Shown piece after piece: positions 1-64,000 of a DNA stretch of 64,000 nucleotides; position 1 is the stretch's first letter; every line of letters starts with the position of its first letter. This stretch comes from Pseudomonas citri (GTDB lineage: Bacteria > Pseudomonadota > Gammaproteobacteria > Pseudomonadales > Pseudomonadaceae), in assembly GCF_025336485.1 (NCBI RefSeq), contig NZ_JAODAB010000004.1:186001-250000 (forward strand), read 5' to 3'. The position numbers and the translations under genes are program-made. The notes beneath the pieces are model-generated. The model searched no databases and was not told the DNA's origin. It was given only the letters and a program-made list of their open reading frames with translations.

Positions 1-2817
1 AATCGACGTAGCGGACAGGGTGAAGGCCAAGCTAATTGGGTGAGAGATCTTCTTGTCCAGAGCAAGGGTATCCCGGCTGCGCGTGCTTGCCTGATCGGGG
101 AAACCCAGGTACCAAAGACTCCAGGCCGAAAATGTCAGGACGTAGCCCGGATCCATGCCGTAGGTAATGGCATGTGTGCGATGACGGTCCGGGGAGTAGA
201 GGGCACGCGCTCGCTCCTGGTGTTCATGGGCATCGCGCAGCTTACCTTGGAAAAACAATGTAGCCCCTAGTGCCGCATGGGCATCTACGAGCAAATCCGG
301 ATCCTGCGCAACTTGCGCAATATTGAGCAATCGTTCAGCCAGTTCGCATGCAGTTGCGTATTGCGCACGCAACGAGTAGTAAGTCCCCAGCCCAAACAGC
401 GATGGGAAAAGCACTGAGTCGTCACCTACTTGTTGCGCGCATAACGCCAGTGCGCGGGTGTAAGTAGTCGCCACCTCGGGCGCGGCATAGCCTCGAACGG
501 CCATCAAAGCCGGGCCCAACGCAAGTAGCAATGTCAGTTCCTGATGAGCACGCGCGGGCGTGTCGGGCAAATGCTCGAGCAATTCCAGTGCCGCGCCGAG
601 GTGACGCATCGCCTCGATATTGGCAGAATGCTGGAGGGCCTGTTGCCCGGTACGGTGCAGGTATTCCACGGCCTTCGGAACATTGCCGCTCAACCTGTAG
701 TGGTGCGCCAGTTCGCTGCAATAATCTGCAATGCGGGTGGGGAACAGTTCTTCGATGGCCTGCGCCGTGCGTTCATGCAGCGCGTTACGCCGCTCCGTAA
801 GTAGCGAGCTGCCCGCGACCTCCTGGGTCAGCGCATGCTTGAACGAATATTCCACCTCCGGAAATGCGGGCCGCTGGTAAATGAACTCCGCGGCCTCCAA
901 TCGGGCCAGCAGATGGAGTAAATGTTCGTCCGTCCAAGCGCCCCATCCATCACAGATGCGCTGGATCAGACTGATTGCAAACTCCTTGCCAATGACGGCG
1001 AGTGTCTGCAGTAATTCCTTCTGCGCAACGGGGAGCCGGTCGATACGGGCGGCGAGCACACCCTGCACGGTGGTGGGAATATGCAGTGCGGTCGGAGTTT
1101 GCTCAATCCGATAACGGCCGGGTTCGCCGAGCAGCGATTTCTCCTCGACCAGCGTTTGGACCACTTCCTCCATGAAGAAAGGGTTGCCCTCCGTCTTCTC
1201 CAGGATGAGCTGTTTGAGGGGGACGAGGGTGAGATCGTCCCCAAGCAGAGCTCCAAGCAGTCCCTGGGCTTCGGCCGGGCCCAGCGGTTCGAGCCGCAAC
1301 TGGCTGCAATGACCCGCGCGCGTCCACGCAGGCTGATACTCGGGCCGGTAGTTCACGAGAATCAGGATCGGGGCACTCGTCACGCGGCCAATGAGGTACG
1401 TGAGAAATGCTTCGGTCTCGCGGTCCAGCCATTGCAGGTCCTCGAACAGCAGTTCGATCGGCTGATCGTGACTCTCGCGCGCCAGAAGCTGGGTAATCGC
1501 GTCGAAGATGCGATCGCGCCGGATCTGAGGATCCATTTCCGCGAGCGCCGAATTGCGTTCGCCAATGCCCAGCAGATAGAGCAGGTAGGGCACGAGTTCC
1601 TCGAAGCTGCGCTCGAGCGTCAGGGTCTTGCCCATGACCTTTTCCCGGCACCGCCGCTCGTCGTCCAGGGCAGTGATCTGAAAGTAGTTTTTCAGAAGCT
1701 CGATGAGCGGAAGATAGGCAAAGGCCTTGCCGTGCGACACCGAGAACGTCTCCAGCACCAGACAGCCGTGCCGCGAGTCTTCCTTGAACTCATGGAACAG
1801 CCGCGACTTCCCGACCCCGGCCTCCCCCACCACCTCGACAATCTGCCCATGGCCCGCTTTGGCTTGCTCGAGCGCCTGATGCAACTGGTCCAACTCGATC
1901 TGGCGGCCGACAAACCTGGCCAACCCGCGATGCGCCGCCACCTGCAGGCGCGTGCGCAGAGCACCGAGCCCCTGCACCTCGTACACGACGAGCGGATCGG
2001 GAATGCCTTTGACCTGGGTGGCCCCTAGCGTCCTGAACTCGAAATAGCCCTCCGCCAGCTTGTGGGTGGACTCGCTTACCAGGATCGTCGATGGTGCAGC
2101 GATTCCCTCCATCCGGGATGCAATATGGATCGTGTGCCCGACGGGATCGTAATCGGTGTGCAAATTGTCCGTGCGGATAGAACGTACGACGACCTCTCCG
2201 GTATGGATGCCGACACGGATTTGCAGCGGAATGCCTTTTTCCAGACGAATGTGGTCGCCATGCAAGTGTACCGCCTGCTGCATGCGCAATGCCGCATACA
2301 GCGCTCGCTGCGGATGGTCTTCATGGGCGATGGGTGCGCCGAACAGCGCAAGGATGCCATCGCCCATCGTTTTGGCCACGTAGCCTTCGTAGTAGTGGAT
2401 GGCTTCCATCATCAGCGCGACGACGGGTTCGATCAGGCGCTGGGCCTCTTCCGGATCGAGGTCATGGATCAGCGCCGTAGAGCCGGCCATGTCGGCAAAC
2501 AGCGCCGTGATGGTCTTGCGTTCGCCGGCGGTCTCGCCCCGGGCTTCCATGGCTGCCTGTTCGGCGCGAATGCGTTCGGCAAGGTGGTGGGGCGTGTAAT
2601 GGATCGGCGCTGGAGAAGGCCCTGAAACAGGCCGCGAGCGCAGTGATGACACAGCAGGCGCATCGGTCAGCGGCGCGCCGCATTCACTGCAGAATCTAGC
2701 GCTAAGACCGGCGTCGTGGCCACAGCGCGGACAGCTGCGAGACAGCATGGCGGCGCCGCACGCTTCACAGAAGCTGGCCTCGGAGGGATTCTCGAATCCG
2801 CAGTTTGCACAGCGCAT
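1..2817 (-). CDS. Class III adenylate/guanylate cyclase with zinc ribbons, AAA ATPase and TPR region (partial)
   Basis: The gene is open at the left window edge; at least 939 codons are present without a stop. The N-terminus has four CxxC pairs (Cys3/6, 17/20, 29/32, 43/46), i.e. two zinc ribbons. Residues about 90-280 form a class III nucleotide cyclase domain with the metal-binding FADMAGST segment, MGDGILALFG and VGIHTGEV. An AAA domain follows, with Walker A GEAGVGKS and a Walker B-like ELLFEDLQWLD, and then helical repeats of TPR type. The ATG at 2817 is preceded by GGAGGAGG at good spacing. The family converts ATP to cAMP (or GTP to cGMP), and the ATPase/TPR part resembles the STAND signalling ATPases. 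It stands alone here; what it senses cannot be read from the sequence. Confidence 0.88.
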   Translation of the reverse strand, partial: MRCANCGFENPSEASFCEACGAAMLSRSCPRCGHDAGLSARFCSECGAPLTDAPAVSSLRSRPVSGPSPAPIHYTPHHLAERIRAEQAAMEARGETAGERKTITALFADMAGSTALIHDLDPEEAQRLIEPVVALMMEAIHYYEGYVAKTMGDGILALFGAPIAHEDHPQRALYAALRMQQAVHLHGDHIRLEKGIPLQIRVGIHTGEVVVRSIRTDNLHTDYDPVGHTIHIASRMEGIAAPSTILVSESTHKLAEGYFEFRTLGATQVKGIPDPLVVYEVQGLGALRTRLQVAAHRGLARFVGRQIELDQLHQALEQAKAGHGQIVEVVGEAGVGKSRLFHEFKEDSRHGCLVLETFSVSHGKAFAYLPLIELLKNYFQITALDDERRCREKVMGKTLTLERSFEELVPYLLYLLGIGERNSALAEMDPQIRRDRIFDAITQLLARESHDQPIELLFEDLQWLDRETEAFLTYLIGRVTSAPILILVNYRPEYQPAWTRAGHCSQLRLEPLGPAEAQGLLGALLGDDLTLVPLKQLILEKTEGNPFFMEEVVQTLVEEKSLLGEPGRYRIEQTPTALHIPTTVQGVLAARIDRLPVAQKELLQTLAVIGKEFAISLIQRICDGWGAWTDEHLLHLLARLEAAEFIYQRPAFPEVEYSFKHALTQEVAGSSLLTERRNALHERTAQAIEELFPTRIADYCSELAHHYRLSGNVPKAVEYLHRTGQQALQHSANIEAMRHLGAALELLEHLPDTPARAHQELTLLLALGPALMAVRGYAAPEVATTYTRALALCAQQVGDDSVLFPSLFGLGTYYSLRAQYATACELAERLLNIAQVAQDPDLLVDAHAALGATLFFQGKLRDAHEHQERARALYSPDRHRTHAITYGMDPGYVLTFSAWSLWYLGFPDQASTRSRDTLALDKKISHPISLAFTLSATSI

Positions 2818-3580
2818 ACGACCTCCTCCGATGCCTGGTGCCTACTTATTAACATTAGGCGCCGGACCCGCTGGCCGCAAGACGCGACCGGATGTGGCTC
2901 TCTTCTTTGGCAAGACGTCGGTCGGAGATGCAAGAGCACCCGATCTGATAACGATGGTTTAGTTTCTGCCTCCACAGAAGCCCGAATACGCCCCGCTGCG
3001 AATGCTGACTGGCGAAATTCCTCCAAAAATCCCGGATGGGTTTCTTGTGTATTGCGTGTAACCGGGGGCAAAACTGGGGGGGCTGAGATTTGAGGCTGTA
3101 TGTATTAGTTGCCAGGCGGTGTCGAGCAACGCGCCCAACAAGCAGTCAGGAATCAGGTGGCGGCAGCAGCGAGCAATGGTTAGGTATGACACCATAGCGA
3201 GACAGTATTTGTTGATTGACTGTTCTCAGGCCAATGATTTCGAAGATCAAAGTCTGAAAACATAGTCCTCTCGAAACAACCGAAATAGAGCTAATGGCTC
3301 GGTGAAAAAGTTGCCAGAACATGGTATTTCCGCAAATGGCGGAAGTGGTTGCTCATTGCCTGAGCGCTGCGCACTTGGCGTGGTTCACGAGTGCCAGCTT
3401 TGGCGTCCCATCGGACTACGTCACATAGTCCTAGCCCTACCTAAGAATCAGTGCCCTCCTATAGCAACGAAGCCATCCCATCACCATGCTGCATATAGTA
3501 ACAAGGAAAGCTTTTGCTGGTATTTCCCCGAATTTTCTTCTCGCTCACCTATCGCAAGCACGCTCTAGGAAATCGCAACA
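2818..3580. other. Gene-free stretch between the cyclase and a chemoreceptor
   Basis: About 760 bases separate two divergently oriented genes. No convincing coding frame was found; the possible ORF at 3302-3568 has no family resemblance and no good ribosome site. The stretch is more AT-rich than the cyclase gene. It contains repeat copy R1a (3181-3374). Promoters of both flanking genes must lie here but none is clear enough to name. Confidence 0.6.
3181..3374 (+). repeat. Dispersed repeat R1, copy a
   Basis: This ~195-bp segment aligns over its length with 42147-42332, by eye about 70% identical, with shared blocks such as GAGACAGTATTTG, TTGACTGTTCTCAG and GTCTGAA. Both copies lie upstream of a chemoreceptor start codon, but on opposite sides relative to its direction. 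Near the right end both copies can be translated into a similar ~19-residue peptide (AEVVAHCLSAAH here, AEMVAHYLSGAH in the other), so the repeat may be a remnant of a coding region. Confidence 0.6.
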
Positions 3581-5212
3581 ATGAAATTTAATGTTAGTAC
3601 TAGACTAGGTTTCGGCTTTGCTTTCATCCTAGCACTATCGACTACGCTAACAGGGCTTAGCACCTTTCAAGTCACCTACATTAAAGACACCCTATCCCGA
3701 ATTAATGATGTTAACAACATCAAAACCCGCTATGCGATAAATTTTCGTGGCAGCGTGCATGATCGGGCGATTGTTTTGCGCGATATCATGCTAATCACTG
3801 ATGATCAAAAAATTCCGGTAGAGATCGAAAAAATCAAAAAACTCACGGAAAGTTATTCCGACTCCGCCGAAAAGTTGGATCGACTATTCGCCAGCCGGGA
3901 CGACATTACTCCAGAGGAGCGCAACGCTCTAGCCAAGATAAAAGATGTCGAAGCGAAAACCTTGCCGCTGGTCACTCAAGCGGTAGAACTGCGCATGAAT
4001 GGCCAGTCTTCCGAGGCCTTGGATTTGTTGCTCTCGCAAGCCCGCCCTGCGTTCATAGAATGGTTGTATTCAATCAATCAAATGATCGATCTCGAAGAGG
4101 GCATGAGCAAACTCGCTGCCAATCAAGCTTATACGGTGGCCAGTGAGTTCAGTCTGTTGATGTGGGGCTTGACCATCGCGCTTATCGTTTTAGGCAGCAG
4201 TGTGGCTTGGGCACTGGCTCGTAGCTTCTTGCAGCCATTGAGCCGTGCGCTGGCACTAGCCGAGTCAGTCGCGACCGGCAACCTCACCTCGACACCGGTA
4301 ATTGAGGGGGAGGATGAGCCAGCGCGTTTGCTCGGTGCGCTAGAGCGCATGCAGCAAAGTTTACGTAACACAATCAAAAACATTTATTCATCCGCCGACC
4401 ATCTGTCACATACCTCAGAGGACATGAAGAACCTATCCGAGCGAAGTTCAGCAGGGTTGCATCGTCAAACTCAGGAAATTGAGCAGGCAGCAAGCGCGGT
4501 GACACAAATGACCATCGCAGTAGAAGAAGTGGCTCGTAATGCGCTTTTAGCCTCACAGGCATCGGAAAACGCCAACAACTCCTCGAAGCAAGGGAGAGAA
4601 ATGGTGGTAGCGACCGTCAGAGCGATTCAGCAAATGATCGAAGAGGTAAAAAAAACCTCCCTGAAGGTCAGCAAATTGGCTCGAAAAAGCCAGGATATTG
4701 GAAAGGTACTGGAGGTCATCCACTCGATTGCCGAGCAAACCAATCTGCTAGCCTTGAACGCTGCGATAGAAGCCGCTCGTGCTGGGAGCGCTGGTCGGGG
4801 TTTTGCAGTAGTTGCCGATGAGGTACGAGGTCTGGCTCATCGCACCCAGCAGTCCACTTCGGAAATCGAAGACATGGTCACGGGCATCCGCAGCGATATC
4901 GAAGATTCCGTACTTCTGATGAAACGATGCACACAAAAAGCTGATGGCACGCTCGATGTTGCGCGCTCAGCAGGCGGAGCATTGGATGAAATCACCCATG
5001 CTATAGAACTAATATCAGAGCGTAATCAGATAATCGCCAGCGTAATGCAGCAGCAAGCAGTGGTAGCTCAGGAGGTGGACCAAAATTTACTGAACATTAG
5101 AGATTTCTCCGTCGAGTCACAGGAGGTAGCGGCGCAGTCATTGACGACTACCAAAAAACTCAGCCAGGTGGCCAAGCACTTGCGTGAAATGATGAAGAGC
5201 TTCGTTGTCTAG
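3581..5212 (+). CDS. Methyl-accepting chemotaxis protein with 4-helix-bundle sensor (543 aa)
   Basis: A chemoreceptor of the inner membrane. TM1 is at about residues 8-30. A periplasmic four-helix-bundle domain of 4HB_MCP type spans about 31-188, TM2 about 189-212, HAMP about 213-265, and the cytoplasmic signalling hairpin runs to the end. The hairpin tip is intact ([18 protein letters not shown], then [15 protein letters not shown]). It would signal through CheW/CheA, neither of which is encoded nearby as a standard gene. The ATG at 3581 follows AGGAAA at 8 bases. There is no C-terminal CheR/CheB-tethering pentapeptide. The gene is more AT-rich than the cellulose operon. The ligand is unknown. 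Confidence 0.93.
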
Positions 5213-5794
5213 GCCTCGCAACTGATCTACCTGGAACTGTGACGAGACGTAAACGTAAATCACCGCGCCAAGATCTGGCACGATTTGGCTAAATAATTCC
5301 TCACAGCTGACTCAGTGCAACCGCTGTTCGATAGCGTGCTGAGGAACAATACTCTGACCCAGCCAGCGAATGCGCAGCCACCTTACCTGAGCCATATACA
5401 GACTCACGCCCCCCCGACGAGCACGCTCACCACCTGAAAGGCTGATGCCTTAAACGATCAACTGAGTCATGCCCCCTAAAAGGTGTGAACTCGCTGAATT
5501 ACGTTCGAGCAAAGAGCACGTGGGCGGGTGATTCCAGAATAGTCAGAAACCGAAGCAACGCAGGGACTTCAGTATGTCGATCCTTCAGGCAGACCAACTG
5601 AGGTCGATCCCCGGTATCGCAAAGCCGGCAGGAGCCATTTCCTGATGCCCATGCAAAAAGAAAATAGCTTAAGGACTATAGACTCAGAGGACCGGAGGCG
5701 ATAGCAATCTCAGGCAAAGTTTGACGAGGTGCATAGCGGCCGCGGACGCAAAAGTTCCAGTTCGCTGCCGAGCCGCTCGCGTAGATGCTATTGA
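5213..5794. other. Gene-free stretch between convergent genes
   Basis: About 580 bases separate the chemoreceptor from the convergent GGDEF-EAL gene. No coding frame, RNA gene or strong terminator hairpin followed by T residues was recognised. A run of seven C lies at 5409-5415. Confidence 0.5.
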
Positions 5795-8659
5795 TTAGAC
5801 TTGGGAGTGCAGTAGGCTTTTAAAATCTTCCTCCGGCATAGGTTTTCCATATAACCAACCCTGTGCGCTGTGGCAGCCGTGGAGCTGCAGGAACGCTTGC
5901 TGAGAGGAGTTTTCAACTCCCTCAGCTACCAATGCCAAGCGAAGGCTGTGGGCTATGGAAATGACTGCCTTGACCAGTTCGGCGCTATTGCGATTGTATT
6001 CGATCTCGTGAATGAACGATCGGTCTATCTTCAAGGTTTCGATGGGAATACGACTCAGATAGCCAAGCGCTGAATAACCGGTACCAAAATCGTCGATGGC
6101 AATGGAAACGCCCATGACATTCAATTGTTCAAGGGTTTCATGCACGGCGCTGCTATTTTCCAATAGCAAGCCCTCGGTGATTTCCAGCTCCAACCAGCCT
6201 GGCTTACAGCCAGTATCCTGCAGAGTGGCGCGGATAGAGTCGAGTAGATTGTTCATCTGGAACTGCCGAGGCGACAGATTGACGGCCATTTTCAGTGGTG
6301 GATAGCGATCGCCACGGTTCCAATCGGAAACAACCCGACAGGCCTGATCCAGAACCCACTCACCAATGCCTACAATCAACCCGGTTTCCTCGGCGATAGG
6401 AATGAACTTGTCTGGGGGTACCTGTCCATGTTGAGGATGGTTCCAGCGCAATAGCGCTTCGGCGCCGATCAGTCGTCCGCTCGCCAAGTCGATCTGAGGC
6501 TGATAGTGCAGCGTCAACTCGCCATTGCGCTGAGCATGACGCAAGCTGGCTGCCAAGGCCAGGCGCTCTGTGATCTGCTCGGTCAGCCGCGACGTATAGA
6601 GTTGTACATTATTCCGCCCGCGCGCCTTCGCGTGATACATGGCCGAATCGGCGTACTGCAAGAGTTCACCGATACTGCCGGCATCTTGGGGGCTACGGGC
6701 AATACCAAGACTGCCAGAAACGAAGACTTCCCGGCCCCGGATCCGATAGATCCCAGCAATGGACCGCAAGACTCTTCCGCCCAGATTGTCTAACTCAATT
6801 ACGTCAGCGAACTGGGGGAAAATCAAGGCGAACTCATCTCCTCCGAGACGCGCCACAGTGTCGATGTCGCGCACTGAACATCGTAAGCGCTGGGCTACTT
6901 CCCGCAACAACTCATTGCCAGCCCCATGCCCCAAGGTATCGTTTACCACCTTAAAGTTATCGAGATCGAGAATCGCCACGGCGACCTCGCGACCACTACG
7001 CCCAGCTTGGAGCAGCGCTTGCTGCAGACGCTCCTTGAACAGTTCGAGGTTAGGTAGTTCGGTCAGCACATCGTAAAAGGCCAGAGTGTGCAGCCGCTTC
7101 TGATAAGTTTTCAGCTCAGTGATGTCCTGGGCAGTGCCTAGCATTTGCAGGGGTGCGCCATCGGCAGTGTATTCAATGCTCATGTGGGAGTGCATATGCA
7201 GCAACTGCTCACCTACCGCTATGCAGTATTCTAGCGCCAAGGATGTACTGCGCTCAGAGAATGCTTGGTGGAAACGATCGAGGACCTGTCCACGCTCCTT
7301 GATCGTGAGCATGGCGAGAACCTCCTTTTGGGTCGGGGACCAGTTGCGAGGTTTGTCGATCATACGACAGAGTTCCCCTGACAGCCGCAAGGTACCCAGT
7401 CGAAAATCCAGCTGCCAATGGCCGAGACGGGCCAGGGTCTCGGCCTGTTCGAGACGCCGTTCGGTTGCCTTGAGAGTGGAAATGTCCCGGGCGATGCTGA
7501 GTACGCTGACGACTTGGCCGTGCTGGTCGAACTCGGGCACTGCCTGGATATGCTGAACAATCTGCTCGCCATTTGCCCTAGTCCAAGTAGCCTCCACAGA
7601 AGCGGGCTGGGCGCTCTGTAAGATGTTCAGAATGCCTTCGTGATAGCGGGTTACGGCTTCTATCGGCAGCGGACTTCTATAGGTGATGGGGGTCCCGATG
7701 ACCTCGCTGGTCGACATACCATATAACTGCTCGTAGACGGGGTTGATATAGACACGTAGGCCTTCTTTGTTATAGCGAACGATGACGTCCGGCGAGTTTT
7801 CCGCCAGGGTGCGGAATTCCTGTTCTCTGCTCCGCAGTTCTTGCTCGGTGCGGCGCAAATGGGTGATGTCGTGGCCCACGACCAGCACACTGACTACCTC
7901 GCCATTGGCCACTCGCTCCGGGACGATCCGGATATGACTGGTAACAAGACTATTGTCCGCACCACACCAAGTCAGTTCGTGTTCCTCGGGCTGACCGCTG
8001 CGCAACACCTTCAGCAGTGCTGCTTCATAGAGGAGTATCTCCGGCGTTTTGGTAACGTGGCTGGGTTTCTTGCCAAGTAAGTCTTCCGCGGAGACTCCGG
8101 TCATGCGCACGAAAGCGGGATTTGCATAGGTACGCAGGAGATCCCGATCGTACCGAGCGATGGTGTCAGGGGAATGCTCCGCCAGAGTGCGGAATGCAAA
8201 CTGGTCATTCATCAGTCGTTGCTCATGTAGCTTGATCGCGGTGTTGTCGCGCAGGATGTGCAGAAAGCACACAACGCACTCAGCCTCATTACGCAAAGGG
8301 ATCAGACTGTGCAGGAAGTAACTGCGGCCCATGACCAGATCGAACTCGTGCTCAGCGTTGAGCGGCGCGCCGGTGGCGATACATAGGTGGCTATCAGAGA
8401 CTATTTGGCGCGCCATGGCCTCAGGCAGCCATTCATCCAAGTATCGCTCGAGCACTTCAGCTCTGTTCTGACCGAGCAGCGATTCAAATGCCCGATTAAT
8501 TTCAAGAACGCGTAAGCGGTTGTCTTCGTCGAATTCGTAAAAACCCAGGCAGTCCGCATTATTCTCGAATGTCTCACGATACAGCCGAAAGTAGGTCGCC
8601 ATGCGCTCGGTGAGCGGAGTACCTTCGAGCGAGCTGAAGAGAGGTAGCTTTTCGTTCAT
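5795..8659 (-). CDS. PAS-PAS-PAS-PAS-GGDEF-EAL bifunctional c-di-GMP enzyme (954 aa)
   Basis: A soluble sensor enzyme without membrane segments. Four PAS-like domains lie at about residues 25-145, 155-275, 285-400 and 405-520. The diguanylate cyclase domain (about 535-690) has an intact GGDEF motif ([12 protein letters not shown]) and an RxxD inhibitory site (RDID) five residues before it. The EAL phosphodiesterase domain (about 705-950) has [21 protein letters not shown] and EGVE. Both catalytic domains therefore look competent to make and hydrolyse c-di-GMP; which one dominates cannot be decided from sequence. The second and third PAS domains are very alike (TLAEHSPD / TLAENSPD), suggesting internal duplication. 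The gene is monocistronic and points toward the MCP at 3581. Confidence 0.93.
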
Positions 8660-8839
8660 GTCGCCAACTTATTTTTACCGTGAAGAATTCGTCGCACTTT
8701 TTGGCGCCGCCTTGAAGAGAAGTGTCGAGCAGCGCGCCAGGGTTTGGCTGTGCATGTTGGGGTTAGGTGACTGACACGCACAATGCCTTCAGATCGCGCT
8801 GACCAAAATGGCAACGCATCAAGGCATACTGCGTGCCCG

Positions 8840-10833
8840 TTAGAAGATGAAATGTTTGACCATGACATTCAGTTCCCCAGCCAAACTCGAGAGTTCGCGG
8901 CTGGAGACATGGATCTGATTGGCTCCACTGGCAGCCTGTACAGAAACATCGCGCATGTTGATCAGGTTACTGTCAACCTCGCGGGCGACCTGTGATTGCT
9001 GCTCGGTGGCGCTGGCGATGCTCAGATTGCCCTCGGTGATCTGCTTAGTGGCTGCGGTGATTACATTCAACGCGATACCTGCCTCACGGGCAACCGCCAA
9101 AGTTTTCTGAGTTTGCTCATTACTGTTTTGCATGGCTCCGAGCGCCTCTTGGCTACCCTTCTGCACAGAGACGATGATTCTTTCAATTTGCTTGGTCGAC
9201 TCTTGGGACCTTCGAGCCAAGGCTCGCACCTCATCCGCTACGACTGCAAAACCACGACCATTTTCACCAGCCCTGGCCGCCTCGATCGTGGCATTCAAGG
9301 CGAGAAGATTAGTCTGTTCGGCAATACCGTTGATTACATCCAGCACAGAGCCGATATCGTTCACCTCACTTGCCAAAGATTGCAAAGCGTGGGCTGTGTA
9401 TTCGATATTACCGGCTAGGGATTCGATGGCACCTACGGTATGGTCGACTTGCTGTTGGCCTTGGCGGGAACGTTGATCTACAGATTGGGATGCCAGAGAT
9501 GCCGAGGCTGCATTGTGTGCCACCTCCTCTATCGCCGTGGTGAGTTCGGTGACCGCAGTGGCAGCTTGATCAAGCTCACCGTTTTGTAATTGCAGTCCAT
9601 GGATGGCACTCTCAACTCCCCGGCGGTGGTCGCCAGACGCTCAGCGGAATTGACGATCTGCCTGACGGTGCCGCGCAGCCCTTCTTGCGTACGCTGTAGT
9701 GCTTGCAGTAAGCGGGCAGGTTCGTCCATGCCAAGAATATCGATCGATTGGCTCAGATCGCCCGCAGTAATACTTTCGGTCGCTTTCAAGGCGATGGTGA
9801 GTTGCTTGAGCAATCGGAGTATCACCAACGTTGCCAGTGTCGCACCAGCCAGTACGAACACCAGAAGGGATGCAGACATCACGATAAATGCCTTTCGCGC
9901 ATTGTCGCGCCTCGTCGCCAGTGCCTCAGCCAGAGCGCTCAGAGCTGGTTGTTCGAACGCAAACAGAGCGTCAACGGTTTGAGTATAGGCCGCTATATAG
10001 TCAGCCACCGGATAGCTCAATTCGCTGGCTGATATTAGATGTGTGTCCGTCAGATCGAGCGCCCGCTTGATCTCTGTACGCAGCACTGCCAGCGGATCGC
10101 GTAATAGAGCATCAAACTGCGGGCTGGCAGCGTTAACCTTGGTGTAGGCACGGTCCAACTTGTCCAAACTGCTCAGGGTTTGAGTAGTCAAGCTACCAAG
10201 AACGGCATGTTGCTCGGGCTCGACGCTTCCCCGCGCCAAATACAGTGCTCCAGCGGAGTTCAATTGTCCGAGCAACTCGCTGGTTCGCTGCAACTCAACC
10301 AGGGTGCCAGTGATTAGGTAATAGGTTTCAAAGACCGGGTCCAGCGATAACTCGAAGTGATCGAGCAATGAGTCTTCGATTTGAAGATAAGCGGTAATTA
10401 ATTGAGTATGTAGCGTCAGGCTTTGGGAGCCCTCGACTGCGGCCTTCGAGACTTGGTCTACCAAGTCATGCCATTGGTGCTGCACCTGCTCCCAGGAATC
10501 CAGGATACTCGACGGAACCTGAGACTCGCGCAACATACGCTCGGTTTGCTCGAACTCACGCTCCACCTCTGCCTGCTTGCTTTGCCTTGCCCCATTTAAG
10601 GCTCGGGCGCTACCCAGCACGGCGGATGAGAGGACGCTATGCTGTTGCGTCAGTTCAACGAGTTTAAGCAATTGCTGTACAGGTCGCACACCGCGAGACT
10701 CTTGCTCGGCCTGGCGATTCTCGCTCAAGGCACCCAGCACGTAGAAAGAGGCCGGCGTCGCAATAAGCGCCAGACAGAGAATAGCCAGCAGCAAAAACTT
10801 CCCAGGCAAAGATAGACGTTCTAGCATTCTCAT
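8840..10833 (-). pseudogene. Chemoreceptor split by a single frameshift
   Basis: The 5' part (10833 to about 9618) encodes TM1 (residues 12-32), a long helical periplasmic sensor (about 35-315), TM2 (about 318-342), HAMP and the first signalling helix, then runs out of frame and stops at 9529. The 3' part, in another frame, encodes the rest of the signalling hairpin with an intact tip ([33 protein letters not shown]). Near 9618 the reading passes from TTAGEL to [18 protein letters not shown] if one base is supplied, so one nucleotide is missing. The restored protein would have about 664 residues. The start ATG follows GGAG at 7 bases. No other lesion was seen, so a recent mutation or a base-call error are both possible. 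Confidence 0.85.
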
Positions 10834-10928
10834 ATATGGACTCCATTCATAGCCAAGGAATCTGATACTACAAGCTCATCAGTTGTTGTAGCGGCAGCAA
10901 TCTAATCTCTTAGCGGTAGCCTGCTCGT

Positions 10929-11879
10929 TCAAACATGCGAAGGCTTATATCGAGAGGCTTGCTTTACGATCGCTTGGGATGACGGACTCAGCAGAAACAA
11001 ATCATTCGCCGAAAAACCTTGATCGATATCCAGCAATGTAAATGTCAGGTTGCCGACCGTAGCCCTACCGATGGTGAAGTTGTTGCGGACTTCGTTATCG
11101 GTGGCCTTGGGCGGCTCAATATTCATCGGAGCAATCTGCAGTACATCGCAAACTGCATCAACCACCACACCCAGCATTTGTCGGTGCCCATCTCTGACGA
11201 CGTCTAGAATTACAATGCCAGTCCCGAGATTGACTTCGACAGGTGGACAACCGAAATGCATCCCCAAGTCGATTACGGGGACCAGAACATCTTGCAGCCT
11301 GATCGCTCGACGAAGCTTCGGCGGCACGCTCGAAGTAGTGGAGAGTTGAGTCGCCTCGACAATACAGCGGATATTGAGGATATTTGCCGCGAACAACTCG
11401 TCGTCGATGACAAAAGAGAGATAGTGTTTATTGGATGTTGCTTGGTCAGCAGCCGATATCGGATTGATGATTTTCTCCAGGAGATATTCTCTTTTTTCGA
11501 GCAGGTCCGTAGTAAGCTCGGCGAGTCCATTTATCATTTCGGCAAATTCGAACATTTTTTCGTCATGAGTGTGCTCAGGCGCCGCTCCGACTACTGAACC
11601 TGACACCAGCGGATAAGGTTGGACATTCGTTTCTTCGCAACTAGCGATCGGCTTGTCGATGCACTCCGTCGCGATACCTGAGGGCAGCGTACGGACGCAC
11701 GCATGGTAGTAAAAGGCTGCCGCCATACCCAATGTCAGAAGGAAAACAGCTAATGCCAAGTACTGAATGTACAACCCTCCAACGTCCAGCAGGCAAGCAG
11801 CACCTAGAGCAGCCTGCAACAGGAAAGCTATCGCTACTCCTGCTGGGGATAAATCGAGGGGAGCGGGTGTTACTTCCAA
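10929..11879 (-). CDS. Membrane-anchored CheW-like protein
   Basis: The C-terminal half (about residues 150-300) is a CheW domain: a beta-rich adaptor with YLSFVIDDELFAANILNIRCIVE, LVPVIDLGMHFG and GVVVDAVCDVLQI. Unusually, the N-terminus has two predicted membrane segments (GVAIAFLLQAALGAACLL and YLALAVFLLTLGMAAAFYY), followed by a linker of about 80 residues. CheW normally is a soluble bridge between receptor and CheA kinase. I prefer the TTG start at 11879, which follows GGAGGG at 6 bases; the same start context is kept in the truncated paralogue at 39.4 kb. A TTG at 11897 is the longer alternative. It is transcribed in the same direction as the broken chemoreceptor, starting about 100 bp upstream of it, so the two may be co-transcribed. 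Confidence 0.8.
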   Translation of the reverse strand: MEVTPAPLDLSPAGVAIAFLLQAALGAACLLDVGGLYIQYLALAVFLLTLGMAAAFYYHACVRTLPSGIATECIDKPIASCEETNVQPYPLVSGSVVGAAPEHTHDEKMFEFAEMINGLAELTTDLLEKREYLLEKIINPISAADQATSNKHYLSFVIDDELFAANILNIRCIVEATQLSTTSSVPPKLRRAIRLQDVLVPVIDLGMHFGCPPVEVNLGTGIVILDVVRDGHRQMLGVVVDAVCDVLQIAPMNIEPPKATDNEVRNNFTIGRATVGNLTFTLLDIDQGFSANDLFLLSPSSQAIVKQASRYKPSHV

Positions 11880-12082
11880 TACGAACCCTCCATCCAATCA
11901 CCGGACCATTAAACACATATCGACAGCCTTGCTTAAAAAGAAAGCAATGTGCCATTAGTCGCATATGATGCTGCTAATGCGTTATTGCAGACCATCGGGC
12001 TATGCTGACTTATAGGTAGGCCTTGGGTAGGAGCTAGATAGGGGATTCCCTAGTGGACGCAGAACCACATAAGGCAATGCCT
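11802..12082 (-). repeat. Dispersed repeat R2, copy a: 5' end and leader of the CheW-like gene
   Basis: The first coding bases and about 200 bp upstream of the CheW-like gene align with 39365-39628, where the coding part is cut off. Shared blocks include ATCGGGCTATGC, AGCATCAT, TTTCTTTTT and CCTGTT...GCTGCTCTAGG in the coding part. Conservation across the upstream half suggests it holds the promoter and operator. Confidence 0.75.
12039..12052. promoter_or_regulatory. Dyad TAGGG-GATT-CCCTA upstream of the CheW-like gene
   Basis: Perfect 5-bp inverted arms about 160 bp upstream of the start codon. In the paralogous leader at 39.6 kb the corresponding site is also a perfect dyad but with other bases (GGTAA-GCA-TTACC, 39587-39599). 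Keeping the symmetry while changing the sequence suggests a protein-binding or folded site. The binding protein is unknown. Confidence 0.35.
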
Positions 12083-12088
12083 TGATGG

Positions 12089-13366
12089 TTATTGGTTGAC
12101 CGAACCGATGTCCATTTGCGGCGCGTGCAAATAAAAGCTGTTCTTGCCGTTGGCTTTGGCGTGGTACATCGCCATATCCGCATTGCGCACTAGGCTAACA
12201 GTGTCTGATGCGTGATCGGGGCACAGGCTGATGCCTAAGCTTGCTCCAATGTTTATTTGATGGTCTTCAATGTTAAAAGGAATGGACAACGCACCGACGA
12301 TATTCGAGGCAACTCGGCTGACCTGGTCGACGCCGACACCACTCTCCAGAATCACCGCAAATTCATCACCACCGATTCGGCACACCACATCAATACTGCG
12401 TAACGTACCGCGCAGTCGCTTGGCGACGAGGGTCAGCAGTGTGTCCCCAGTCTCGTGGCCAAGGGTGTCATTGACGACCTTGAAGTCGTCCAGATCGATG
12501 AAAAGTACCGCACAGGACGTTCCGTAATGCATGGCCTCTGCCACCGCAGTCTCGAGTTTTTCCTTGAAGTAATGCCGGTTGTGCAGGCCGGTAACGAGGT
12601 CGTAGTAAGCCAACTTGTTGAGTTGCTGCTCAGCCAGCCGGCGCTGTTGCAGTTCGGCATTGGTCCGGGCGTCGTGCCATTCAAGCTGCGCCATCAAGTC
12701 ATTGAAGCTTCGAGCGAGACGGCCGGCCTCGTCGCTTCCGTACAAGGTTGCCCGCAAGCTAAAGTCGCGCTTGGCGCGTACCTGCTCGGTCAGCTGTACC
12801 AGGCTCAGCAAAGGCTGCACGATGCTGGAGGCCATTCGGCGCGAGAATACCAGGGACAAGAATAGTGCCAGCGCAGCCGCGAGCACCCCGAACCCGGTCT
12901 GCAACGCCAGGCCGCTGTACAGGGACGCAAGACTCGCCTGCACCGCGACAGTGCCGATGTGCTGGCCGTGAAGCATCACCGGCTCACGCACGAGTAGAGC
13001 ACTCCAACCGATCCCTTCGGTCTGTGCGTGCTCAATGCCTGCTTCCAAGGCTCCCCGCTGGTAGGTGGCCAGCTCTTGCCCACCAGGCAGCAGGAAGGCC
13101 GCCCAGGTGATGTCAGGGATATGCTTCAGGGACGCGAGCGTTTCTTGCGCCTCCTGGGCATCGCGGAACATGATCGCTGCGGCGCCGTTGCTGCCAATCA
13201 CCATGGCATGGGCTCTCACACCTACTGCCAAAGCGTTACGTTGCACGATCAATTGGTAAGTCAGCAGTGCCACCAGCAGGACAGCCATCATCATGGCGGT
13301 CAGCAAAAAACCCGTTTGGGTGAGCTTCTCACGTAGCGACCGATCCTTGAAGGGCACGGTATACAT
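12089..13366 (-). CDS. YfiN/TpbB-like diguanylate cyclase (CHASE8-HAMP-GGDEF, 425 aa)
   Basis: An inner-membrane diguanylate cyclase. TM1 is at about residues 18-42, a periplasmic CHASE8-type domain at about 45-150, TM2 at about 158-178, HAMP at about 180-235, and GGDEF at about 255-415. The active site GGDEF is intact (CRIGGDEFAVIL) and an RxxD inhibitory site (RSID) sits five residues before it. The gene starts 4 bp after the YfiR-like gene, in the order receptor-yfiR-yfiN. In the characterised Pseudomonas system the periplasmic YfiR represses YfiN and an outer-membrane lipoprotein YfiB relieves it; here a TonB-dependent receptor stands where YfiB would be. Role by analogy: c-di-GMP production when an outer-membrane signal releases repression. 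Confidence 0.9.
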   Translation of the reverse strand: MYTVPFKDRSLREKLTQTGFLLTAMMMAVLLVALLTYQLIVQRNALAVGVRAHAMVIGSNGAAAIMFRDAQEAQETLASLKHIPDITWAAFLLPGGQELATYQRGALEAGIEHAQTEGIGWSALLVREPVMLHGQHIGTVAVQASLASLYSGLALQTGFGVLAAALALFLSLVFSRRMASSIVQPLLSLVQLTEQVRAKRDFSLRATLYGSDEAGRLARSFNDLMAQLEWHDARTNAELQQRRLAEQQLNKLAYYDLVTGLHNRHYFKEKLETAVAEAMHYGTSCAVLFIDLDDFKVVNDTLGHETGDTLLTLVAKRLRGTLRSIDVVCRIGGDEFAVILESGVGVDQVSRVASNIVGALSIPFNIEDHQINIGASLGISLCPDHASDTVSLVRNADMAMYHAKANGKNSFYLHAPQMDIGSVNQ

Positions 13367-13370
13367 AGGC

Positions 13371-13904
13371 TTAAGGCCTGTTAGCCACGTAACTGGCGAG
13401 TTTTAGCAAGCGGGAGCTGAAATCGAGACTCACCCGCCGCGCAGCTGCCAGATTGACGTCGAAAACGATTCGTGTGCCCTGCCGGCGCATCTCTATCATA
13501 ATGCCCTGATCGGCAAAGCCAGTTGCGTCCGTGATAGTAAGGACCGGCGTCTCGGCAAGCTGTTGCAGCACGGAGTCGAGAGACCGCCGGCTGTGCTCGT
13601 CGATGTAGAGTACCTGGCAGCCGGTTAGCGAGGCGCTGGACATGATCCGCCGTATGGCGATCGGCAGGCCGTTCTGAGCGCGCTTGCCCTCCAGGTGGGT
13701 GAGTTCTTCATCCAGGGACGTGCTGCCGAGCACGCAGAGTTGGAAGTCGGCGTCGGGCAAGGAAGGCCACTGGGCGAAAAGAGTGAAGTTATAGAGGTAG
13801 GCAACCTTCATCGCACGTTCGTCCACCGCTACGTCGGCTCGTACTAGTTGGCCAGGCAGGTACAAGATGACGAGAATGAACGCGCGGAGGAAGATGGTCT
13901 TCAT
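13371..13904 (-). CDS. YfiR-family periplasmic protein (DUF4154, 177 aa)
   Basis: The N-terminus is a signal peptide (about residues 1-23). The mature part has the family pattern: AMKVAYLYNFTLFAQWP near the start, then QLCVLG, a CQVLYI strand with Cys, and a C-terminal RVSLDFSSRLLKLA. The family comprises periplasmic repressors of membrane cyclases or kinases. The ATG overlaps the stop of the receptor gene (ATGA) and the stop lies 4 bp before the cyclase gene, so the three genes form one operon. Inferred role: controlling the neighbouring cyclase. Since the receptor upstream is disrupted by inversion, expression by translational coupling may be altered in this orientation. Confidence 0.9.
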   Translation of the reverse strand: MKTIFLRAFILVILYLPGQLVRADVAVDERAMKVAYLYNFTLFAQWPSLPDADFQLCVLGSTSLDEELTHLEGKRAQNGLPIAIRRIMSSASLTGCQVLYIDEHSRRSLDSVLQQLAETPVLTITDATGFADQGIMIEMRRQGTRIVFDVNLAAARRVSLDFSSRLLKLASYVANRP

Positions 13905-15829
13905 TCGAACCTATATCCCAAACTCAACCACAGGCTACGCTCTCCACGCTCACTCTCGACGTCGAAGAGCGAAGCGTCCTTGTACTGACGGTCAAAGATA
14001 TTGCGCACCGCGGCGCTGACACTCACACCCAGCAAGACTTCCTCGCTCGTCAGGGTAAGGTCGGCGATCGTGTAGCCGGCAGCGCTCGTTTCGGGCGCTA
14101 TCAAGCGTCTACCTACGTAGCGAGCGGCAAGGCTCGCTCGCAGATGTTCTCCGAGCAAGGGCACGGAAACCTGCAACTTATTCAGCTGCTGCGGTGAATT
14201 GACCAGGTTGCGATCGAGATTGTCTTGTGACCGCTGCCAAGTTTGGCTGGCTCGTAGCTGAACACCTTGCCATTGCCATTGTGCTTCGAGCTCCGCCCCG
14301 AGAGTGTCAATCCACTCCAGTGTCGGGTCGGTGAAACGCTGAATGGGGTCTGAAATGCGGTAACGATAGAGGCTGCTCAGCACACGAAAATCACCACTAT
14401 GATAGTCGGCGACAAATTCGGTGGTGGTGACACGCTCCGACTCGGTGGAGGGGAGTTCGTGAAGAGTCTCCTCGTTGCGGCTTGCGAAACGAGTGGCGGT
14501 ACCATGGGACAGAGACAGCGTGGTGTCTGCCAGACCGGTATAGATCAGTGCGACCCGAGGGGCGCTCCGCACCACAGTGTCTCTGCTGTTGCGCCGATCA
14601 ACACGCAGCCCGAGGTTCAGGCTAAAATCGTATGGAAGTGCAATCTCGTCCTGGGCATAGAGGCTAAACGTCTGGGCGGAACCCTGGCTGTACTTCTCTT
14701 CGTGTTCGTCGCGGCGTGGGAAGTATCGCCGTATCTGCTGGTCCTGCCGGTAGTCGTTGCGGTATTCGCTACCCAGCACCAAACGGTGGCCCGTGAAGGC
14801 TACGCTGCTGACACTCCCCTCAAGATCAAACCATTGCCCGTCGGCCCTTATGTCCTCGGTGAAAAGACGTCCATCGTCGATAGGCTCACGATATGCACTG
14901 CGGTATCGATAACTTCCGTGGGAAAGCCGGATAGAAGACCGAAAGCTGCCGTAGTCGGAATCGTTGCCGAGTTTCCAGAAGGAATTTGCGTCGGAAAAAT
15001 TCCATCTGGCGCCGAGGGGGATAGTCAGCTCTTGCTGACTACGCTCTGCGAACGCGCCTTCCAAGCTCCATGTGCCTTGCGAGCCCTTGACAAACAATCG
15101 CTGGCTGTCCAAATCATCACGCAGGACGTCACCGTCGACTTGGATATCGGGAAGATCTGCCTGAGATGTCGAGGCCGAGACCAGCCATTCGGCACCATTT
15201 TCCAGCCGCTTGCCCCAACTGCCGCGTGCCGTGCGGTCCTGGTTCGAACCGGTCGTCACCGCCACTTGACCGCCATTCAGGTCACGGCCTCTGAGGGTCA
15301 CAACGTTAATCACGCCCAGGAAGGCATTATTACCGCGCTTATTATTTCCCCGGAGGGCGTGGCTACGGCCTACCCGGCGAATACGCCGGGCGCGTCATGC
15401 TGCGTATCGACGGACAACCGGTCGCCGACAACATTTTCAACCAGATTTACCTCGGTGAGGATGGTTTGCTCGACACCGCGTTGATCGAGCGGGTCGAGTA
15501 CGCGCCAGGGCCGGGCGCCGCGTTGCGCCGTCGAAACCGATGTTCAAGCCGCGCATATTGTTCAGAATCTCGGCCAGCGTCCGGTAACCGAAGCGACGTA
15601 TCTCTTCCGCGGTGACCACCGAGACGGCGGATGGCGCGTCGATAAGTTGCTGGGAGAACTGCGACGCACCGACGACTTCGGTTTCGAGCAACTGTTCAAA
15701 GGGGACACCCGTCAAATCTTGGGCGGCTACCGCGCGAGACAACAACCAGAAACCCGACGCGCAGAGACATCGACAGATACTTCGCAGGGCATACCGTGTC
15801 GGCAGCGAGATGGCGTGGTGTAATGACAT
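13901..15829 (-). pseudogene. TonB-dependent receptor, plug domain interrupted by an inversion
   Basis: The start part (15829 to 15529) encodes a signal peptide ending near AVAAQD, the DLTGVPFEQLLETEVV opening typical of receptors found beside YfiR proteins, and the first half of the plug (SVVTAEEIRRFGYRTLAEIL). The distal part (15334 to 13901) resumes at NNAFLGVINVVT and encodes a 22-strand-type barrel ending in LSLGYRFE. The missing plug middle is on the opposite strand at 15335-15528. Both outer parts are in the same frame, and flipping the segment gives an uninterrupted 642-residue protein. No other lesion was seen. It would import or sense an unknown ligand and probably signals to the downstream YfiR-like/cyclase pair. 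The ATG at 15829 lacks a clear ribosome site, so the start is uncertain. Confidence 0.88.
15335..15528 (+). other. Inverted 194-bp segment carrying the middle of the TonB plug domain
   Basis: On the plus strand, in the wrong orientation for the host gene, this stretch encodes GRGYGLPGEYAGRVMLRIDG followed by QPVADNIFNQIYLGEDGLLD and TALIERVEYAPGPGAAL, an unmistakable plug-domain middle. Its ends are the 4-base palindrome GCGC (15335-15338 and 15525-15528). Inverting between them joins FDGAYYFPGGRGYG on one side and GPGAALRGNNAFLGV on the other, both in frame. No longer inverted repeat was found by eye. Confidence 0.85.
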
Positions 15830-16061
15830 GTAGGAGGTATGACTCTCTCGGTCTTGCGCTAAAGTCACTGCGTTCGGACCGATCCAACTTCGAGAGGTCG
15901 ATATCGGTCGACCTCGCATTCTTGTCCTGACGGGTAGTTTTTTTTACTTCGAGGTCAGCCACCGAACAGCGACGACCTCGAAGGAAGATGATTCCAAATT
16001 GCCACCCATTGCAGTGCAAAACCATAAGGACAGACTGATAATGGAGTAAGGAAATCCGCCT

Positions 16062-16690
16062 TCATGTAGGGTGATGCCGACAACCCGCTCGATCAAAACA
16101 CAGAATTGTTCGATCCTTGAATTGTGCCAGCTGTTGCGTCAAAGCCCCCGCCTGATCGGGTAGCTGAGCAGACTGCTCGACCAGAGTTCGGATAGCTAAA
16201 TCATTTTGTTCGGAAATTCTGCTCACGCCCTGAATGACCACAGATATTTGCTCAACCGTCGCGGCTCGGCTCAGGGTCTGACGGACTACCTCGCTGATGC
16301 GCAACAGAATGTGCTGCACATGTTGGCGAATCTGATCACCCCCTGCGACCTAAGTCGTCTAGTGAGCTACGCCTTCTCTAACGGCACACCCCCGCCTGCT
16401 GGACATTGCTCGCGGTGTTGTGCACATCCAATCCGATCACACCGATCATTTCTCCAATTTCTCCAATTTCTCCAATTTCTCCGGTCGAGCGACTTGTGCG
16501 CTCGGCCAGTTGTCGGACTTCATCCGCGACTACCGCGCCCCTCTGCCCTGCTCACCTGCTCGTTCGGCTTCAATCGCGGCATTCAGAGCCAGCAAGCTGG
16601 TCTGATCCGCAATACTGCGAATGACCGCAAAAATGGCTGCGATGTCCTGCGATCGCTTCTAAAGAGCCGCCACTTTCTCTGCCACCGCGT
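16062..16690 (-). pseudogene. Decayed chemoreceptor signalling domain
   Basis: Only the cytoplasmic signalling part of a chemoreceptor remains. It is closely related to the C-terminal third of the intact receptor at 39.9-41.9 kb: compare [22 protein letters not shown] here with [22 protein letters not shown] there. The tip region ([18 protein letters not shown]) is present but frameshifted about 16515-16540, a stop interrupts the frame after the expanded GEI repeat, and the natural stop codon is lost. The sensor, membrane and HAMP parts are absent. The paralogy suggests duplication of the dCache receptor followed by decay. Confidence 0.85.
16447..16482 (-). repeat. Nine-base tandem repeat inside the chemoreceptor remnant
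   Basis: Four 9-base units (catttctcc then three times aatttctcc on the plus strand) encode repeated Gly-Glu-Ile on the minus strand. The intact paralogue at 40.25 kb has only two such units, so two were added by slippage in frame. Confidence 0.9.
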
Positions 16691-17114
16691 CTAAGCATTT
16701 ACTTACCCCATGCAAAAACGAAATTCCGCTTTCGGAGTAGCGAAGACAGTTAGAAATGATGTCCTATCGAGCACGGCCATGCGCGCCTCGTAGTCTGGTT
16801 CCGATCACGTGCAGCGTTTTGGAGTTTGCATTTCACAGGAGAAGCTGTCGCAAATTATCTTGGGCAGGGAGGACCGGAAGGAATAAGGAGCGTATGAATT
16901 GAAGTTGTACCTGCAACTCACGCTCTGTGAGCGCGTCGATTTGCTGATTCAGCCTGAGGGTATCGAACGACTGGGCGGTCGGGGAAGCCAACATGAGTTG
17001 GGTCATGGCATGATGGATCTCATGTTGTAATCCTTTGGCCAGCTCACCTTAGGTCGTATGCCAGCCGTTTACTTATCTGCTCCCTTTCCCGTGATACCAA
17101 GAGTACCCATCGGA
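16691..17114. other. Gene-free stretch with faint coding remnants
   Basis: No intact gene. On the minus strand between about 16868 and 17090 the frames SREREQISKRLAYDLR and ELAKGLQHEIHHAMTQLM are readable but separated by a stop and frame change. They are weakly reminiscent of a sensor-kinase dimerisation helix. A decayed regulator is possible but not established. Confidence 0.3.
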
Positions 17115-17744
17115 TTAGAACCGTTGTTGCGTCATCGCATAACGGACGATATCCGCAGTGCTGAGGAACCCCATCTTTTCCATCAACCGAGCCTTATGGG
17201 TGCTGACCGTCTTGTGGCTGATGATCAGCTCGGTCGCGATCCGCGAGACGCTCAAGCCCCGGGCGAGCAGCCGCATGACCTGCAGCTCCCGATCAGTGAG
17301 CACATCATGCGGGCTACAGGGTTCCACGCCCATGGCAACGAAGGCCATTCTTTCTGCCAGGGCGGCGTCGATATAGCGCCCGCCGTCGGCTACTCGGCGA
17401 ATGGCAGCGAGCAACGTCTCGGGATCCCGGTCCTTGGTGAGATAACCGGAGGCTCCCGACTTGAGTGCACGCTGCACGATCTGCACTTCATTGTGCATGC
17501 TCAGTACCAGAATCGGCAGTTGCGGATAATGGGCGCGTATTCGCGCAATCAGATCATCACCGCTAATGCCTGGCATACTCATGTCCAGCAGCAATAGATC
17601 GATACGCTCATGGCGTAGCTGTTCAAGCAGCAGTACGCCATTCTCCGCTTCAGCCACGACGTGGAGATCGTCGGCCAACGCAAACAGCTGCTTCAAACCT
17701 TCACGCATGATGGCGTGATCGTCAGCAATCATTAATTGGATCAT
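17115..17744 (-). CDS. NarL/FixJ-family response regulator (209 aa)
   Basis: A receiver domain (residues 1-120) with the acidic pair Asp8/Asp9, phospho-acceptor Asp54 (LLLLDMSMPG) and a Lys in GYLTKD. A LuxR-type helix-turn-helix (about 145-205) follows with LTDRELQVMRLLARG and ISHKTVSTHKARLMEKM. It is the cytoplasmic DNA-binding partner of the kinase encoded just upstream: its ATG at 17744 overlaps the kinase stop (ATGA). The target genes are not known. The dyads before the CheW-like gene are one candidate, because NarL-family proteins bind short inverted repeats, but that link is only inference. Confidence 0.95.
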   Translation of the reverse strand: MIQLMIADDHAIMREGLKQLFALADDLHVVAEAENGVLLLEQLRHERIDLLLLDMSMPGISGDDLIARIRAHYPQLPILVLSMHNEVQIVQRALKSGASGYLTKDRDPETLLAAIRRVADGGRYIDAALAERMAFVAMGVEPCSPHDVLTDRELQVMRLLARGLSVSRIATELIISHKTVSTHKARLMEKMGFLSTADIVRYAMTQQRF

Positions 17745-20728
17745 AGGGCCTCTGGATCTACTTGAAAGGGAATATTCACCTGCACGCACGCTCCTTGCCC
17801 GGGGGCACTGTCTACAGTCACCGTTCCACCGAGCATATGCCCGCGCTCGCGCATGCCGAGCATACCTAGCGTGCCCTTGGACAGTTGCTTCGGGTCGATG
17901 CCCCTACCGTTGTCCCGCACTTCGATCAGGACGTGCTCGGCACTGCACTCCAGATGAATATCCACCCGACTCGCATGCGCATGGCGAGCGACATTGGTCA
18001 GGGACTCCTGAATCACTCGAAAAATCGCAGTAGCGCGCTCGTCGTCGAGTTCCAATCGAGCCGATGGTGCTCTCAGGCGGCAGGCAATGCCCGCATTGTG
18101 CGAAAACTCGGAAACCAGCCATTCGAGAGCCGAGATCAATCCCATGTTTAGTGCAGAGGGACGCAGGCTGGTGGCAACGTTGCGAACCACCTGGATCGTT
18201 TCGTCGATCCGCCCCATCAGCACCTGGACTCGCTCCACCAGCGCCGGTTGTTCACTGCCGAATTCCAGGCGCAACAGCGAAATGCCCATACGTAGAGCGG
18301 TCAGCTGCTGCCCAAGTTCGTCATGAATTTCCCGGGCAATGCGCTTGCGCTCTTCTTCCCGCGTGGTTTCGCGGTAGCTGGATAGCTGGCGAAGTTGCGC
18401 ATGGGACTCCTTCAGTCGCTGCTCCGCCGCCCGCATGGCGCTGACATTGCGCCCGACCGCAAGAACACTGACAAGCGCCTCATGTTGATCACGCTCCGGT
18501 ACCAGGCGAACCTGGTAGCTGGTAACTTTTGCGCCCTGTTTAGCCGGAACGTCCAGGGATATCTCCTCCTCGGTAACTTTGCAGGTACGAATGATGTATT
18601 CGAGCTTGTTTTGAAAAAATCGCGCCTGATCCAAATCAGGTGCCACTTCGCAAGTTTTTTTACCCAGCAGAAAGCTCAGCGGACAGCCGAACATGCGTTG
18701 CGCTGCGGGGTTGGCATACAAGATTCGGTTCTGCAGGTCGAAGCGAGCAATGACATCGGGAGTGTTTTCCACCAAGGCGCGGAACTCCTGCTCGCTGGTC
18801 AGCAAACGGTTTTCCATTTGTTTTCGTTCGGTGATATCACGGCTGATTCCGACGATACGGTAGATTTTTCCCTGTTCGTCTCGAACAGGAATGAACGTCG
18901 AGAGAACCGCGATGTTCCCCGCCGGCAACTCCAATTCATCTTCCCATTCGATACTTTCTCCACTCGCCAGGCAGCGTTCCAGAACAATCAGGACCTTGCG
19001 TGCTGTTTGCTCTGGGCTTGATTCGCCCACGTATTGGCCAATCAATTGCTCGCGACGAAACCCTGAAGACCGTTTGAACGCTTGGTTAACCTCGAGACAT
19101 CGAAAGCGTTGATCTTCCGTCACTTCCAACAGATAGAGACAGTCCGACGAATTGTCAAAAATCTCCCGATAACGCCTCTCAGTGTCCCACTGCGCGGCTT
19201 GTAGTCGCTTGCGTTCACTGATATCACGGGCGAGCGCCAAGTTGTAACGCTGACCGTCAAGCTCGAAATGAGAAACGCTGATTTCGACCGGAAAAATGGC
19301 ACCGGCCTTGGTCCGGTGGTAGCTCTCGATAATTTCGAGAGAACGCCCTGAAATCTTCGAAGCAGCGAACCAAGACTCCCGCAGCCGCTCGTTACTCCAG
19401 TTAGGATCTATGTCGGCGACGGTCATGCACAGCAGCTCTTCTCTGCTGTATCCCAAACATCGACAGGCTTGGTCGTTGACATAGTGGAAGCGGGCCTGTT
19501 CATCCAGCAAAAAGGCAGCCTCTTGCACATGACTGAGGGCAAAATCCATCAGAGAAACGCGCTCTTGGGCCTCGATAAGCCGGCTGAGGTCTTCGATCTG
19601 GATGACAAAATACAAAGGACTGTCGTCTTTGGCGCGTATCATGCTGGCGGTCAAGTGCACCCGCAGGTAGCGACCATCGCGGTGCTGGTAGCGTTTTTCA
19701 AGACGCACGTAGGGAACCTCGCCCATGATCAGGCGTTGGGCGTCAGCGTGCGCTCTGGACAGATCGTCCGGGTGAATCAGTGATTCGCTGATGGTCTGCA
19801 GGAACTCGTCCTCACTGCGTCCGAGCATCTCACACAGATGAGGATTGACGCGCAACCAGCGGCCATCGAGGGCCAGCAGCGCCATGCCGATGGCTGTGGA
19901 TTCAAAAGCAAGGCGGAACCGCTCTTCGCTTTCGAGCAGTGCCTGTTCGACGCCTTTGCGCTCGCTGATGTCGTGCAGGAAACCGAACCAGATAATCGAA
20001 CCGTCCGCCTCCAGCGTCGGCTTGGCACGGCCCTCGAGCCATATATCACCCTTTTGTGGATGTCGCACCCGGTATTCACAGTGCCAGGGAGCCATGGAGC
20101 GTGCCGACTCGGCAATCGTTTCCTGGAGCCGGACCCCATCGTCAGGGTGAAGGCGTTCGAATAAAATACCGACGTCGCGCTCCAGTTCCTGCACTGTTAC
20201 GCCATAATATTTTTCGTAGCCAGGCGAGATCCAAGGCATGGAATACGTGCCATCACTGCCCAGGCGCAAGGTACCGATGATGCCTGGAGCGGTCTCGGTG
20301 ATCCGTTGCAGCCAGTGATCCTGCTCCAGAAATTCGTCCAGGCTCTTAGGGGCTTCAACCGGGACGATCTCGACCAGCAGAAATGCGCCCACAATCGCCA
20401 GCTTGCTACGACCACAAAGCAGAGTGCCATCCTTGTGTCGATAGGACAGTTCATCAGGCTGGTCAACGAGACGCCATGGCAAGACGTGACCCTTTTCAGC
20501 GTTTGGGACCACACGATCGGCCGGATGAATCAGTTCGGCAAACGGAACGCCTGACAAATCCGCCGCAGAGTAGCCGAACTGCTCAATAAAAACGGTATTG
20601 ACCTTCAATATCCGCCCAAGATCATCGAGTAGAACCAGGGCACAGGACACCAGTTCGAAAGTAGCCTCGAACAGTGGGGATTGCGCCATTCGTGCGTTCA
20701 ACGCATCCACTTCCATAGAGAGCATCAT
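17741..20728 (-). CDS. Six-PAS sensor histidine kinase, NarL-partner type (about 995 aa)
   Basis: A soluble kinase with six PAS domains in a row at about residues 20-130, 145-260, 275-390, 400-510, 525-650 and 655-765, then a HisKA_3 dimerisation domain whose phospho-acceptor His is in REIHDELGQQL. A HATPase_c domain with the N box VIQESLTNVARHA and G boxes DNGRGID and GTLGMLGMRERG ends the protein. No membrane segment is visible, so it senses a cytoplasmic or diffusible signal. It is coupled by ATGA overlap to the response regulator. The ATG at 20728 was taken as start; a GTG six bases upstream and an ATG at 20725 are equally possible. It lies 125 bp after the cyclase that ends the cellulose operon and has no obvious terminator before it. 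Confidence 0.93.
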   Translation of the reverse strand: MMLSMEVDALNARMAQSPLFEATFELVSCALVLLDDLGRILKVNTVFIEQFGYSAADLSGVPFAELIHPADRVVPNAEKGHVLPWRLVDQPDELSYRHKDGTLLCGRSKLAIVGAFLLVEIVPVEAPKSLDEFLEQDHWLQRITETAPGIIGTLRLGSDGTYSMPWISPGYEKYYGVTVQELERDVGILFERLHPDDGVRLQETIAESARSMAPWHCEYRVRHPQKGDIWLEGRAKPTLEADGSIIWFGFLHDISERKGVEQALLESEERFRLAFESTAIGMALLALDGRWLRVNPHLCEMLGRSEDEFLQTISESLIHPDDLSRAHADAQRLIMGEVPYVRLEKRYQHRDGRYLRVHLTASMIRAKDDSPLYFVIQIEDLSRLIEAQERVSLMDFALSHVQEAAFLLDEQARFHYVNDQACRCLGYSREELLCMTVADIDPNWSNERLRESWFAASKISGRSLEIIESYHRTKAGAIFPVEISVSHFELDGQRYNLALARDISERKRLQAAQWDTERRYREIFDNSSDCLYLLEVTEDQRFRCLEVNQAFKRSSGFRREQLIGQYVGESSPEQTARKVLIVLERCLASGESIEWEDELELPAGNIAVLSTFIPVRDEQGKIYRIVGISRDITERKQMENRLLTSEQEFRALVENTPDVIARFDLQNRILYANPAAQRMFGCPLSFLLGKKTCEVAPDLDQARFFQNKLEYIIRTCKVTEEEISLDVPAKQGAKVTSYQVRLVPERDQHEALVSVLAVGRNVSAMRAAEQRLKESHAQLRQLSSYRETTREEERKRIAREIHDELGQQLTALRMGISLLRLEFGSEQPALVERVQVLMGRIDETIQVVRNVATSLRPSALNMGLISALEWLVSEFSHNAGIACRLRAPSARLELDDERATAIFRVIQESLTNVARHAHASRVDIHLECSAEHVLIEVRDNGRGIDPKQLSKGTLGMLGMRERGHMLGGTVTVDSAPGQGACVQVNIPFQVDPEAL

Positions 20729-20853
20729 CTTCACTCATCAAACAGTCGCTTATAGGGAGGGCTTGTCGGTGACTCCTCGTAGCGGCAAACATTGTCCTCA
20801 CGAAAATCTCTGTCCCGTGGGGCATCTCAATCAAGGGATCAACTGCAATACGC

Positions 20854-22773
20854 TCACTGAATATCCGCCAGCACCACCTGATTGCGGCCCCGCGCCTTAG
20901 CGCTGTAAAGCGCCTGATCGGCGTGCCTGAGCAGGTCGTCCGCCGCCCCTTCCTTGGTAATGCCCATGACCGCTAGACCTATGCTCACGGTGACTACGCC
21001 GAACGGCGACATCGCATGAGGCAATGCCATTGTTTCTATCGCCCGACAAACCATTTGCGCATGCTCCATCGCCTTGTCGAAACTGGCGATCGTGGTAATG
21101 AGCACAAACTCCTCGCCGCCGTAGCGTGCCGCTAAATCCCCCACTCGCTGGACATGAGCCTTAAGCGCCTGGGCGACACTTCGCAGGCAATCATCACCAG
21201 CCTGGTGCCCGTAATGATCATTGTATTTCTTGAAGTAGTCGACATCGATCAGCATGAGCGAAAAAACGGTACTCGCCTGCAAGCCGCGCCGCCATTCGCT
21301 GACCAGCGTTTCATCGAAATGCCGACGATTGGCGATACCGGTCAAGCCATCGATAGTGCTCAGTTTGTACAATTGTTGATTGGCTTTTTCCAGTTCGGCG
21401 GTACGGTCCTTCACCTTGAGTTCCAAATGGTCATGCGCGTCCTGAACCCGCTCAGCCATTTTAGTAAAGGCGCGAGCCAGTTCACCGATCTCATCGCAGG
21501 ACTGAGTCGGCAGCTGCTGAGGCGGCAAGCGCTCTTTGCCCACACCGAGCAGTCGCGTGGCCTGGATCAGTCGAAACAGCGGAGCGGCTACCTGCTTTTG
21601 CAGAATGGAACGCAGGATGAATATCTCCACCAGCAGGGTCAGCAAGCCAAGTACAACCACAATGAGCAGGTTATCGAAGATTGCCGGGATCATGAATTTG
21701 CGCGGGTAGTGGACAGCGAGCACCCAGGGCGTATCGGGAATGAGGCCCATCGCGACGATGTCCTCATGTGTCTGGATTATCCGCGCCTGACCGGGCGCCA
21801 GCGCGGGAGCGGCTTCGAGCAACGGATAATATTGAGTCATCTTGAGGGACCGGATGGACGCATTGCCCGCGCTGCTTTTGACGTGTTCCATGACGGCAGG
21901 ATGATAGATCAGCGTGCCCTCCCCATCGGCGATGAACAGTGTGCTGTACGCCCCCTGCATGGCGGGTTTGGCCGTGCGTTTCATCAACTCATCGAGCAGC
22001 ACATCGACACACGCCAGGATGTGGTGCTTACCGGACGCATCGGCCACATCGGGCGTGGCGATGGTCGTCATCCAGGCATTGTTGGAAAAATCCCAATACA
22101 TGCGGGTGAACAGCGAGTCGCTTGCGGGCGTACCGAAGCCACGCTCATAAAATTCATAGGTTTCGAGTTTGAGGGCATCCGATCCCGAGTAGCCGAACAC
22201 CTTGGCGATATCGGCGTCCTGATAGACAGGAAAACCTTTTTCAGGCACCACGCCGTAGAAATTGAACAGCCGCCCCCTGGTGCTGGAACCGTACTTGTGG
22301 GACAGCAGATAAGACAGGGTGAATCGCGCCCGGATATCGTCGTTGGGCGCAATGTCGGGAGCGTAGGTCGCCGACATCCCCGCAAAACGGCGTCCGTCGG
22401 CCAGCGGCTGGCCTTCGAACAGCTGCGGACGCTGCGTGTAAGAGCCGTCCTCGTGGCGGTAAAAAATCTGCTGAAAGTCGTGTACCAGCGTCGCCTGCAT
22501 GCCAGGATGGGCCAGGGTCTCCTTGAACTCCTTGAGAAAGTTCTGCTGCAGATCCTTGATTTCCTGAAACGGTAAGGACTCACGTTGCAAGGATTGCTCG
22601 GTGGACAAAAGCAACTGGCCGGTCACTTCCCTCTCGATCGAGGTGGAGTTGACGTAGTAGGAGATGGCCCCCGCGCTCAGCGATACCAGGCCAATGCGTA
22701 ATATGGCAAGACGCAAGGCGCGCGTAGTGAGCGAATGCTTATGGGATACGACTTTGGGGTTTTCTCGCACCAT
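20854..22773 (-). CDS. Cache-HAMP-GGDEF diguanylate cyclase at the end of the cellulose operon (639 aa)
   Basis: TM1 is at about residues 22-45, a large periplasmic Cache-like sensor at about 46-345, TM2 at about 350-375, HAMP at about 378-435, a short coiled linker and a GGDEF domain at about 465-635. The active site is GGEEF (ARYGGEEFVLI), a functional variant, with an RxxD site (RVGD) five residues before it. The ATG follows AAAGGAGAT at 7 bases. It lies 65 bp downstream of bcsC on the same strand. Inferred role: local supply of the c-di-GMP that activates BcsA through PilZ and binds BcsE, so that a periplasmic signal switches cellulose synthesis. Confidence 0.92.
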   Translation of the reverse strand: MVRENPKVVSHKHSLTTRALRLAILRIGLVSLSAGAISYYVNSTSIEREVTGQLLLSTEQSLQRESLPFQEIKDLQQNFLKEFKETLAHPGMQATLVHDFQQIFYRHEDGSYTQRPQLFEGQPLADGRRFAGMSATYAPDIAPNDDIRARFTLSYLLSHKYGSSTRGRLFNFYGVVPEKGFPVYQDADIAKVFGYSGSDALKLETYEFYERGFGTPASDSLFTRMYWDFSNNAWMTTIATPDVADASGKHHILACVDVLLDELMKRTAKPAMQGAYSTLFIADGEGTLIYHPAVMEHVKSSAGNASIRSLKMTQYYPLLEAAPALAPGQARIIQTHEDIVAMGLIPDTPWVLAVHYPRKFMIPAIFDNLLIVVVLGLLTLLVEIFILRSILQKQVAAPLFRLIQATRLLGVGKERLPPQQLPTQSCDEIGELARAFTKMAERVQDAHDHLELKVKDRTAELEKANQQLYKLSTIDGLTGIANRRHFDETLVSEWRRGLQASTVFSLMLIDVDYFKKYNDHYGHQAGDDCLRSVAQALKAHVQRVGDLAARYGGEEFVLITTIASFDKAMEHAQMVCRAIETMALPHAMSPFGVVTVSIGLAVMGITKEGAADDLLRHADQALYSAKARGRNQVVLADIQ

Positions 22774-22838
22774 CTATCGATCTCCTTTGCCGCCATCTCC
22801 CGATCACGACGTCTTGATCCGCATGAAATCCTGACCAG

Positions 22839-25694
22839 TCACTGCATTTTCGCATAGGGCGATAGGGGTTCGACTGGCAAAGGCAGGTTGCCTTGCCAAG
22901 GGTCGAAGGTGTAACGCAAGTAGAGCAGTGCACGGCTTGGCGCATAGTCTTCGCTGTGTTGCCAGGCCAATCCACCGCCCAGCACGAGGTGCTCCGAAAG
23001 ACGGCGCTCAACCAGACCTCGCAGGCGCACGTTGGCACCGCTGGTGGTGCCTGCGCCCTTAACCTCGCTCACATCCTCGGCAGCGAAACCGGCCTGTTCG
23101 ATACTGCTCAGCCATTTCGCCCCCCCGCCTTCCAGCGGGTAAAGTTCGCTGGTCTTGGTTGTCGCATACGCCCAGCCGAGCGAGCCTTCCAGTCGAACCG
23201 ACCAGTCAGCGTTGCGCCAGGCGTAATCGAGCGGCACACCCATTGAGTAATACTTCTGCGGGCTGTAGTAGCCGCCCTGCCCCAAGGTGAACTCGCTCAG
23301 GTCCTTGTCATAGCTCCAATACATCAGCATCAGGCCAGTGCTCAGACGCTCGTCGGCCCGTTCGATCAGGTTGTAGTAGTAGCCGCCCATCGCCGAACGA
23401 CGGCTGTTGTCAGCGACGTTCTCACCCCCCAGCCAATGCGCGCCAAGGCTGGCCCATACGCCATCCACTGCGCTGGTGGCATGGCTCAGATCGAGGCGCA
23501 GACCATTGGCGGTGACGCCGCCCCAGCGGACGCCGCTGACGGAGTCGACAGCCCCGGCACGGGACAGCAGTGAATCGTTCACGGGGCGCCGAGAGGCCAT
23601 CAGTTTCCAGCCCAGGGAATTCCAATCACTGGCGAAGCTGACCCCGCCCAGCCAGTTCGAGACGGGAAAGCCTTCGGCAGAATGACCGATATCCAGCGTC
23701 CAACGCTCATCTCGCCAACCGATTGCCAATGTGTTACCGCGGGCACGTTGGGTGTCGCTCTGGCAGCCGTCAGACAGCACTGCGCCGGTTGCACGATTGC
23801 GCAGGCGGATCGCGCAGGTTCCGAATCTTTCGCGATGCAGGCCGTCGGCATCGGTATGAAAGCGGCCGGCATCGAGGTCGACGTTTTCGGCCTGGACGAA
23901 ACCCTGGCCTTCAGCGATCGGCATGTCGAGGCGCAGAATTGAGGTCTGGGCCAGCAAGTCGGAGATACCCGGTGTGGTGTTGTCGGAGCGCCAGGCGATG
24001 TCGTGGTAGAGATGAAGGGTCGGATTCTGCTGCTGGTACAAGGCATTGACCTCTTTGCGCAGGCTGCGCGACATTCCGCGGTCGGTATCCTGCTCACGGC
24101 TGGCCAAGGTCAGTGCGCGATCGTCCCGGGGACTGGCCTGGGCGGGGATCAACAGGCCGGTCGCCGCCATCGCTTGGGCGTACTTATCCAACGCCAATTG
24201 AGGTTGCTGCCTTGCCATCAACTTGGCGCCGTCGCGCAACGCATTGGCCTGCGCCAGCAACAGGCGACTTTGCAATTGCTCGGCCAGGTCACGCATGGGC
24301 TGACTCCAGGCCGGTCGCGCAATCCACGCCAACGCGTCCAAAGCCTCGTTGTCGCGACCATTGGCACTCAGATACAACGCCCGGGCGTAACGCGCCTCGG
24401 GATTGTCTGCTTGACGCTGCATCAGTTGGCGGAAGGTGTCATCCGCCGCGCGGGCCTGTCCAAGCGCCTGCTGGGCCTTGGCCAAATGAAAGGCCAACCA
24501 GGGATCGTCCGCATCAAGTGTCCTTGCCTTCAACAGCAGGCTGTTGACCTTTGCCCAATCGGACCGTTGCGTGGCGGCATCGGCCTGAGCCTTCAAGCGC
24601 GCAAGCGCCAGGCTCTGGCGCAACGCCTGGAATTCACGCTGCTCGCCAGGCGTCAACGTATCGAGAAAGGCTTCAAGTTTGTGCGGCGATTGTGCCTGGT
24701 ACAGACGGACCAGTGCCTGTAACGCCCTGGTATCGCTTGGCCTGATTCGGCGGGCCTGCTCGTACGCCTTGCCGGCCTTGGCCAGGTCCTTGCGCCGCAG
24801 AGCCTGGTCACCCTCGCGCAACAATACCGAGTAGTGGTCGACGGTTTTCGGCACTTGCTGCCGACGCTTGGCCGCCGCCTGCCTGGCCGGATCGGCCAAG
24901 CGCTGCTGCTGAAGCTGCAACTGTCCAGCCGCCTTGCCCTTGAGAGGTGAATTCGGGTAATGGGCGAGAAAGTCCTGCCAGCCCCGTACGCTGTTCTGAC
25001 TGATCGGCAGACGGTTCAGGTAGTTGTATTGCTGCTCGGCGGCGTCGTTGCTCGCCAGCGGATCACTCGCCAACCGATGCAGTATCGCCAGGCCCTCGGC
25101 GTCTTTTTTCTGCGCCAGAAGCAGGTTCGCGAGCACCAGCCGCAGTCCGATGTTGCCCGGATACTGACGGTCCAACACCCGCAGTTGCTCGATGGCCGTT
25201 GCCTGCTGCCCGGCCATGCCGCTGCGTACCCGCCAGTAGTCCAGTGCGCTGGCAAGATCCGGTGGAGCATCGCCAAACAATTGCCGGTATACCCTGACGG
25301 CCTCTTGCGCTTTCCCCGCCGTTGCCAATTCACGCGCCTGATGCAAGCCCTTCTGCCCATCTGCGCTTTGCAGCGTCAACAGGTTCTGGGCCTGGCGCAA
25401 TTCCGGGGAGCCCGACGCCTGGCGCTGCAATCGTTCCAGTAATAGCTGGGCCTGCGCCTGATCATGTTGCAGCAGTGCCTGCCGGATCCCGGCGACCAGC
25501 ACTTGGGGCTCGTCGGGGGCGATCAGGTTCAGGCGCGCCAACGCGTCACGGACCAGGTCTTCGCGGTAAAGCGCTTCGCCGACACGCATCTGTTCCAGAA
25601 ACCGCTGTTGCTGATCAATTGGGTCGGTGGCCTGGCCCTGCGCGGGCCCACACAGACATCCCAACAGCAACGCCCACCCCGTTACTTTTTGCAT
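22839..25694 (-). CDS. bcsC: Cellulose synthase outer-membrane subunit BcsC, short TPR region (951 aa)
   Basis: A signal peptide (about residues 1-21) precedes a periplasmic TPR scaffold (about 22-580), followed by the BcsC_C outer-membrane barrel (about 600-951) through which the glucan leaves. The barrel section starts at LHLYHDIAWRSDNTTPG and ends RYTFDPWQGNLPLPVEPLSP, a family signature. At 951 residues it is shorter than the usual 1100-1280, the shortage lying in the TPR part; the frame is continuous. The ATG at 25694 overlaps the bcsZ stop by 13 bases. It follows bcsZ as in Escherichia coli (bcsA-B-Z-C). Confidence 0.93.
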   Translation of the reverse strand: MQKVTGWALLLGCLCGPAQGQATDPIDQQQRFLEQMRVGEALYREDLVRDALARLNLIAPDEPQVLVAGIRQALLQHDQAQAQLLLERLQRQASGSPELRQAQNLLTLQSADGQKGLHQARELATAGKAQEAVRVYRQLFGDAPPDLASALDYWRVRSGMAGQQATAIEQLRVLDRQYPGNIGLRLVLANLLLAQKKDAEGLAILHRLASDPLASNDAAEQQYNYLNRLPISQNSVRGWQDFLAHYPNSPLKGKAAGQLQLQQQRLADPARQAAAKRRQQVPKTVDHYSVLLREGDQALRRKDLAKAGKAYEQARRIRPSDTRALQALVRLYQAQSPHKLEAFLDTLTPGEQREFQALRQSLALARLKAQADAATQRSDWAKVNSLLLKARTLDADDPWLAFHLAKAQQALGQARAADDTFRQLMQRQADNPEARYARALYLSANGRDNEALDALAWIARPAWSQPMRDLAEQLQSRLLLAQANALRDGAKLMARQQPQLALDKYAQAMAATGLLIPAQASPRDDRALTLASREQDTDRGMSRSLRKEVNALYQQQNPTLHLYHDIAWRSDNTTPGISDLLAQTSILRLDMPIAEGQGFVQAENVDLDAGRFHTDADGLHRERFGTCAIRLRNRATGAVLSDGCQSDTQRARGNTLAIGWRDERWTLDIGHSAEGFPVSNWLGGVSFASDWNSLGWKLMASRRPVNDSLLSRAGAVDSVSGVRWGGVTANGLRLDLSHATSAVDGVWASLGAHWLGGENVADNSRRSAMGGYYYNLIERADERLSTGLMLMYWSYDKDLSEFTLGQGGYYSPQKYYSMGVPLDYAWRNADWSVRLEGSLGWAYATTKTSELYPLEGGGAKWLSSIEQAGFAAEDVSEVKGAGTTSGANVRLRGLVERRLSEHLVLGGGLAWQHSEDYAPSRALLYLRYTFDPWQGNLPLPVEPLSPYAKMQ

Positions 25695-26791
25695 GCGCCC
25701 GCCCAATTCGGTATCAGACGTCCGTTCTTGTCAAAACGATATCGCCGCTCATCCCAGCCTTGGCCGAATAAGATCAGGGATTGGTTGTAATAAGCATCGG
25801 GCGCGGGCGGTTCCCGACGCAGGCGTTCACGTTGCCCCATCAACGCCTCAGCGCCGCCGGGCACACTGGCCAGCATGGGCAGCAGCGCCGCGGAAAACCC
25901 CACGGGACCTTTGCCGGTATCAGCACCGGTTCGGGTGTCGAGTATTTCCGGCACGCCCCCCAGACGAGTGGTCAACGCCAGCATGGGTTGGAAGTGGCCG
26001 AGCAGTTCACGCCTTCCGGGCGCATCCTCGGCCAGCATGCCGAGCCATAGATAGACTCTGATCGCGTCGTAGCTGCCCTTGGCACCTGTGACACTATCGG
26101 CTGCCCAGCCCTGCCCATTTCGCCACTGTAACCAGTCGGGGGCCAGCCCCATGGGCGAGCCCTCCATCAGCAGATGCTGGGAATTGTCTGCGAGCTCGCG
26201 CCAGATCAACGCGACCTGGGCAAAACGCGCCAGCAATTGCGGAGGCAGGTAGCTGGGATTCAGGCGCCAACTGTCGATGCCATCAAAACCCTGCCCTCCC
26301 GGGAGCAGCATCAGGCCCAGCCCTGGCAGTTTGCGCAAACTCTGCGTCGCGCTCAGCCAGAGCATATTGAGCCCGAGCTTTTCATAGACGGGTTGGCGCC
26401 ATAGCCGACCTGCTTCCAACAGGCTGTAGGCGATCCATAGGTCGGCATCGCTGGCATTGTTGGCGTCGAGTACTTTCCAGCGCCCTTCCTTGTCTCGGCC
26501 CCATTGCCAAGCCGGCAACTGACGGGACAGATCACCCCCGGCCAGATTGTCCTGGGTCCAGCGCAACAACCGGGCAAAGCTTGCCCGGTCATTGGCCAGC
26601 AGCGCGAAGAACAGGCCATAGCTCTGCCCTTCCGACGTCGTGATCCGTTGCTCGGTGGACGGATCGACGACCCGTCCGTCAGGGTTCACCAGCGCCTGCC
26701 TGTAACGCTCCCAGGCCGGCCAGCCGCACTGGGCCGCGCTCGCCGGGCCAATGACACTCAGGGTCAACAGCAGCGCCAGGAAAGCTTTCAC
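25682..26791 (-). CDS. bcsZ: Periplasmic endo-1,4-beta-glucanase BcsZ (GH8, 369 aa)
   Basis: A family-8 glycosyl hydrolase that trims nascent cellulose in the periplasm. It has a signal peptide (FLALLLTLSVIGPASA), the mature start QCGWPAWERYRQ, the catalytic-acid segment RITTSEGQSYGLFFAL and the ASDADLWIAYSLLEAGR segment that carries the base region. The length is normal. I chose the GTG at 26791, which lies 7 bases after AGGAG and places the signal peptide correctly. A GTG at 26800 overlapping the bcsB stop is the alternative. Confidence 0.95.
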   Translation of the reverse strand: MKAFLALLLTLSVIGPASAAQCGWPAWERYRQALVNPDGRVVDPSTEQRITTSEGQSYGLFFALLANDRASFARLLRWTQDNLAGGDLSRQLPAWQWGRDKEGRWKVLDANNASDADLWIAYSLLEAGRLWRQPVYEKLGLNMLWLSATQSLRKLPGLGLMLLPGGQGFDGIDSWRLNPSYLPPQLLARFAQVALIWRELADNSQHLLMEGSPMGLAPDWLQWRNGQGWAADSVTGAKGSYDAIRVYLWLGMLAEDAPGRRELLGHFQPMLALTTRLGGVPEILDTRTGADTGKGPVGFSAALLPMLASVPGGAEALMGQRERLRREPPAPDAYYNQSLILFGQGWDERRYRFDKNGRLIPNWAGACKK

Positions 26792-26796
26792 CCGTA

Positions 26797-29067
26797 TCAC
26801 TCCTGGCTCATCAGCCGCCGCCGGGCGACCCAACTGAGCGAGCGCCACAACACAAAAGCGATTAGAAGCACGATCAGTACCACCGTCATTGCCAGCAACA
26901 CCGGGTGCGCGGAGAGCTGGAACCAGAGCAGCAACCACCAGGGCAGATGACCGACGAAGTACTGCTCGCCGACCTGTCTGCTCTCTACGCCGCTACTGCG
27001 CAGCAGCGCTACTGAACCCGCCACGGAATCCATCTTCGCGCCGTCGGCGAGGGTATCTCGCAGCAGTTGGTAATCGGCGTCATCGTTGGCAAGCAGCGCG
27101 ACAATGCTGCGCTGTTCATGGAACGGCGACTTGAGACCGACGAATGCAGCAATCGGCGCTTGGGCCGAGACCTCGACCCGATGGGCTGCCTGGTCCCTGA
27201 TATCGTTGAGCTGCCCGGCACGCGCTGAAGAACCATTCAGCGTCTGGCTGGACGGCTCCAACAACCAATCGTGGAACTGGTTGAGCATCAGGTTCGTATT
27301 CGCGAACTCACCAATACCCGCTCCCAACCCTCCCAACACCAACAGGTCGGCGTCCGTCCGAGCCGCGACGCTCCAGTCCGCGGACAGTTCCAAACCCAGC
27401 GCCGGCGCCCCCGAACGCGCGCTGATCGCTGCCAGGGCTTCGAGCAATGTGCTGATCTGCACGGCATTGCCTTGTATCGGTACCACGACCAGCGTTTCTG
27501 ACAGATCGGCCATCCGGCTGAATGGGAAGCCGCTGCGGGCAAAAGCCTTCAGATCCGGCATGGCGATGAAGTGGTGATAGCCGGACAAATCGATCGTCGA
27601 GGCTTCGTCAACCGCCGCCTGATTACTCGGCGGCAGCATCGTCTGGCAATGATCGCGCTGGGCGCTGCCGATAGTGCTGGCAAAGTTGAAGTCGAAACGC
27701 AGGTTATTGCGTTCGCCGATTTGCAACGCGGGCACAAACACCTTCTCGCTGGGATTGGCTGGGTCATTGGGCAGCACCGCCAGCCTCAGCCCTTGCAGCT
27801 TCGAGCTGTCGCTGCTTGGCAGCGGCAAGCTGCTGATGAACTGATTATTGAGATTGATGTTCAGCCGTGACTCATCGTTGACCACACTGGGGGTATAGCG
27901 ATAATTGAGCTTCAACGGGATCCCCTGGCTGCGCCAGACAAACAGATCCGGCGGCAGGTTGAGATCGACGCTGATCGGCGCCGGTCGCAGGCCACTCACC
28001 TGCAACTGCCCGGGATAGCTGATCAACTCGGCGAATCGAACCGGACGATCGGTGCGAATCCAGTTGGGCGCATCGTAGGGTTGCCGCGGTTGCAGTTGCT
28101 GCACCTTGTCCACCGTCACCCGCGAACCGCGCAACAAATCCCCGCCCAGCGCCAGCGCACGAGCCGCGACGAGCAGATCCTGATCATCACGACCGAGTAC
28201 CAGCAGCACCTTGCTGTGAGGTGCCTGCGGGTTGTCGATAATTTGCAACACCGGTGCTTCAACCTTTGGAAACTGCTTCAGGTCAGCCAGGAACGGGGGA
28301 CGGCGGTCATTGGTGGCAAATACAATCGCAGGCGTGGCCGCAGCACCGGCACCAGGCAGACGGTCGAGCAATACCGGAAAACGCATGCCACGCCAACCGG
28401 CCTTACTGCCGAAATAAGACGCCAGGACGCCCGCCGCGCGTTGTTCGCCCAATGTGGGCGAAGCCGCGAAAACCATGTTCAGACTGGGTTTGTCCTGACC
28501 CCGCGCATCGAAGAACGGCAACGGAAAATAGGCCAGGTCGCTCTTCAGCGACAACGCCTGCTCATGCAGTTCGATCTCACTGCGGCGACTGATACTGACC
28601 CATAAGGTGCTATTGGCCGGATCTTCGCAAACGTCGGTGTAGTGGCCGACAAACTCCAGGCGCACCCGGTTGAAGTCGGTGATCAAGCGCGGGTCGAGCT
28701 CCACCTGGCGAATTGTCTTGCGCCCTAGCTGATCCTTCTCGATGGGCAGCACGCTCACGAGCACATCATTGAGATAGACCCGCAAATGTGACAGCACCGG
28801 CAATAACGCAGGGGACGGTGTGTACTCCAACCGCAGCCTGGCATCGCTGGCGATGCGGTCGCGGCGCAAGGAGAATTCGATCTGCTCGCTGTCGTGAATA
28901 CCCAGCAACAGGTTATCGGCGGCGTGGCCAAACTGCCCGAAGTTGTAGGTATTGCTCCAGCTTGGGACCGGGTCTAGCGGCGGCGTTGCGAGGCCTTGAG
29001 CCTGGGTGCCGTCAAGGGTCAGGAGCGCCAGGCCGGCAACCAGGGATTTACTGAAATAGCGAATCAT
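26797..29067 (-). CDS. bcsB: Cellulose synthase periplasmic subunit BcsB (756 aa)
   Basis: The membrane-anchored periplasmic partner of BcsA, needed for a functional synthase. A signal peptide opens the protein. Carbohydrate-binding and flavodoxin-like modules alternate through the middle (for example FGHAADNLLLGIHDSEQIEF, LRLEYTPSPALLP and VRLEFVGHYTDVCEDP). A single C-terminal membrane helix (about residues 715-740, VLLAMTVVLIVLLIAFVLW) anchors it beside BcsA. The ATG at 29067 overlaps the bcsA stop (ATGA). Confidence 0.95.
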   Translation of the reverse strand: MIRYFSKSLVAGLALLTLDGTQAQGLATPPLDPVPSWSNTYNFGQFGHAADNLLLGIHDSEQIEFSLRRDRIASDARLRLEYTPSPALLPVLSHLRVYLNDVLVSVLPIEKDQLGRKTIRQVELDPRLITDFNRVRLEFVGHYTDVCEDPANSTLWVSISRRSEIELHEQALSLKSDLAYFPLPFFDARGQDKPSLNMVFAASPTLGEQRAAGVLASYFGSKAGWRGMRFPVLLDRLPGAGAAATPAIVFATNDRRPPFLADLKQFPKVEAPVLQIIDNPQAPHSKVLLVLGRDDQDLLVAARALALGGDLLRGSRVTVDKVQQLQPRQPYDAPNWIRTDRPVRFAELISYPGQLQVSGLRPAPISVDLNLPPDLFVWRSQGIPLKLNYRYTPSVVNDESRLNINLNNQFISSLPLPSSDSSKLQGLRLAVLPNDPANPSEKVFVPALQIGERNNLRFDFNFASTIGSAQRDHCQTMLPPSNQAAVDEASTIDLSGYHHFIAMPDLKAFARSGFPFSRMADLSETLVVVPIQGNAVQISTLLEALAAISARSGAPALGLELSADWSVAARTDADLLVLGGLGAGIGEFANTNLMLNQFHDWLLEPSSQTLNGSSARAGQLNDIRDQAAHRVEVSAQAPIAAFVGLKSPFHEQRSIVALLANDDADYQLLRDTLADGAKMDSVAGSVALLRSSGVESRQVGEQYFVGHLPWWLLLWFQLSAHPVLLAMTVVLIVLLIAFVLWRSLSWVARRRLMSQE

Positions 29068-31655
29068 GATGGTCTCACAGACCGAGAAGAGGACGAAAAA
29101 AATGAAGACGGCATCCGCGGCAGGTAACTCAACAGCCAGCCCACCAGCTGCAATGGAGGTCCCGCCACACGGCGGAACCACAAAGGCAGGTATTGATAGA
29201 GTTGGAAGTAACCCTTAGCGCCGAGTTTGAAAATATCGATCAGGCTGTGCAGAGGCCTGTCCGGGACATAATTCTCCCCCCAATTCAACCAGGCATCGGC
29301 GCGGGCAAAGGTGCACTGCACAAAATCGATTTTCTGCGGGGTCGACAGGTGGGCGAAGTTGATACCGACGAATTGCTTGTGGCTACGGCTGACCAGACCG
29401 GGAAACAGGAATTCGCGCGAGTCACGCTGCATCAACAATGAAACGTGCCCGCCGACCGGAAGCGACAACGGCACATCGATCTGTACGCCGACACCGCCAT
29501 CGGAATAGTCGAGCAGCATGCCTGGGTAAGAATGGCCTCCGTCCAGGCGCACCGCCACCGGCAACCGGGTCTGCACTCGATGCGTCTGGCGTACCTGCCG
29601 AACTTCGGCCGCCACCGCTACCGCCGCACCGAGGATCAGCAGGTTGTAAATCACCCACAGAGAGCTCACCACCACTGTGCCAACCTCATTGGCTGGCCCC
29701 GTGGACAAACGCCAGCAGGCAAAACCCAGCCCCAGGATATTCAGACCCGCGAGGATCAGGTAAGGCCGGGCAATTTTCCAGTCGAACCGGTCATGCTCCA
29801 TCAGACCACCCTTGGAAGTGACGTTGAAGGTGCCTTTGTTCGGGCTGAACAACGCCACCGTGGTGGGCCGGGCGATGTACCAGGCCAGGACGGTCTCGTA
29901 AACCTCGCCCCAAAAGGTCTGCCGGTAGCGGCCCTGCATGCGCGAGTTGGTCAGGCTGGCGTGAATCATCGGCGGCAACACGTACAACAGGATCATCAAC
30001 GCCGGGGCATAGATGATGTAGGCATGCAACAACAGGAACGCCAAGGGGGCGCTCAGGAACACCAGCCGCGGCAAACCGGCGAGAAAGTGCATCATCGCGT
30101 TCGCGTAGCAGATCCGTTGGAACACCGTCAGGCCCTTGCCCAGCAACGGGTTGTCGGTACGAAAAATCTGCGCCATGCCCCGGGCCCAGCGAATGCGCTG
30201 GCCGATATGGGCTGACAGGCTTTCCGTGGCCAGGCCGGCCGCCTGGGGGATGCGTACATAGGCCGAGTTCCACCCTGCGCGATGCAGGCGCAAGGCGGTA
30301 TGGGCATCCTCGGTCACCGTCTCCACCGCGAACCCACCAATCTCATCCAGCGCCGAACGACGCAGCACCGCGCAGGAACCGCAGAAGAACGCGGCGTTCC
30401 ACATATCGTTACCATCCTGGATCAACCCATAGAACAGTTCACCCTCGTTCGGCCTGTTGCGAAACACTGAGAGGTTGCGCTCAAAAGGATCCGCAGACAG
30501 GAAATGATGGGGCGTCTGGACCAGCGCCAGTTTCGGATCGCGCAGAAACCAGCCCACCGTCAGCTGCAGGAACGAGCGAACCGGCATATGGTCGCAATCG
30601 AACAGCGCGACCAGTTCGCCTCCTATTCGGCCCAAGGCGTGGTTGAGGTTGCCAGCCTTGGCATGGCGATTGTCCGGACGAATGATATAGCCGACCCCGA
30701 CTTCGGCGGCGAACTGCCGGAAGCTCTCACGCTTGCCATCGTCCAGCAGATAAATCCGCAGCTTTTCCTCCGGCCAGTCGATGCCCAAGGCGGCATAAAC
30801 CGTACCGCGCACCACCGAAAGATCCTCGTTGTAGGTTGGAATCAGCAAATCGACGGTCGGCCAGTGCCGGGTATCGGCCGGCAACTGCGCTGGTTCGCGG
30901 TTCAGTGGCCAGCAGGTCTGGATATAACCAAAGATCAGCACGATCCAGGAGTAAGTTTCTGCCGCCAGCAATGCCAAGCCACAGGCCAGGTCCAGGGGCT
31001 GGTCCCAATTCAGCGTCGAGGTGTAGCGCCACCACAGGTAACGACAGGAAACGATGGTGGACAACACCACCATTAACAGGGTCGAAAAACGTCCGGGAAT
31101 ACCGCGCACCAGCATGGTCAGGCCCCAGAGCAAGACCGCGAAGACCAATTGCTCCAGATAACCGAACGGCTCGGTGATGCACAACAGCGTCAAGAGAACC
31201 AATTGGGTGAACAGCAAACCGCCAAGCAACCATTGACGGTGCCGCTCCAAGCCTTTCCACCAGTGGACCCCCTGATTGACCCGCGAGTGGTCACCGATAC
31301 GCTTGCTCTGTCGTTCAAGCGAATAACTCAGCCGACTCCACAATGCCCGATTGAAAGTGGCGGCGCGTGACCACCAGATCGCAGAGTTTGAGCGGTGCTC
31401 AGGAACGACCGGTCGTATCAGTAGCAACCAGATGCTTTGCAGCACGTAACGCAACGGGTCACCGAGGCTCGGCGTCTTGTCGACTAACTGTGGATACCAT
31501 TGCTGCCGCTGATCCAGCAACTGTCGCCAAGCGGCTGACTCCAGGCGTAAGACCGACCAGGCCAAGGCGCTCGACACGCCCAATAGCAGCGCGACCAGCG
31601 GCTGGCATCCGTACTCATTGCGCAAATGCCGGTAGGGGAACCAACGGGCGATCAT
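29064..31655 (-). CDS. bcsA: Cellulose synthase catalytic subunit BcsA (863 aa)
   Basis: Inner-membrane GT2 glucosyltransferase that polymerises UDP-glucose to beta-1,4-glucan and extrudes it. It has N-terminal membrane helices, then the glycosyltransferase domain with all the processive synthase motifs: DDGKRE, DCDHM, TEDAH and QRIRWARG. More membrane helices follow, and then a PilZ domain with RVQTR and DYSDGG, the RxxxR and DxSxxG c-di-GMP-binding motifs. The enzyme should therefore be c-di-GMP activated. The ATG at 31655 overlaps the bcsQ stop. The order Q-A-B-Z-C is as in Escherichia coli. Confidence 0.97.
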   Translation of the reverse strand: MIARWFPYRHLRNEYGCQPLVALLLGVSSALAWSVLRLESAAWRQLLDQRQQWYPQLVDKTPSLGDPLRYVLQSIWLLLIRPVVPEHRSNSAIWWSRAATFNRALWSRLSYSLERQSKRIGDHSRVNQGVHWWKGLERHRQWLLGGLLFTQLVLLTLLCITEPFGYLEQLVFAVLLWGLTMLVRGIPGRFSTLLMVVLSTIVSCRYLWWRYTSTLNWDQPLDLACGLALLAAETYSWIVLIFGYIQTCWPLNREPAQLPADTRHWPTVDLLIPTYNEDLSVVRGTVYAALGIDWPEEKLRIYLLDDGKRESFRQFAAEVGVGYIIRPDNRHAKAGNLNHALGRIGGELVALFDCDHMPVRSFLQLTVGWFLRDPKLALVQTPHHFLSADPFERNLSVFRNRPNEGELFYGLIQDGNDMWNAAFFCGSCAVLRRSALDEIGGFAVETVTEDAHTALRLHRAGWNSAYVRIPQAAGLATESLSAHIGQRIRWARGMAQIFRTDNPLLGKGLTVFQRICYANAMMHFLAGLPRLVFLSAPLAFLLLHAYIIYAPALMILLYVLPPMIHASLTNSRMQGRYRQTFWGEVYETVLAWYIARPTTVALFSPNKGTFNVTSKGGLMEHDRFDWKIARPYLILAGLNILGLGFACWRLSTGPANEVGTVVVSSLWVIYNLLILGAAVAVAAEVRQVRQTHRVQTRLPVAVRLDGGHSYPGMLLDYSDGGVGVQIDVPLSLPVGGHVSLLMQRDSREFLFPGLVSRSHKQFVGINFAHLSTPQKIDFVQCTFARADAWLNWGENYVPDRPLHSLIDIFKLGAKGYFQLYQYLPLWFRRVAGPPLQLVGWLLSYLPRMPSSFFSSSSRSVRPS

Positions 31656-32374
31656 GCCACCACTCCCTCTCGGGCTTGACACCATATCGCGAGGCTGAGC
31701 ACGTCCTGGGCCACTAGGCTGCCCGGCGCATAACGGCCCACGGGCTGTTTGCAGGCCAGCGCTTCGCGCATCGCTTCATCACTGTGCACGATCAGCGACA
31801 GCAGCCGAACATCGTAGTGTTGACGCCAGATCAACATCAGATCGCGTTGGACCTGGCTCGCCGGGTCAAAACGATTGAGCAACAGATAGTCCGCCATCTC
31901 CTCCTGTTGTTGTAGAAGCACGTGACAGGCTGCATCGGCTTCGAGCACCTGAATCTGCAGTTGGCAGAACGCAGCGCTGTCCTGCCTGGGCAGGCGTTGT
32001 GGCAAATCGAACAGTATCCAATCGAAGTGCTCGGCCAGAGCGCTCGTGCGCCGGGCCCAGAGTCCGGACTGGAGGCGCAACGCTTGCTCCAGGCGCGCCT
32101 GATCGGCCCTGGTGAGTCGCCCATAAGGCAGCAGACTTAGGTTCGGCGCAATACTCCAGGACTGAGCCTTCCAGTCCTGACCATCGAGCAACGCCCGCGC
32201 CCAGCCGCCCTTTTCCGTGACGGCCAGGTTGAAATGCAGGCGCAGCAAGTTGTCCGGGCACATGTCCACCAGCAGCACACGCTGTTCAAGGGTGTGCAGG
32301 GCGTAACCGAGCGCCGCCAGTAACGAAGTGCTGCCAGCGCCGCCACGCAGTCCGTACAACCCCAGAGAGATCAT
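31652..32374 (-). CDS. bcsQ: BcsQ/YhjQ, ParA/MinD-like ATPase of cellulose synthesis (240 aa)
   Basis: A SIMIBI-type ATPase that helps place or assemble the cellulose machine at the cell pole in relatives. It begins with the family form of the P-loop, YGLRGGAGSTSLLAALGYAL, and has VLLVDMCPDNLLRLHF, GGWARALLDGQDW, FDLP and HSDEAMREALACKQPVGRY, all BcsQ hallmarks. The P-loop lysine is replaced by serine (GAGST); enterobacterial BcsQ also deviates from the classical GKT form here. The ATG overlaps the bcsR stop and its stop overlaps the bcsA start (both ATGA). Confidence 0.93.
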   Translation of the reverse strand: MISLGLYGLRGGAGSTSLLAALGYALHTLEQRVLLVDMCPDNLLRLHFNLAVTEKGGWARALLDGQDWKAQSWSIAPNLSLLPYGRLTRADQARLEQALRLQSGLWARRTSALAEHFDWILFDLPQRLPRQDSAAFCQLQIQVLEADAACHVLLQQQEEMADYLLLNRFDPASQVQRDLMLIWRQHYDVRLLSLIVHSDEAMREALACKQPVGRYAPGSLVAQDVLSLAIWCQAREGVVA

Positions 32375-32622
32375 GTGGTCACCTGCGGTTCGCCGTGGCG
32401 CGCCAGCGAGACCCGCGCCTCAGGTGCCCGTTGCGCCTGCTCGAACTCGGCAAGCAGGGGCCAGCGCTGCAAAGCACGCCGCAACTCTTTTTGGAGCGAG
32501 ACGTCGACGTATTTCAGGGCGGGTAATTGCAACTCGGCCTTCAATCGAGCGATATCATCGGACCGCTCTTTGCGCGACAGCAACCTGGCACTCATTTGGA
32601 CATCGGTCGGTAAGGAAGCCAT
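32371..32622 (-). CDS. bcsR: BcsR-type small cellulose protein (83 aa)
   Basis: The conserved core DDIARLKAELQLPALKYVDV and RWPLLAEFEQAQ matches the BcsR/YhjR family (E. coli has a similar ending, RWPLLAEFAQ). The protein is a regulator that binds BcsQ and joins the synthase complex in E. coli. It carries an extension of about 15 residues at both ends compared with that protein; some annotations may call such a longer form BcsP. The start codon lies 31 bases inside the end of bcsG, and its stop overlaps the bcsQ ATG. Confidence 0.88.
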   Translation of the reverse strand: MASLPTDVQMSARLLSRKERSDDIARLKAELQLPALKYVDVSLQKELRRALQRWPLLAEFEQAQRAPEARVSLARHGEPQVTT

Positions 32623-34202
32623 GCGTCTTTCTCCTTTATCCGTACATAAGGCGTGGCGGCGTAGTCCAACACAGTGCTGCCTTCGCTCTCGGACACCAGC
32701 GGGGTTTGTGCCAACCCCGCCAGCACAGGTTGCCAGTCCGGCTGCTGCCCCTCGGCCTGGGGTGGCGCGGTATACAGGCGCTCGATGATTTGCGCCAAGG
32801 CGAGGTAGCTGCTCGGCTCACTGATTTGCAAAGGCGTTGAGCGTGAATTACGCCCCATGCCGATCAACTTGATGCCGACCGGCACCTGGGTAATTGACGG
32901 GCTGGGTATTTCCCGCATGCCGGGGAACTGCATGCGGTCGCCGCGCAGGGCCGCGCCGTGATCCGGAACCAGCACTACGACCACGCGACGGCCGCTAAGC
33001 TGCAGTTGTTCGATAAAACCGCTCAAGTCGTCCAGCAGGGCGAAGGCTCGTGGTTTGTAGTCGGCGCGCCGGGTGCTGCCATCGACCGTCCCGAGCCGGT
33101 TACCCTCATGCAAGGTCAAGCTGTTGTAGAACAGCGCCACGCGCGGCTCGGACTGCTCCTGACGGTGTTTCCACCAGACGTCCAGTACCTCACGATCGCG
33201 CCACACTGGTGAGCCGTCCGGCCCTGAGAATATCGGTCGCAAATGGCTGACATCACTCTCCGGGCCTGGCAGCGCCCCCAGGGTTTGCACAGCATTGAGA
33301 AAGCCCTCGAACTGTCCTGTATGGTTGAGCAGGGTTTCGCCGACGAAACCCTGCCTGCCCAGCTCATCGAACAGTAGGCAAGACTCAGCGGCGGGGGCAT
33401 ACAACTGTTGGCGAGGCGCTTGGCCGCATCCGGCACGCAACAGCCGAAGCGTGGCGGGTACCCGATCGGAAGCGGCCGAGTTGAAGTGGTCAAACAGTAC
33501 ATCCATTTGCCGCAACAATGGGTGGTCGCGCAAACCAATGAAATCCAGATCGTCCCAGGCTATGGAATCGATGTTAATCAGCAACAGATCAAAGGGTTGA
33601 GCAGCAGAAGTCGAAGGCTCGAATGCCACCCGTCGGTCAGCCTCCGCGCCGTAGAACTGCTGCAAGTAACTGTCGACGGCCGCGTTTGCAGGGAGGACCG
33701 TATCCCGCAGCGCGGCAGGGCTCGACTCATGGTTTGGGTACAGCGTCAGCAGGTTGATACAGCTCAACCAGGCCAGGCCAGCCAAGGTCAGCGTGGTCAT
33801 GCGCAGCCAAGGCTGGACAAACAGATACGCCCCCACCAACACCAGCAGCCAGCCACAGAGGTTCCAGTCGACCACGCTTTCGGCCAAAGCCAAGAGGTAT
33901 CCAGAGGAAAGATCCGCCACCGAAGGCCAATCCATCCAATGACTCAACGGCGGCAGCCAGGTGTCTCGGTAAAGCAGCGCCACCGCCACCAGCACGGCGA
34001 TCAACCGACGCACGATTGCGGCGAAACGGTTGCTCAACGGCATCAGCAAAAAAGCCGCGAACAGCAGATTGGGTAGCACCTGAATGTTCAGATAGCCGCC
34101 CCACTGCAATGCGAACTTGAGTATGAAATACAGGTTCCAGTAACCCAGGCCGGGCCGGGCTCGCGTCGAGCTTGCAAGGTTCAGCGGCTCGAACTTACTC
34201 AT
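32592..34202 (-). CDS. bcsG: Cellulose phosphoethanolamine transferase BcsG (536 aa)
   Basis: Inner-membrane enzyme of alkaline-phosphatase fold that adds phosphoethanolamine to the nascent glucan in E. coli. The N-terminal third has several membrane helices (for example LLFAAFLLMPL and FAAIVRRLIAVLVAVALLY). The periplasmic part has DLLLINIDSIAWDDL, the FNSAASDRVPATLRLLRAGCG segment that matches the nucleophile region of the family, and VVLVPDHGAALRGDRM with metal ligands. The length is normal. The ATG at 34202 overlaps bcsF by 8 bases. Presence of bcsE-F-G marks this as an E. coli-type system rather than the acetylated (wss) type of P. fluorescens SBW25. Confidence 0.93.
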   Translation of the reverse strand: MSKFEPLNLASSTRARPGLGYWNLYFILKFALQWGGYLNIQVLPNLLFAAFLLMPLSNRFAAIVRRLIAVLVAVALLYRDTWLPPLSHWMDWPSVADLSSGYLLALAESVVDWNLCGWLLVLVGAYLFVQPWLRMTTLTLAGLAWLSCINLLTLYPNHESSPAALRDTVLPANAAVDSYLQQFYGAEADRRVAFEPSTSAAQPFDLLLINIDSIAWDDLDFIGLRDHPLLRQMDVLFDHFNSAASDRVPATLRLLRAGCGQAPRQQLYAPAAESCLLFDELGRQGFVGETLLNHTGQFEGFLNAVQTLGALPGPESDVSHLRPIFSGPDGSPVWRDREVLDVWWKHRQEQSEPRVALFYNSLTLHEGNRLGTVDGSTRRADYKPRAFALLDDLSGFIEQLQLSGRRVVVVLVPDHGAALRGDRMQFPGMREIPSPSITQVPVGIKLIGMGRNSRSTPLQISEPSSYLALAQIIERLYTAPPQAEGQQPDWQPVLAGLAQTPLVSESEGSTVLDYAATPYVRIKEKDAWLPYRPMSK

Positions 34203-34389
34203 GAGGCGCACTCGGGGGCAGGTGCGGCGAAGTGCTCCGAGGCATACGGTGAGGCTTCAAGTAACGGGGCGGCAAGAGGCCCTGAAGCCAGGCTCGCCCC
34301 TGGCGCCAAAAACCACGCAGCAGCTGGATCAACGCCAGTGTCAGCAAGCTGCTTGAAGCAATGACCTGAAGTAATTCGTAATAGCTCAT
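34195..34389 (-). CDS. bcsF: BcsF/YhjT small membrane protein (64 aa)
   Basis: A single membrane helix (about residues 10-27, ASSSLLTLALIQLLRGFW) followed by a basic tail with PPRYLKP, the family motif (E. coli BcsF has PRYVKP). In E. coli it binds BcsE and recruits it and BcsG to the synthase. The ATG overlaps the bcsE stop (ATGA), and its end overlaps bcsG. Confidence 0.9.
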   Translation of the reverse strand: MSYYELLQVIASSSLLTLALIQLLRGFWRQGRAWLQGLLPPRYLKPHRMPRSTSPHLPPSAPHE

Positions 34390-35930
34390 TCGCAGTAGTC
34401 CGTGATCGCCAAAGTGGTTCGTCGCGGCATATGGGCACGCGTTTCGACTTGTGCCCGCGTCGCCGTCTCGGTTCGATCCGGGGCCAGGCGCAACGTATCC
34501 GGCAGGCTCGTTGCTTCACGCAATGCAGCACGCGGCAAGTTGTCCAGCTCGACAAGGGGCTGGCAATCACTAAACAGATTGCGCCACGACAGGCGACAGA
34601 TATTGCTCAGCGCCGCCTCGAGGCCATCGCTACGGCAAGCGAACAGAAAAAGGTAGAACACACCATCCACCACACTGGCGATATCGCCGAATCGACGCAG
34701 ACTGACCTGGTGCAGGCACTGTTCGATTGTTAACGTGGTGCGCGGCTGCAACCGCAGCAGTTGGTGCTCGACTTCGCCAGAAGCGCCGCCATAAATCTGC
34801 TCCAGCTCCGACAGGAACTCCCTGGGAGCCAACAGGCCGCGCGTCGTCGGGGCCCGCAGGCGTTTAAGAAGCGACTCAAGGTCAGCGCTCGACTGCCTGC
34901 GGCGCCAGACTTGGTCCTGCACACTGTCGACCAAGCTGAAGAACCGGGACAACGCGTTGCCAAAGGGCACGATGATGTTCACCCCACAGGCCATCAATAG
35001 GCGCTCGTCGCGATAGCGCAGGCAGGGCTCCATTTCCCGCACGATGATTTTCAGCGCCGTACCGCAACGCTCGCGCAACGCATACAGCTCGCGCGCCAAC
35101 GCTTCCACCTGCTGGTCACTGTCGATCGCCACCATCACACTTGCGGCGCGTGCCAGGGTGGCTTGTTGCAGCAGGTCGACACGTCTCTCGAACACACGCC
35201 ACTGCTCGGATAGCCCGGCAGCGTCTTCCAGCACAACGCGCTGGGCAAGATAGATGCGCTGATCATTGGTGCGTGTCGGTGCAGGACTGTCCTGTTCGCT
35301 CCAGACCTGGCCAAAGCCCGAGGCCTGCAGGTCGAGTTCGAACTCCCGTGCGCCGCAAACGCCTTGTTCGTTGTGCCAGAAGTGAGATTGATAGCGTATG
35401 CCGCCATCACGCCGGTACAACTGCGCCAACCCGGACAGATACTCATTGAGGCGAACCAACTCGGTATGCAGTTGAGGAGCCTGTCCATAGCACAGCACTA
35501 GGAGCGTGCAACGCTGTTCGCGCAACCAGCGCCTAAGTCCGCTGCACCACTGCTGCAATTGCGCCGCGTCGAAAGCCTGCCAGGCAGTAGCCGGCAGCAT
35601 CAAAAGCAGCAGACTGCCCGGAGCCATTCCGGCACGCCTCAGTTCGGACGACAGCGACTTGAGCGCCAAGCGGAGAACCGACTCAGGCACTTCGAACAGG
35701 CACAATTCTCCAGGCCCGGATCGCTCGCTCATCGCGCCAATCAACTGCTCGGGATAATGACCACTCCACACCAGGCTGGCCCGCTGCTGTTCAGGTAATG
35801 CGATCAAGCCTTGCAGCGCAAGAGCTTCGACATCGCGGGTCTGATCGACGGCTACCCAGTACAGTCCTCCCTGACGCATCAACAACTGCTCATCCGGAAG
35901 ATTCCGGATAGCCAAGGAAACATGACTCAA
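34386..35930 (-). CDS. bcsE: BcsE, c-di-GMP-binding GIL-domain protein (514 aa)
   Basis: Cytosolic regulator of the E. coli-type cellulose synthase. The N-terminal part (NLPDEQLLMRQGGLYWVAVD) and middle match BcsE. The GIL domain has LRYRDERLLMACGVNIIVPF, including the RxxD that contacts c-di-GMP in E. coli. The first gene of the operon. The most likely start is a TTG at 35930, with GGGAG nine bases upstream; no ATG in frame lies nearby that keeps the conserved N-terminus. The roughly 280 bp upstream (to the IS5 remnant) must hold the operon promoter; no clear -35/-10 pair or complete FleQ site was recognised. Confidence 0.9.
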   Translation of the reverse strand: MSHVSLAIRNLPDEQLLMRQGGLYWVAVDQTRDVEALALQGLIALPEQQRASLVWSGHYPEQLIGAMSERSGPGELCLFEVPESVLRLALKSLSSELRRAGMAPGSLLLLMLPATAWQAFDAAQLQQWCSGLRRWLREQRCTLLVLCYGQAPQLHTELVRLNEYLSGLAQLYRRDGGIRYQSHFWHNEQGVCGAREFELDLQASGFGQVWSEQDSPAPTRTNDQRIYLAQRVVLEDAAGLSEQWRVFERRVDLLQQATLARAASVMVAIDSDQQVEALARELYALRERCGTALKIIVREMEPCLRYRDERLLMACGVNIIVPFGNALSRFFSLVDSVQDQVWRRRQSSADLESLLKRLRAPTTRGLLAPREFLSELEQIYGGASGEVEHQLLRLQPRTTLTIEQCLHQVSLRRFGDIASVVDGVFYLFLFACRSDGLEAALSNICRLSWRNLFSDCQPLVELDNLPRAALREATSLPDTLRLAPDRTETATRAQVETRAHMPRRTTLAITDYCE

Positions 35931-36208
35931 GCGTGCGCTCTCCCGTTCCAGTGCAATGAGTGAGTGACTCGTCTATCCCAAAAGCCAGGCATCACACCCA
36001 AGCATTCGGACGGATCAAAAAATCAACGACACAATCCCATCCCGCACTCGACAACAGCGGTATCAAAATGATGGCGCATAATGCAGACGATAAGAGGCGA
36101 CAGCTATCGGCAGATGCTGATTCAAAATAGGCGTATTGACTGTATTAGTAAGGTTCGCCCTACCCTCTTCCGGTCGTCAGAGCAGCCCCAGCTTCATTGC
36201 TTTCGGTG

Positions 36209-36967
36209 TCAATACAAACTCAAGCGCCTTTGATCACGCCCTTGAGCACCGCTTTGAAATGCTCGACCTGTTCCTCGCTGAATTGGCCGAATACCTTGTC
36301 CTGCTACTCCTTGGCAACCCGCATCGCCGCAGACATAAGTTTCCTCGCCATGCAGCAACTGATCGACCTGCGTCACGTCCGCCACATTGGCCGCCGTGCC
36401 CACCAGGCTATGGACTAAACCCGACTCGGCATCGACGCCGATGTGCGCTTTCATCCCGAAGAAATATTGATTTCCTTTCTTCGTCTGATGCATTTTGGGA
36501 TCGCGTTTGCCGTCCTTGTTCTTGGTCGAACTCGGTGCATGAATGATCGTCGCATCGACCACCGTGCCTTTGCGCAGCATCAAACCACGATCCCCCAGAT
36601 AGCCATTGATGACCTGCAAAATCCCGCCCGCCAACTCATGTTTTTCCAGCAAACGCCGGAAGTTGAGGATCGTCGTTTCATCGGGAATCCGATCCAGACT
36701 CAACCCCGCGAACTGGCGCAGAATCGTCGTTTCATACAGTGATTCTTCCATCGCCGGATCGCTGTAACCGAACCAGTTCTGTATCAGATGAACCCGCAAC
36801 ATAGCCATCAACGGATACGCCGGACGGCCACCTTCGCCCTTCGGATAGTGTGGCTCGATCAAGGTAATCAGGCCCTTCCATGGCACCACCTGATCCATCT
36901 CGATCAGGAAGCGCTCGCGGCGGCTCTGCTTACGTTTGCCGGCGTACTCGGCATCGGCGAAGGACAT
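36209..36967 (-). mobile_element. IS5-family transposase, 3' truncated
   Basis: The reading frame from the ATG at 36967 gives the N-terminal two thirds of an IS5-type transposase: MSFADAEYAGKRKQSRRERF, GGRPAYPLMAMLRVHLIQNW, DETTILNFRRLLEKH and HIGVDAESGLVHS. After YVCGDAG (about 36295) the sequence leaves the family and the usual last ~100 residues (the end with the third catalytic residue) are missing. It has a second, shorter relative at 38.9-39.3 kb. It cannot move by itself. Confidence 0.9.
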
Positions 36968-37228
36968 CTATTGCATCGGGGCTCAACTGTTCGATTCGCG
37001 TGAGAAGGGGTATTTCACCAGAGGTGGGAGTCTTTTTCAGAGTGGGGCCAGCTACTGCCACCTGGGGAGAGTTGTCCGATGTTGGAGGTTATTCAGTGGC
37101 GGAAAGGGCAAGGGCAATAACCGCTCAAGATTTGCACGGTCTTGAGCATTGATCGAATACAGGCCAGCGGCCCGACCGACGTCAGAATGATTAACGTCGG
37201 GCGGCCGCAGGCCAGACTGAAGCGGCTG

Positions 37229-38854
37229 TTAAACCTTGAAACGCGCAACCAAGCGATTCAGCTCAGTCGCCAGATTGGCCATCTCACCGCATGCACTGGC
37301 GGTCTGGCTGGCGCCCGCCGAGCTCTGGATGGACAGCTCGCGAATGCTGGCCAGGTTCTGGTCGGCCTCACGGGCCACTTGGGCCTGCTCTTCAGAGGCG
37401 GTGGCGATCAGCAGATTGCGCTCGTTGATCTGGGTAATGGCCTGAGCAATCTGCTTGAGCGAAACATCCGCATTCTGCGCCACTGAGATCGAGTTGTTGG
37501 CCATCTCCGTACTGATGTTCATCGCACTCACCGCTTGGGTCGAGTCCGCCTGAATCGCCGTGATCATCTGCTCGATTTCCTGGGTCGACTGCTGGGTTCG
37601 GTGGGCCAGTGCCCGTACTTCATCGGCCACCACCGCGAACCCGCGTCCTTGTTCGCCGGCGCGCGCGGCTTCGATAGCCGCATTCAGTGCCAGCAGGTTG
37701 GTTTGCTCGGCAATGGCCCGAATCACTTCAACCACTTTGCTGATGTCCTGCGCCCTGCCGGACAAGGCCTTGACCTGCTCACCGGTGCTGGACACGTTGC
37801 CGGCCAGGCCTTCGATGGCTTTCAAGGTCTGCGCCACGTTCTCGATACCGGAGCGGGTGAACTCCATGGACTCGCGGGAAGATTGCGCGGCGGCTTCGGC
37901 ATTGCGTGCGACCTCATCCACTGCTGCGCTCATTTCAGTCACCGCCGTGGCCGCCTGATTGACCTCGTCGTTCTGCCGCACCAGCCCGCGACTGGCGTCT
38001 TCCGTCACCGCCATCATTTCTTCCGAGGCCGAAGCCAATTGGGTAGAGGAGTCGGCGATGTGGGCGATGGTTTCCCGCAAATTCGCCTGCATCTTCGACA
38101 GTGCTGCCAACAGGCGACCGGCTTCATCGCGGCCAGTGGCCCCAATGTCCCTGGACAAGTCACTGCCGGCGATGCGTTCAGCCACTGCAAGAGCATCACT
38201 GATCGGCGAAGTGATGCTGCGGGTCAGCACGGTGGCCAGCACGATGGTGAGCAGCACGGTAACCGCCAGCAGGGCAATCACTAGCGTCACGCCACTGCCG
38301 TAGACAGACGAGGCATTGATCCCCGCACGCTTGGCCCCCTCGTCGTTGAAGTCCGAGAGTTTGTCCATCTTCTCCTGCAGGGAGTCGGCCATAGGGGGGA
38401 TGCGGGTATTGATCAAAGGGATTACAGCGGCATTATCACCGCTTCGCAGCAGCGACACCAACTCATCCAGCAGTTTGAAGTACTCCTGCGCATCGGTTGC
38501 GACCGCCTGGTACAGCTCCCGCTCCGCCGGCCCCGAGATCAAAGGAACGTAATTGGTGAGGGTGCTCTGGAGAGCGTTTCGATAGCCACTTAAGGCAGCG
38601 ATTTGGATTTGCCGTTTCTGCTCATCGGTTGTCAAAGTAATGCGGATACTTTCCAAACGCAGCCGCAAGGTACCCGCCTTCATCTTACCGATCTCACGAA
38701 CACCCGCCATCCAATTGTTTTCTACATCTTGTTCGGACTCTCGGAGCTTGCCCATTTGCAGCACAGCGACAATGCCCAGTGCAAAAACCACCAAGATAAT
38801 GAGTGAGAAAAATACCGCAGCCCTTGGAGCGAGGTTCATTGTCCTGACGTTCAT
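37229..38854 (-). CDS. Methyl-accepting chemotaxis protein with 4-helix-bundle sensor (541 aa)
   Basis: TM1 is at about residues 12-33, 4HB_MCP-type periplasmic bundle at about 34-190, TM2 at about 191-213, HAMP at about 214-267, and a signalling hairpin with intact tip ([33 protein letters not shown]). It ends [10 protein letters not shown] without a CheR-tethering motif. Base composition is GC-rich like the cellulose operon and unlike the receptor at 3581. It sits between two same-direction IS5 remnants and has no chemotaxis partner genes nearby. Ligand unknown. Confidence 0.95.
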
Positions 38855-38934
38855 TTTTTACTCTCTTAATAAAAGCTATCGGTACTACGTAGCTGTAATT
38901 CCACGCTGTCGACTGAACGTCATAGAACTATAGC

Positions 38935-39299
38935 CATTCATCACGCCCAGAATCGCTGCCGCCAGCTCGTGCTTTTCCAGCAGGGGACCGAAGTTGAGGA
39001 TCGTGGTTTCGTCGGGAACGCGCTCCAGGCTCAGCCCAGAAAACTGGTGCAGAATAGTAGTCTCGTACAGTGCCTCTTCCGCCGTTGGATCGCTGTAGCC
39101 GAACCAGTTTTGCATCAGATGGACACTTAGCATCGCCATCAGTGGATAGGCCGGACGACCACCATCACCCTTCGGGTAGCGCCGTTCGATCAATGTAATC
39201 AAACTCTTCCACGGCACCACCCGCTCCCTCTCGATCAGGAACTACTCTTTACGGGTCTGCTTGCGTTTACCAGCGTACTCGGCATCGGCGAAAGTCATT
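38935..39299 (-). mobile_element. IS5-family transposase fragment
   Basis: The minus strand from the ATG at 39299 encodes MTFADAEYAGKRKQTRKE, a stop (TAG at about 39244), then VVPWKSLITLIERRYPKGDG, SVHLMQNWFGYSDP and DETTILNFGPLLEKHELAA. Homology with the copy at 36.2-37.0 kb ends at GVMNGY (about 38938). It is diverged from that copy and dead. It lies directly against the truncated second CheW-like gene, which it may have destroyed on insertion. Confidence 0.88.
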
Positions 39300-39364
39300 T
39301 GCTTCATCGGAAAGCTCCGCGGGTGGAGTCTGTGTCTTGCCAAAATCAGGAAGTCTTATTCAGA

Positions 39365-39628
39365 GTTTCCCTAGAGCAGCGTGAAACAGGACAGCCATCA
39401 CAACTACTGTTGGGGTTAGGGTTCTCAATGCGGACTCTCCATCCGATGACCGGGTCTACTAAGAGATGCCGTCAGCCTTGCGTTGAAAAAGAAAGCATAT
39501 GCTATTAACTACGCATGATGCTGCTCACTCACTATGACAAGCCATCGGGCTATGCCGATTTATGGATAGGCCTATGAGAGGAGCCAGGTAAGCATTACCC
39601 TATGACACCATACTGCATAAGGCGATGC
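39365..39628 (-). pseudogene. Truncated paralogue of the CheW-like gene: leader and 5' end only (repeat R2, copy b)
   Basis: This segment aligns with 11802-12082. From the TTG preceded by GGAGAG, the frame reads LRTLTPTVVVMAVLFHAALG, matching the first membrane segment of the intact protein (SPAGVAIAFLLQAALG), with a small deletion. The frame stops shortly after, next to the IS5 fragment, and the CheW domain is absent. The leader is conserved, including the dyad position at 39587-39599. Confidence 0.75.
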
Positions 39629-39910
39629 TCTACCCGCCGGCAGGGTTAACGGATTATAAAATTAAAATGCACATCATTCCTTGCTAGGATGGCGAGGAGT
39701 CTGGTGTGCATTCGAAAGACACGACCCCGATGAGTAGGACGAAACTGCTCATCAACTCGGAACGACTGGGCACGAAGCAACCGTATCGATGTGCAACAAT
39801 CAAGCAAGAAGGACTGAGGCACTTGGCCAGTAGCAAGCCAAGCGCCTAGTGCTCCGTCTACGTGAAGCGGATTAGGCACGGTACTCGCTCGATCAAAAGC
39901 TCAGCATTGC

Positions 39911-41893
39911 TTAATCTTTGAAATGTGTCAGTTGCTGCGTCAACGCCCCTGCCTGATTGCGTAGCTGAGCGGATTGCTCGACCAGATTCTGGATAGCTAA
40001 ATCGTTCTGTTCAGAAATCCTGCTCACACCTTGAATGGCCACAGAAATTTGCTCACCCGTCGCGGCTTGGCTCTGGGTCTGACGGGCCACCTCGCTGATG
40101 CACAACAGAATGTGCTGCGCGTGTTGACGAATCTGATCAACTCCAGCGACCGAGGTCTTCAACTGAGCCACTCCCTCCCTGACGGCGCTCCCCACCTGCC
40201 GAACGTTGCTCACTGTGCTCTGCACATCTGATCCGATTGCACCAATCATTTCTCCAATTTCTCCGGTCGAGCGACTGGTACGCTCGGCCAGTTGCCGAAC
40301 TTCATCTGCGACTACCGCAAACCCCCTGCCCTGCTCACCCGCTCGCGCGGCTTCAATCGCGGCGTTCAGGGCCAGCAAATTGGTCTGATCCGCAATGCTG
40401 CGAATGACAGCAATAATGCCTGCTATATCTTGGGATCGCCCCTCAAGAGCACCCACTGTCTCAGCGACAGCGTCCATGGTTTTGTCGATGCGGGTAATGT
40501 CAGCGAGCGTTCTTGCCATGTCGTCCGAGATATTGCTCGTTAACATCTCCGTGCTGCGTGCCAGTTGTTCCACATCTTCAGCTTGTTGAGACATTTCGGT
40601 AACCGATTGCGCCAGCGCAGTGATACCACTGGCCATTTCTTCCGTGGCTATATGCTGCGACGTTGCCCGCTCTGCCACTGCTGCGGTTGTATCCCCTAAC
40701 AAGGTGGACACCTGCAGCAAGATCGTACTGCTTTGACGAATAGAATCGACCAAGCTGCCCAAACGCTGAATGAACTGATTGAAGGCGCCAGCCAGCTTGC
40801 CTGTTTCATCGCCGCTGCGCTGTTCGAATCGTAGGCCCAACTCCCCACTCCATCCCTCGATGCCAGTGGCAAGCCCGGATAGCGGTCGTATCTGCCAGGC
40901 GAGCAACTGCCAGAGGACGATGGCCAGCACCAGTAATCCTGCCAAACCAATGCCCATGCTCGTGTAAAGCATATGGTTGATATTGGCCATGGCCTCCGCC
41001 AATGGATAGGCCACCATCAATGCCCAGGCATTAGGCGCATTACCAATATGAACAGGGCGCAAAACATAAGCCCAGCCGTCACGTTGAAATGCATAAGGGC
41101 GTCCAGCTTTGATAGCGTCTTTCGCTTCGCTCGGCAGATCATCTGCCGGCCGACTCAAACGTTTCACGTCCGGATGACTCGCGTAAAGACCATCACTTGA
41201 AACAAGTGCCCCGTAACCTCCAAAAACGCGGACGTTCGCTAATTGCCGATTGATACCTTCAAGCGAAACATCGAGCCCAGCAACCCCTTGAGCCTTGCCG
41301 TCAATTAATAGAGGCAACACAAGCGACGCCATCATTACCTGTTTGCCGGTCTCAGTATTGTAGGTATAGGGTTCGGTCACCCAGGCCACCCGGGAACGAA
41401 GTGGGCGATAATAATACTGGTTGTCAGCGCTTTCAGGCATATAACCGACAAGAGGCTCGGAGGCTACCGTCCCTGAAATACGGTTCCAGTACACTATGTA
41501 ACGACCAGTGGCGTCGTTGTTAGGCTGATTTATAAACTCACGATCCTTACCATCGTAAGCATTCGCTTCCCAATAGTGACCAAAGGCCAATATCTGTTGA
41601 TTTGACTCGAATAGTTGACGCGTTAATGCATCGGCTGTCGCGCGATCCAGATGCTGTTGCTGCATCGCTTTGGCAAGACTGGCGACCGACTCAGCCACCG
41701 TCCATGCTACGCTCAATTCGACCTCTACCTCCTTGGCATTCGATTTCACAATCTCATCTATCAACGCGGTGTTTGCTTTTACCGATGAGCCATAAGCGAT
41801 GTAGGCGAACGAACCAAGCAGAAGAGCCATGACTCCGATAGATCCAATCAGAGCGGTACAGAAAAGCTTGAAATGCAATGAACGTTTGCGCAT
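39911..41893 (-). CDS. dCache methyl-accepting chemotaxis protein (660 aa)
   Basis: TM1 is at about residues 13-36. A large double-Cache periplasmic sensor follows (about 40-310) with [19 protein letters not shown] and [15 protein letters not shown], a pattern of amine or amino-acid sensing Cache domains. TM2 is at about 315-338, then HAMP and a signalling hairpin with intact tip ([18 protein letters not shown]). The ATG at 41893 was preferred to a TTG at 41905. The decayed receptor at 16.1-16.7 kb is a paralogue of its C-terminal third. The exact ligand is not readable. Confidence 0.95.
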
Positions 41894-42146
41894 GGAAACT
41901 CTCAAAACGCCTTAAGTGAGTAGTAGTCGACGTTCGGATCAAACCGGGAATGGGCCTAGAAGACGATTCATTTGGTCACCCAGCTGCCATAAGCTCGCCA
42001 ATAGAAGTAGCCCAGCATCGAAAAAACCAGAATCAAAATGCCATCATTCCATTGTGCAGAGAATGCGCAACGGCGGAACATCGGATTTCGCTGTTTTTTG
42101 GTTAAGCATATTGGTGGGGGTTGTTAGGCATTTGCTTACCCCGAAA

Positions 42147-42332
42147 TAGGCATGACACCTTTCCGAGACAGTATTTGTCGGTTGACTGTTCTCAGTGCCA
42201 AAACTCCGAAAGTCAAAGTCTGAACAGAAACATAAATCTCGGAACAACCGGACTGGAGCGAATGGTGGTTACCAGAACGTGTTCATGCCAGAAGTGGCTG
42301 AAATGGTCGCTCATTACTTGAGTGGTGCGCAC
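42147..42332 (+). repeat. Dispersed repeat R1, copy b
   Basis: Second copy of the segment at 3181-3374, same orientation, about 250 bp upstream of the start codon of the dCache chemoreceptor. The remainder of 41894-42440 has no recognisable gene; the small plus-strand frame at 42195-42440 has no family resemblance. Confidence 0.6.
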
Positions 42333-42440
42333 GAGCTGTTAGCTGGTGTCATGAATGGCATTGCTGATGTTTTCAGAAGCCGCCCCAAGCGACCCCAAAC
42401 TCGCAGCTTTGCTTTGCCTGGCCGAGTCTGCCGAGCCTGA

Positions 42441-43559
42441 TCAGCTCTGTTTTTGGAGTATCGTGCGCACGCCTGACGAAGCGGCTTCGATGGCGCCTGC
42501 GATGTACCCCGGAAACTGAGGTGACCATTCACTACCAATTCCAATCAACCGCCCCGCCCAAGGGGAGGTATCGAAAGTTGGCTCCAAGCTGAATGAATAT
42601 TGCCCGCCGTCGAGCAAATCTTGAGCAACAGACGTGAGAGGATCCTGCGCCCAGTCTTTGAGGAATTCAGCCACAGGCTTACTTGCCTCTGGCCCGAAAA
42701 GCCGCACCAACTGAGCGCGACACAGTGCCTGCAACTGTTCTTGAGGCATCACGTTGCGCGTCCGCGCCGGGATGCCGATAAAGCCGAACAGCGCGGAATG
42801 TCCACCAGGCGACGAGGCGTCATGAATCTCTACCATAGGGCCTACTGCGCTGCGTGCTTGTCCGGACAATCCGGTTTTGTTCCAGAATGCGGACTCGAAT
42901 ACGGCGAGGTATTTGGCGTGAGGAGCCATCCAGGTTGGGGTACTTCGCCATAGCTGTGCAACCGAAGGGGGTAATGCCGGTGAAAATTCTATGTTTCGGG
43001 CAAGCAGTCGCGGCGGAGCGGCTAGCAGCATGTGCTCAACCAACCATGATTCTTGACTGCCATTGCCGCTCACACTCTCAATTTCCAAGTACTGCTCGCA
43101 GGCACGGAGACAGCGTACTGCCTGCCCAGTGCGCACTTTGTCAGGATTTATGTTGGCAGCCAGCGCATCGACTAAAGCCGTCATGCCTCCAAGCAAACGC
43201 ACTGAAGATGGCGAGGTGGCGTAGCCCTGTATGCGTACAGGCACCGCTCCGGCAACGCGTTCGATCACACTAACGCCCTGTACGGGCTGCACAAACCGCT
43301 CTAAACCGAGTTCAGCTACCAGACTGTCAAGCTGCGGCTGGAAATCAGGCCAAAACCAGGACGGCCCCAGATCAAAGCGCTCGATGGGATCTGATAGACC
43401 CGCGACTGTGCCATCAAGTGCGACAGATAGAACCCGTCCTCCGAGTCTCTCGCGGGCTTCGAGCAGTACATAATCAAAGATACCTTGGCGTTCGAGTAGA
43501 TAAGCCGCGTAGAGCCCGCTGATGCCGCCGCCAATGATCGCGATACGAGCCTGGTTCAC
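42441..43559 (-). CDS. Flavin-dependent amine oxidase-type oxidoreductase (372 aa)
   Basis: The N-terminus is a Rossmann FAD-binding motif (IAIIGGGISGLYAAYLLE, then VLLEARERLGGRV), the hallmark of the flavin monoamine oxidase/phytoene desaturase superfamily. The C-terminal FAD motif is SEWSPQFPGYIAGAIEAASS. No signal peptide. The reaction is oxidation of an amine or related substrate; the substrate is unknown. The GTG at 43559 overlaps the cupin stop (GTGA). It is the last gene of a four-gene operon. Confidence 0.88.
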   Translation of the reverse strand: MNQARIAIIGGGISGLYAAYLLERQGIFDYVLLEARERLGGRVLSVALDGTVAGLSDPIERFDLGPSWFWPDFQPQLDSLVAELGLERFVQPVQGVSVIERVAGAVPVRIQGYATSPSSVRLLGGMTALVDALAANINPDKVRTGQAVRCLRACEQYLEIESVSGNGSQESWLVEHMLLAAPPRLLARNIEFSPALPPSVAQLWRSTPTWMAPHAKYLAVFESAFWNKTGLSGQARSAVGPMVEIHDASSPGGHSALFGFIGIPARTRNVMPQEQLQALCRAQLVRLFGPEASKPVAEFLKDWAQDPLTSVAQDLLDGGQYSFSLEPTFDTSPWAGRLIGIGSEWSPQFPGYIAGAIEAASSGVRTILQKQS

Positions 43560-44230
43560 GGTAATGCCTCGCTTGAGAGACCGATCAGGCGTCCACGTCT
43601 GAAATAGATCGTGCACCCCTCTTTTGCGGCATACAGCTGCGGGTGTTCTCCCGACGGAAAACGCAGCCAGCTGCCAGGCTCATAATGCCGTCCGGCTTCG
43701 ACCAAGCTTCCAGCCAAGACCAAAAGCTCGGAGTTCTCGATGGATGCATTGAATAACAGCGCGTCCGCAGGTAAGCGCACCAGGCAAACGGCCTCAGATT
43801 CACTGGCATGTAACGGGCAGACCTCGCGACCATTTTCTTGTAACCATGCATCTGGTCGCCGCGTGTCGATCCGTACCTTGGATCGCTCATCCGCAGACAT
43901 TTGCCAGAGCTTCACAAAAATGACCGCGCCTTCAGGGCTCGAAGGCGCGTGACTGGAACCTGGAGGGTTGCGCAGATACCAGCCTGCGGAATAACTGTCG
44001 TCATCGTCCACAAAAGTACCAGACAGGACGAGGATTTCCTCTCCACCGGGATGTTGATGAGGGGCAAAACTGGAACCGGCTGAGTAACGAACGATACTCG
44101 TCGCACGAGCTTTTTCGCCGCCGACTCGATCAAGCATGACTCGCTCAACACCCGGCTGTGGCGATGCCACCCAGTGGTAGTCATGAATAGCGACAGCGGC
44201 ACGCTGGGTGAAGTCCGCATTAACGAGCAA
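43556..44230 (-). CDS. ChrR-like double-cupin protein (about 224 aa)
   Basis: Two cupin halves. The first has HQHPGGEEILVLSGTF, a metal-binding cupin motif of the ChrR type, and the second (LLFNASIENSELLVLAGSLVE) lacks the histidines. Stand-alone ChrR cupins lack the anti-sigma zinc domain and are thought to be enzymes or sensors. The TTG at 44230 follows GGAG at 7 bases and gives the N-terminus MLVNADFTQRA expected in the family; an ATG at 44257 without a ribosome site is the alternative. It lies 68 bp after the AhpD-like gene and overlaps the amine oxidase start. Confidence 0.8.
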   Translation of the reverse strand: MLVNADFTQRAAVAIHDYHWVASPQPGVERVMLDRVGGEKARATSIVRYSAGSSFAPHQHPGGEEILVLSGTFVDDDDSYSAGWYLRNPPGSSHAPSSPEGAVIFVKLWQMSADERSKVRIDTRRPDAWLQENGREVCPLHASESEAVCLVRLPADALLFNASIENSELLVLAGSLVEAGRHYEPGSWLRFPSGEHPQLYAAKEGCTIYFRRGRLIGLSSEALP

Positions 44231-44298
44231 GTCTGTTCTCCAAGAAATTAAATGCATTTGTTAGCGACGGCGATCACCGCCGCCGCGTCATTCGGATC

Positions 44299-44643
44299 TC
44301 AAGCAGCAGGCAGTTGAGCGTGTGCTTCCAAGACTCTTGCCGAATACACTAATGCAGCGCCCGCATTGAGCGCGATGGCAACACCTAGTGCTTCGGCAAT
44401 CTCGCCTCGGGTTGCGCCATGCTCGACGGCCTTCTTGGTGTGGACGCTGATACACCCATCACAGCGGGTAGTCACCGCCACAGCCAAGGCAATCAATTCA
44501 TGCGTCTTGGCATCCAGATGGCCTGTCTTGGCAGCTGCACCGTCCATCGTCGTCAAACCGCGCACAACATCGGGGCTTTGTTTGGCGTATTCGCCTACGC
44601 GATCGAGAAGAACGTCGCGATAGGCATTCCAGTCTTGCATCAT
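44299..44643 (-). CDS. Carboxymuconolactone decarboxylase/AhpD-family protein (114 aa)
   Basis: A small all-helical protein with the redox motif CDGC followed by ISVH (CxxCxxxH), as in AhpD-type peroxidase partners, then EHGATRGEIAEALGVAIAL. Members reduce peroxides or act in aromatic catabolism. The ATG at 44643 has GGAGA at 7 bases; an adjacent ATG at 44640 is possible. Second gene of the operon, 72 bp after the SDR gene. Confidence 0.9.
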   Translation of the reverse strand: MMQDWNAYRDVLLDRVGEYAKQSPDVVRGLTTMDGAAAKTGHLDAKTHELIALAVAVTTRCDGCISVHTKKAVEHGATRGEIAEALGVAIALNAGAALVYSARVLEAHAQLPAA

Positions 44644-44715
44644 TGCAGAGTCTCCAGCAGATTCAGTTGATAGCAATCAAGCATGCCTGCCTCAGTAGAC
44701 ATGCTTGGATTTACA

Positions 44716-45489
44716 TTAGTTACGCCCGGCCATGACACCACCATCGACATCCCAGATCGCGCCAGTGACCCAGTTGGCCTTTTCGGACAACAGGAAGGCG
44801 ACCACCTCCGCCACCTCCTCAGGAGTACCCACCCGTCCGATTGGGTGGAAGCTGTTGAAGCCCTGCAGCGCTGAATGAACCTCCGCTTTGGGGATGAAAC
44901 CTTCGTAGATCGGGGTCTGCACCACCGCAGGCGATACGGCATTGACGCGGATATGCTCGGATGCAAGTTCCATCGCCAAGTGCTGAGTCAGCGAATGCAA
45001 GCCGGCTTTTGCCATCGAATAGGCAGATGACGGGGTGGCGGCGATTGCCTGCTTGCCCCACATGGAACCAATATTGACGATTGCGCCGGGACGCCCCTTG
45101 GCAACCAGGTTGGCAGCGACTTTTTGGGTGATGAAAAACGACGCCTTGTTCAGCTGCATGTACTGATCGTAGTCGGCGTCCTGATGCTCCAGAAAAGGCT
45201 TGGGGAAAAATACGCCCGCCGCGTTGACCAGAAGGTCGACATCAGCGTGATGCTGATCAATTTCCTGCAGCAGCGCCGCCAGGCTCTGCGCGTCGGTCAG
45301 ATTTGCAGTCAGCGCGCTTACCTGGCCGAATGCTGCCAGCTCCTGACGAGCCTGCTCGGTTTTCTCTGCTCGGCTGCCCACGATGACAACGCTACCGCCT
45401 TGCTGTAATACCAATCGCGCGGTTTCCAGGCCCATCCCACTGGTGCCGCCGACGACCAATAATTTCTTTCCGGTGAATTGACTGTTCAT
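44716..45489 (-). CDS. Short-chain dehydrogenase/reductase (257 aa)
   Basis: A classical SDR: cofactor motif [15 protein letters not shown], catalytic Ser in IVNIGSMWG and YxxxK in SAYSMAKAG, with the C-terminal [12 protein letters not shown]. The protein oxidises or reduces an unknown alcohol/ketone with NAD(P). The ATG is 7 bases after GGAG. First gene of the four-gene operon divergent from the LysR regulator. Confidence 0.93.
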
Positions 45490-45519
45490 TTAAATACTCC
45501 AGATAGTGAGTGAGGCTAT

Positions 45520-45531
45520 TCGGGAAACCGA
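45520..45531. promoter_or_regulatory. Inverted repeat TCGG-GAAA-CCGA before the SDR operon
   Basis: A short perfect dyad 31 bp upstream of the SDR start, in the 190-bp divergent region shared with the LysR gene. LysR-type regulators often bind imperfect dyads in such places. No promoter elements were assigned with certainty. Confidence 0.25.
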
Positions 45532-45678
45532 GAACCGATCATCAGCAACCTTTAAAATTCGGCCCCTAACCATCCCAGCCCATAATGTGCTGCTAAGGTA
45601 TGAGCGAATTATTGGCCTCTATCGATGGCGGTACAAACGAGATAAAGTGTCAATACGATAAAGAAAAGGTTTACCGCC

Positions 45679-46590
45679 ATGGCAACGCCCGTCCATCTCA
45701 ATGCACTGAGGGCTTTTGAAGCTAGTGCCCGGCACCAAAGCTTTTCTGCTGCTGCTGAAGAGTTGAATGTCACCCCGGCAGCCGTTGGGCAGTTAGTGCG
45801 CACTCTTGAGCAGTGGTTAGGCACGCCCTTGTTTCATCGAGGTTCCAGTGGCAAGACACGGTTGGTCGCTACGGAGGCCGCTGAGCGTGCGCTTCCTGAC
45901 ATTCGGGCCGGTTTCGAGCGGCTTACACTGGGAATAGAGCGCATGAGGGAGAGCTCACACAGCGGGGTTCTGACTGTCACGGTCAGTCCCGCCTTTGCCG
46001 CTAAATGGTTACTACCGCGTATTGAACGCTTCCAAACCGCTTGGCCAGATACTGATGTCCGACTTGATACCCAGCTCAAGGCAGTAGACTTCCTGACTCA
46101 GAGAGTTGACATCGGGGTGCGCTACGGTTCCGGTCAATGGCCTGGCCTGATCGCAGAAAAACTTATGGAAGAGGACATCTACCCTGTTTGCTCACCTCTA
46201 CTGAAAAACACCCCAGATTGTTTGCAGACGCTGACTGAACTGGCAAATGAAACGCTGATTCATGACCTGTCGATGGATGGGCACGCCGGATTCACAACTT
46301 GGGCTACCTGGTTGAAAACAGTTGGGGTGAAAGACGTATCGACGCAGCGGGGGATGAAGATCAACAACTCTGCAGCGGTGCTTCAAGCGGCAATAGATGG
46401 ACAAGGGGTCGCGCTTGCGCGCAGCGTCATGGCCCGAGATGATTTGGCTGCTGGCAGGTTGATCCGCTTGTTTCCGGACATTCAGTTTGTCTCTCCATTG
46501 GCTTACTACGTTGTCTATCGCTCGGAATGTGTAAGCCTGCCGAGATTAAAAGCTTTTCGAGACTGGTTGTTTGAGGAGGCTCGCACCTAA
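45679..46590 (+). CDS. GcvA-like LysR-family regulator (303 aa)
   Basis: The winged helix-turn-helix is at residues 5-65 (LRAFEASARHQSFSAAAEEL NVTPAAVGQLV). A periplasmic-binding-like effector domain follows (about 92-300) with DIGVRYGSGQWPGL and AAIDGQGVALARS, typical of the GcvA group. It is transcribed away from the SDR operon and most likely regulates it. The ATG at 45679 begins MATPVHLNALRAFEA. A stem-loop ATTTGGTG-CTG-CGCCAAAT (46611-46629) lies 21 bp after the stop but is not followed by a T run. Confidence 0.92.
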   Translation: MATPVHLNALRAFEASARHQSFSAAAEELNVTPAAVGQLVRTLEQWLGTPLFHRGSSGKTRLVATEAAERALPDIRAGFERLTLGIERMRESSHSGVLTVTVSPAFAAKWLLPRIERFQTAWPDTDVRLDTQLKAVDFLTQRVDIGVRYGSGQWPGLIAEKLMEEDIYPVCSPLLKNTPDCLQTLTELANETLIHDLSMDGHAGFTTWATWLKTVGVKDVSTQRGMKINNSAAVLQAAIDGQGVALARSVMARDDLAAGRLIRLFPDIQFVSPLAYYVVYRSECVSLPRLKAFRDWLFEEART

Positions 46591-46794
46591 TCAAAGGGTC
46601 GCTGGATCACATTTGGTGCTGCGCCAAATAGTATTCGGGCGCATTTAGACACTTTGTCCCCTCAGCGCTATCAACATTGGAGTGATGTGGCACGAAGTCG
46701 CGTGGATGCACTGCACGATACAGTTAGGAATCCTAGTCGGGATAACCGCAGGGCTTCAGGAAGGTCGACAATATGCACCCCGGGCAGCCCGTCT

Positions 46795-47390
46795 AGCGTT
46801 ATTGAGCTGGTTGCCACTTATGCGGCAGCAACTGATTGATTTTTTGCACGATCGCCGAGTAGGAAGACGTGTAAGAGCATCCCTTCAGATAGGCATACGG
46901 ATCATGGCCATATCAACCGCGCAGATTGGATAAAACTCATGATCCCAGCTGCCCCGCTTGCTGCTGCGAAGTGACTCGGCGAACAACCAGTTCGAGCGTC
47001 CAAGCGCCCACGCGCCTTATCGGATTCTCGACCTGATTATTGTCGATGGGCACAGCCCCGTCGTTCAGGTGGCGCGTTAGCGTTACCCAGTGTTTAGCCT
47101 GGATCAGTGTTATGCATTGGCAGCCGGCCCATTTTCCATGCGTGGAAACTGCGGTGGCAGCGGCGCACGCTTGGGCTTCTGACGTGGCTTGGCGGGTGCA
47201 TGTGGCGGATTGACCGCTTTCAACTCGGCTTCGATGGCCGCGATATCAGCGTCGAGCAGGTCGTCGAGTAAGTTGCCGTGGTCAGGGCTTAACTTATTAG
47301 CACTTCGTTGGTTGCCTGCTCGAAGTGGAGCGAGGTTTTTAGGTCTTGCGTCAAGACTTGCGTCGACTTGTTGAGCACCGTAACGGTCAC
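46795..47390 (-). mobile_element. IS66-family transposase remnant
   Basis: Minus-strand pieces of an IS66 TnpC are readable in order. First comes DADIAAIEAELKAVNPP with KPRQKPKRAPLPPQFPR, then, after a large deletion, LTRHLNDGAVPIDNNQVEN, then in another frame GRSNWLFAESLRSSKRG, and finally fragments of the end (ALTRLPTRRS). Frameshifts and the missing core show it is dead. The stretch 46591-46794 holds no gene and may be its outer end. Confidence 0.8.
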
Positions 47391-47612
47391 CTACGTAAGG
47401 GCACTCACGATCCCGGCTGCATGGGATTGAAGTCGGGCTTCATCACTTTGAAAGACTGTAATCATGCGATAAATGGCCTGAGCATCGGGTTCATTACCGG
47501 CCAAACTCAATCGCTCGGCAATTCGCATCAGTTCTACCGCAGACCATTTAAGGTCCGAGGCAATGCCCTGGAGGTCACGCTTCAGACCCTGCCCAGGTTT
47601 GCTGAGGTCCAT
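47391..47612 (-). CDS. Small hypothetical protein (73 aa)
   Basis: I do not recognise this protein. It begins MDLSKPGQGLKRDLQGIASD, is rich in helix formers, and has no membrane segment or cysteine motif. The ATG is 6 bases after TAGGAGTG, which is the main reason to list it. Its stop abuts the IS66 remnant. Confidence 0.4.
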   Translation of the reverse strand: MDLSKPGQGLKRDLQGIASDLKWSAVELMRIAERLSLAGNEPDAQAIYRMITVFQSDEARLQSHAAGIVSALT

Positions 47613-47629
47613 AGCGCACTCCTAAAAAC

Positions 47630-47902
47630 TCAAAAAAAGTTCAACACTCTGCCGGGGGGAGATGGTTGCATTCTTCTGCAAAGCCTTGGCGGTGCGTGGC
47701 CGGACAAGGCTTCTATTTTCTCACTATCACCCTGATGGGAAGAGAACGTGGCGCGAAATATAACAGATTGTAGAGTCCCATTCGACTTGACCCAACGCAC
47801 GCTCAACGGACTATCGGAATCACCGACGACGGCGATTTTCCAGGCCCACACCGAGGTTGTTTCTACGTCGAAGTAAAAGGAGCAGTCGTTCTGGATGCGC
47901 AA
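47630..47902 (-). CDS. Possible small hypothetical protein (90 aa)
   Basis: An open frame from a TTG at 47902, with no clear ribosome site and no recognised family. The N-terminal half (SFYFDVETTSVWAWKIAVVG) looks protein-like while the basic C-terminal end does not. It may be a remnant. Confidence 0.2.
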   Translation of the reverse strand: MRIQNDCSFYFDVETTSVWAWKIAVVGDSDSPLSVRWVKSNGTLQSVIFRATFSSHQGDSEKIEALSGHAPPRLCRRMQPSPPGRVLNFF

Positions 47903-47966
47903 AATCCAGTCAGTTTCCGGTCAAAGTCCTTCCGAGACCGACCAAACCACCATTGCCTAGGCATTT

Positions 47967-48878
47967 TCATTGATGTGATGTCCGGTCCACCTGCACCCAA
48001 ACGCGTCCCTGCGAGCAACCAGTCATCGACCTTGCTCGTAGGGTGATAGTGTTATCTGACAAGGTTAACGTCTGATCGAGCTTCTCCAGCAGTGATTGAA
48101 AGGCCGCCAGCACCTCGACGGGCCGCTCCAGCATCAATTGATGGCCGCACTGCTCCAGCAGCTGGAAACTCCCAGTCGGTAATTGCCGCGCCAAAGCCTC
48201 GCCGCCGCTGGCAGGGGTCAAGCCGTCGCTGTCGCCGGCCAGTACCCAGGTCGGCAAGGCTAGGTTGGCTAGGGCCTTGGCGTCCGGCCATTGTGCGCTT
48301 TGCAGCAAGGCCTTGAAGACATACAGGCGATTACGCTGGGTCAGTTGCTCCTCATAGGCCACTAGTACCGGATCGGTCGCGGGGTGCCAGACACGCTTGC
48401 GCCCCCCCTGGACAACAGCGGCCGGAGTATTTCCAGGAGCCACGTGGGCAAGGCCATCAGGCCGCCCCGACTCAAGGGGCGCTCCAACTGGGTGCCCAGC
48501 AGCAAGGCGCTCAAAGCCAGCCCGGTACCAAAGGAATGGGCCACTAGCATGTTACGCCGACCGCCATAACGGCCAATGATTTCCAACTGGTCTGCCACCA
48601 GTTCGGCCTAGGCATAGGCTGCGGGCTCGCGTGGCTTTTTCGCTGTCGCCGTGGCCTAGCAGATCCCAGACCACCAAGCTATAGCCTTGCTCGGCCAAGC
48701 TGCGCCACAACTCGCGCCATTGGTCCTTGTGTCTGCCACCACCATGGCCGAAGAACACTACTGTGTCGGCCTGATAGGTGCCGGGCCAATGGGCCACGCT
48801 GAGTCGCCGTCCGGGATGGATTTCCAAGAGCTCACCCTGGACCTGGGGCAACTCGGAGAACGTATGCAGATCAACCAT
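47967..48878 (-). pseudogene. Decayed alpha/beta hydrolase
   Basis: From the ATG at 48878 the frame encodes FFGHGGGRHKDQW and VVWDLLGHGDSE, then loses frame near 48630 and meets a TAG. The next frame carries NMLVAHSFGTGLALSAL, with the nucleophile motif HSFGTG. A second shift falls in a run of seven C at 48402-48408. The last frame gives WVLAGDSDGLTPASGG (acid) and LEQCGHQLMLERP (His), completing the catalytic triad. The three parts together form one hydrolase of about 280 residues. Its end runs on past the expected stop. Confidence 0.85.
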
Positions 48879-48951
48879 GGGTGCTATGAACCTCTTCAGA
48901 TACCAGGTAGTCGGGCCGAGATGGGCCCAGATGATCGCGCAAGGTGCGGCC

Positions 48952-50113
48952 CTAGTAGGCGCGGCGGAACAGCCTGCGGCGTTGCAGCTCCGGCACCACC
49001 TTGTCGACGAAACGATCCAGCCCACCCGGCAGATAGGGCGGCATCACGTTAAAACCGTCGACGGCCTCTTCTATGAACCACTGCTCCAGCCGGTCGGCGA
49101 TCTGCCGGGGCTCGCCCACCAGGACCAAATGCCTGCTTATCGCCGCCATACGCAGGTACGGCTGGCGGATGCTCAGGCCTTCGCGGTGGGCGATGCCGAT
49201 CAGCAGTTCGCGCCGGCTGCCCCCCCAGAATTGGTCACAGGCAGCTCCGGCAACGGGCCGTCCAGATCGTAGGCCAACAGATCGGTGCCGCCAGCGATGT
49301 CCGCCAATAACGATAAGCTTACTTCCGGCTGCACCAGGTCCTGCAACTGCCGGTACAGCGCCTGGGCCTCGGCAGCGCTGTCGGCGACGATCGGCATGAC
49401 CCCGGGCATGATTTTCAGCTGCCCGCCGTAACGCCCATAGCGCGGCAACAGCCCCTTGAGTTCACGATAGAGCTGCTGGGCACCGGCCAGTTCGGGCTGC
49501 GCGGTGAACACCACCTCGGCATGGGCCGCGGCAAACTCGCAACCGGTCCTGGAGGTACCGGCCAGTACCTGCACCGGCGCCTAGTTCAGCCCACGCGCAC
49601 CTGGGCCAAGAACTCCCGAGCCAAGACATAACGCTGAGCGTGTTCGAAATGCTCTTGGCGCCCGAAGTTGAAGGCCTCTTCGGCGTTGCTCAACGTCACC
49701 AGTTTCCAGCCGATGCGGGCGCCACTGAGGGCCTCCAGGGAAACGAAACCGCGGGCCACAGTGTCAACGCTGTTATAGGAGGTGGTGACTGTCGCCACCA
49801 AACCAATACGCCGGGTCACCGCCGCCAGTGCTCCGAGCAAGGTCAGGGACTCGAAGTGTTCGGTACGAGACATCCGGCTCAGCGCCTGGCAACTGCCCGA
49901 CAGCATGGCCAGGGTGTCGGAGAGAAACAGAACATCGAAACAGCCGCGCTCCGCCATCAGCGCCAAGCGCCGGTAACCGCCCTTCGGGCACCGGCTATGG
50001 CGAGGATCGATCCATAGAGATTTCAAGCCATCGATTGAGCAAACTTTTAGCCGCTGCTGACGATACTCCGGTGCCCCCCATTGAAACCCAAGGCCCATAA
50101 GAGGTGCGGTCAT
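48952..50113 (-). pseudogene. Decayed DszA/NtaA-type flavin monooxygenase
   Basis: A member of the NtaA/SnaA/DszA group of FMNH2-dependent monooxygenases. The first part (AERGCFDVLFLSDTLAML, LAAVTRRIGLVATVTTSYN, ALSGARIGWKLVT) is cut after REFLAQV by a deletion of about 60 codons near 49590. The middle (QVLAGTSRTGCEFAAAHAEV and VFTAQPELAGAQQLY) ends in a frameshift in a C7 run (49220-49226), and the end (ISRHLVLVGEPRQIADRLEQ, FNVMPPYLPGG) follows in another frame. The N-terminus is also rearranged. Relatives oxygenate sulfones or aminopolycarboxylates. Confidence 0.88.
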
Positions 50114-50151
50114 TACGCTGACTGCGTTCGCTAATAGGCTCAGTCCATCAC

Positions 50152-51171
50152 TCAACTGCCCGCTCCGCCGTGAGCTTCCTCAAAGAAATAATCCTTCCAG
50201 CTACCCGCCTTGTTTTTCAGCACCCCCAACTCCTGCAGTTTCTCAGCATAGATAAAGGTACGCTGCGGTACGATAGTGAAGTTGATCTCCGGATCGGCGA
50301 CGATTTTCTCTACCAGTGGCAGAGGCAACTTCGATTCCTCAACCCGGATGTAGGTCTGGGCTGCCGCTGGTTTGTCGGCTTTTATAATGGCCTCGGCCTC
50401 GGCCAGTGCATCGTAAAATGCCTTGTAGGTTTTCGGGTTTTCGTCGTGGAATTTCTCGGAGGTGTACAGCACGTTGAACGTGGCCTGACCACCGAGTACG
50501 TCGTAGGAACTCAACACCTTATGCACGTTGGGGCTCTGCAATTCCTGATACTGGAACGGCGGGCTGGAAAAGTGCGAATTGATCTCCGAACCGCCGGCAA
50601 TCAATGCCGAAGTGGCATCCGGGTGGGGCAGGCTGATCGAGATATTGTCGAATTTCTTGAAGTTGTCATTCCCAAACTGTCTGGCCGTCTCGATCTGCAA
50701 TGTACGCGACTGAAACCCTACCCCGGCCGCTGGTACGGCAATGCGGTCCGTCTCGGAGAAGTCCTTCAGACCCTTCACGTTCGGATTATTGGTCAGCAGG
50801 TAGTTGGGCATCGACCCAAGTGACGCAATGGCCTTGACGTTCTGTTTGCCCTTGGTCCGATCCCAGATGGTGAGCATCGGCGGCACGCCCGCCGACACCA
50901 CATCCAGTGCTCCGGCCAGCAGTGCTTCGTTCATCGCCGTGGCACCGGAGATGCTGTTCCAGTCAACCTTTATCTCGAGGCCCTGCGCCTTGCCATGCTT
51001 CTCGATGAGCTGCCGGTCGCGCACCACATCCAGAATCAGGTAACCGACACCATACTGCTGGGCAATGCTGATTTTGCCTTCGGCCTGTGCGCCTGCGCTG
51101 AGTAACGCACTCACCGCAGTCAAGGATGTCGCCAATAGTGACAATGCTGAGCGTTTGAAGGGAGTTGCCAT
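50152..51171 (-). CDS. Sulfonate/taurine-type ABC transporter substrate-binding protein (339 aa)
   Basis: A signal peptide with a cleavage site after AGAQA, then a two-lobe binding fold of the SsuA/TauA/NrtA type (ISIAQQYGVGYLILDVVRD, ALLAGALDVVSAGVPPML, RIAVPAAGVGFQSRTLQIE). It would deliver a substrate, probably an organosulfonate by context, to an ABC importer; no permease or ATPase gene lies in the window. It is transcribed together with, or just after, the sigma-54 activator gene. Intact, unlike the monooxygenase gene downstream of it. Confidence 0.88.
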   Translation of the reverse strand: MATPFKRSALSLLATSLTAVSALLSAGAQAEGKISIAQQYGVGYLILDVVRDRQLIEKHGKAQGLEIKVDWNSISGATAMNEALLAGALDVVSAGVPPMLTIWDRTKGKQNVKAIASLGSMPNYLLTNNPNVKGLKDFSETDRIAVPAAGVGFQSRTLQIETARQFGNDNFKKFDNISISLPHPDATSALIAGGSEINSHFSSPPFQYQELQSPNVHKVLSSYDVLGGQATFNVLYTSEKFHDENPKTYKAFYDALAEAEAIIKADKPAAAQTYIRVEESKLPLPLVEKIVADPEINFTIVPQRTFIYAEKLQELGVLKNKAGSWKDYFFEEAHGGAGS

Positions 51172-51251
51172 GAAATCCTCACTGCAAGTAGTGGAACAAA
51201 AAATAACGCGATATCAAAACCCGCACGCTGCTACGGAATAATCAAAAGTAG

Positions 51252-52337
51252 TCAAGGCTGTGACGACCGCGGTATTACTCCTCTATTGTTCAACTCACCG
51301 ATCTTCTCCAACCGGGCCCGCACGATATTGCGGCTGATGTTCAGCAATCGGCCGGTCTGCAACTGGTTGCCGTGGCAATACCGGTACGCGGCACGAAAGA
51401 TCGTCTCTTCGATGTGCTCATAGAGATCGGGAGTGTTCTGTTCGAACAGCACGTGAAGAGCCGTCTCCAGATCCACCGGTCCAATGGGGATGGGGCTCGA
51501 CTGAGTCACCTGTTCCTGCCGGATGCCCGAGGAGCGCATGTCCACCAGGTGCAGGTCCGCTGGCGCGACCTGCTGATTGCGGCACACCAGCAAGGCATGG
51601 TGGATGGCATTTTCCAGCTCGCGGATATTGCCCGGCCAGCTGTGTTCCAGCAGTTTGCGTTCCGCTTCGACACTCATTGAGGCGCGGTTGTAGCCCAGGC
51701 GCCGGCAGTGTTCCTCGAGGAAGAACTCAGCCAGCGGCAGAATGTCTCCTGGCCGTTCCCGCAAGGGCGGCAGGCGAATCGTGGCGACGTGCAGACGGTA
51801 GAACAGGTCCTCGCGAAAGTGCCCGGCAACCACCGCATCCGCCAGATTGACGTTAGTCGCAGCCACCAGGCGCACATTGATCGGAATCGGTGTACGCGAC
51901 CCCAGGCGCACCACTTCACGCTCCTGCAACACCCGCAGCAGCTTGACCTGCATGTTCAGCGGCAGATCACCGATTTCGTCGAGAAACAGCGTGCCGCCAT
52001 TGGCCGCTTCGAACCATCCCGCCTTGTGAGTGGTTGCCCCTGTGAAGGCGCCTTTTTCGTGGCCGAATAGTTCGCTTTCCACCAAGGTTTCAGCAAAGGC
52101 ACCGCAGTTCACTGCAACGAAGGGTTCACGTCCCCTTCGGCTCAAATGGTGAATATGTCGGGCAACCAGTTCCTTACCGGTTCCGGTTTCACCAATGATC
52201 AGAGTATTGGCTTCACTGGGCGCCAGGCGCTCGATACGGCTGAGCAGCTCCTGAGAGCGCGGGTCCTTGAACACCAGAACGGTGGCCCGCACTGACTTGG
52301 TCAATTCGCGAGCGTTTGGATGAGTGATCAGCGACAT
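51252..52337 (-). CDS. SfnR-like sigma-54-dependent activator (361 aa)
   Basis: An AAA+ activator without an N-terminal receiver domain. It has Walker A GETGTGKE, the sigma-54 contact loop GAFTGA, Walker [14 protein letters not shown], and an arginine-finger region (FREDLFYRL), followed by a Fis-type helix-turn-helix near the C-terminus ([17 protein letters not shown]). The lack of a sensor domain and the setting among sulfone/sulfonate genes fit the SfnR group, which activates organosulfur genes under sulfate limitation. The ATG at 52337 follows AGGA at 8 bases. It faces a divergent operon with a likely -24/-12 promoter. Confidence 0.88.
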
Positions 52338-52583
52338 GGTGCATTCCTGGCAGAAAAAAACGCATGCCCAATAGTGCACCAAGATTTTTAGACTAAAAAA
52401 TTATTAATTAATATTTATATATTCCATAAGTGCATATTTAGTTTTGCTGCTTCTTTCCTGCTGCTGGAGCAGCAATGGGCAAGCACCGACCTGCTCGCCT
52501 ACCAACACTCAGCCCCACCTGCCGCTGCTGTCACCACGACAGAACCCACGGTCCCTAAGGCCTGCAGCCCAAATCACGCGCAG

Positions 52584-52599
52584 TGGCATGCAATCTGCT
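52584..52599 (+). promoter_or_regulatory. Candidate sigma-54 (-24/-12) promoter
   Basis: TGGCATGCAATCTGCT keeps the invariant GG-N10-GC spacing and matches most of the TGGCACG-N4-TTGC consensus. It is 135 bp upstream of the binding-protein gene and faces it, next to a sigma-54 activator gene. The rest of 52338-52733 has an AT-rich run (52383-52445) and a REP element but no gene. Confidence 0.4.
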
Positions 52600-52624
52600 C
52601 TCCCACCTCCCAAGCAGAAAACCC

Positions 52625-52688
52625 GTAGGAGCGGGCTTGCCGACGATGGAGCCCTAAAAAGGGGATCGCCGGCGAGCCGGCCTCTACA
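52625..52688 (+). repeat. REP element pair
   Basis: GTAGGAGCGGGCTTGC and, in inverse orientation, GCCGGCGAGCCGGC...CTCTACA, the form of Pseudomonas REP sequences, can pair into one hairpin. It lies between the candidate sigma-54 promoter and the gene. Confidence 0.75.
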
Positions 52689-52733
52689 GGATCGTGTTTC
52701 GTCCATGTCGCCATACCATTTAGGGAGATTTCA

Positions 52734-53807
52734 ATGAAACGTTTCTGGCGCAACAGCTTGTTCGCCTTGACCGGGCTACTGCTCAGTGCCACGGCGCTGG
52801 CCGAACAGGTACCGGCTTCGGTGAGGATCGCCATCGTCGCCTTCACTCAGGGCGGTAAACCGGTATTCGGCGGTATCGCCGGGCGGGTCATCGAGGAAGG
52901 CTGGCTGGAACAACAATTGAGCCTGCACGGGATCAAGCTGGACTGGATCGCCCTGCCTCATGCCGGCGCCGGTCCGCAGATCAATGAAGGCTTCAGCAAC
53001 AACAGCATCGACTTCGCCGTGCGCGGCGACCTGCCGTCGGTGATCGCCGGGGCCGGTGGTGTACCGGGCAAGCTGATCGTACCTGGCGGCAGCGGCAATA
53101 ATATTTACCTGGTGGTCCCGGCCGGCTCCCCGACCAAGAGCATCGAAGACCTCAAGGGCAAGCGCCTGGCCCTGCACCGTGGCAGGCCCTGGGAGTTCGC
53201 CTTCAGTAACTTTCTGGCCAGCAAGGGCCTGAAGCTCGACGATTTCAAGGTCGCCAACCTCAACCCGCAAGTCGGCGCGGCTGCGGTGTCTGCTGGCAAG
53301 GTGGACGCGGCGGTGCTGCTCAGCGAAGCCTATGCCCTGGAAGACAAGGGCGTCGGGAAGATTATCTGGTCGACCAAACAAGGCGCCAACGACTGGCGCC
53401 TAGTCTCCGACCTCTGGGGCACCGACAGCTTTGTCGCCCAGCACCCGGACATCACCCAGCTGCTGGCCACGGCCTGGGTCAAGGCCGCCTGGTGGGTCTC
53501 CCAGAAGCAGAACCAGGACGCCTACTACCAGCTCAGCTCCCGCGCCGGCATGACGGAAAGCGTTCTGCGCCGCGACGACCAGAACGATCCCGTGGCCTGG
53601 AAAGATCGCTGGGCGCCAAAAAGCGATCAGCAACTCAAAGCCCACTATCAGGCGCTGACCACCTATGCCTTGGCCAACCAGCTGATCAGCGACAACTACG
53701 ACATCACCCCATCGCTGGCCACCGGTTTCACCAACCAGGCGCTGATCGATCTGCAACTCACAGACTATTGGCCGACCCTGCGTGGCCAGGTCAACAGCAA
53801 TCAATGA
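52734..53807 (+). CDS. Sulfonate-type ABC transporter substrate-binding protein (357 aa)
   Basis: A signal peptide ending at ALAEQ, then a binding fold with ALPHAGAGPQINEGFSNNSI, DFAVRGDLPSVIAGAGG, IYLVVPAGSPTKSIEDLKGK and NPQVGAAAVSAGKVDAAVL. This resembles aliphatic-sulfonate binding proteins. The ATG follows GGGAGATTTCA. First gene of a run with the lipase and SsuD-like monooxygenase genes. The transporter membrane parts are not in the window. A different sequence from the binding protein at 50.2 kb. Confidence 0.87.
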   Translation: MKRFWRNSLFALTGLLLSATALAEQVPASVRIAIVAFTQGGKPVFGGIAGRVIEEGWLEQQLSLHGIKLDWIALPHAGAGPQINEGFSNNSIDFAVRGDLPSVIAGAGGVPGKLIVPGGSGNNIYLVVPAGSPTKSIEDLKGKRLALHRGRPWEFAFSNFLASKGLKLDDFKVANLNPQVGAAAVSAGKVDAAVLLSEAYALEDKGVGKIIWSTKQGANDWRLVSDLWGTDSFVAQHPDITQLLATAWVKAAWWVSQKQNQDAYYQLSSRAGMTESVLRRDDQNDPVAWKDRWAPKSDQQLKAHYQALTTYALANQLISDNYDITPSLATGFTNQALIDLQLTDYWPTLRGQVNSNQ

Positions 53808-53821
53808 ATAGGGAGAGCCAG

Positions 53822-55045
53822 ATGAAACTACCGCAAAAATTCGTCTTCGGCCTGAGCGCCCTGGCACTGTCCATGAGCGCTATCGCCGCCGATACCCACG
53901 CACCGAAACCCGACCCCTTGCAAGGTGATGGCCGGGTCTCGGCGTTCTATACCTGGCAAAAGGCGATCCCAGCCACGCCGGGCAAGCTGCTGCGTAGCGA
54001 ACCGCTGGAGAAGACCCTGAGCCTGCCCAATGCCGCCAGTGCCCAGCGGATTCTCTACAGCTCCACCGACGGTATCGACGGCAAGACGCCGATCGCGGTC
54101 TCGGGCACGCTGTTTCTGCCCCGGGGCACCGCGCCCAAGGGTGGTTGGCCGGTGGCCAGCTGGGGGCATGGCACTGTCGGTGTGGCGGATGTCTGCGCTC
54201 CGTCCTGGCAAGGGCGCTCCTATCGTGACGTGCAGTACCTCAGCCGCTGGCTGGACGAGGGCTACGCGATCGTCGCCACCGACTATCAGGGGCTCGGCGT
54301 ACCCGGTGGCCATCCGCTGCTGAACAATCGCATGGCAGCGTACGGCATTCTCGACGCCGCCAGGGCTGTGGTTGCCGGAGTTCCGGGACTGGCCAACAAA
54401 GTGCTAATCATCGGCCAGTCCCAGGGCGGCGCCGGGGCCTTCGCCTCGGCGGCCTATGCACCGACCTATGCGCCAGACCTCGGCGTCAAGGGCAGCATCG
54501 GTACCGGAGTGATCTACACCATCGGCGCGAAGAACGTCGGCGAACAGGACCCGAACAAAGTCGATGCCTCCCTCGCCTACGGCTTCTACACCCTGCTCGC
54601 CGCCCAGCAGTACGACCCAAGCATCGATCCCAAGGACTTCTACACCGACAAGGCGCTGCCACTGTTCGAGCAGGCCCGCACCAGTTGCCTGGCGGCGCTG
54701 GTCGGCGACGTGCTCGGCGTCGGCCTGACCCCGGCCAATGCGAATAAGGAGTACAAGGGCGACCAACTCGCCGCCTGGCAGAAACAAGTGTCCTACCCAA
54801 CCCTGAAACTGGCCCAGCCGATTTTCATCGGCACCGGCGCCGAAGACAAAACCCCGGCCGCCTCAACCCAGGTCGCGCTGATGCAGGACGCCTGCAAGAC
54901 CGGCACGGTGGTCGAAGGCCACCTCTACAAAGGGCTGGGTCACAGCGAAACGGTCAACGCCTCGCTCAAGGACTCGGTGCCTTTCGCCCGCAAGGTCATC
55001 AACGGCCAGCCCATCACCCCAATCTGCAGCCCCAGCGTGCAGTAA
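53822..55045 (+). CDS. Secreted lipase-family hydrolase (407 aa)
   Basis: A signal peptide (LSALALSMSAIAA) and an alpha/beta-hydrolase of the secretory lipase (LIP) family: oxyanion region WGHGTVGVAD, nucleophile GQSQGGAGA (about residue 200), acid in FIGTGAEDKTP and His in KGLGHSE. The role is hydrolysis of an ester or amide outside the cytoplasm; by context it may liberate an organosulfur compound, but that is only inference. The gene starts 14 bp after the binding-protein gene and ends 15 bp before the monooxygenase gene. Confidence 0.87.
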   Translation: MKLPQKFVFGLSALALSMSAIAADTHAPKPDPLQGDGRVSAFYTWQKAIPATPGKLLRSEPLEKTLSLPNAASAQRILYSSTDGIDGKTPIAVSGTLFLPRGTAPKGGWPVASWGHGTVGVADVCAPSWQGRSYRDVQYLSRWLDEGYAIVATDYQGLGVPGGHPLLNNRMAAYGILDAARAVVAGVPGLANKVLIIGQSQGGAGAFASAAYAPTYAPDLGVKGSIGTGVIYTIGAKNVGEQDPNKVDASLAYGFYTLLAAQQYDPSIDPKDFYTDKALPLFEQARTSCLAALVGDVLGVGLTPANANKEYKGDQLAAWQKQVSYPTLKLAQPIFIGTGAEDKTPAASTQVALMQDACKTGTVVEGHLYKGLGHSETVNASLKDSVPFARKVINGQPITPICSPSVQ

Positions 55046-55060
55046 CACGGAGCCCTCGAT

Positions 55061-56269
55061 ATGAGCATTGAATTCTTCACCCGCCTTCCTCTACACGGCG
55101 AAACCCAGTTCCTGCCCGGCGACCCGCGCAACCGGGGCGACTGGCACCACGGTGGCCCGAGCACCGGAGCAGTCTCGGCGTTCAGTGTGGGCGATCACTT
55201 CACCTACATCGACTACCTGGGACAGATCGCCAAGGCCGCGGAGATCAACGGTTTCGGCGGCGCCTTGATGGTCAATGCGCCCTCAGGCGAGGAACCCTGG
55301 ACCGTCTGCTCGCTGCTGGCCCGGGAAACCCGTACGCTGAAATTCGTCACCGCTTTCCAGCCTTATCACTACACGCCGTGGGTGGCGGTGCAGCAGGCGG
55401 CGACCTATCAGCGCGCCACCGGCAACCGCCTGGTATGGAACATCATCAATGGCGGTTCGGATGCCATTCAGCGTCAGGTCGGCGACTTAAGCGATCACGA
55501 TGAACGTTACGCACGGGCCATCGAGTTCATGGATGTGGTCAAGGGCTACTGGCATAACGAGAATTTTCACTACGACGGCAAATTCTACAAAGCCGAAGGC
55601 GGAGGCCTGCGCGGCCCATTGAAAAAAGCAGAACTGCCGCTGATCTGCACCGCAGGTTCATCGATCCCGGCCCGGGAGTTCGCGGCCAGACACGCCGACT
55701 TCTACCTGATGCGGGCCGAACACCCGGATGAAATTGCCGCGCTGATTGCCGATATTCGCCAACGCGCCCTCACGCATGGACGCACCGGTATTCGTTTTGG
55801 CCTGTCGATCGACGTCATCACGCGCGAGACTGAAGAGCTGGCCCGCACCGAAGCCAAGCGCTTCTTCGACGAAGGTATCGCCAAGGGCGCGGTCAAGGCG
55901 GTAGCCGCTCATGCCGGGCTGCGCACCGCGCGCAAGCTCAGCTACGAAAGCGAGTTCGCGCAAAAGACCGAGACCCAACATTTCGACGACTTTTTCATTT
56001 ACCCCAACGTCTGGTCAGGTTTCGGCTACATCGGTATTCCACCGGGCTGCGCGCTGGTGGGCAGCTATGAAAATGTCGTGGCGCGGATTCGCGAGTACAA
56101 CGCCCTGGGAATCGATCTTTTTTTCCTCGCCGGCTATCCGCACCTGGAAGAAGCCTATCGCCTGGGCGAACACATCCTGCCGCACTTTCGCAGCGAGCGC
56201 GCCACGCTGAACCGCCCCGCGCAGGCGCCGCTGGAGCTGAGCTCCGCCAACGGCCCGGCCGGAGCCTGA
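55061..56269 (+). CDS. SsuD-like FMNH2-dependent monooxygenase (402 aa)
   Basis: A luciferase-like TIM barrel of the alkanesulfonate monooxygenase group: AAEINGFGGALMVNAPSG, LKFVTAFQPYHYTPWVAVQQ, NRLVWNIINGGSDA, YARAIEFMDVVKGYW and FHYDGKFYKAEGGG, and at the end FFLAGYPHLEEAYRLGEHIL. It would desulfonate an alkanesulfonate to an aldehyde and sulfite using reduced flavin from a reductase encoded elsewhere. Intact, unlike its neighbour at 58.1 kb. Confidence 0.9.
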   Translation: MSIEFFTRLPLHGETQFLPGDPRNRGDWHHGGPSTGAVSAFSVGDHFTYIDYLGQIAKAAEINGFGGALMVNAPSGEEPWTVCSLLARETRTLKFVTAFQPYHYTPWVAVQQAATYQRATGNRLVWNIINGGSDAIQRQVGDLSDHDERYARAIEFMDVVKGYWHNENFHYDGKFYKAEGGGLRGPLKKAELPLICTAGSSIPAREFAARHADFYLMRAEHPDEIAALIADIRQRALTHGRTGIRFGLSIDVITRETEELARTEAKRFFDEGIAKGAVKAVAAHAGLRTARKLSYESEFAQKTETQHFDDFFIYPNVWSGFGYIGIPPGCALVGSYENVVARIREYNALGIDLFFLAGYPHLEEAYRLGEHILPHFRSERATLNRPAQAPLELSSANGPAGA

Positions 56270-56273
56270 CGCC

Positions 56274-57356
56274 ATGAGCGACGATCATACATTGCTCACA
56301 CGCCAAGGCTTTCTCAGTCATGGCGCCCTGCTCGGCGGGAGCCTATTGCTCGATAGCGGCCCGCTCGCCGGGAGTGGCCCGAGCAGCGAGAAACCGCCCA
56401 CGGCCATCGTCGCCAATGATATGCCACGTTATGGTGGGCGCCTGGGCATCGTTTCGAGAATTACTACAAGGACGGCAAGCCTTACACTGATGAGCTGGAA
56501 ATCATCGACTTCAAGGATCAGGTATCACGGCTGGCGGCGTTGCGCTCCGGACAGATCGATATGGCCAACGTGATGCCCACCGAACAGCTGGAAGTGCTGC
56601 AGCGAGATCCTCACCTAAAGGTGCTTAAATCGGTGACCGGCAACTGGCTGTCATTCGACATGAACCTGGACAAGCCACCGTTCAACGACCCGCGGGTACG
56701 TGAGGCGTTTCGTCTGCTGGCCGACCGGGAAGAACTGGTGCACCGCGCGCTCAACGGTCAGGGCCGGGTGGCCAACGACCTTTATGCGCCGAGCGATCCC
56801 ACTTTCAACCATACGCTCGGGCCTCGCGCCTACGACCCGCAACGCGCGGCGCAACTGCTCAAGGACGCGGGATACGAAAACCTCGACCTGGTGCCGGTGA
56901 CGACCCCAGGCCCGAGTCTGACCCTCGGCGCTGGTGCTGGCCGAACAAGCCAAACGCATTGGCGTCGCGCTCAGGGTCAAGCAGGTGGACCTGGCTACCT
57001 TCCAAGGGCCGCAGCGCAACGACTGGACCTTGAGTACCGGCGCAAGAATCGACGCGCCGTTCCTGGCCAGCGCGATCCACACCGACGCGCCATTTGCCGT
57101 GGCGAACAAGACCCATTTCAACGATCCGCGTTTCACCGAGCTGTTTCTGGCAGCGATGGCCCAACCCGACCTGGAAAAACGCAAGGCCCTGGTCCACCAA
57201 GTCCAGCGGATCCATTACGAACGCGGCGGCTTGCTGATCTGGGGATACGCCGAACTGCTCGACAGTGTGACCAACCGCGTGGACGGCGCGGCGGGGGAAA
57301 AGTCGCAGTTCAGTACCTGGCGCTTTGAAAAGCTCCGGTTGAAAGGCAGCGCATAA
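56274..57356 (+). pseudogene. Decayed peptide/nickel-type substrate-binding protein (SBP_bac_5)
   Basis: The start frame (MSDDHTLLTRQGFLSHGALL, a signal-peptide-like start) ends at GGRLG, then a deletion removes the first lobe and the frame changes near 56455. The second frame carries YYKDGKPYTDELEIIDFKDQ, FDMNLDKPPFNDPRVREAF and a proper hinge section, then shifts again near 56930, and the end (LAEQAKRIGVALRVKQVD, ERGGLLIWGYAELLDSV) is in a third frame. The family binds peptides or other solutes for ABC import. Confidence 0.88.
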
Positions 57357-57368
57357 TCCCCTCCCCCT

Positions 57369-57391
57369 GTAGGAGCCGGCTTGCCGGCGAT
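57369..57391 (+). repeat. REP element
   Basis: GTAGGAGCCGGCTTGCCGGC, a single Pseudomonas REP with its internal hairpin GCCGGC-TT-GCCGGC, between two pseudogenes. Confidence 0.75.
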
Positions 57392-57458
57392 AGCAGCGCA
57401 CCAGGGAGGCCGCGTTGCCTGAATCGCTGGCAAACCAGCGCGTACAGATTAATCCATT

Positions 57459-58035
57459 ATGCAAGGCACATCTGTCATGCTCTCTATCGTCTTTGTTCGT
57501 CCTGGTTCTGGCAATACGGTGCTGCTGGACATCGTTTCGGCCCTGGTGCTGCCGTTCCTGGCCGCTGAAACTCAGCTGCAAACCGTCACCGTTCAGGTCA
57601 GTGCCAGCGAATCCGATGACGACGCACTGCCTACCCGCCCGCCGACCTCGGTCTATGGTGGCACCGAAACCAAGCTGCTCGATACCCCACGCTCTGTCAG
57701 TCAGATCAATGCCCAGCAACTAGCCTACGGCTCGGTTTCCAGCAGTGGCGGTTACGTCAATTACTTGAGCAAGAAGCCGAACTTCAATGAGTTCAAGACC
57801 AGGCTCAGAGACCAGCAGTTGGTACCTGAACCTGAGCAAGACCGTGAAGATCCCCGACGAATACAACCTCGACCTGGCGCTGTACTGCCGCCAGCCGCAG
57901 TCGAGCACCACCTTGCGGGTACTCAACCAGACCAACGAGCTGAACTTCGTCAGCGGTATGGCCGGGCCCACCAATACCTTTCTGCAACCCATGCCTGGCC
58001 GCACGTTAGTGGCCCAGGTCGATTACCAGCTCTAA
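57459..58035 (+). pseudogene. TonB-dependent receptor with most of its barrel deleted
   Basis: The first frame has a signal segment and the plug start (ETKLLDTPRSVSQINAQQL), then jumps to SSSGGYVNYLSKKPNFNEF, and is shifted near 57805. The second frame gives NLSKTVKIPDEYNLDLAL... and ends with the barrel tail PGRTLVAQVDYQL. About 190 codons remain of the usual 700. Such receptors import siderophores or other chelates; the gene is dead. Confidence 0.85.
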
Positions 58036-58075
58036 ACCCGCAGCCGTTCCGTTCACCTCGATCAGGAGTGTTCCC

Positions 58076-59081
58076 ATGTCCATTGAATTCGTCGGCATGA
58101 TCTTCCCCCGCCAGGGGTTCCAGACCCGTGGCGTACTCAGCCCGGATTTCGATCTGGAATTTATCCGGCACAATGCTCGCACCCATGAACATGCCGGCTT
58201 CGACCGGGTGTTGATCGCCAGCGGCCCGGGCAGCGCCGACAGCCTGCAGATCGCCGCCCGCACCTTCGCGACCCTGGATCACACCACCGGCGGTGGACGG
58301 ATTCGCCTGCATGCGATTACCGGTATCACCGCCGAGCCTCAGGAAGGCGACACCTTGCTGGATAAGACCGAGCGCTACCGACGTACCGATGAATACCTGG
58401 AAATCGTCCGACGCACCTAGACGGCCGAAGAGCCTTTTGACTTCGAAGGAAAGTATTTCAATATCAAGGGAGCGTTCTCGCCGGTGAAACCCTTGAACAA
58501 CCGCACATCCCGATTTCCTTGGGCGGGTCCTCGAACATTGCCTATCGGATCGCCGTGAAGCATGCAGACTTGTATGCGCTGTGGGGCGAACCCTTGAGCG
58601 GTGTAGCGAACAGATAGCCAAGCTGAACGCGGCAGCCAGCGCGGCAGGTGTGGACGCACCGCAGGTCAGCCTCTCGGTGCGCCTGATTCTCGGCGCGACC
58701 GAATAACTGGCCTGGCAACAGGCCCAGCAGATCCTCGAGCAAATCAAGGCCAATCCACAGTTCGCCGTCAGCAACCTCTGGCAAAAACGCATCAAGGGGA
58801 CTGGTGCCGAACGCCTCTTGGCGGCAGCGGTGCTGGGTGACCACCACAATCGCGCATTATGGATGCCCACCGCCACCGCCCTTGGCGCCTACGGCGACAC
58901 CACCGCCCTGGTCGGTACCCCGGAAACCGTAGCCCAGGCCTTGCTCGACTACGTCGACCTCGGCGTCACCACCTTCCTCAACCGCGGCTACGACCCGCTC
59001 TACGACACTGTCGACTACGGCCGCTGGATCATCCCCGCTGTCCGCGAAGAAATACGTCGCCGCAAGGCCCGCGTCGCGTAA
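58076..59081 (+). pseudogene. Decayed SsuD-type alkanesulfonate monooxygenase
   Basis: Begins MSIEFVGMIFPRQGFQTRG and gives clear SsuD-like blocks (ITAEPQEGDTLLDKTERYRR, EEPFDFEGKYF, ISLGGSSNIAYRIAVKHADL, ALGAYGDTTALVGTPETVAQ and NRGYDPLYDTVDYGRWIIP). It is broken by a TAG at 58418, frameshifts near 58490 and 58600, and a TAA at about 58704. Probably once 350 residues. It would have cleaved alkanesulfonates. Confidence 0.9.
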
Positions 59082-59084
59082 ACC

Positions 59085-59220
59085 GCATCGCCGGCAGGCT
59101 GGCTCCTACAGAGTTCGGATTCACAACCGTCGAACCGTAGAAGCTGGCTTGCCGGCGATAAGTCTTCGAACCGCGCATAGCTCTTGCGGCTGTTATCGCT
59201 GGCAAGCCGGCGCCTGTGGT
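59085..59220. repeat. Cluster of three REP elements
   Basis: Three related units: GCATCGCCGGCAGGCTGGCT at 59085, GTAGAAGCTGGCTTGCCGGC at 59137 and ATCGCTGGCAAGCCGGCGCC at 59194, in alternating orientations. They separate the decayed monooxygenase from the convergent aldolase gene and may act as a bidirectional terminator. Confidence 0.75.
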
Positions 59221-59240
59221 TCAACCGCCACGAGCCGCAG

Positions 59241-59972
59241 TCAGTTACGACGGTCGATGGCCGGGATCAGGCCGAGTTCGGTGGCTTGTTCGTACAGGCC
59301 GCTCATTTTCCATTGTTGGGTCAGCACGCCGGGACCATAAGCACGGGAGCCTCCGAGGGCGTCGGCGAGCAGTTGCAGTTGCGCGCCCTCCTCCAGCAAC
59401 AGGATGAATTCAGCTGTGGCACGCAACCCTTGCCTGCCCCATACGGTGGAGCCGCCGTTGGCTTCCAGGATCGCCAGATTGAAGGGGCTCTCGGTGATCT
59501 TGTCGAGGATGAAATCCACTTCCTGCTGGCGCCGGTCGATGTACACCGGCAGCTCCCGGGCCAGTTGGTAACGCTGTACCGGGACGTAGTGAAACGGCAG
59601 CGTGCGATGGGTCTGGGCCCAAGCCCCGAGGTAAGGCGAGTGCACATGGGACACCGTGGTGATGTCCGCATGCTGCTGGAACAGCTTGGTGTAGCGTCCC
59701 AGCCCCCCCTTCTCCTTGCCTTGGATCACCTTGCCGGCAAAGTCGGTAACCGTAGCCTGCAGCGGCTTGCGGTAGTTCCACGGGCCGCCGTAGTTCACCG
59801 ACACCAGTAACTCCTGGCCCGGTACCCGCTCGATGAAACCCACGGTGCCATAGGCGGTGATGGTGTTGGTCTCGCGAAACACCGTGAAGGCCTCCTGCGC
59901 CTCCAGCAGTACCTTGTCGATAAAGCCTTGCAGTTCCTGGCTGATCGGTTGTTCGTTGATGAGGACGGTCAT
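59241..59972 (-). CDS. Class II aldolase/adducin-family protein (243 aa)
   Basis: A zinc-dependent fold with the metal motif VSHVHSPYLG (HxH) and a downstream LPVYIDRR segment; the N-terminal EAFTVFRETNTITAYGTVGF carries the phosphate/substrate loop. Relatives cleave or form aldol bonds or decarboxylate. It begins 14 bp after the DszB-like gene with its own GGAG, so the two are an operon. What it acts on is unknown. Confidence 0.85.
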   Translation of the reverse strand: MTVLINEQPISQELQGFIDKVLLEAQEAFTVFRETNTITAYGTVGFIERVPGQELLVSVNYGGPWNYRKPLQATVTDFAGKVIQGKEKGGLGRYTKLFQQHADITTVSHVHSPYLGAWAQTHRTLPFHYVPVQRYQLARELPVYIDRRQQEVDFILDKITESPFNLAILEANGGSTVWGRQGLRATAEFILLLEEGAQLQLLADALGGSRAYGPGVLTQQWKMSGLYEQATELGLIPAIDRRN

Positions 59973-59986
59973 GTTAGTTCTCCGGT

Positions 59987-61042
59987 TCAGGCGTGGCGCT
60001 TGGCCAACAGTTCATGGGCGGCTTGCAACGGGCGCGGATCGACCCAGTCGGCGATGGAAAAATCGCGCTCGAGGAAGCCGTGCAGGTAAAGGAAGTCTTT
60101 CTGGGTGCCGAGGAATTCCAGGCGCTGCGTCGACAGGTCCGGCGCCAGGGTGGTGTGGAAATCACCCCGGTAGGCCTCGGCAACCCCGGCGCTACCGGCA
60201 CGGGTTTCGTCTTCAAGAATGGCGTTCAGAGCCTCGCGATTTTTTGCTGCCCAATTGGCGGCGCTGAGTGTTTGCGCCAGGAAGCGCACCACCAGGTCGA
60301 AATGGTTTTCCAGCAGGCTCTGGTGCACGGTGATAGGACGGGGCGTGCCGTTGTTGATGCGGTAGCGCGGCTCGGCGATCAGGTCCAGGTCGATGCCGAC
60401 CACCAACCCGAGACGACGCGCTGCATCGGCGGCGGAAGCGCCTTTGACATAGACCGCGTCCACCTCGCCACGTACCAGGTAGTCGAGGCCCGACCACAGG
60501 CGTTGCAGACTTTCCTGTGGGGTCACCGCCTGTTCCTGGTCATGCAGGGCAACCTCCACCAGTTCGACATCATCGAATCCCAGCCCCACCAGGCTCAATG
60601 CGCCTTTATAGCCATGCAGGCTCATGGCCCGGGCAATACTCCCGGCACGGGTCTCGCCCCAGGCAGGAAGCGCTAGGCGCTTGCCTTTGAGATCCTGTGG
60701 CCGACGGATGCCGGAGTCTGGACGAACCAGGATGGTCTGCCACTCCTCGATCCAGGTCAGACCGATCAGGCGACTCGGTGCACCGGCTGCACGTGCCACC
60801 AGCGCCGGTACGTTGCCGCCTTCGCGAAACAGGCCTGGCAGATCGTGATCGTAATGGTGGTGGCCTAACTGCCGGGCCTCCTGCAAAGTGGAAACCGGCA
60901 GACCGTCGGCAGCGAACTCGTCACTGAGCCAACCGAGTTTGTAGGCAATCCCGGATGCGGTCGGCACCGGGCAACGAGTGAACCAGATCCGCTCCAGCTC
61001 AGCCTGAGCAGCGGGTCGGGATTGTTTGGCAGCAAGCGTCAT
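59987..61042 (-). CDS. DszB-like desulfinase / binding-protein-fold protein (351 aa)
   Basis: A periplasmic-binding-protein fold without a signal peptide, and not a transporter protein by its details. The Cys of DszB (CPVPNA) is kept as Cys24 in FTRCPVPTAS, its His as His61 in GHHHYDHD, and its Arg-Gly pair as Arg73/Gly76 in LFREGGNVP. The later blocks (LIGLTWIEEWQTILVRPDS, LKGKRLALPAW, DDVELVEVAL) follow DszB too. DszB removes sulfinate from hydroxybiphenyl sulfinate. The substrate here is unknown, and aliphatic or aromatic sulfinates are possible. The ATG at 61042 follows GGAG at 6 bases. Divergent from the SfnB/DszC-like gene. Confidence 0.7.
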   Translation of the reverse strand: MTLAAKQSRPAAQAELERIWFTRCPVPTASGIAYKLGWLSDEFAADGLPVSTLQEARQLGHHHYDHDLPGLFREGGNVPALVARAAGAPSRLIGLTWIEEWQTILVRPDSGIRRPQDLKGKRLALPAWGETRAGSIARAMSLHGYKGALSLVGLGFDDVELVEVALHDQEQAVTPQESLQRLWSGLDYLVRGEVDAVYVKGASAADAARRLGLVVGIDLDLIAEPRYRINNGTPRPITVHQSLLENHFDLVVRFLAQTLSAANWAAKNREALNAILEDETRAGSAGVAEAYRGDFHTTLAPDLSTQRLEFLGTQKDFLYLHGFLERDFSIADWVDPRPLQAAHELLAKRHA

Positions 61043-61417
61043 GGGCAGCTCCGTGGGTTGGGCAAGTAAGTCGCGATGACTGTTGCCAGAGCCATTGCAG
61101 CATCCGCGCCAAGAGCTGAACACGCCTGCTTACAAGGCTCTTCGCCGAATATCGGGCAATCCATCCACGGCCAGTGCTGGCCTGCCAGCAGCATTGCGCG
61201 AAGACTGCTGCAGTTCGAGCAGCCTCCATCGAGGCGCTGCTGCTCCAGCAACACCTCTCGCCTCGTCACTGCATCCAGGCCTGCGCGAAACAGGCTTTTG
61301 CAGACGCTGGCGCAGAACTTGCCTAAGCCCGAGGCAACCCCCGACGAACACATCCCCTTGCAGGACGATTTGTGCAGTTTTCGCGCCCTCACCCGCTCCA
61401 TTATCAGAGGTAGAACA
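61043..61417. other. Divergent intergenic region of the DszB-like and SfnB-like genes
   Basis: 375 bases without stops in one plus-strand frame but with no protein-like composition. It contains the hairpin TGCTGG-CCTG-CCAGCA (61175-61190). Promoters for both genes must lie here; no confident -24/-12 site was found. Confidence 0.5.
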
Positions 61418-62686
61418 ATGAGTACGCTCGAACGTAACCCCGCCACACAACCATTGCTGGAACAGGCGCCGATACGCCAGCTCCAGAGCGAGGCTCAAGC
61501 CATCGCCGCGGCCAGGGAAGTGGCCTTGGAGATTGCCGAGATTGCCGCAGATGCGAGCCAGAACGGCCAGTTACCCCGGCGTCAGGCGGACCTGTTGTCC
61601 ACCTGCGGGCTGACCGCCATCGGTGTGCCCAAGGCGTTTGGCGGGCTGGGTGCGTCGGTGGAAACGATTGTCGAAACCGTACGCCTCATTTCAGTAGCTG
61701 ATGGTGGTGTCGGTCAGTTGCTGCAAATTCACAACGTCATGCTGCGGGGAATTTTCAGCGGCTACTCCGACGCAATCCGCGATCGACTGATCCGCGATGT
61801 GCTGGCCGGCAAGCGTTTTGGCAACGCCTTGGCGGAAGTCGGCGGCAAGAACAAATTTGTCCTCAAGACCCGGGTCGAACGCCGCGCTGACGGCAAGCTG
61901 ATCCTCAATGGCAGCAAGTTCTATTCGACCGGTTCTTACCTGGCCGAGTGGATTTCCCTGACAGCCGCCAGCGACGACGGCGGCGCCGGGGTGTTGCTCA
62001 ACCGCAATACCCCGGGCCTGACACTGGTGGACGACTGGGAAGCCTTCGGCCAAAAAAACTCGGTCAGCGGCACGGTAATCTTCGACAACATCGAACTCGA
62101 TGAAGGCTTCGTTTCCCAACACAAAGGGCCAATGAAGCGTACGGGGCTGACCTTCCCGCAGATTCTTCATGCCGCCATCGATACCGGTATCGCCGAAGGC
62201 GCCCTGACGGCAGCAGTGGATTACCTCAGGCATCACGCCCGGCCCTGGGTGGAAAGCGGCGTCGATCATGCCAATGAAGAGCCGCACATCATCAAGCAGA
62301 TCGGTGAATACGCCGTCGCCCTGCGCGGGGCGCAATCGTTACTGCGCGATGCTGCGCGGGTGTTCGACCAGCACGAGCAGGACCCGGACAACAAAGAATT
62401 GCAGGACGAGCTGATTCTCTCGGTGGCCACCGCCCGCGCCCACTCCGATGCCGCCTCGTTGAAGATATCCAGCGACATCTTCTCCCTGCTCGGCGCTAGC
62501 TCTTCGCTGACCAAATGGAACCTCGACCGCTTCTGGCGCAATGCCCGGGTACATACCACCCACGACCCGATCCGCTGGCGCCTGCATCACGTTGGCAACT
62601 ATTACCTCAACGGCGTCGACCCAGGAGAATACACCGCGATCCTCAACGCCAAGGAAAAACAGGGCGCGACCAGCCCGACACGTTGA
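61418..62686 (+). CDS. SfnB/DszC-like flavin-dependent monooxygenase (422 aa)
   Basis: Acyl-CoA dehydrogenase fold, of the branch that uses reduced flavin to oxygenate sulfides and sulfones. Its characteristic C-terminal segment is VHTTHDPIRWRLHHVGNYYL, and it has GVPKAFGGLG, ALAEVGGKN, NGSKFYSTGS, QKNSVSGTVIFDNIELD and SLLGASSSL. It lacks the catalytic Glu pattern of true dehydrogenases. Likely roles are dimethyl sulfone (SfnB) or thiophene-type (DszC) oxidation. The ATG at 61418 follows AGAGG at 7 bases; the frame upstream is open but has no protein-like character. Confidence 0.85.
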   Translation: MSTLERNPATQPLLEQAPIRQLQSEAQAIAAAREVALEIAEIAADASQNGQLPRRQADLLSTCGLTAIGVPKAFGGLGASVETIVETVRLISVADGGVGQLLQIHNVMLRGIFSGYSDAIRDRLIRDVLAGKRFGNALAEVGGKNKFVLKTRVERRADGKLILNGSKFYSTGSYLAEWISLTAASDDGGAGVLLNRNTPGLTLVDDWEAFGQKNSVSGTVIFDNIELDEGFVSQHKGPMKRTGLTFPQILHAAIDTGIAEGALTAAVDYLRHHARPWVESGVDHANEEPHIIKQIGEYAVALRGAQSLLRDAARVFDQHEQDPDNKELQDELILSVATARAHSDAASLKISSDIFSLLGASSSLTKWNLDRFWRNARVHTTHDPIRWRLHHVGNYYLNGVDPGEYTAILNAKEKQGATSPTR

Positions 62687-62705
62687 TCGCCAAACCCAAC
62701 TCCCC

Positions 62706-62769
62706 TGAAGGAGCGGGCATAACCGGTATGAAATTCAGGACCCCATCGCCGGCAAGCCGGCTCCTACGA
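62706..62769 (+). repeat. REP element pair
   Basis: GAAGGAGCGGGC and, inverted, ATCGCCGGCAAGCCGGCTCC lie after the SfnB-like gene and can form a hairpin. Confidence 0.7.
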
Positions 62770-62816
62770 GATTGTGTCCGGCGAAGGTGCCACGGGGCAC
62801 TGCACAGAGCTCTTCC

Positions 62817-64000
62817 ATGACCGAAAAACACCCTCTCTTGCGCAGCCTGGCGATTTACCGGGAAATGCCCTGGCGCTTCGCCCTGGTGGCGGCGCTGTAC
62901 CTCGCGGTGAACCTCGGGCTGGTCTGGCAACAATGGCTGATCGGCCACGCGGTGAACGACGTCAGCGCCGGACGGGTGGTGGCGCGGCAGACCGATGGCA
63001 GCCTGGACGCCAGCCTTGGCTGGTACTGGTTATGGCTGATGCTCGCCGTAGCCCTCGGCCGCGGTGTGTTGCAATACGCCGCCAGCGTGTTGTCCCTGGT
63101 TCTCAGCCAGGAACTTCTGACCCGCCTGCGCGAGCGTATCCTGCAACAGGTGCAAAACCTGCACTTGGACTATCACTGGCAGCACGGCATGGGCGAAATG
63201 ATCACGCGCACCACCCGCGATGCCGACAAAGTTCGAGATGCGCTAATCAGCTTCTGGCGCCAAGTGGTGGAAACACCCCTGGTGGTGGTGGCAATGGTCG
63301 GTCTGCTGAGTTGGTACGACCCGTTGCTGGGGGTGGTGCCTCTGTTGCTGACCGTATTCGGCCTGTGGATTTTCATGCGCCAGACTGATCGCCTGGTCAG
63401 CCTCGACCGCTCCGTGGGCGAGGCCTACGACCGGGTCAATCAGGACCTCAGCGAAGGTATCGGCGGCGTGCGAGTGATCAAGTCCTTCGCCCTCGAACAC
63501 AGCCGCGTCCAGCGTTTCGCCAGACAGGTGGCGCTGTTCGCCGACCATGCCCGGCAAGCCCTCGCCTACTCCAGTTCGCGGACTCCCTTGCCCCAGGCCA
63601 TAGTCGCCCTGGGGCATGTGTGGATTCTGGTCTACGGTGCCCATCTGGTGGCAAACGACCGATTGGGCATCGGTGAACTGGTGACCTCGCTCCTGATCGC
63701 CACCACCCTGGTTTTTCGCATAGAAGGCATCGGTCGAGTGATGCAGACCTTCGCCGATGCCCGTTCCAGCGCCGAGCGCATCTGGCAACTGCTGGATGAA
63801 CCCGAGGCGATCCGTAGCGGCAACGCAGCGCTGCCCGATACACCTCTTGGATTGAAGCTGGAACAGGTCAGTGTCAAAGCACCCGGTGGCGGTCTGGACA
63901 TCCTTCACGATTGCTCGCTGACCCGGGTGAAGTCGTCGCCCTCGTGGGCGCCACCGGGACCGGCAAAAGCCTGCTGGCCAGCCTCCTGCCACGCCTGAGC
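62817..64000 (+). pseudogene. ABC exporter (TMD-NBD half transporter), frameshifted and partial
   Basis: A membrane-domain/ATPase half transporter of MsbA type. Helices span about residues 20-310 (FALVAALYLAVNLGLVW, ALGRGVLQYAASVLSLVL and others). The ATPase domain starts at about 345. The frame is lost near 63927: after LDILHDCSL the current frame gives RVKSSPSW and soon stops (63998), while another frame continues with DPGEVVALVGATGTGKSLL, the Walker A. So one or two bases are missing exactly before Walker A. The gene continues beyond the right window edge. Confidence 0.85.

Follow-up and report, generated by a model that had tools for sequence, protein, structure and literature searches.

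Background

Most of what is known of DszB chemistry comes from bacteria that desulfurize fuel, with dibenzothiophene as the compound attacked. Class II aldolases hold their metal ion with three histidines (HxH plus NHG), and in FucA the catalytic glutamate is Glu73, while adducin, which has the aldolase fold, is not known to have enzyme activity and serves the spectrin-actin junction. DszB and a class II aldolase had been put forward in a preliminary description of the present DNA as a candidate undescribed module, and in agreement with this, no description of the pair was found in the literature searched, which was mostly open-access and without bioRxiv preprints. Within the parts of the sources that were available, the main text of a 2026 study on DMS use by Acinetobacter baylyi (PMC13352529) contains neither DszB nor an aldolase, PMC12728593 mentions DszB in its reference list only and does not describe the pair, and PMC4591350 covers Rhodococcus dsz genes with no class II aldolase and likewise no description of the pair. 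A class II aldolase does appear in the available portions of the sulfoquinovose literature, and it is a different one. The general setting of the locus presented below, organosulfur scavenging, is ordinary; the partner enzyme is unusual.

The gene pair and its surroundings

The window, that is, the whole stretch of 64,000 nucleotides analysed (G000:C44:186001-250000), is part of a 6.24-Mb genome in 64 contigs. The pair is laid out as follows:

59987..61042, minus strand: dszB-like gene, 351 aa, intact ORF, assigned by PDB match, predicted fold and site conservation
59973..59986, minus strand: spacer of 14 bp, read directly, with GGAG 7 bases 5' of the ATG of the second gene
59241..59972, minus strand: aldolase-fold partner gene, 243 aa, intact ORF, with HxH = His109/His111, Gly173 at the position of the third metal His, and an invariant Glu170

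Reading the spacer on the minus strand confirmed the 14-bp gap with its internal GGAG that had been reported earlier. The two genes had also been called fused; they are two separate ORFs in one putative transcription unit, which rules out a gene fusion, and they are probably co-translated. The tandem dszB-like/aldolase-fold pair is thus a confirmed observation, with the correction that its genes are not fused.

The pair lies in an island with the following further members inside the window:

51252..52382, minus strand: sigma-54 activator; the activator domain alone was matched, and "SfnR-like" is taken from the setting
52734..53807, plus strand: SsuA-type substrate-binding protein (SsuA_fam 97.9 bits, cut-off 163.5)
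53813..55045, plus strand: hydrolase of the secretory-lipase family, by family match
55061..56269, plus strand: SsuD-like flavin monooxygenase (241.6 bits, cut-off 510)
56447..57335, plus strand: remnant of an SBP_bac_5/Opp-type binding protein in two frames; in many relatives this binding protein follows the pair
58076..59159, plus strand: second luciferase-like monooxygenase, frame broken with an ORF of only 114 aa, convergent with the pair
61418..62686, plus strand: SfnB/DszC-like flavin-dependent monooxygenase, oriented divergently to the pair, with an inferred start codon in an ORF that opens at 61076
62772..63998, plus strand: first half of an ABC exporter-type pair, its frame broken near the window end and continuing outside

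Around the pair, the island of this genome also includes other binding proteins, SsuD-like monooxygenases and two more DszB paralogs, and outside the window two TonB receptors, SsuC, a further SsuC and SsuB were named by eye. Ssu-type import, SsuD-like and SfnB-like monooxygenases and a sigma-54 activator are common to the island and the Ssu/Sfn/Msu scavenging systems of Pseudomonas and Acinetobacter, and the organosulfur setting proposed for the pair is borne out by this content. In the 4S pathway, DszB sits in a dszABC operon, whereas the island holds several DszB paralogs and an aldolase-fold partner adjoining one of them. Genes resembling those for DszC and SsuD do lie close to the pair; the SfnB/DszC-like protein scored 394.6 bits with the SfnB family (cut-off 430.9) and 198.4 bits with DszC (cut-off 850), and the SsuD-like protein 241.6 bits (cut-off 510). 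The stretch at 56447-59159, comprising the Opp-type remnant and the broken luciferase-like monooxygenase, is decayed and adjoins the intact pair.

The upstream gene encodes a DszB-like protein

The best PDB sequence match of the 351-residue protein was DszB (2de2; E 1.3e-15, residues 17-339), and its AlphaFold2 model (mean pLDDT 87.8) was likewise nearest to DszB (2de3; Z 31.7, rmsd 2.8, 313 residues aligned, 25% identity in the structural alignment). The active site of DszB is given as Cys27, His60, Arg70 and Gly73 in the available part of PMC12168087, and these residues align with Cys24, His63, Arg73 and Gly76 of the window protein, the identity of the catalytic Cys being confirmed by the solved C27S form of DszB. 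Fold and active-site residues are thus common to the window protein and the DszB of the 4S pathway, which upholds the original DszB-like assignment; desulfination itself is a predicted activity, the likely substrates being organic sulfur compounds from which the enzyme would release sulfite.

The partner has an aldolase fold with an altered metal site

The downstream product matched the Pfam family Aldolase_II (PF00596) with 45.5 bits (cut-off 22.2), while an NCBIfam scan of the same protein brought no model, aldolase models included, near its cut-off. Its predicted model (mean pLDDT 80.0) matched class II aldolases, among them 6btg (Z 19.0, rmsd 3.2, 199 aligned) and 4c25 (Z 19.0, rmsd 3.5, 203 aligned), and the best 50 rows of the fold comparison were mostly class II sugar-phosphate aldolases and epimerases.

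Conservation was followed over 102 aligned partner rows, consisting of the window protein and 101 matches (97 distinct, the window's own protein being present twice). Among the positions inspected, His109, His111, Tyr129, Arg134, Arg147, Glu170 and Asn172 were identical in all 102 rows, as were Gly173, Gly174, Trp178, Glu194, Glu195, Gln200, Gln220 and Trp221; Arg93 and Tyr94 were present in 97 rows, the other 5 having a gap there. This invariance extends to rows of about 32% identity. Judged from the sequences, the invariant set suggests a retained active site, the metal ligands of which would be His109, His111 and possibly Glu170.

As a control, 43 Aldolase_II matches from nine genus genomes were divided into 11 partner-family members and 32 ordinary proteins, 30 of which were aligned, the 2 without a locus being left out. 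The HxH motif was present in every partner row (102/102) and every control (30/30). In contrast, the NHG histidine, retained by 26 of the 30 controls, was replaced by Gly173 in 102/102 partner rows, and all 30 controls carry His where the partner family has Tyr94. The column of FucA Glu73, the residue named in the titles of the PDB mutants E73Q and E73S, is not Glu in the partner (the six commonest states are G, N, K, gap, T and Q); since the 30 controls vary there too, this absence says little.

The partner therefore shares its fold (Z up to 19.0), Pfam match and HxH motif with the class II aldolase/adducin family (FucA, AraD) and differs from class II aldolases in the exchange of the third metal His for Gly, in Tyr94 in place of His, and in an invariant set of its own that includes Glu170. 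The name class II aldolase, under which the gene had first been described, holds for fold and Pfam family and fails at the metal site. A canonical aldolase was rejected on the third metal position, and a true sugar-phosphate aldolase is an unlikely identity for the partner.

Conservation of the pair

A search of 199 genomes of the genus, with E at most 1e-20 as the threshold for the DszB family, served as a DszB-first test, free of the selection by partner gene that affects the wider set of loci described below. A DszB-family gene was present in 36 genomes and the partner in 32. All 32 partner-bearing genomes were among the 36 that have a DszB-family gene, and the partner occurred in 0 of the 163 others, the counts not being independent as the genomes share ancestry. 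Orthologs of the two genes (at least 81% identity for the DszB-like protein, at least 74% for the partner) were adjacent on the same strand in 23/199 genomes; G013 and G126 carry a more distant DszB-like ortholog (61-65% identical) and a partner homolog of 47-50% identity, and a partner homolog was found in 25/25 genus genomes carrying this DszB ortholog. The association of DszB family and partner in the genus is far beyond chance. Confinement of the pair to this one genome, named beforehand as the outcome that would speak against a module, is not what the check returned: the pair was found in many genomes, and the proposed refutation failed.

A scan of genome contigs yielded 189 partner relatives. 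Named loci were obtained for the best 80 of these 189 and were selected by the partner gene, so that their DszB content is biased. Among these best 80, the closest named partner relatives belong to Pseudomonas species, and the genera represented are Pseudomonas, Methylovorus, Methylobacillus, Methylophilus, Methyloversatilis, Acinetobacter, Massilia, Duganella, Noviherbaspirillum and Roseateles, together with Methylococcaceae and a few others, including one assembly that bears the label Myxococcaceae. In 70/80 loci (best 80 of 189) the partner has a DszB-family gene at a distance of at most 300 bp, including loci of Pseudomonas, Acinetobacter, Methylophilaceae, Methyloversatilis and Oxalobacteraceae. 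In these 70 loci it is upstream on the same strand in 56, downstream on the same strand in 11 and divergent in 3. Pairing and conservation are thus borne out in several families of Pseudomonadota and in three gene orders, and a chance neighbourhood was rejected on the co-occurrence in the genus together with the adjacency in 70 of the 80 named loci.

The remaining 10 loci are non-adjacent, the two genes being kilobases apart in some of them. Seven hold a DszB-family gene elsewhere in the locus (77/80 in all), and 3/80 have none, one of these beginning 27 bp from a contig end; in L164, 10 kb on either side of the partner contained no DszB-family gene. A luciferase-like monooxygenase follows the pair at a distance of at most 1 kb in 51 of the best 80 loci of 189, and an Opp-type importer often follows it as well (by tblastn, binding protein in 54 of the same 80, binding protein and permease in 51). 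The downstream monooxygenase/Opp operon was not found in L106, L121, L123 and L125 and is gone or broken in the window, and the pair is intact.

On a Sphingobium plasmid the partner is 48% identical and a gap of 11 bp separates the two genes; behind them come a monooxygenase gene, a further gene of the DszB family and the ABC pair. The plasmid collection gave 3 records, two of them from Burkholderia, of which the one inspected was unannotated. G578 as well as G255, G259 and G342, the last three from another genus of the family, carry both partner and DszB-family genes, and with the 32 genomes of the genus this makes 36/36 searched genomes with the partner that also have a DszB-family gene. In wide sampling the partner was found in 5/398 genomes at the level of the phylum and in 1/369 at that of the class. 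DszB-family genes without the partner occur in 4/36 genus, 4/5 class and 3/7 order genomes bearing the family. For the DszB family as a whole the dependence is one-way: the partner comes with DszB, and not the reverse. Many bacteria associated with soil and plants thus carry the two genes jointly, and the pair probably helps them to scavenge sulfur.

The DszBs that accompany the partner belong almost entirely to one group. A tree was built from 55 representatives of 191 DszB-family proteins, 73 of which are partner-adjacent, and 13 of the 14 partner-adjacent representatives fell into one clade of 17 with a support of 100/100. The 14th, from L081, is itself divergent, and the partner next to it belongs to the divergent group of 32-36% identity. 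The clade also has four members that are not partner-adjacent; each stems from a partner-holding locus, these loci having been fetched for holding the partner. Among 184 distinct proteins, Cys, His and Arg of the active site are kept in 71/71 partner-adjacent DszBs versus 69/113 non-adjacent ones. Ser replaces Cys in 35 of these 113, with His and Arg kept in 34 of the 35.

Several DszB paralogs per island are common, and in the 113 non-adjacent proteins the position of the catalytic Cys is also occupied by Gly (6) or Thr (2). One paralog of this genome, outside the window (L061:17186-18244, G000:C44:255185-256216), has Ser for the catalytic Cys in the motif THSPVP, a natural counterpart of C27S DszB, the form crystallised with substrate. 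The motif recurs in 31/184 distinct DszB-family proteins and is thus conserved rather than decaying. Paralog number and Cys variants suggest a family with more functions than desulfination.

Proposed role of the pair and alternatives

We interpret the two genes as encoding a conserved two-protein unit within a sulfur-starvation island that scavenges an organosulfur compound, in which a desulfinase and a metal-dependent partner act on the same compound; we put the probability of this at roughly 0.55. Outer-membrane and ABC importers would take the compound in, and the SfnB/DszC-like and SsuD/DszA-like flavin monooxygenases would oxidise it to a sulfinate. The DszB-like enzyme could then free the sulfinate group as sulfite by means of its Cys, in the manner of the 4S pathway, and the partner, either after or just before desulfination, may act on the carbon skeleton of this compound in a step that depends on a metal. 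The invariant residues of the partner speak for catalysis and the lost metal His against a sugar-phosphate retro-aldol reaction, the most likely reaction being of the lyase or decarboxylase type. The idea of a C-S and C-C cleavage pair, with which the preliminary description had linked the two genes, is supported as regards the organosulfur setting and loses ground as regards a C-C-cleaving aldolase as such, the third metal His being missing; it is one possibility among several.

In favour of a two-protein unit, the pair persists where the downstream monooxygenase/Opp operon was not found, it is kept even as gene order varies between DszB first, partner first and divergent, and its DszB is a distinct one, with an intact active site in every distinct adjacent protein and nearly all adjacent representatives in one clade. 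Against it, neighbours in an island can be co-inherited without a common reaction, not all loci are adjacent, and DszB-family genes often lack a partner.

OtnC offers a comparison from the same fold. Its model (NCBIfam NF043034, 3-oxo-tetronate 4-phosphate decarboxylase, cut-off 250 bits) did not match the window partner at E 0.01 and matched 10/53 partner-family members, at best with E 4.1e-05. The four controls without the NHG His all carry the motif LERLG, and the three that were scanned were all OtnC above the NCBIfam cut-off (3/3). OtnC resembles the partner in belonging to the same Pfam family, in lacking the third His, and in having a Glu at or beside the same position: a profile alignment (hhalign) sets this Glu at Glu170, weakly, with a probability of 15.6%, while MAFFT sets it one column off. 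It differs in its motif, which reads LEANGG in the partner, and the partner is without a sugar-phosphate setting. Proteins of the aldolase fold that lack the third His thus have a known example, and one with enzymatic function; OtnC is a precedent for decarboxylase chemistry without that residue. The hhalign placement is in line with the two-protein unit; the weakness of that alignment and the MAFFT offset count against it, and the part assigned to Glu170 is putative.

If the two-protein unit is correct, DszB-type desulfination with a dedicated second enzyme would be common among methylotrophs and among bacteria of soil and plants, a two-gene deletion in a laboratory Pseudomonas would make the natural substrate of the DszB-like family testable, and the aldolase fold would gain one more chemistry. 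More tentatively, and rather doubtful as a whole, the partner could found a new enzyme family, with an aldolase fold whose site is rebuilt from two His plus one Glu (or is of some other non-aldolase kind). Together with a desulfinase of the DszB type it would then serve a desulfurization pathway that is widespread in Pseudomonadota and so far undescribed, the natural organosulfur compound entering via TonB and Opp/Ssu importers.

Each of the alternatives is about a single protein, and some of them are compatible with the two-protein unit. The partner could be a non-haem iron oxygenase with a 2-His-1-Glu facial triad, acting before or after desulfination. The aldolase-fold oxygenases NovR (9ryg), TqaM (9n43 and 9m09) and pyruvic oxime dioxygenase (8ix6) are among its fold matches, CloR/NovR, TqaM and pyruvic oxime dioxygenase having the fold in common with the partner; the invariant Glu170 lies beside the lost His, and monooxygenases abound in the island. 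Class II aldolases are closer in fold than these oxygenases, however (Z 19.0 vs 15.8 to 16.6), Glu170 is a putative ligand, and the iron in CloR/NovR is bound by three His according to the available part of PMC13111500, a different arrangement from that of the partner, which lacks the third His. We regard an oxygenase as unlikely.

A catalytically dead partner that, in the way of adducin, supports or regulates the DszB-like enzyme as a scaffold or regulator protein appears improbable. It would fit the loss of the third metal His, the immediate adjacency and the probable co-translation, and the fold matches include chains from the spectrin-actin junctional complex, presumably those of adducin. 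The identity of His109, His111, Tyr129, Arg134, Arg147 and Glu170 throughout the aligned partner family argues against a dead protein, as do the loci in which the two genes lie kilobases apart.

There is still less to be said for the view that the partner is a true class II aldolase, dependent on Zn, which cleaves the product of desulfination. The fold, the Pfam match, the conserved HxH and the prevalence of sugar-phosphate enzymes among the top 50 fold rows agree with it, but the uniform Gly at the third metal position, Tyr94 in the place of an otherwise constant His and the lack of an NCBIfam aldolase model near its cut-off for the window protein make it quite unlikely.

Finally, an ordinary sulfonate-binding protein, in what would be a transport island and no more, is a very unlikely identity for the DszB-like protein: the Pfam hit is NMT1/THI5-like and the fold is common to SsuA, but the SsuA_fam score (68.7 bits) is far under the cut-off of 163.5, DszB is clearly the nearer fold (Z 31.7 vs 25.6 for 3uif and 25.3 for SsuA 2x26, the best sulfonate-binding proteins), the Cys/His/Arg/Gly site is retained and no signal peptide was visible by eye, and a plain binding protein was rejected on the sub-cut-off score and the closer DszB fold.

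Other features of the window

Near the window end, the first ABC exporter gene (62772-63998, L061:10773-12592) reads in two frames, whereas in L089 it is one ORF; the split is due to decay or to sequencing error. At 22839-36000 the window holds a cellulose synthesis cluster, with a cellulose synthase carrying a PilZ domain (29067-31685), a family 8 glycosyl hydrolase (25685-26938) and other members recognised by eye.
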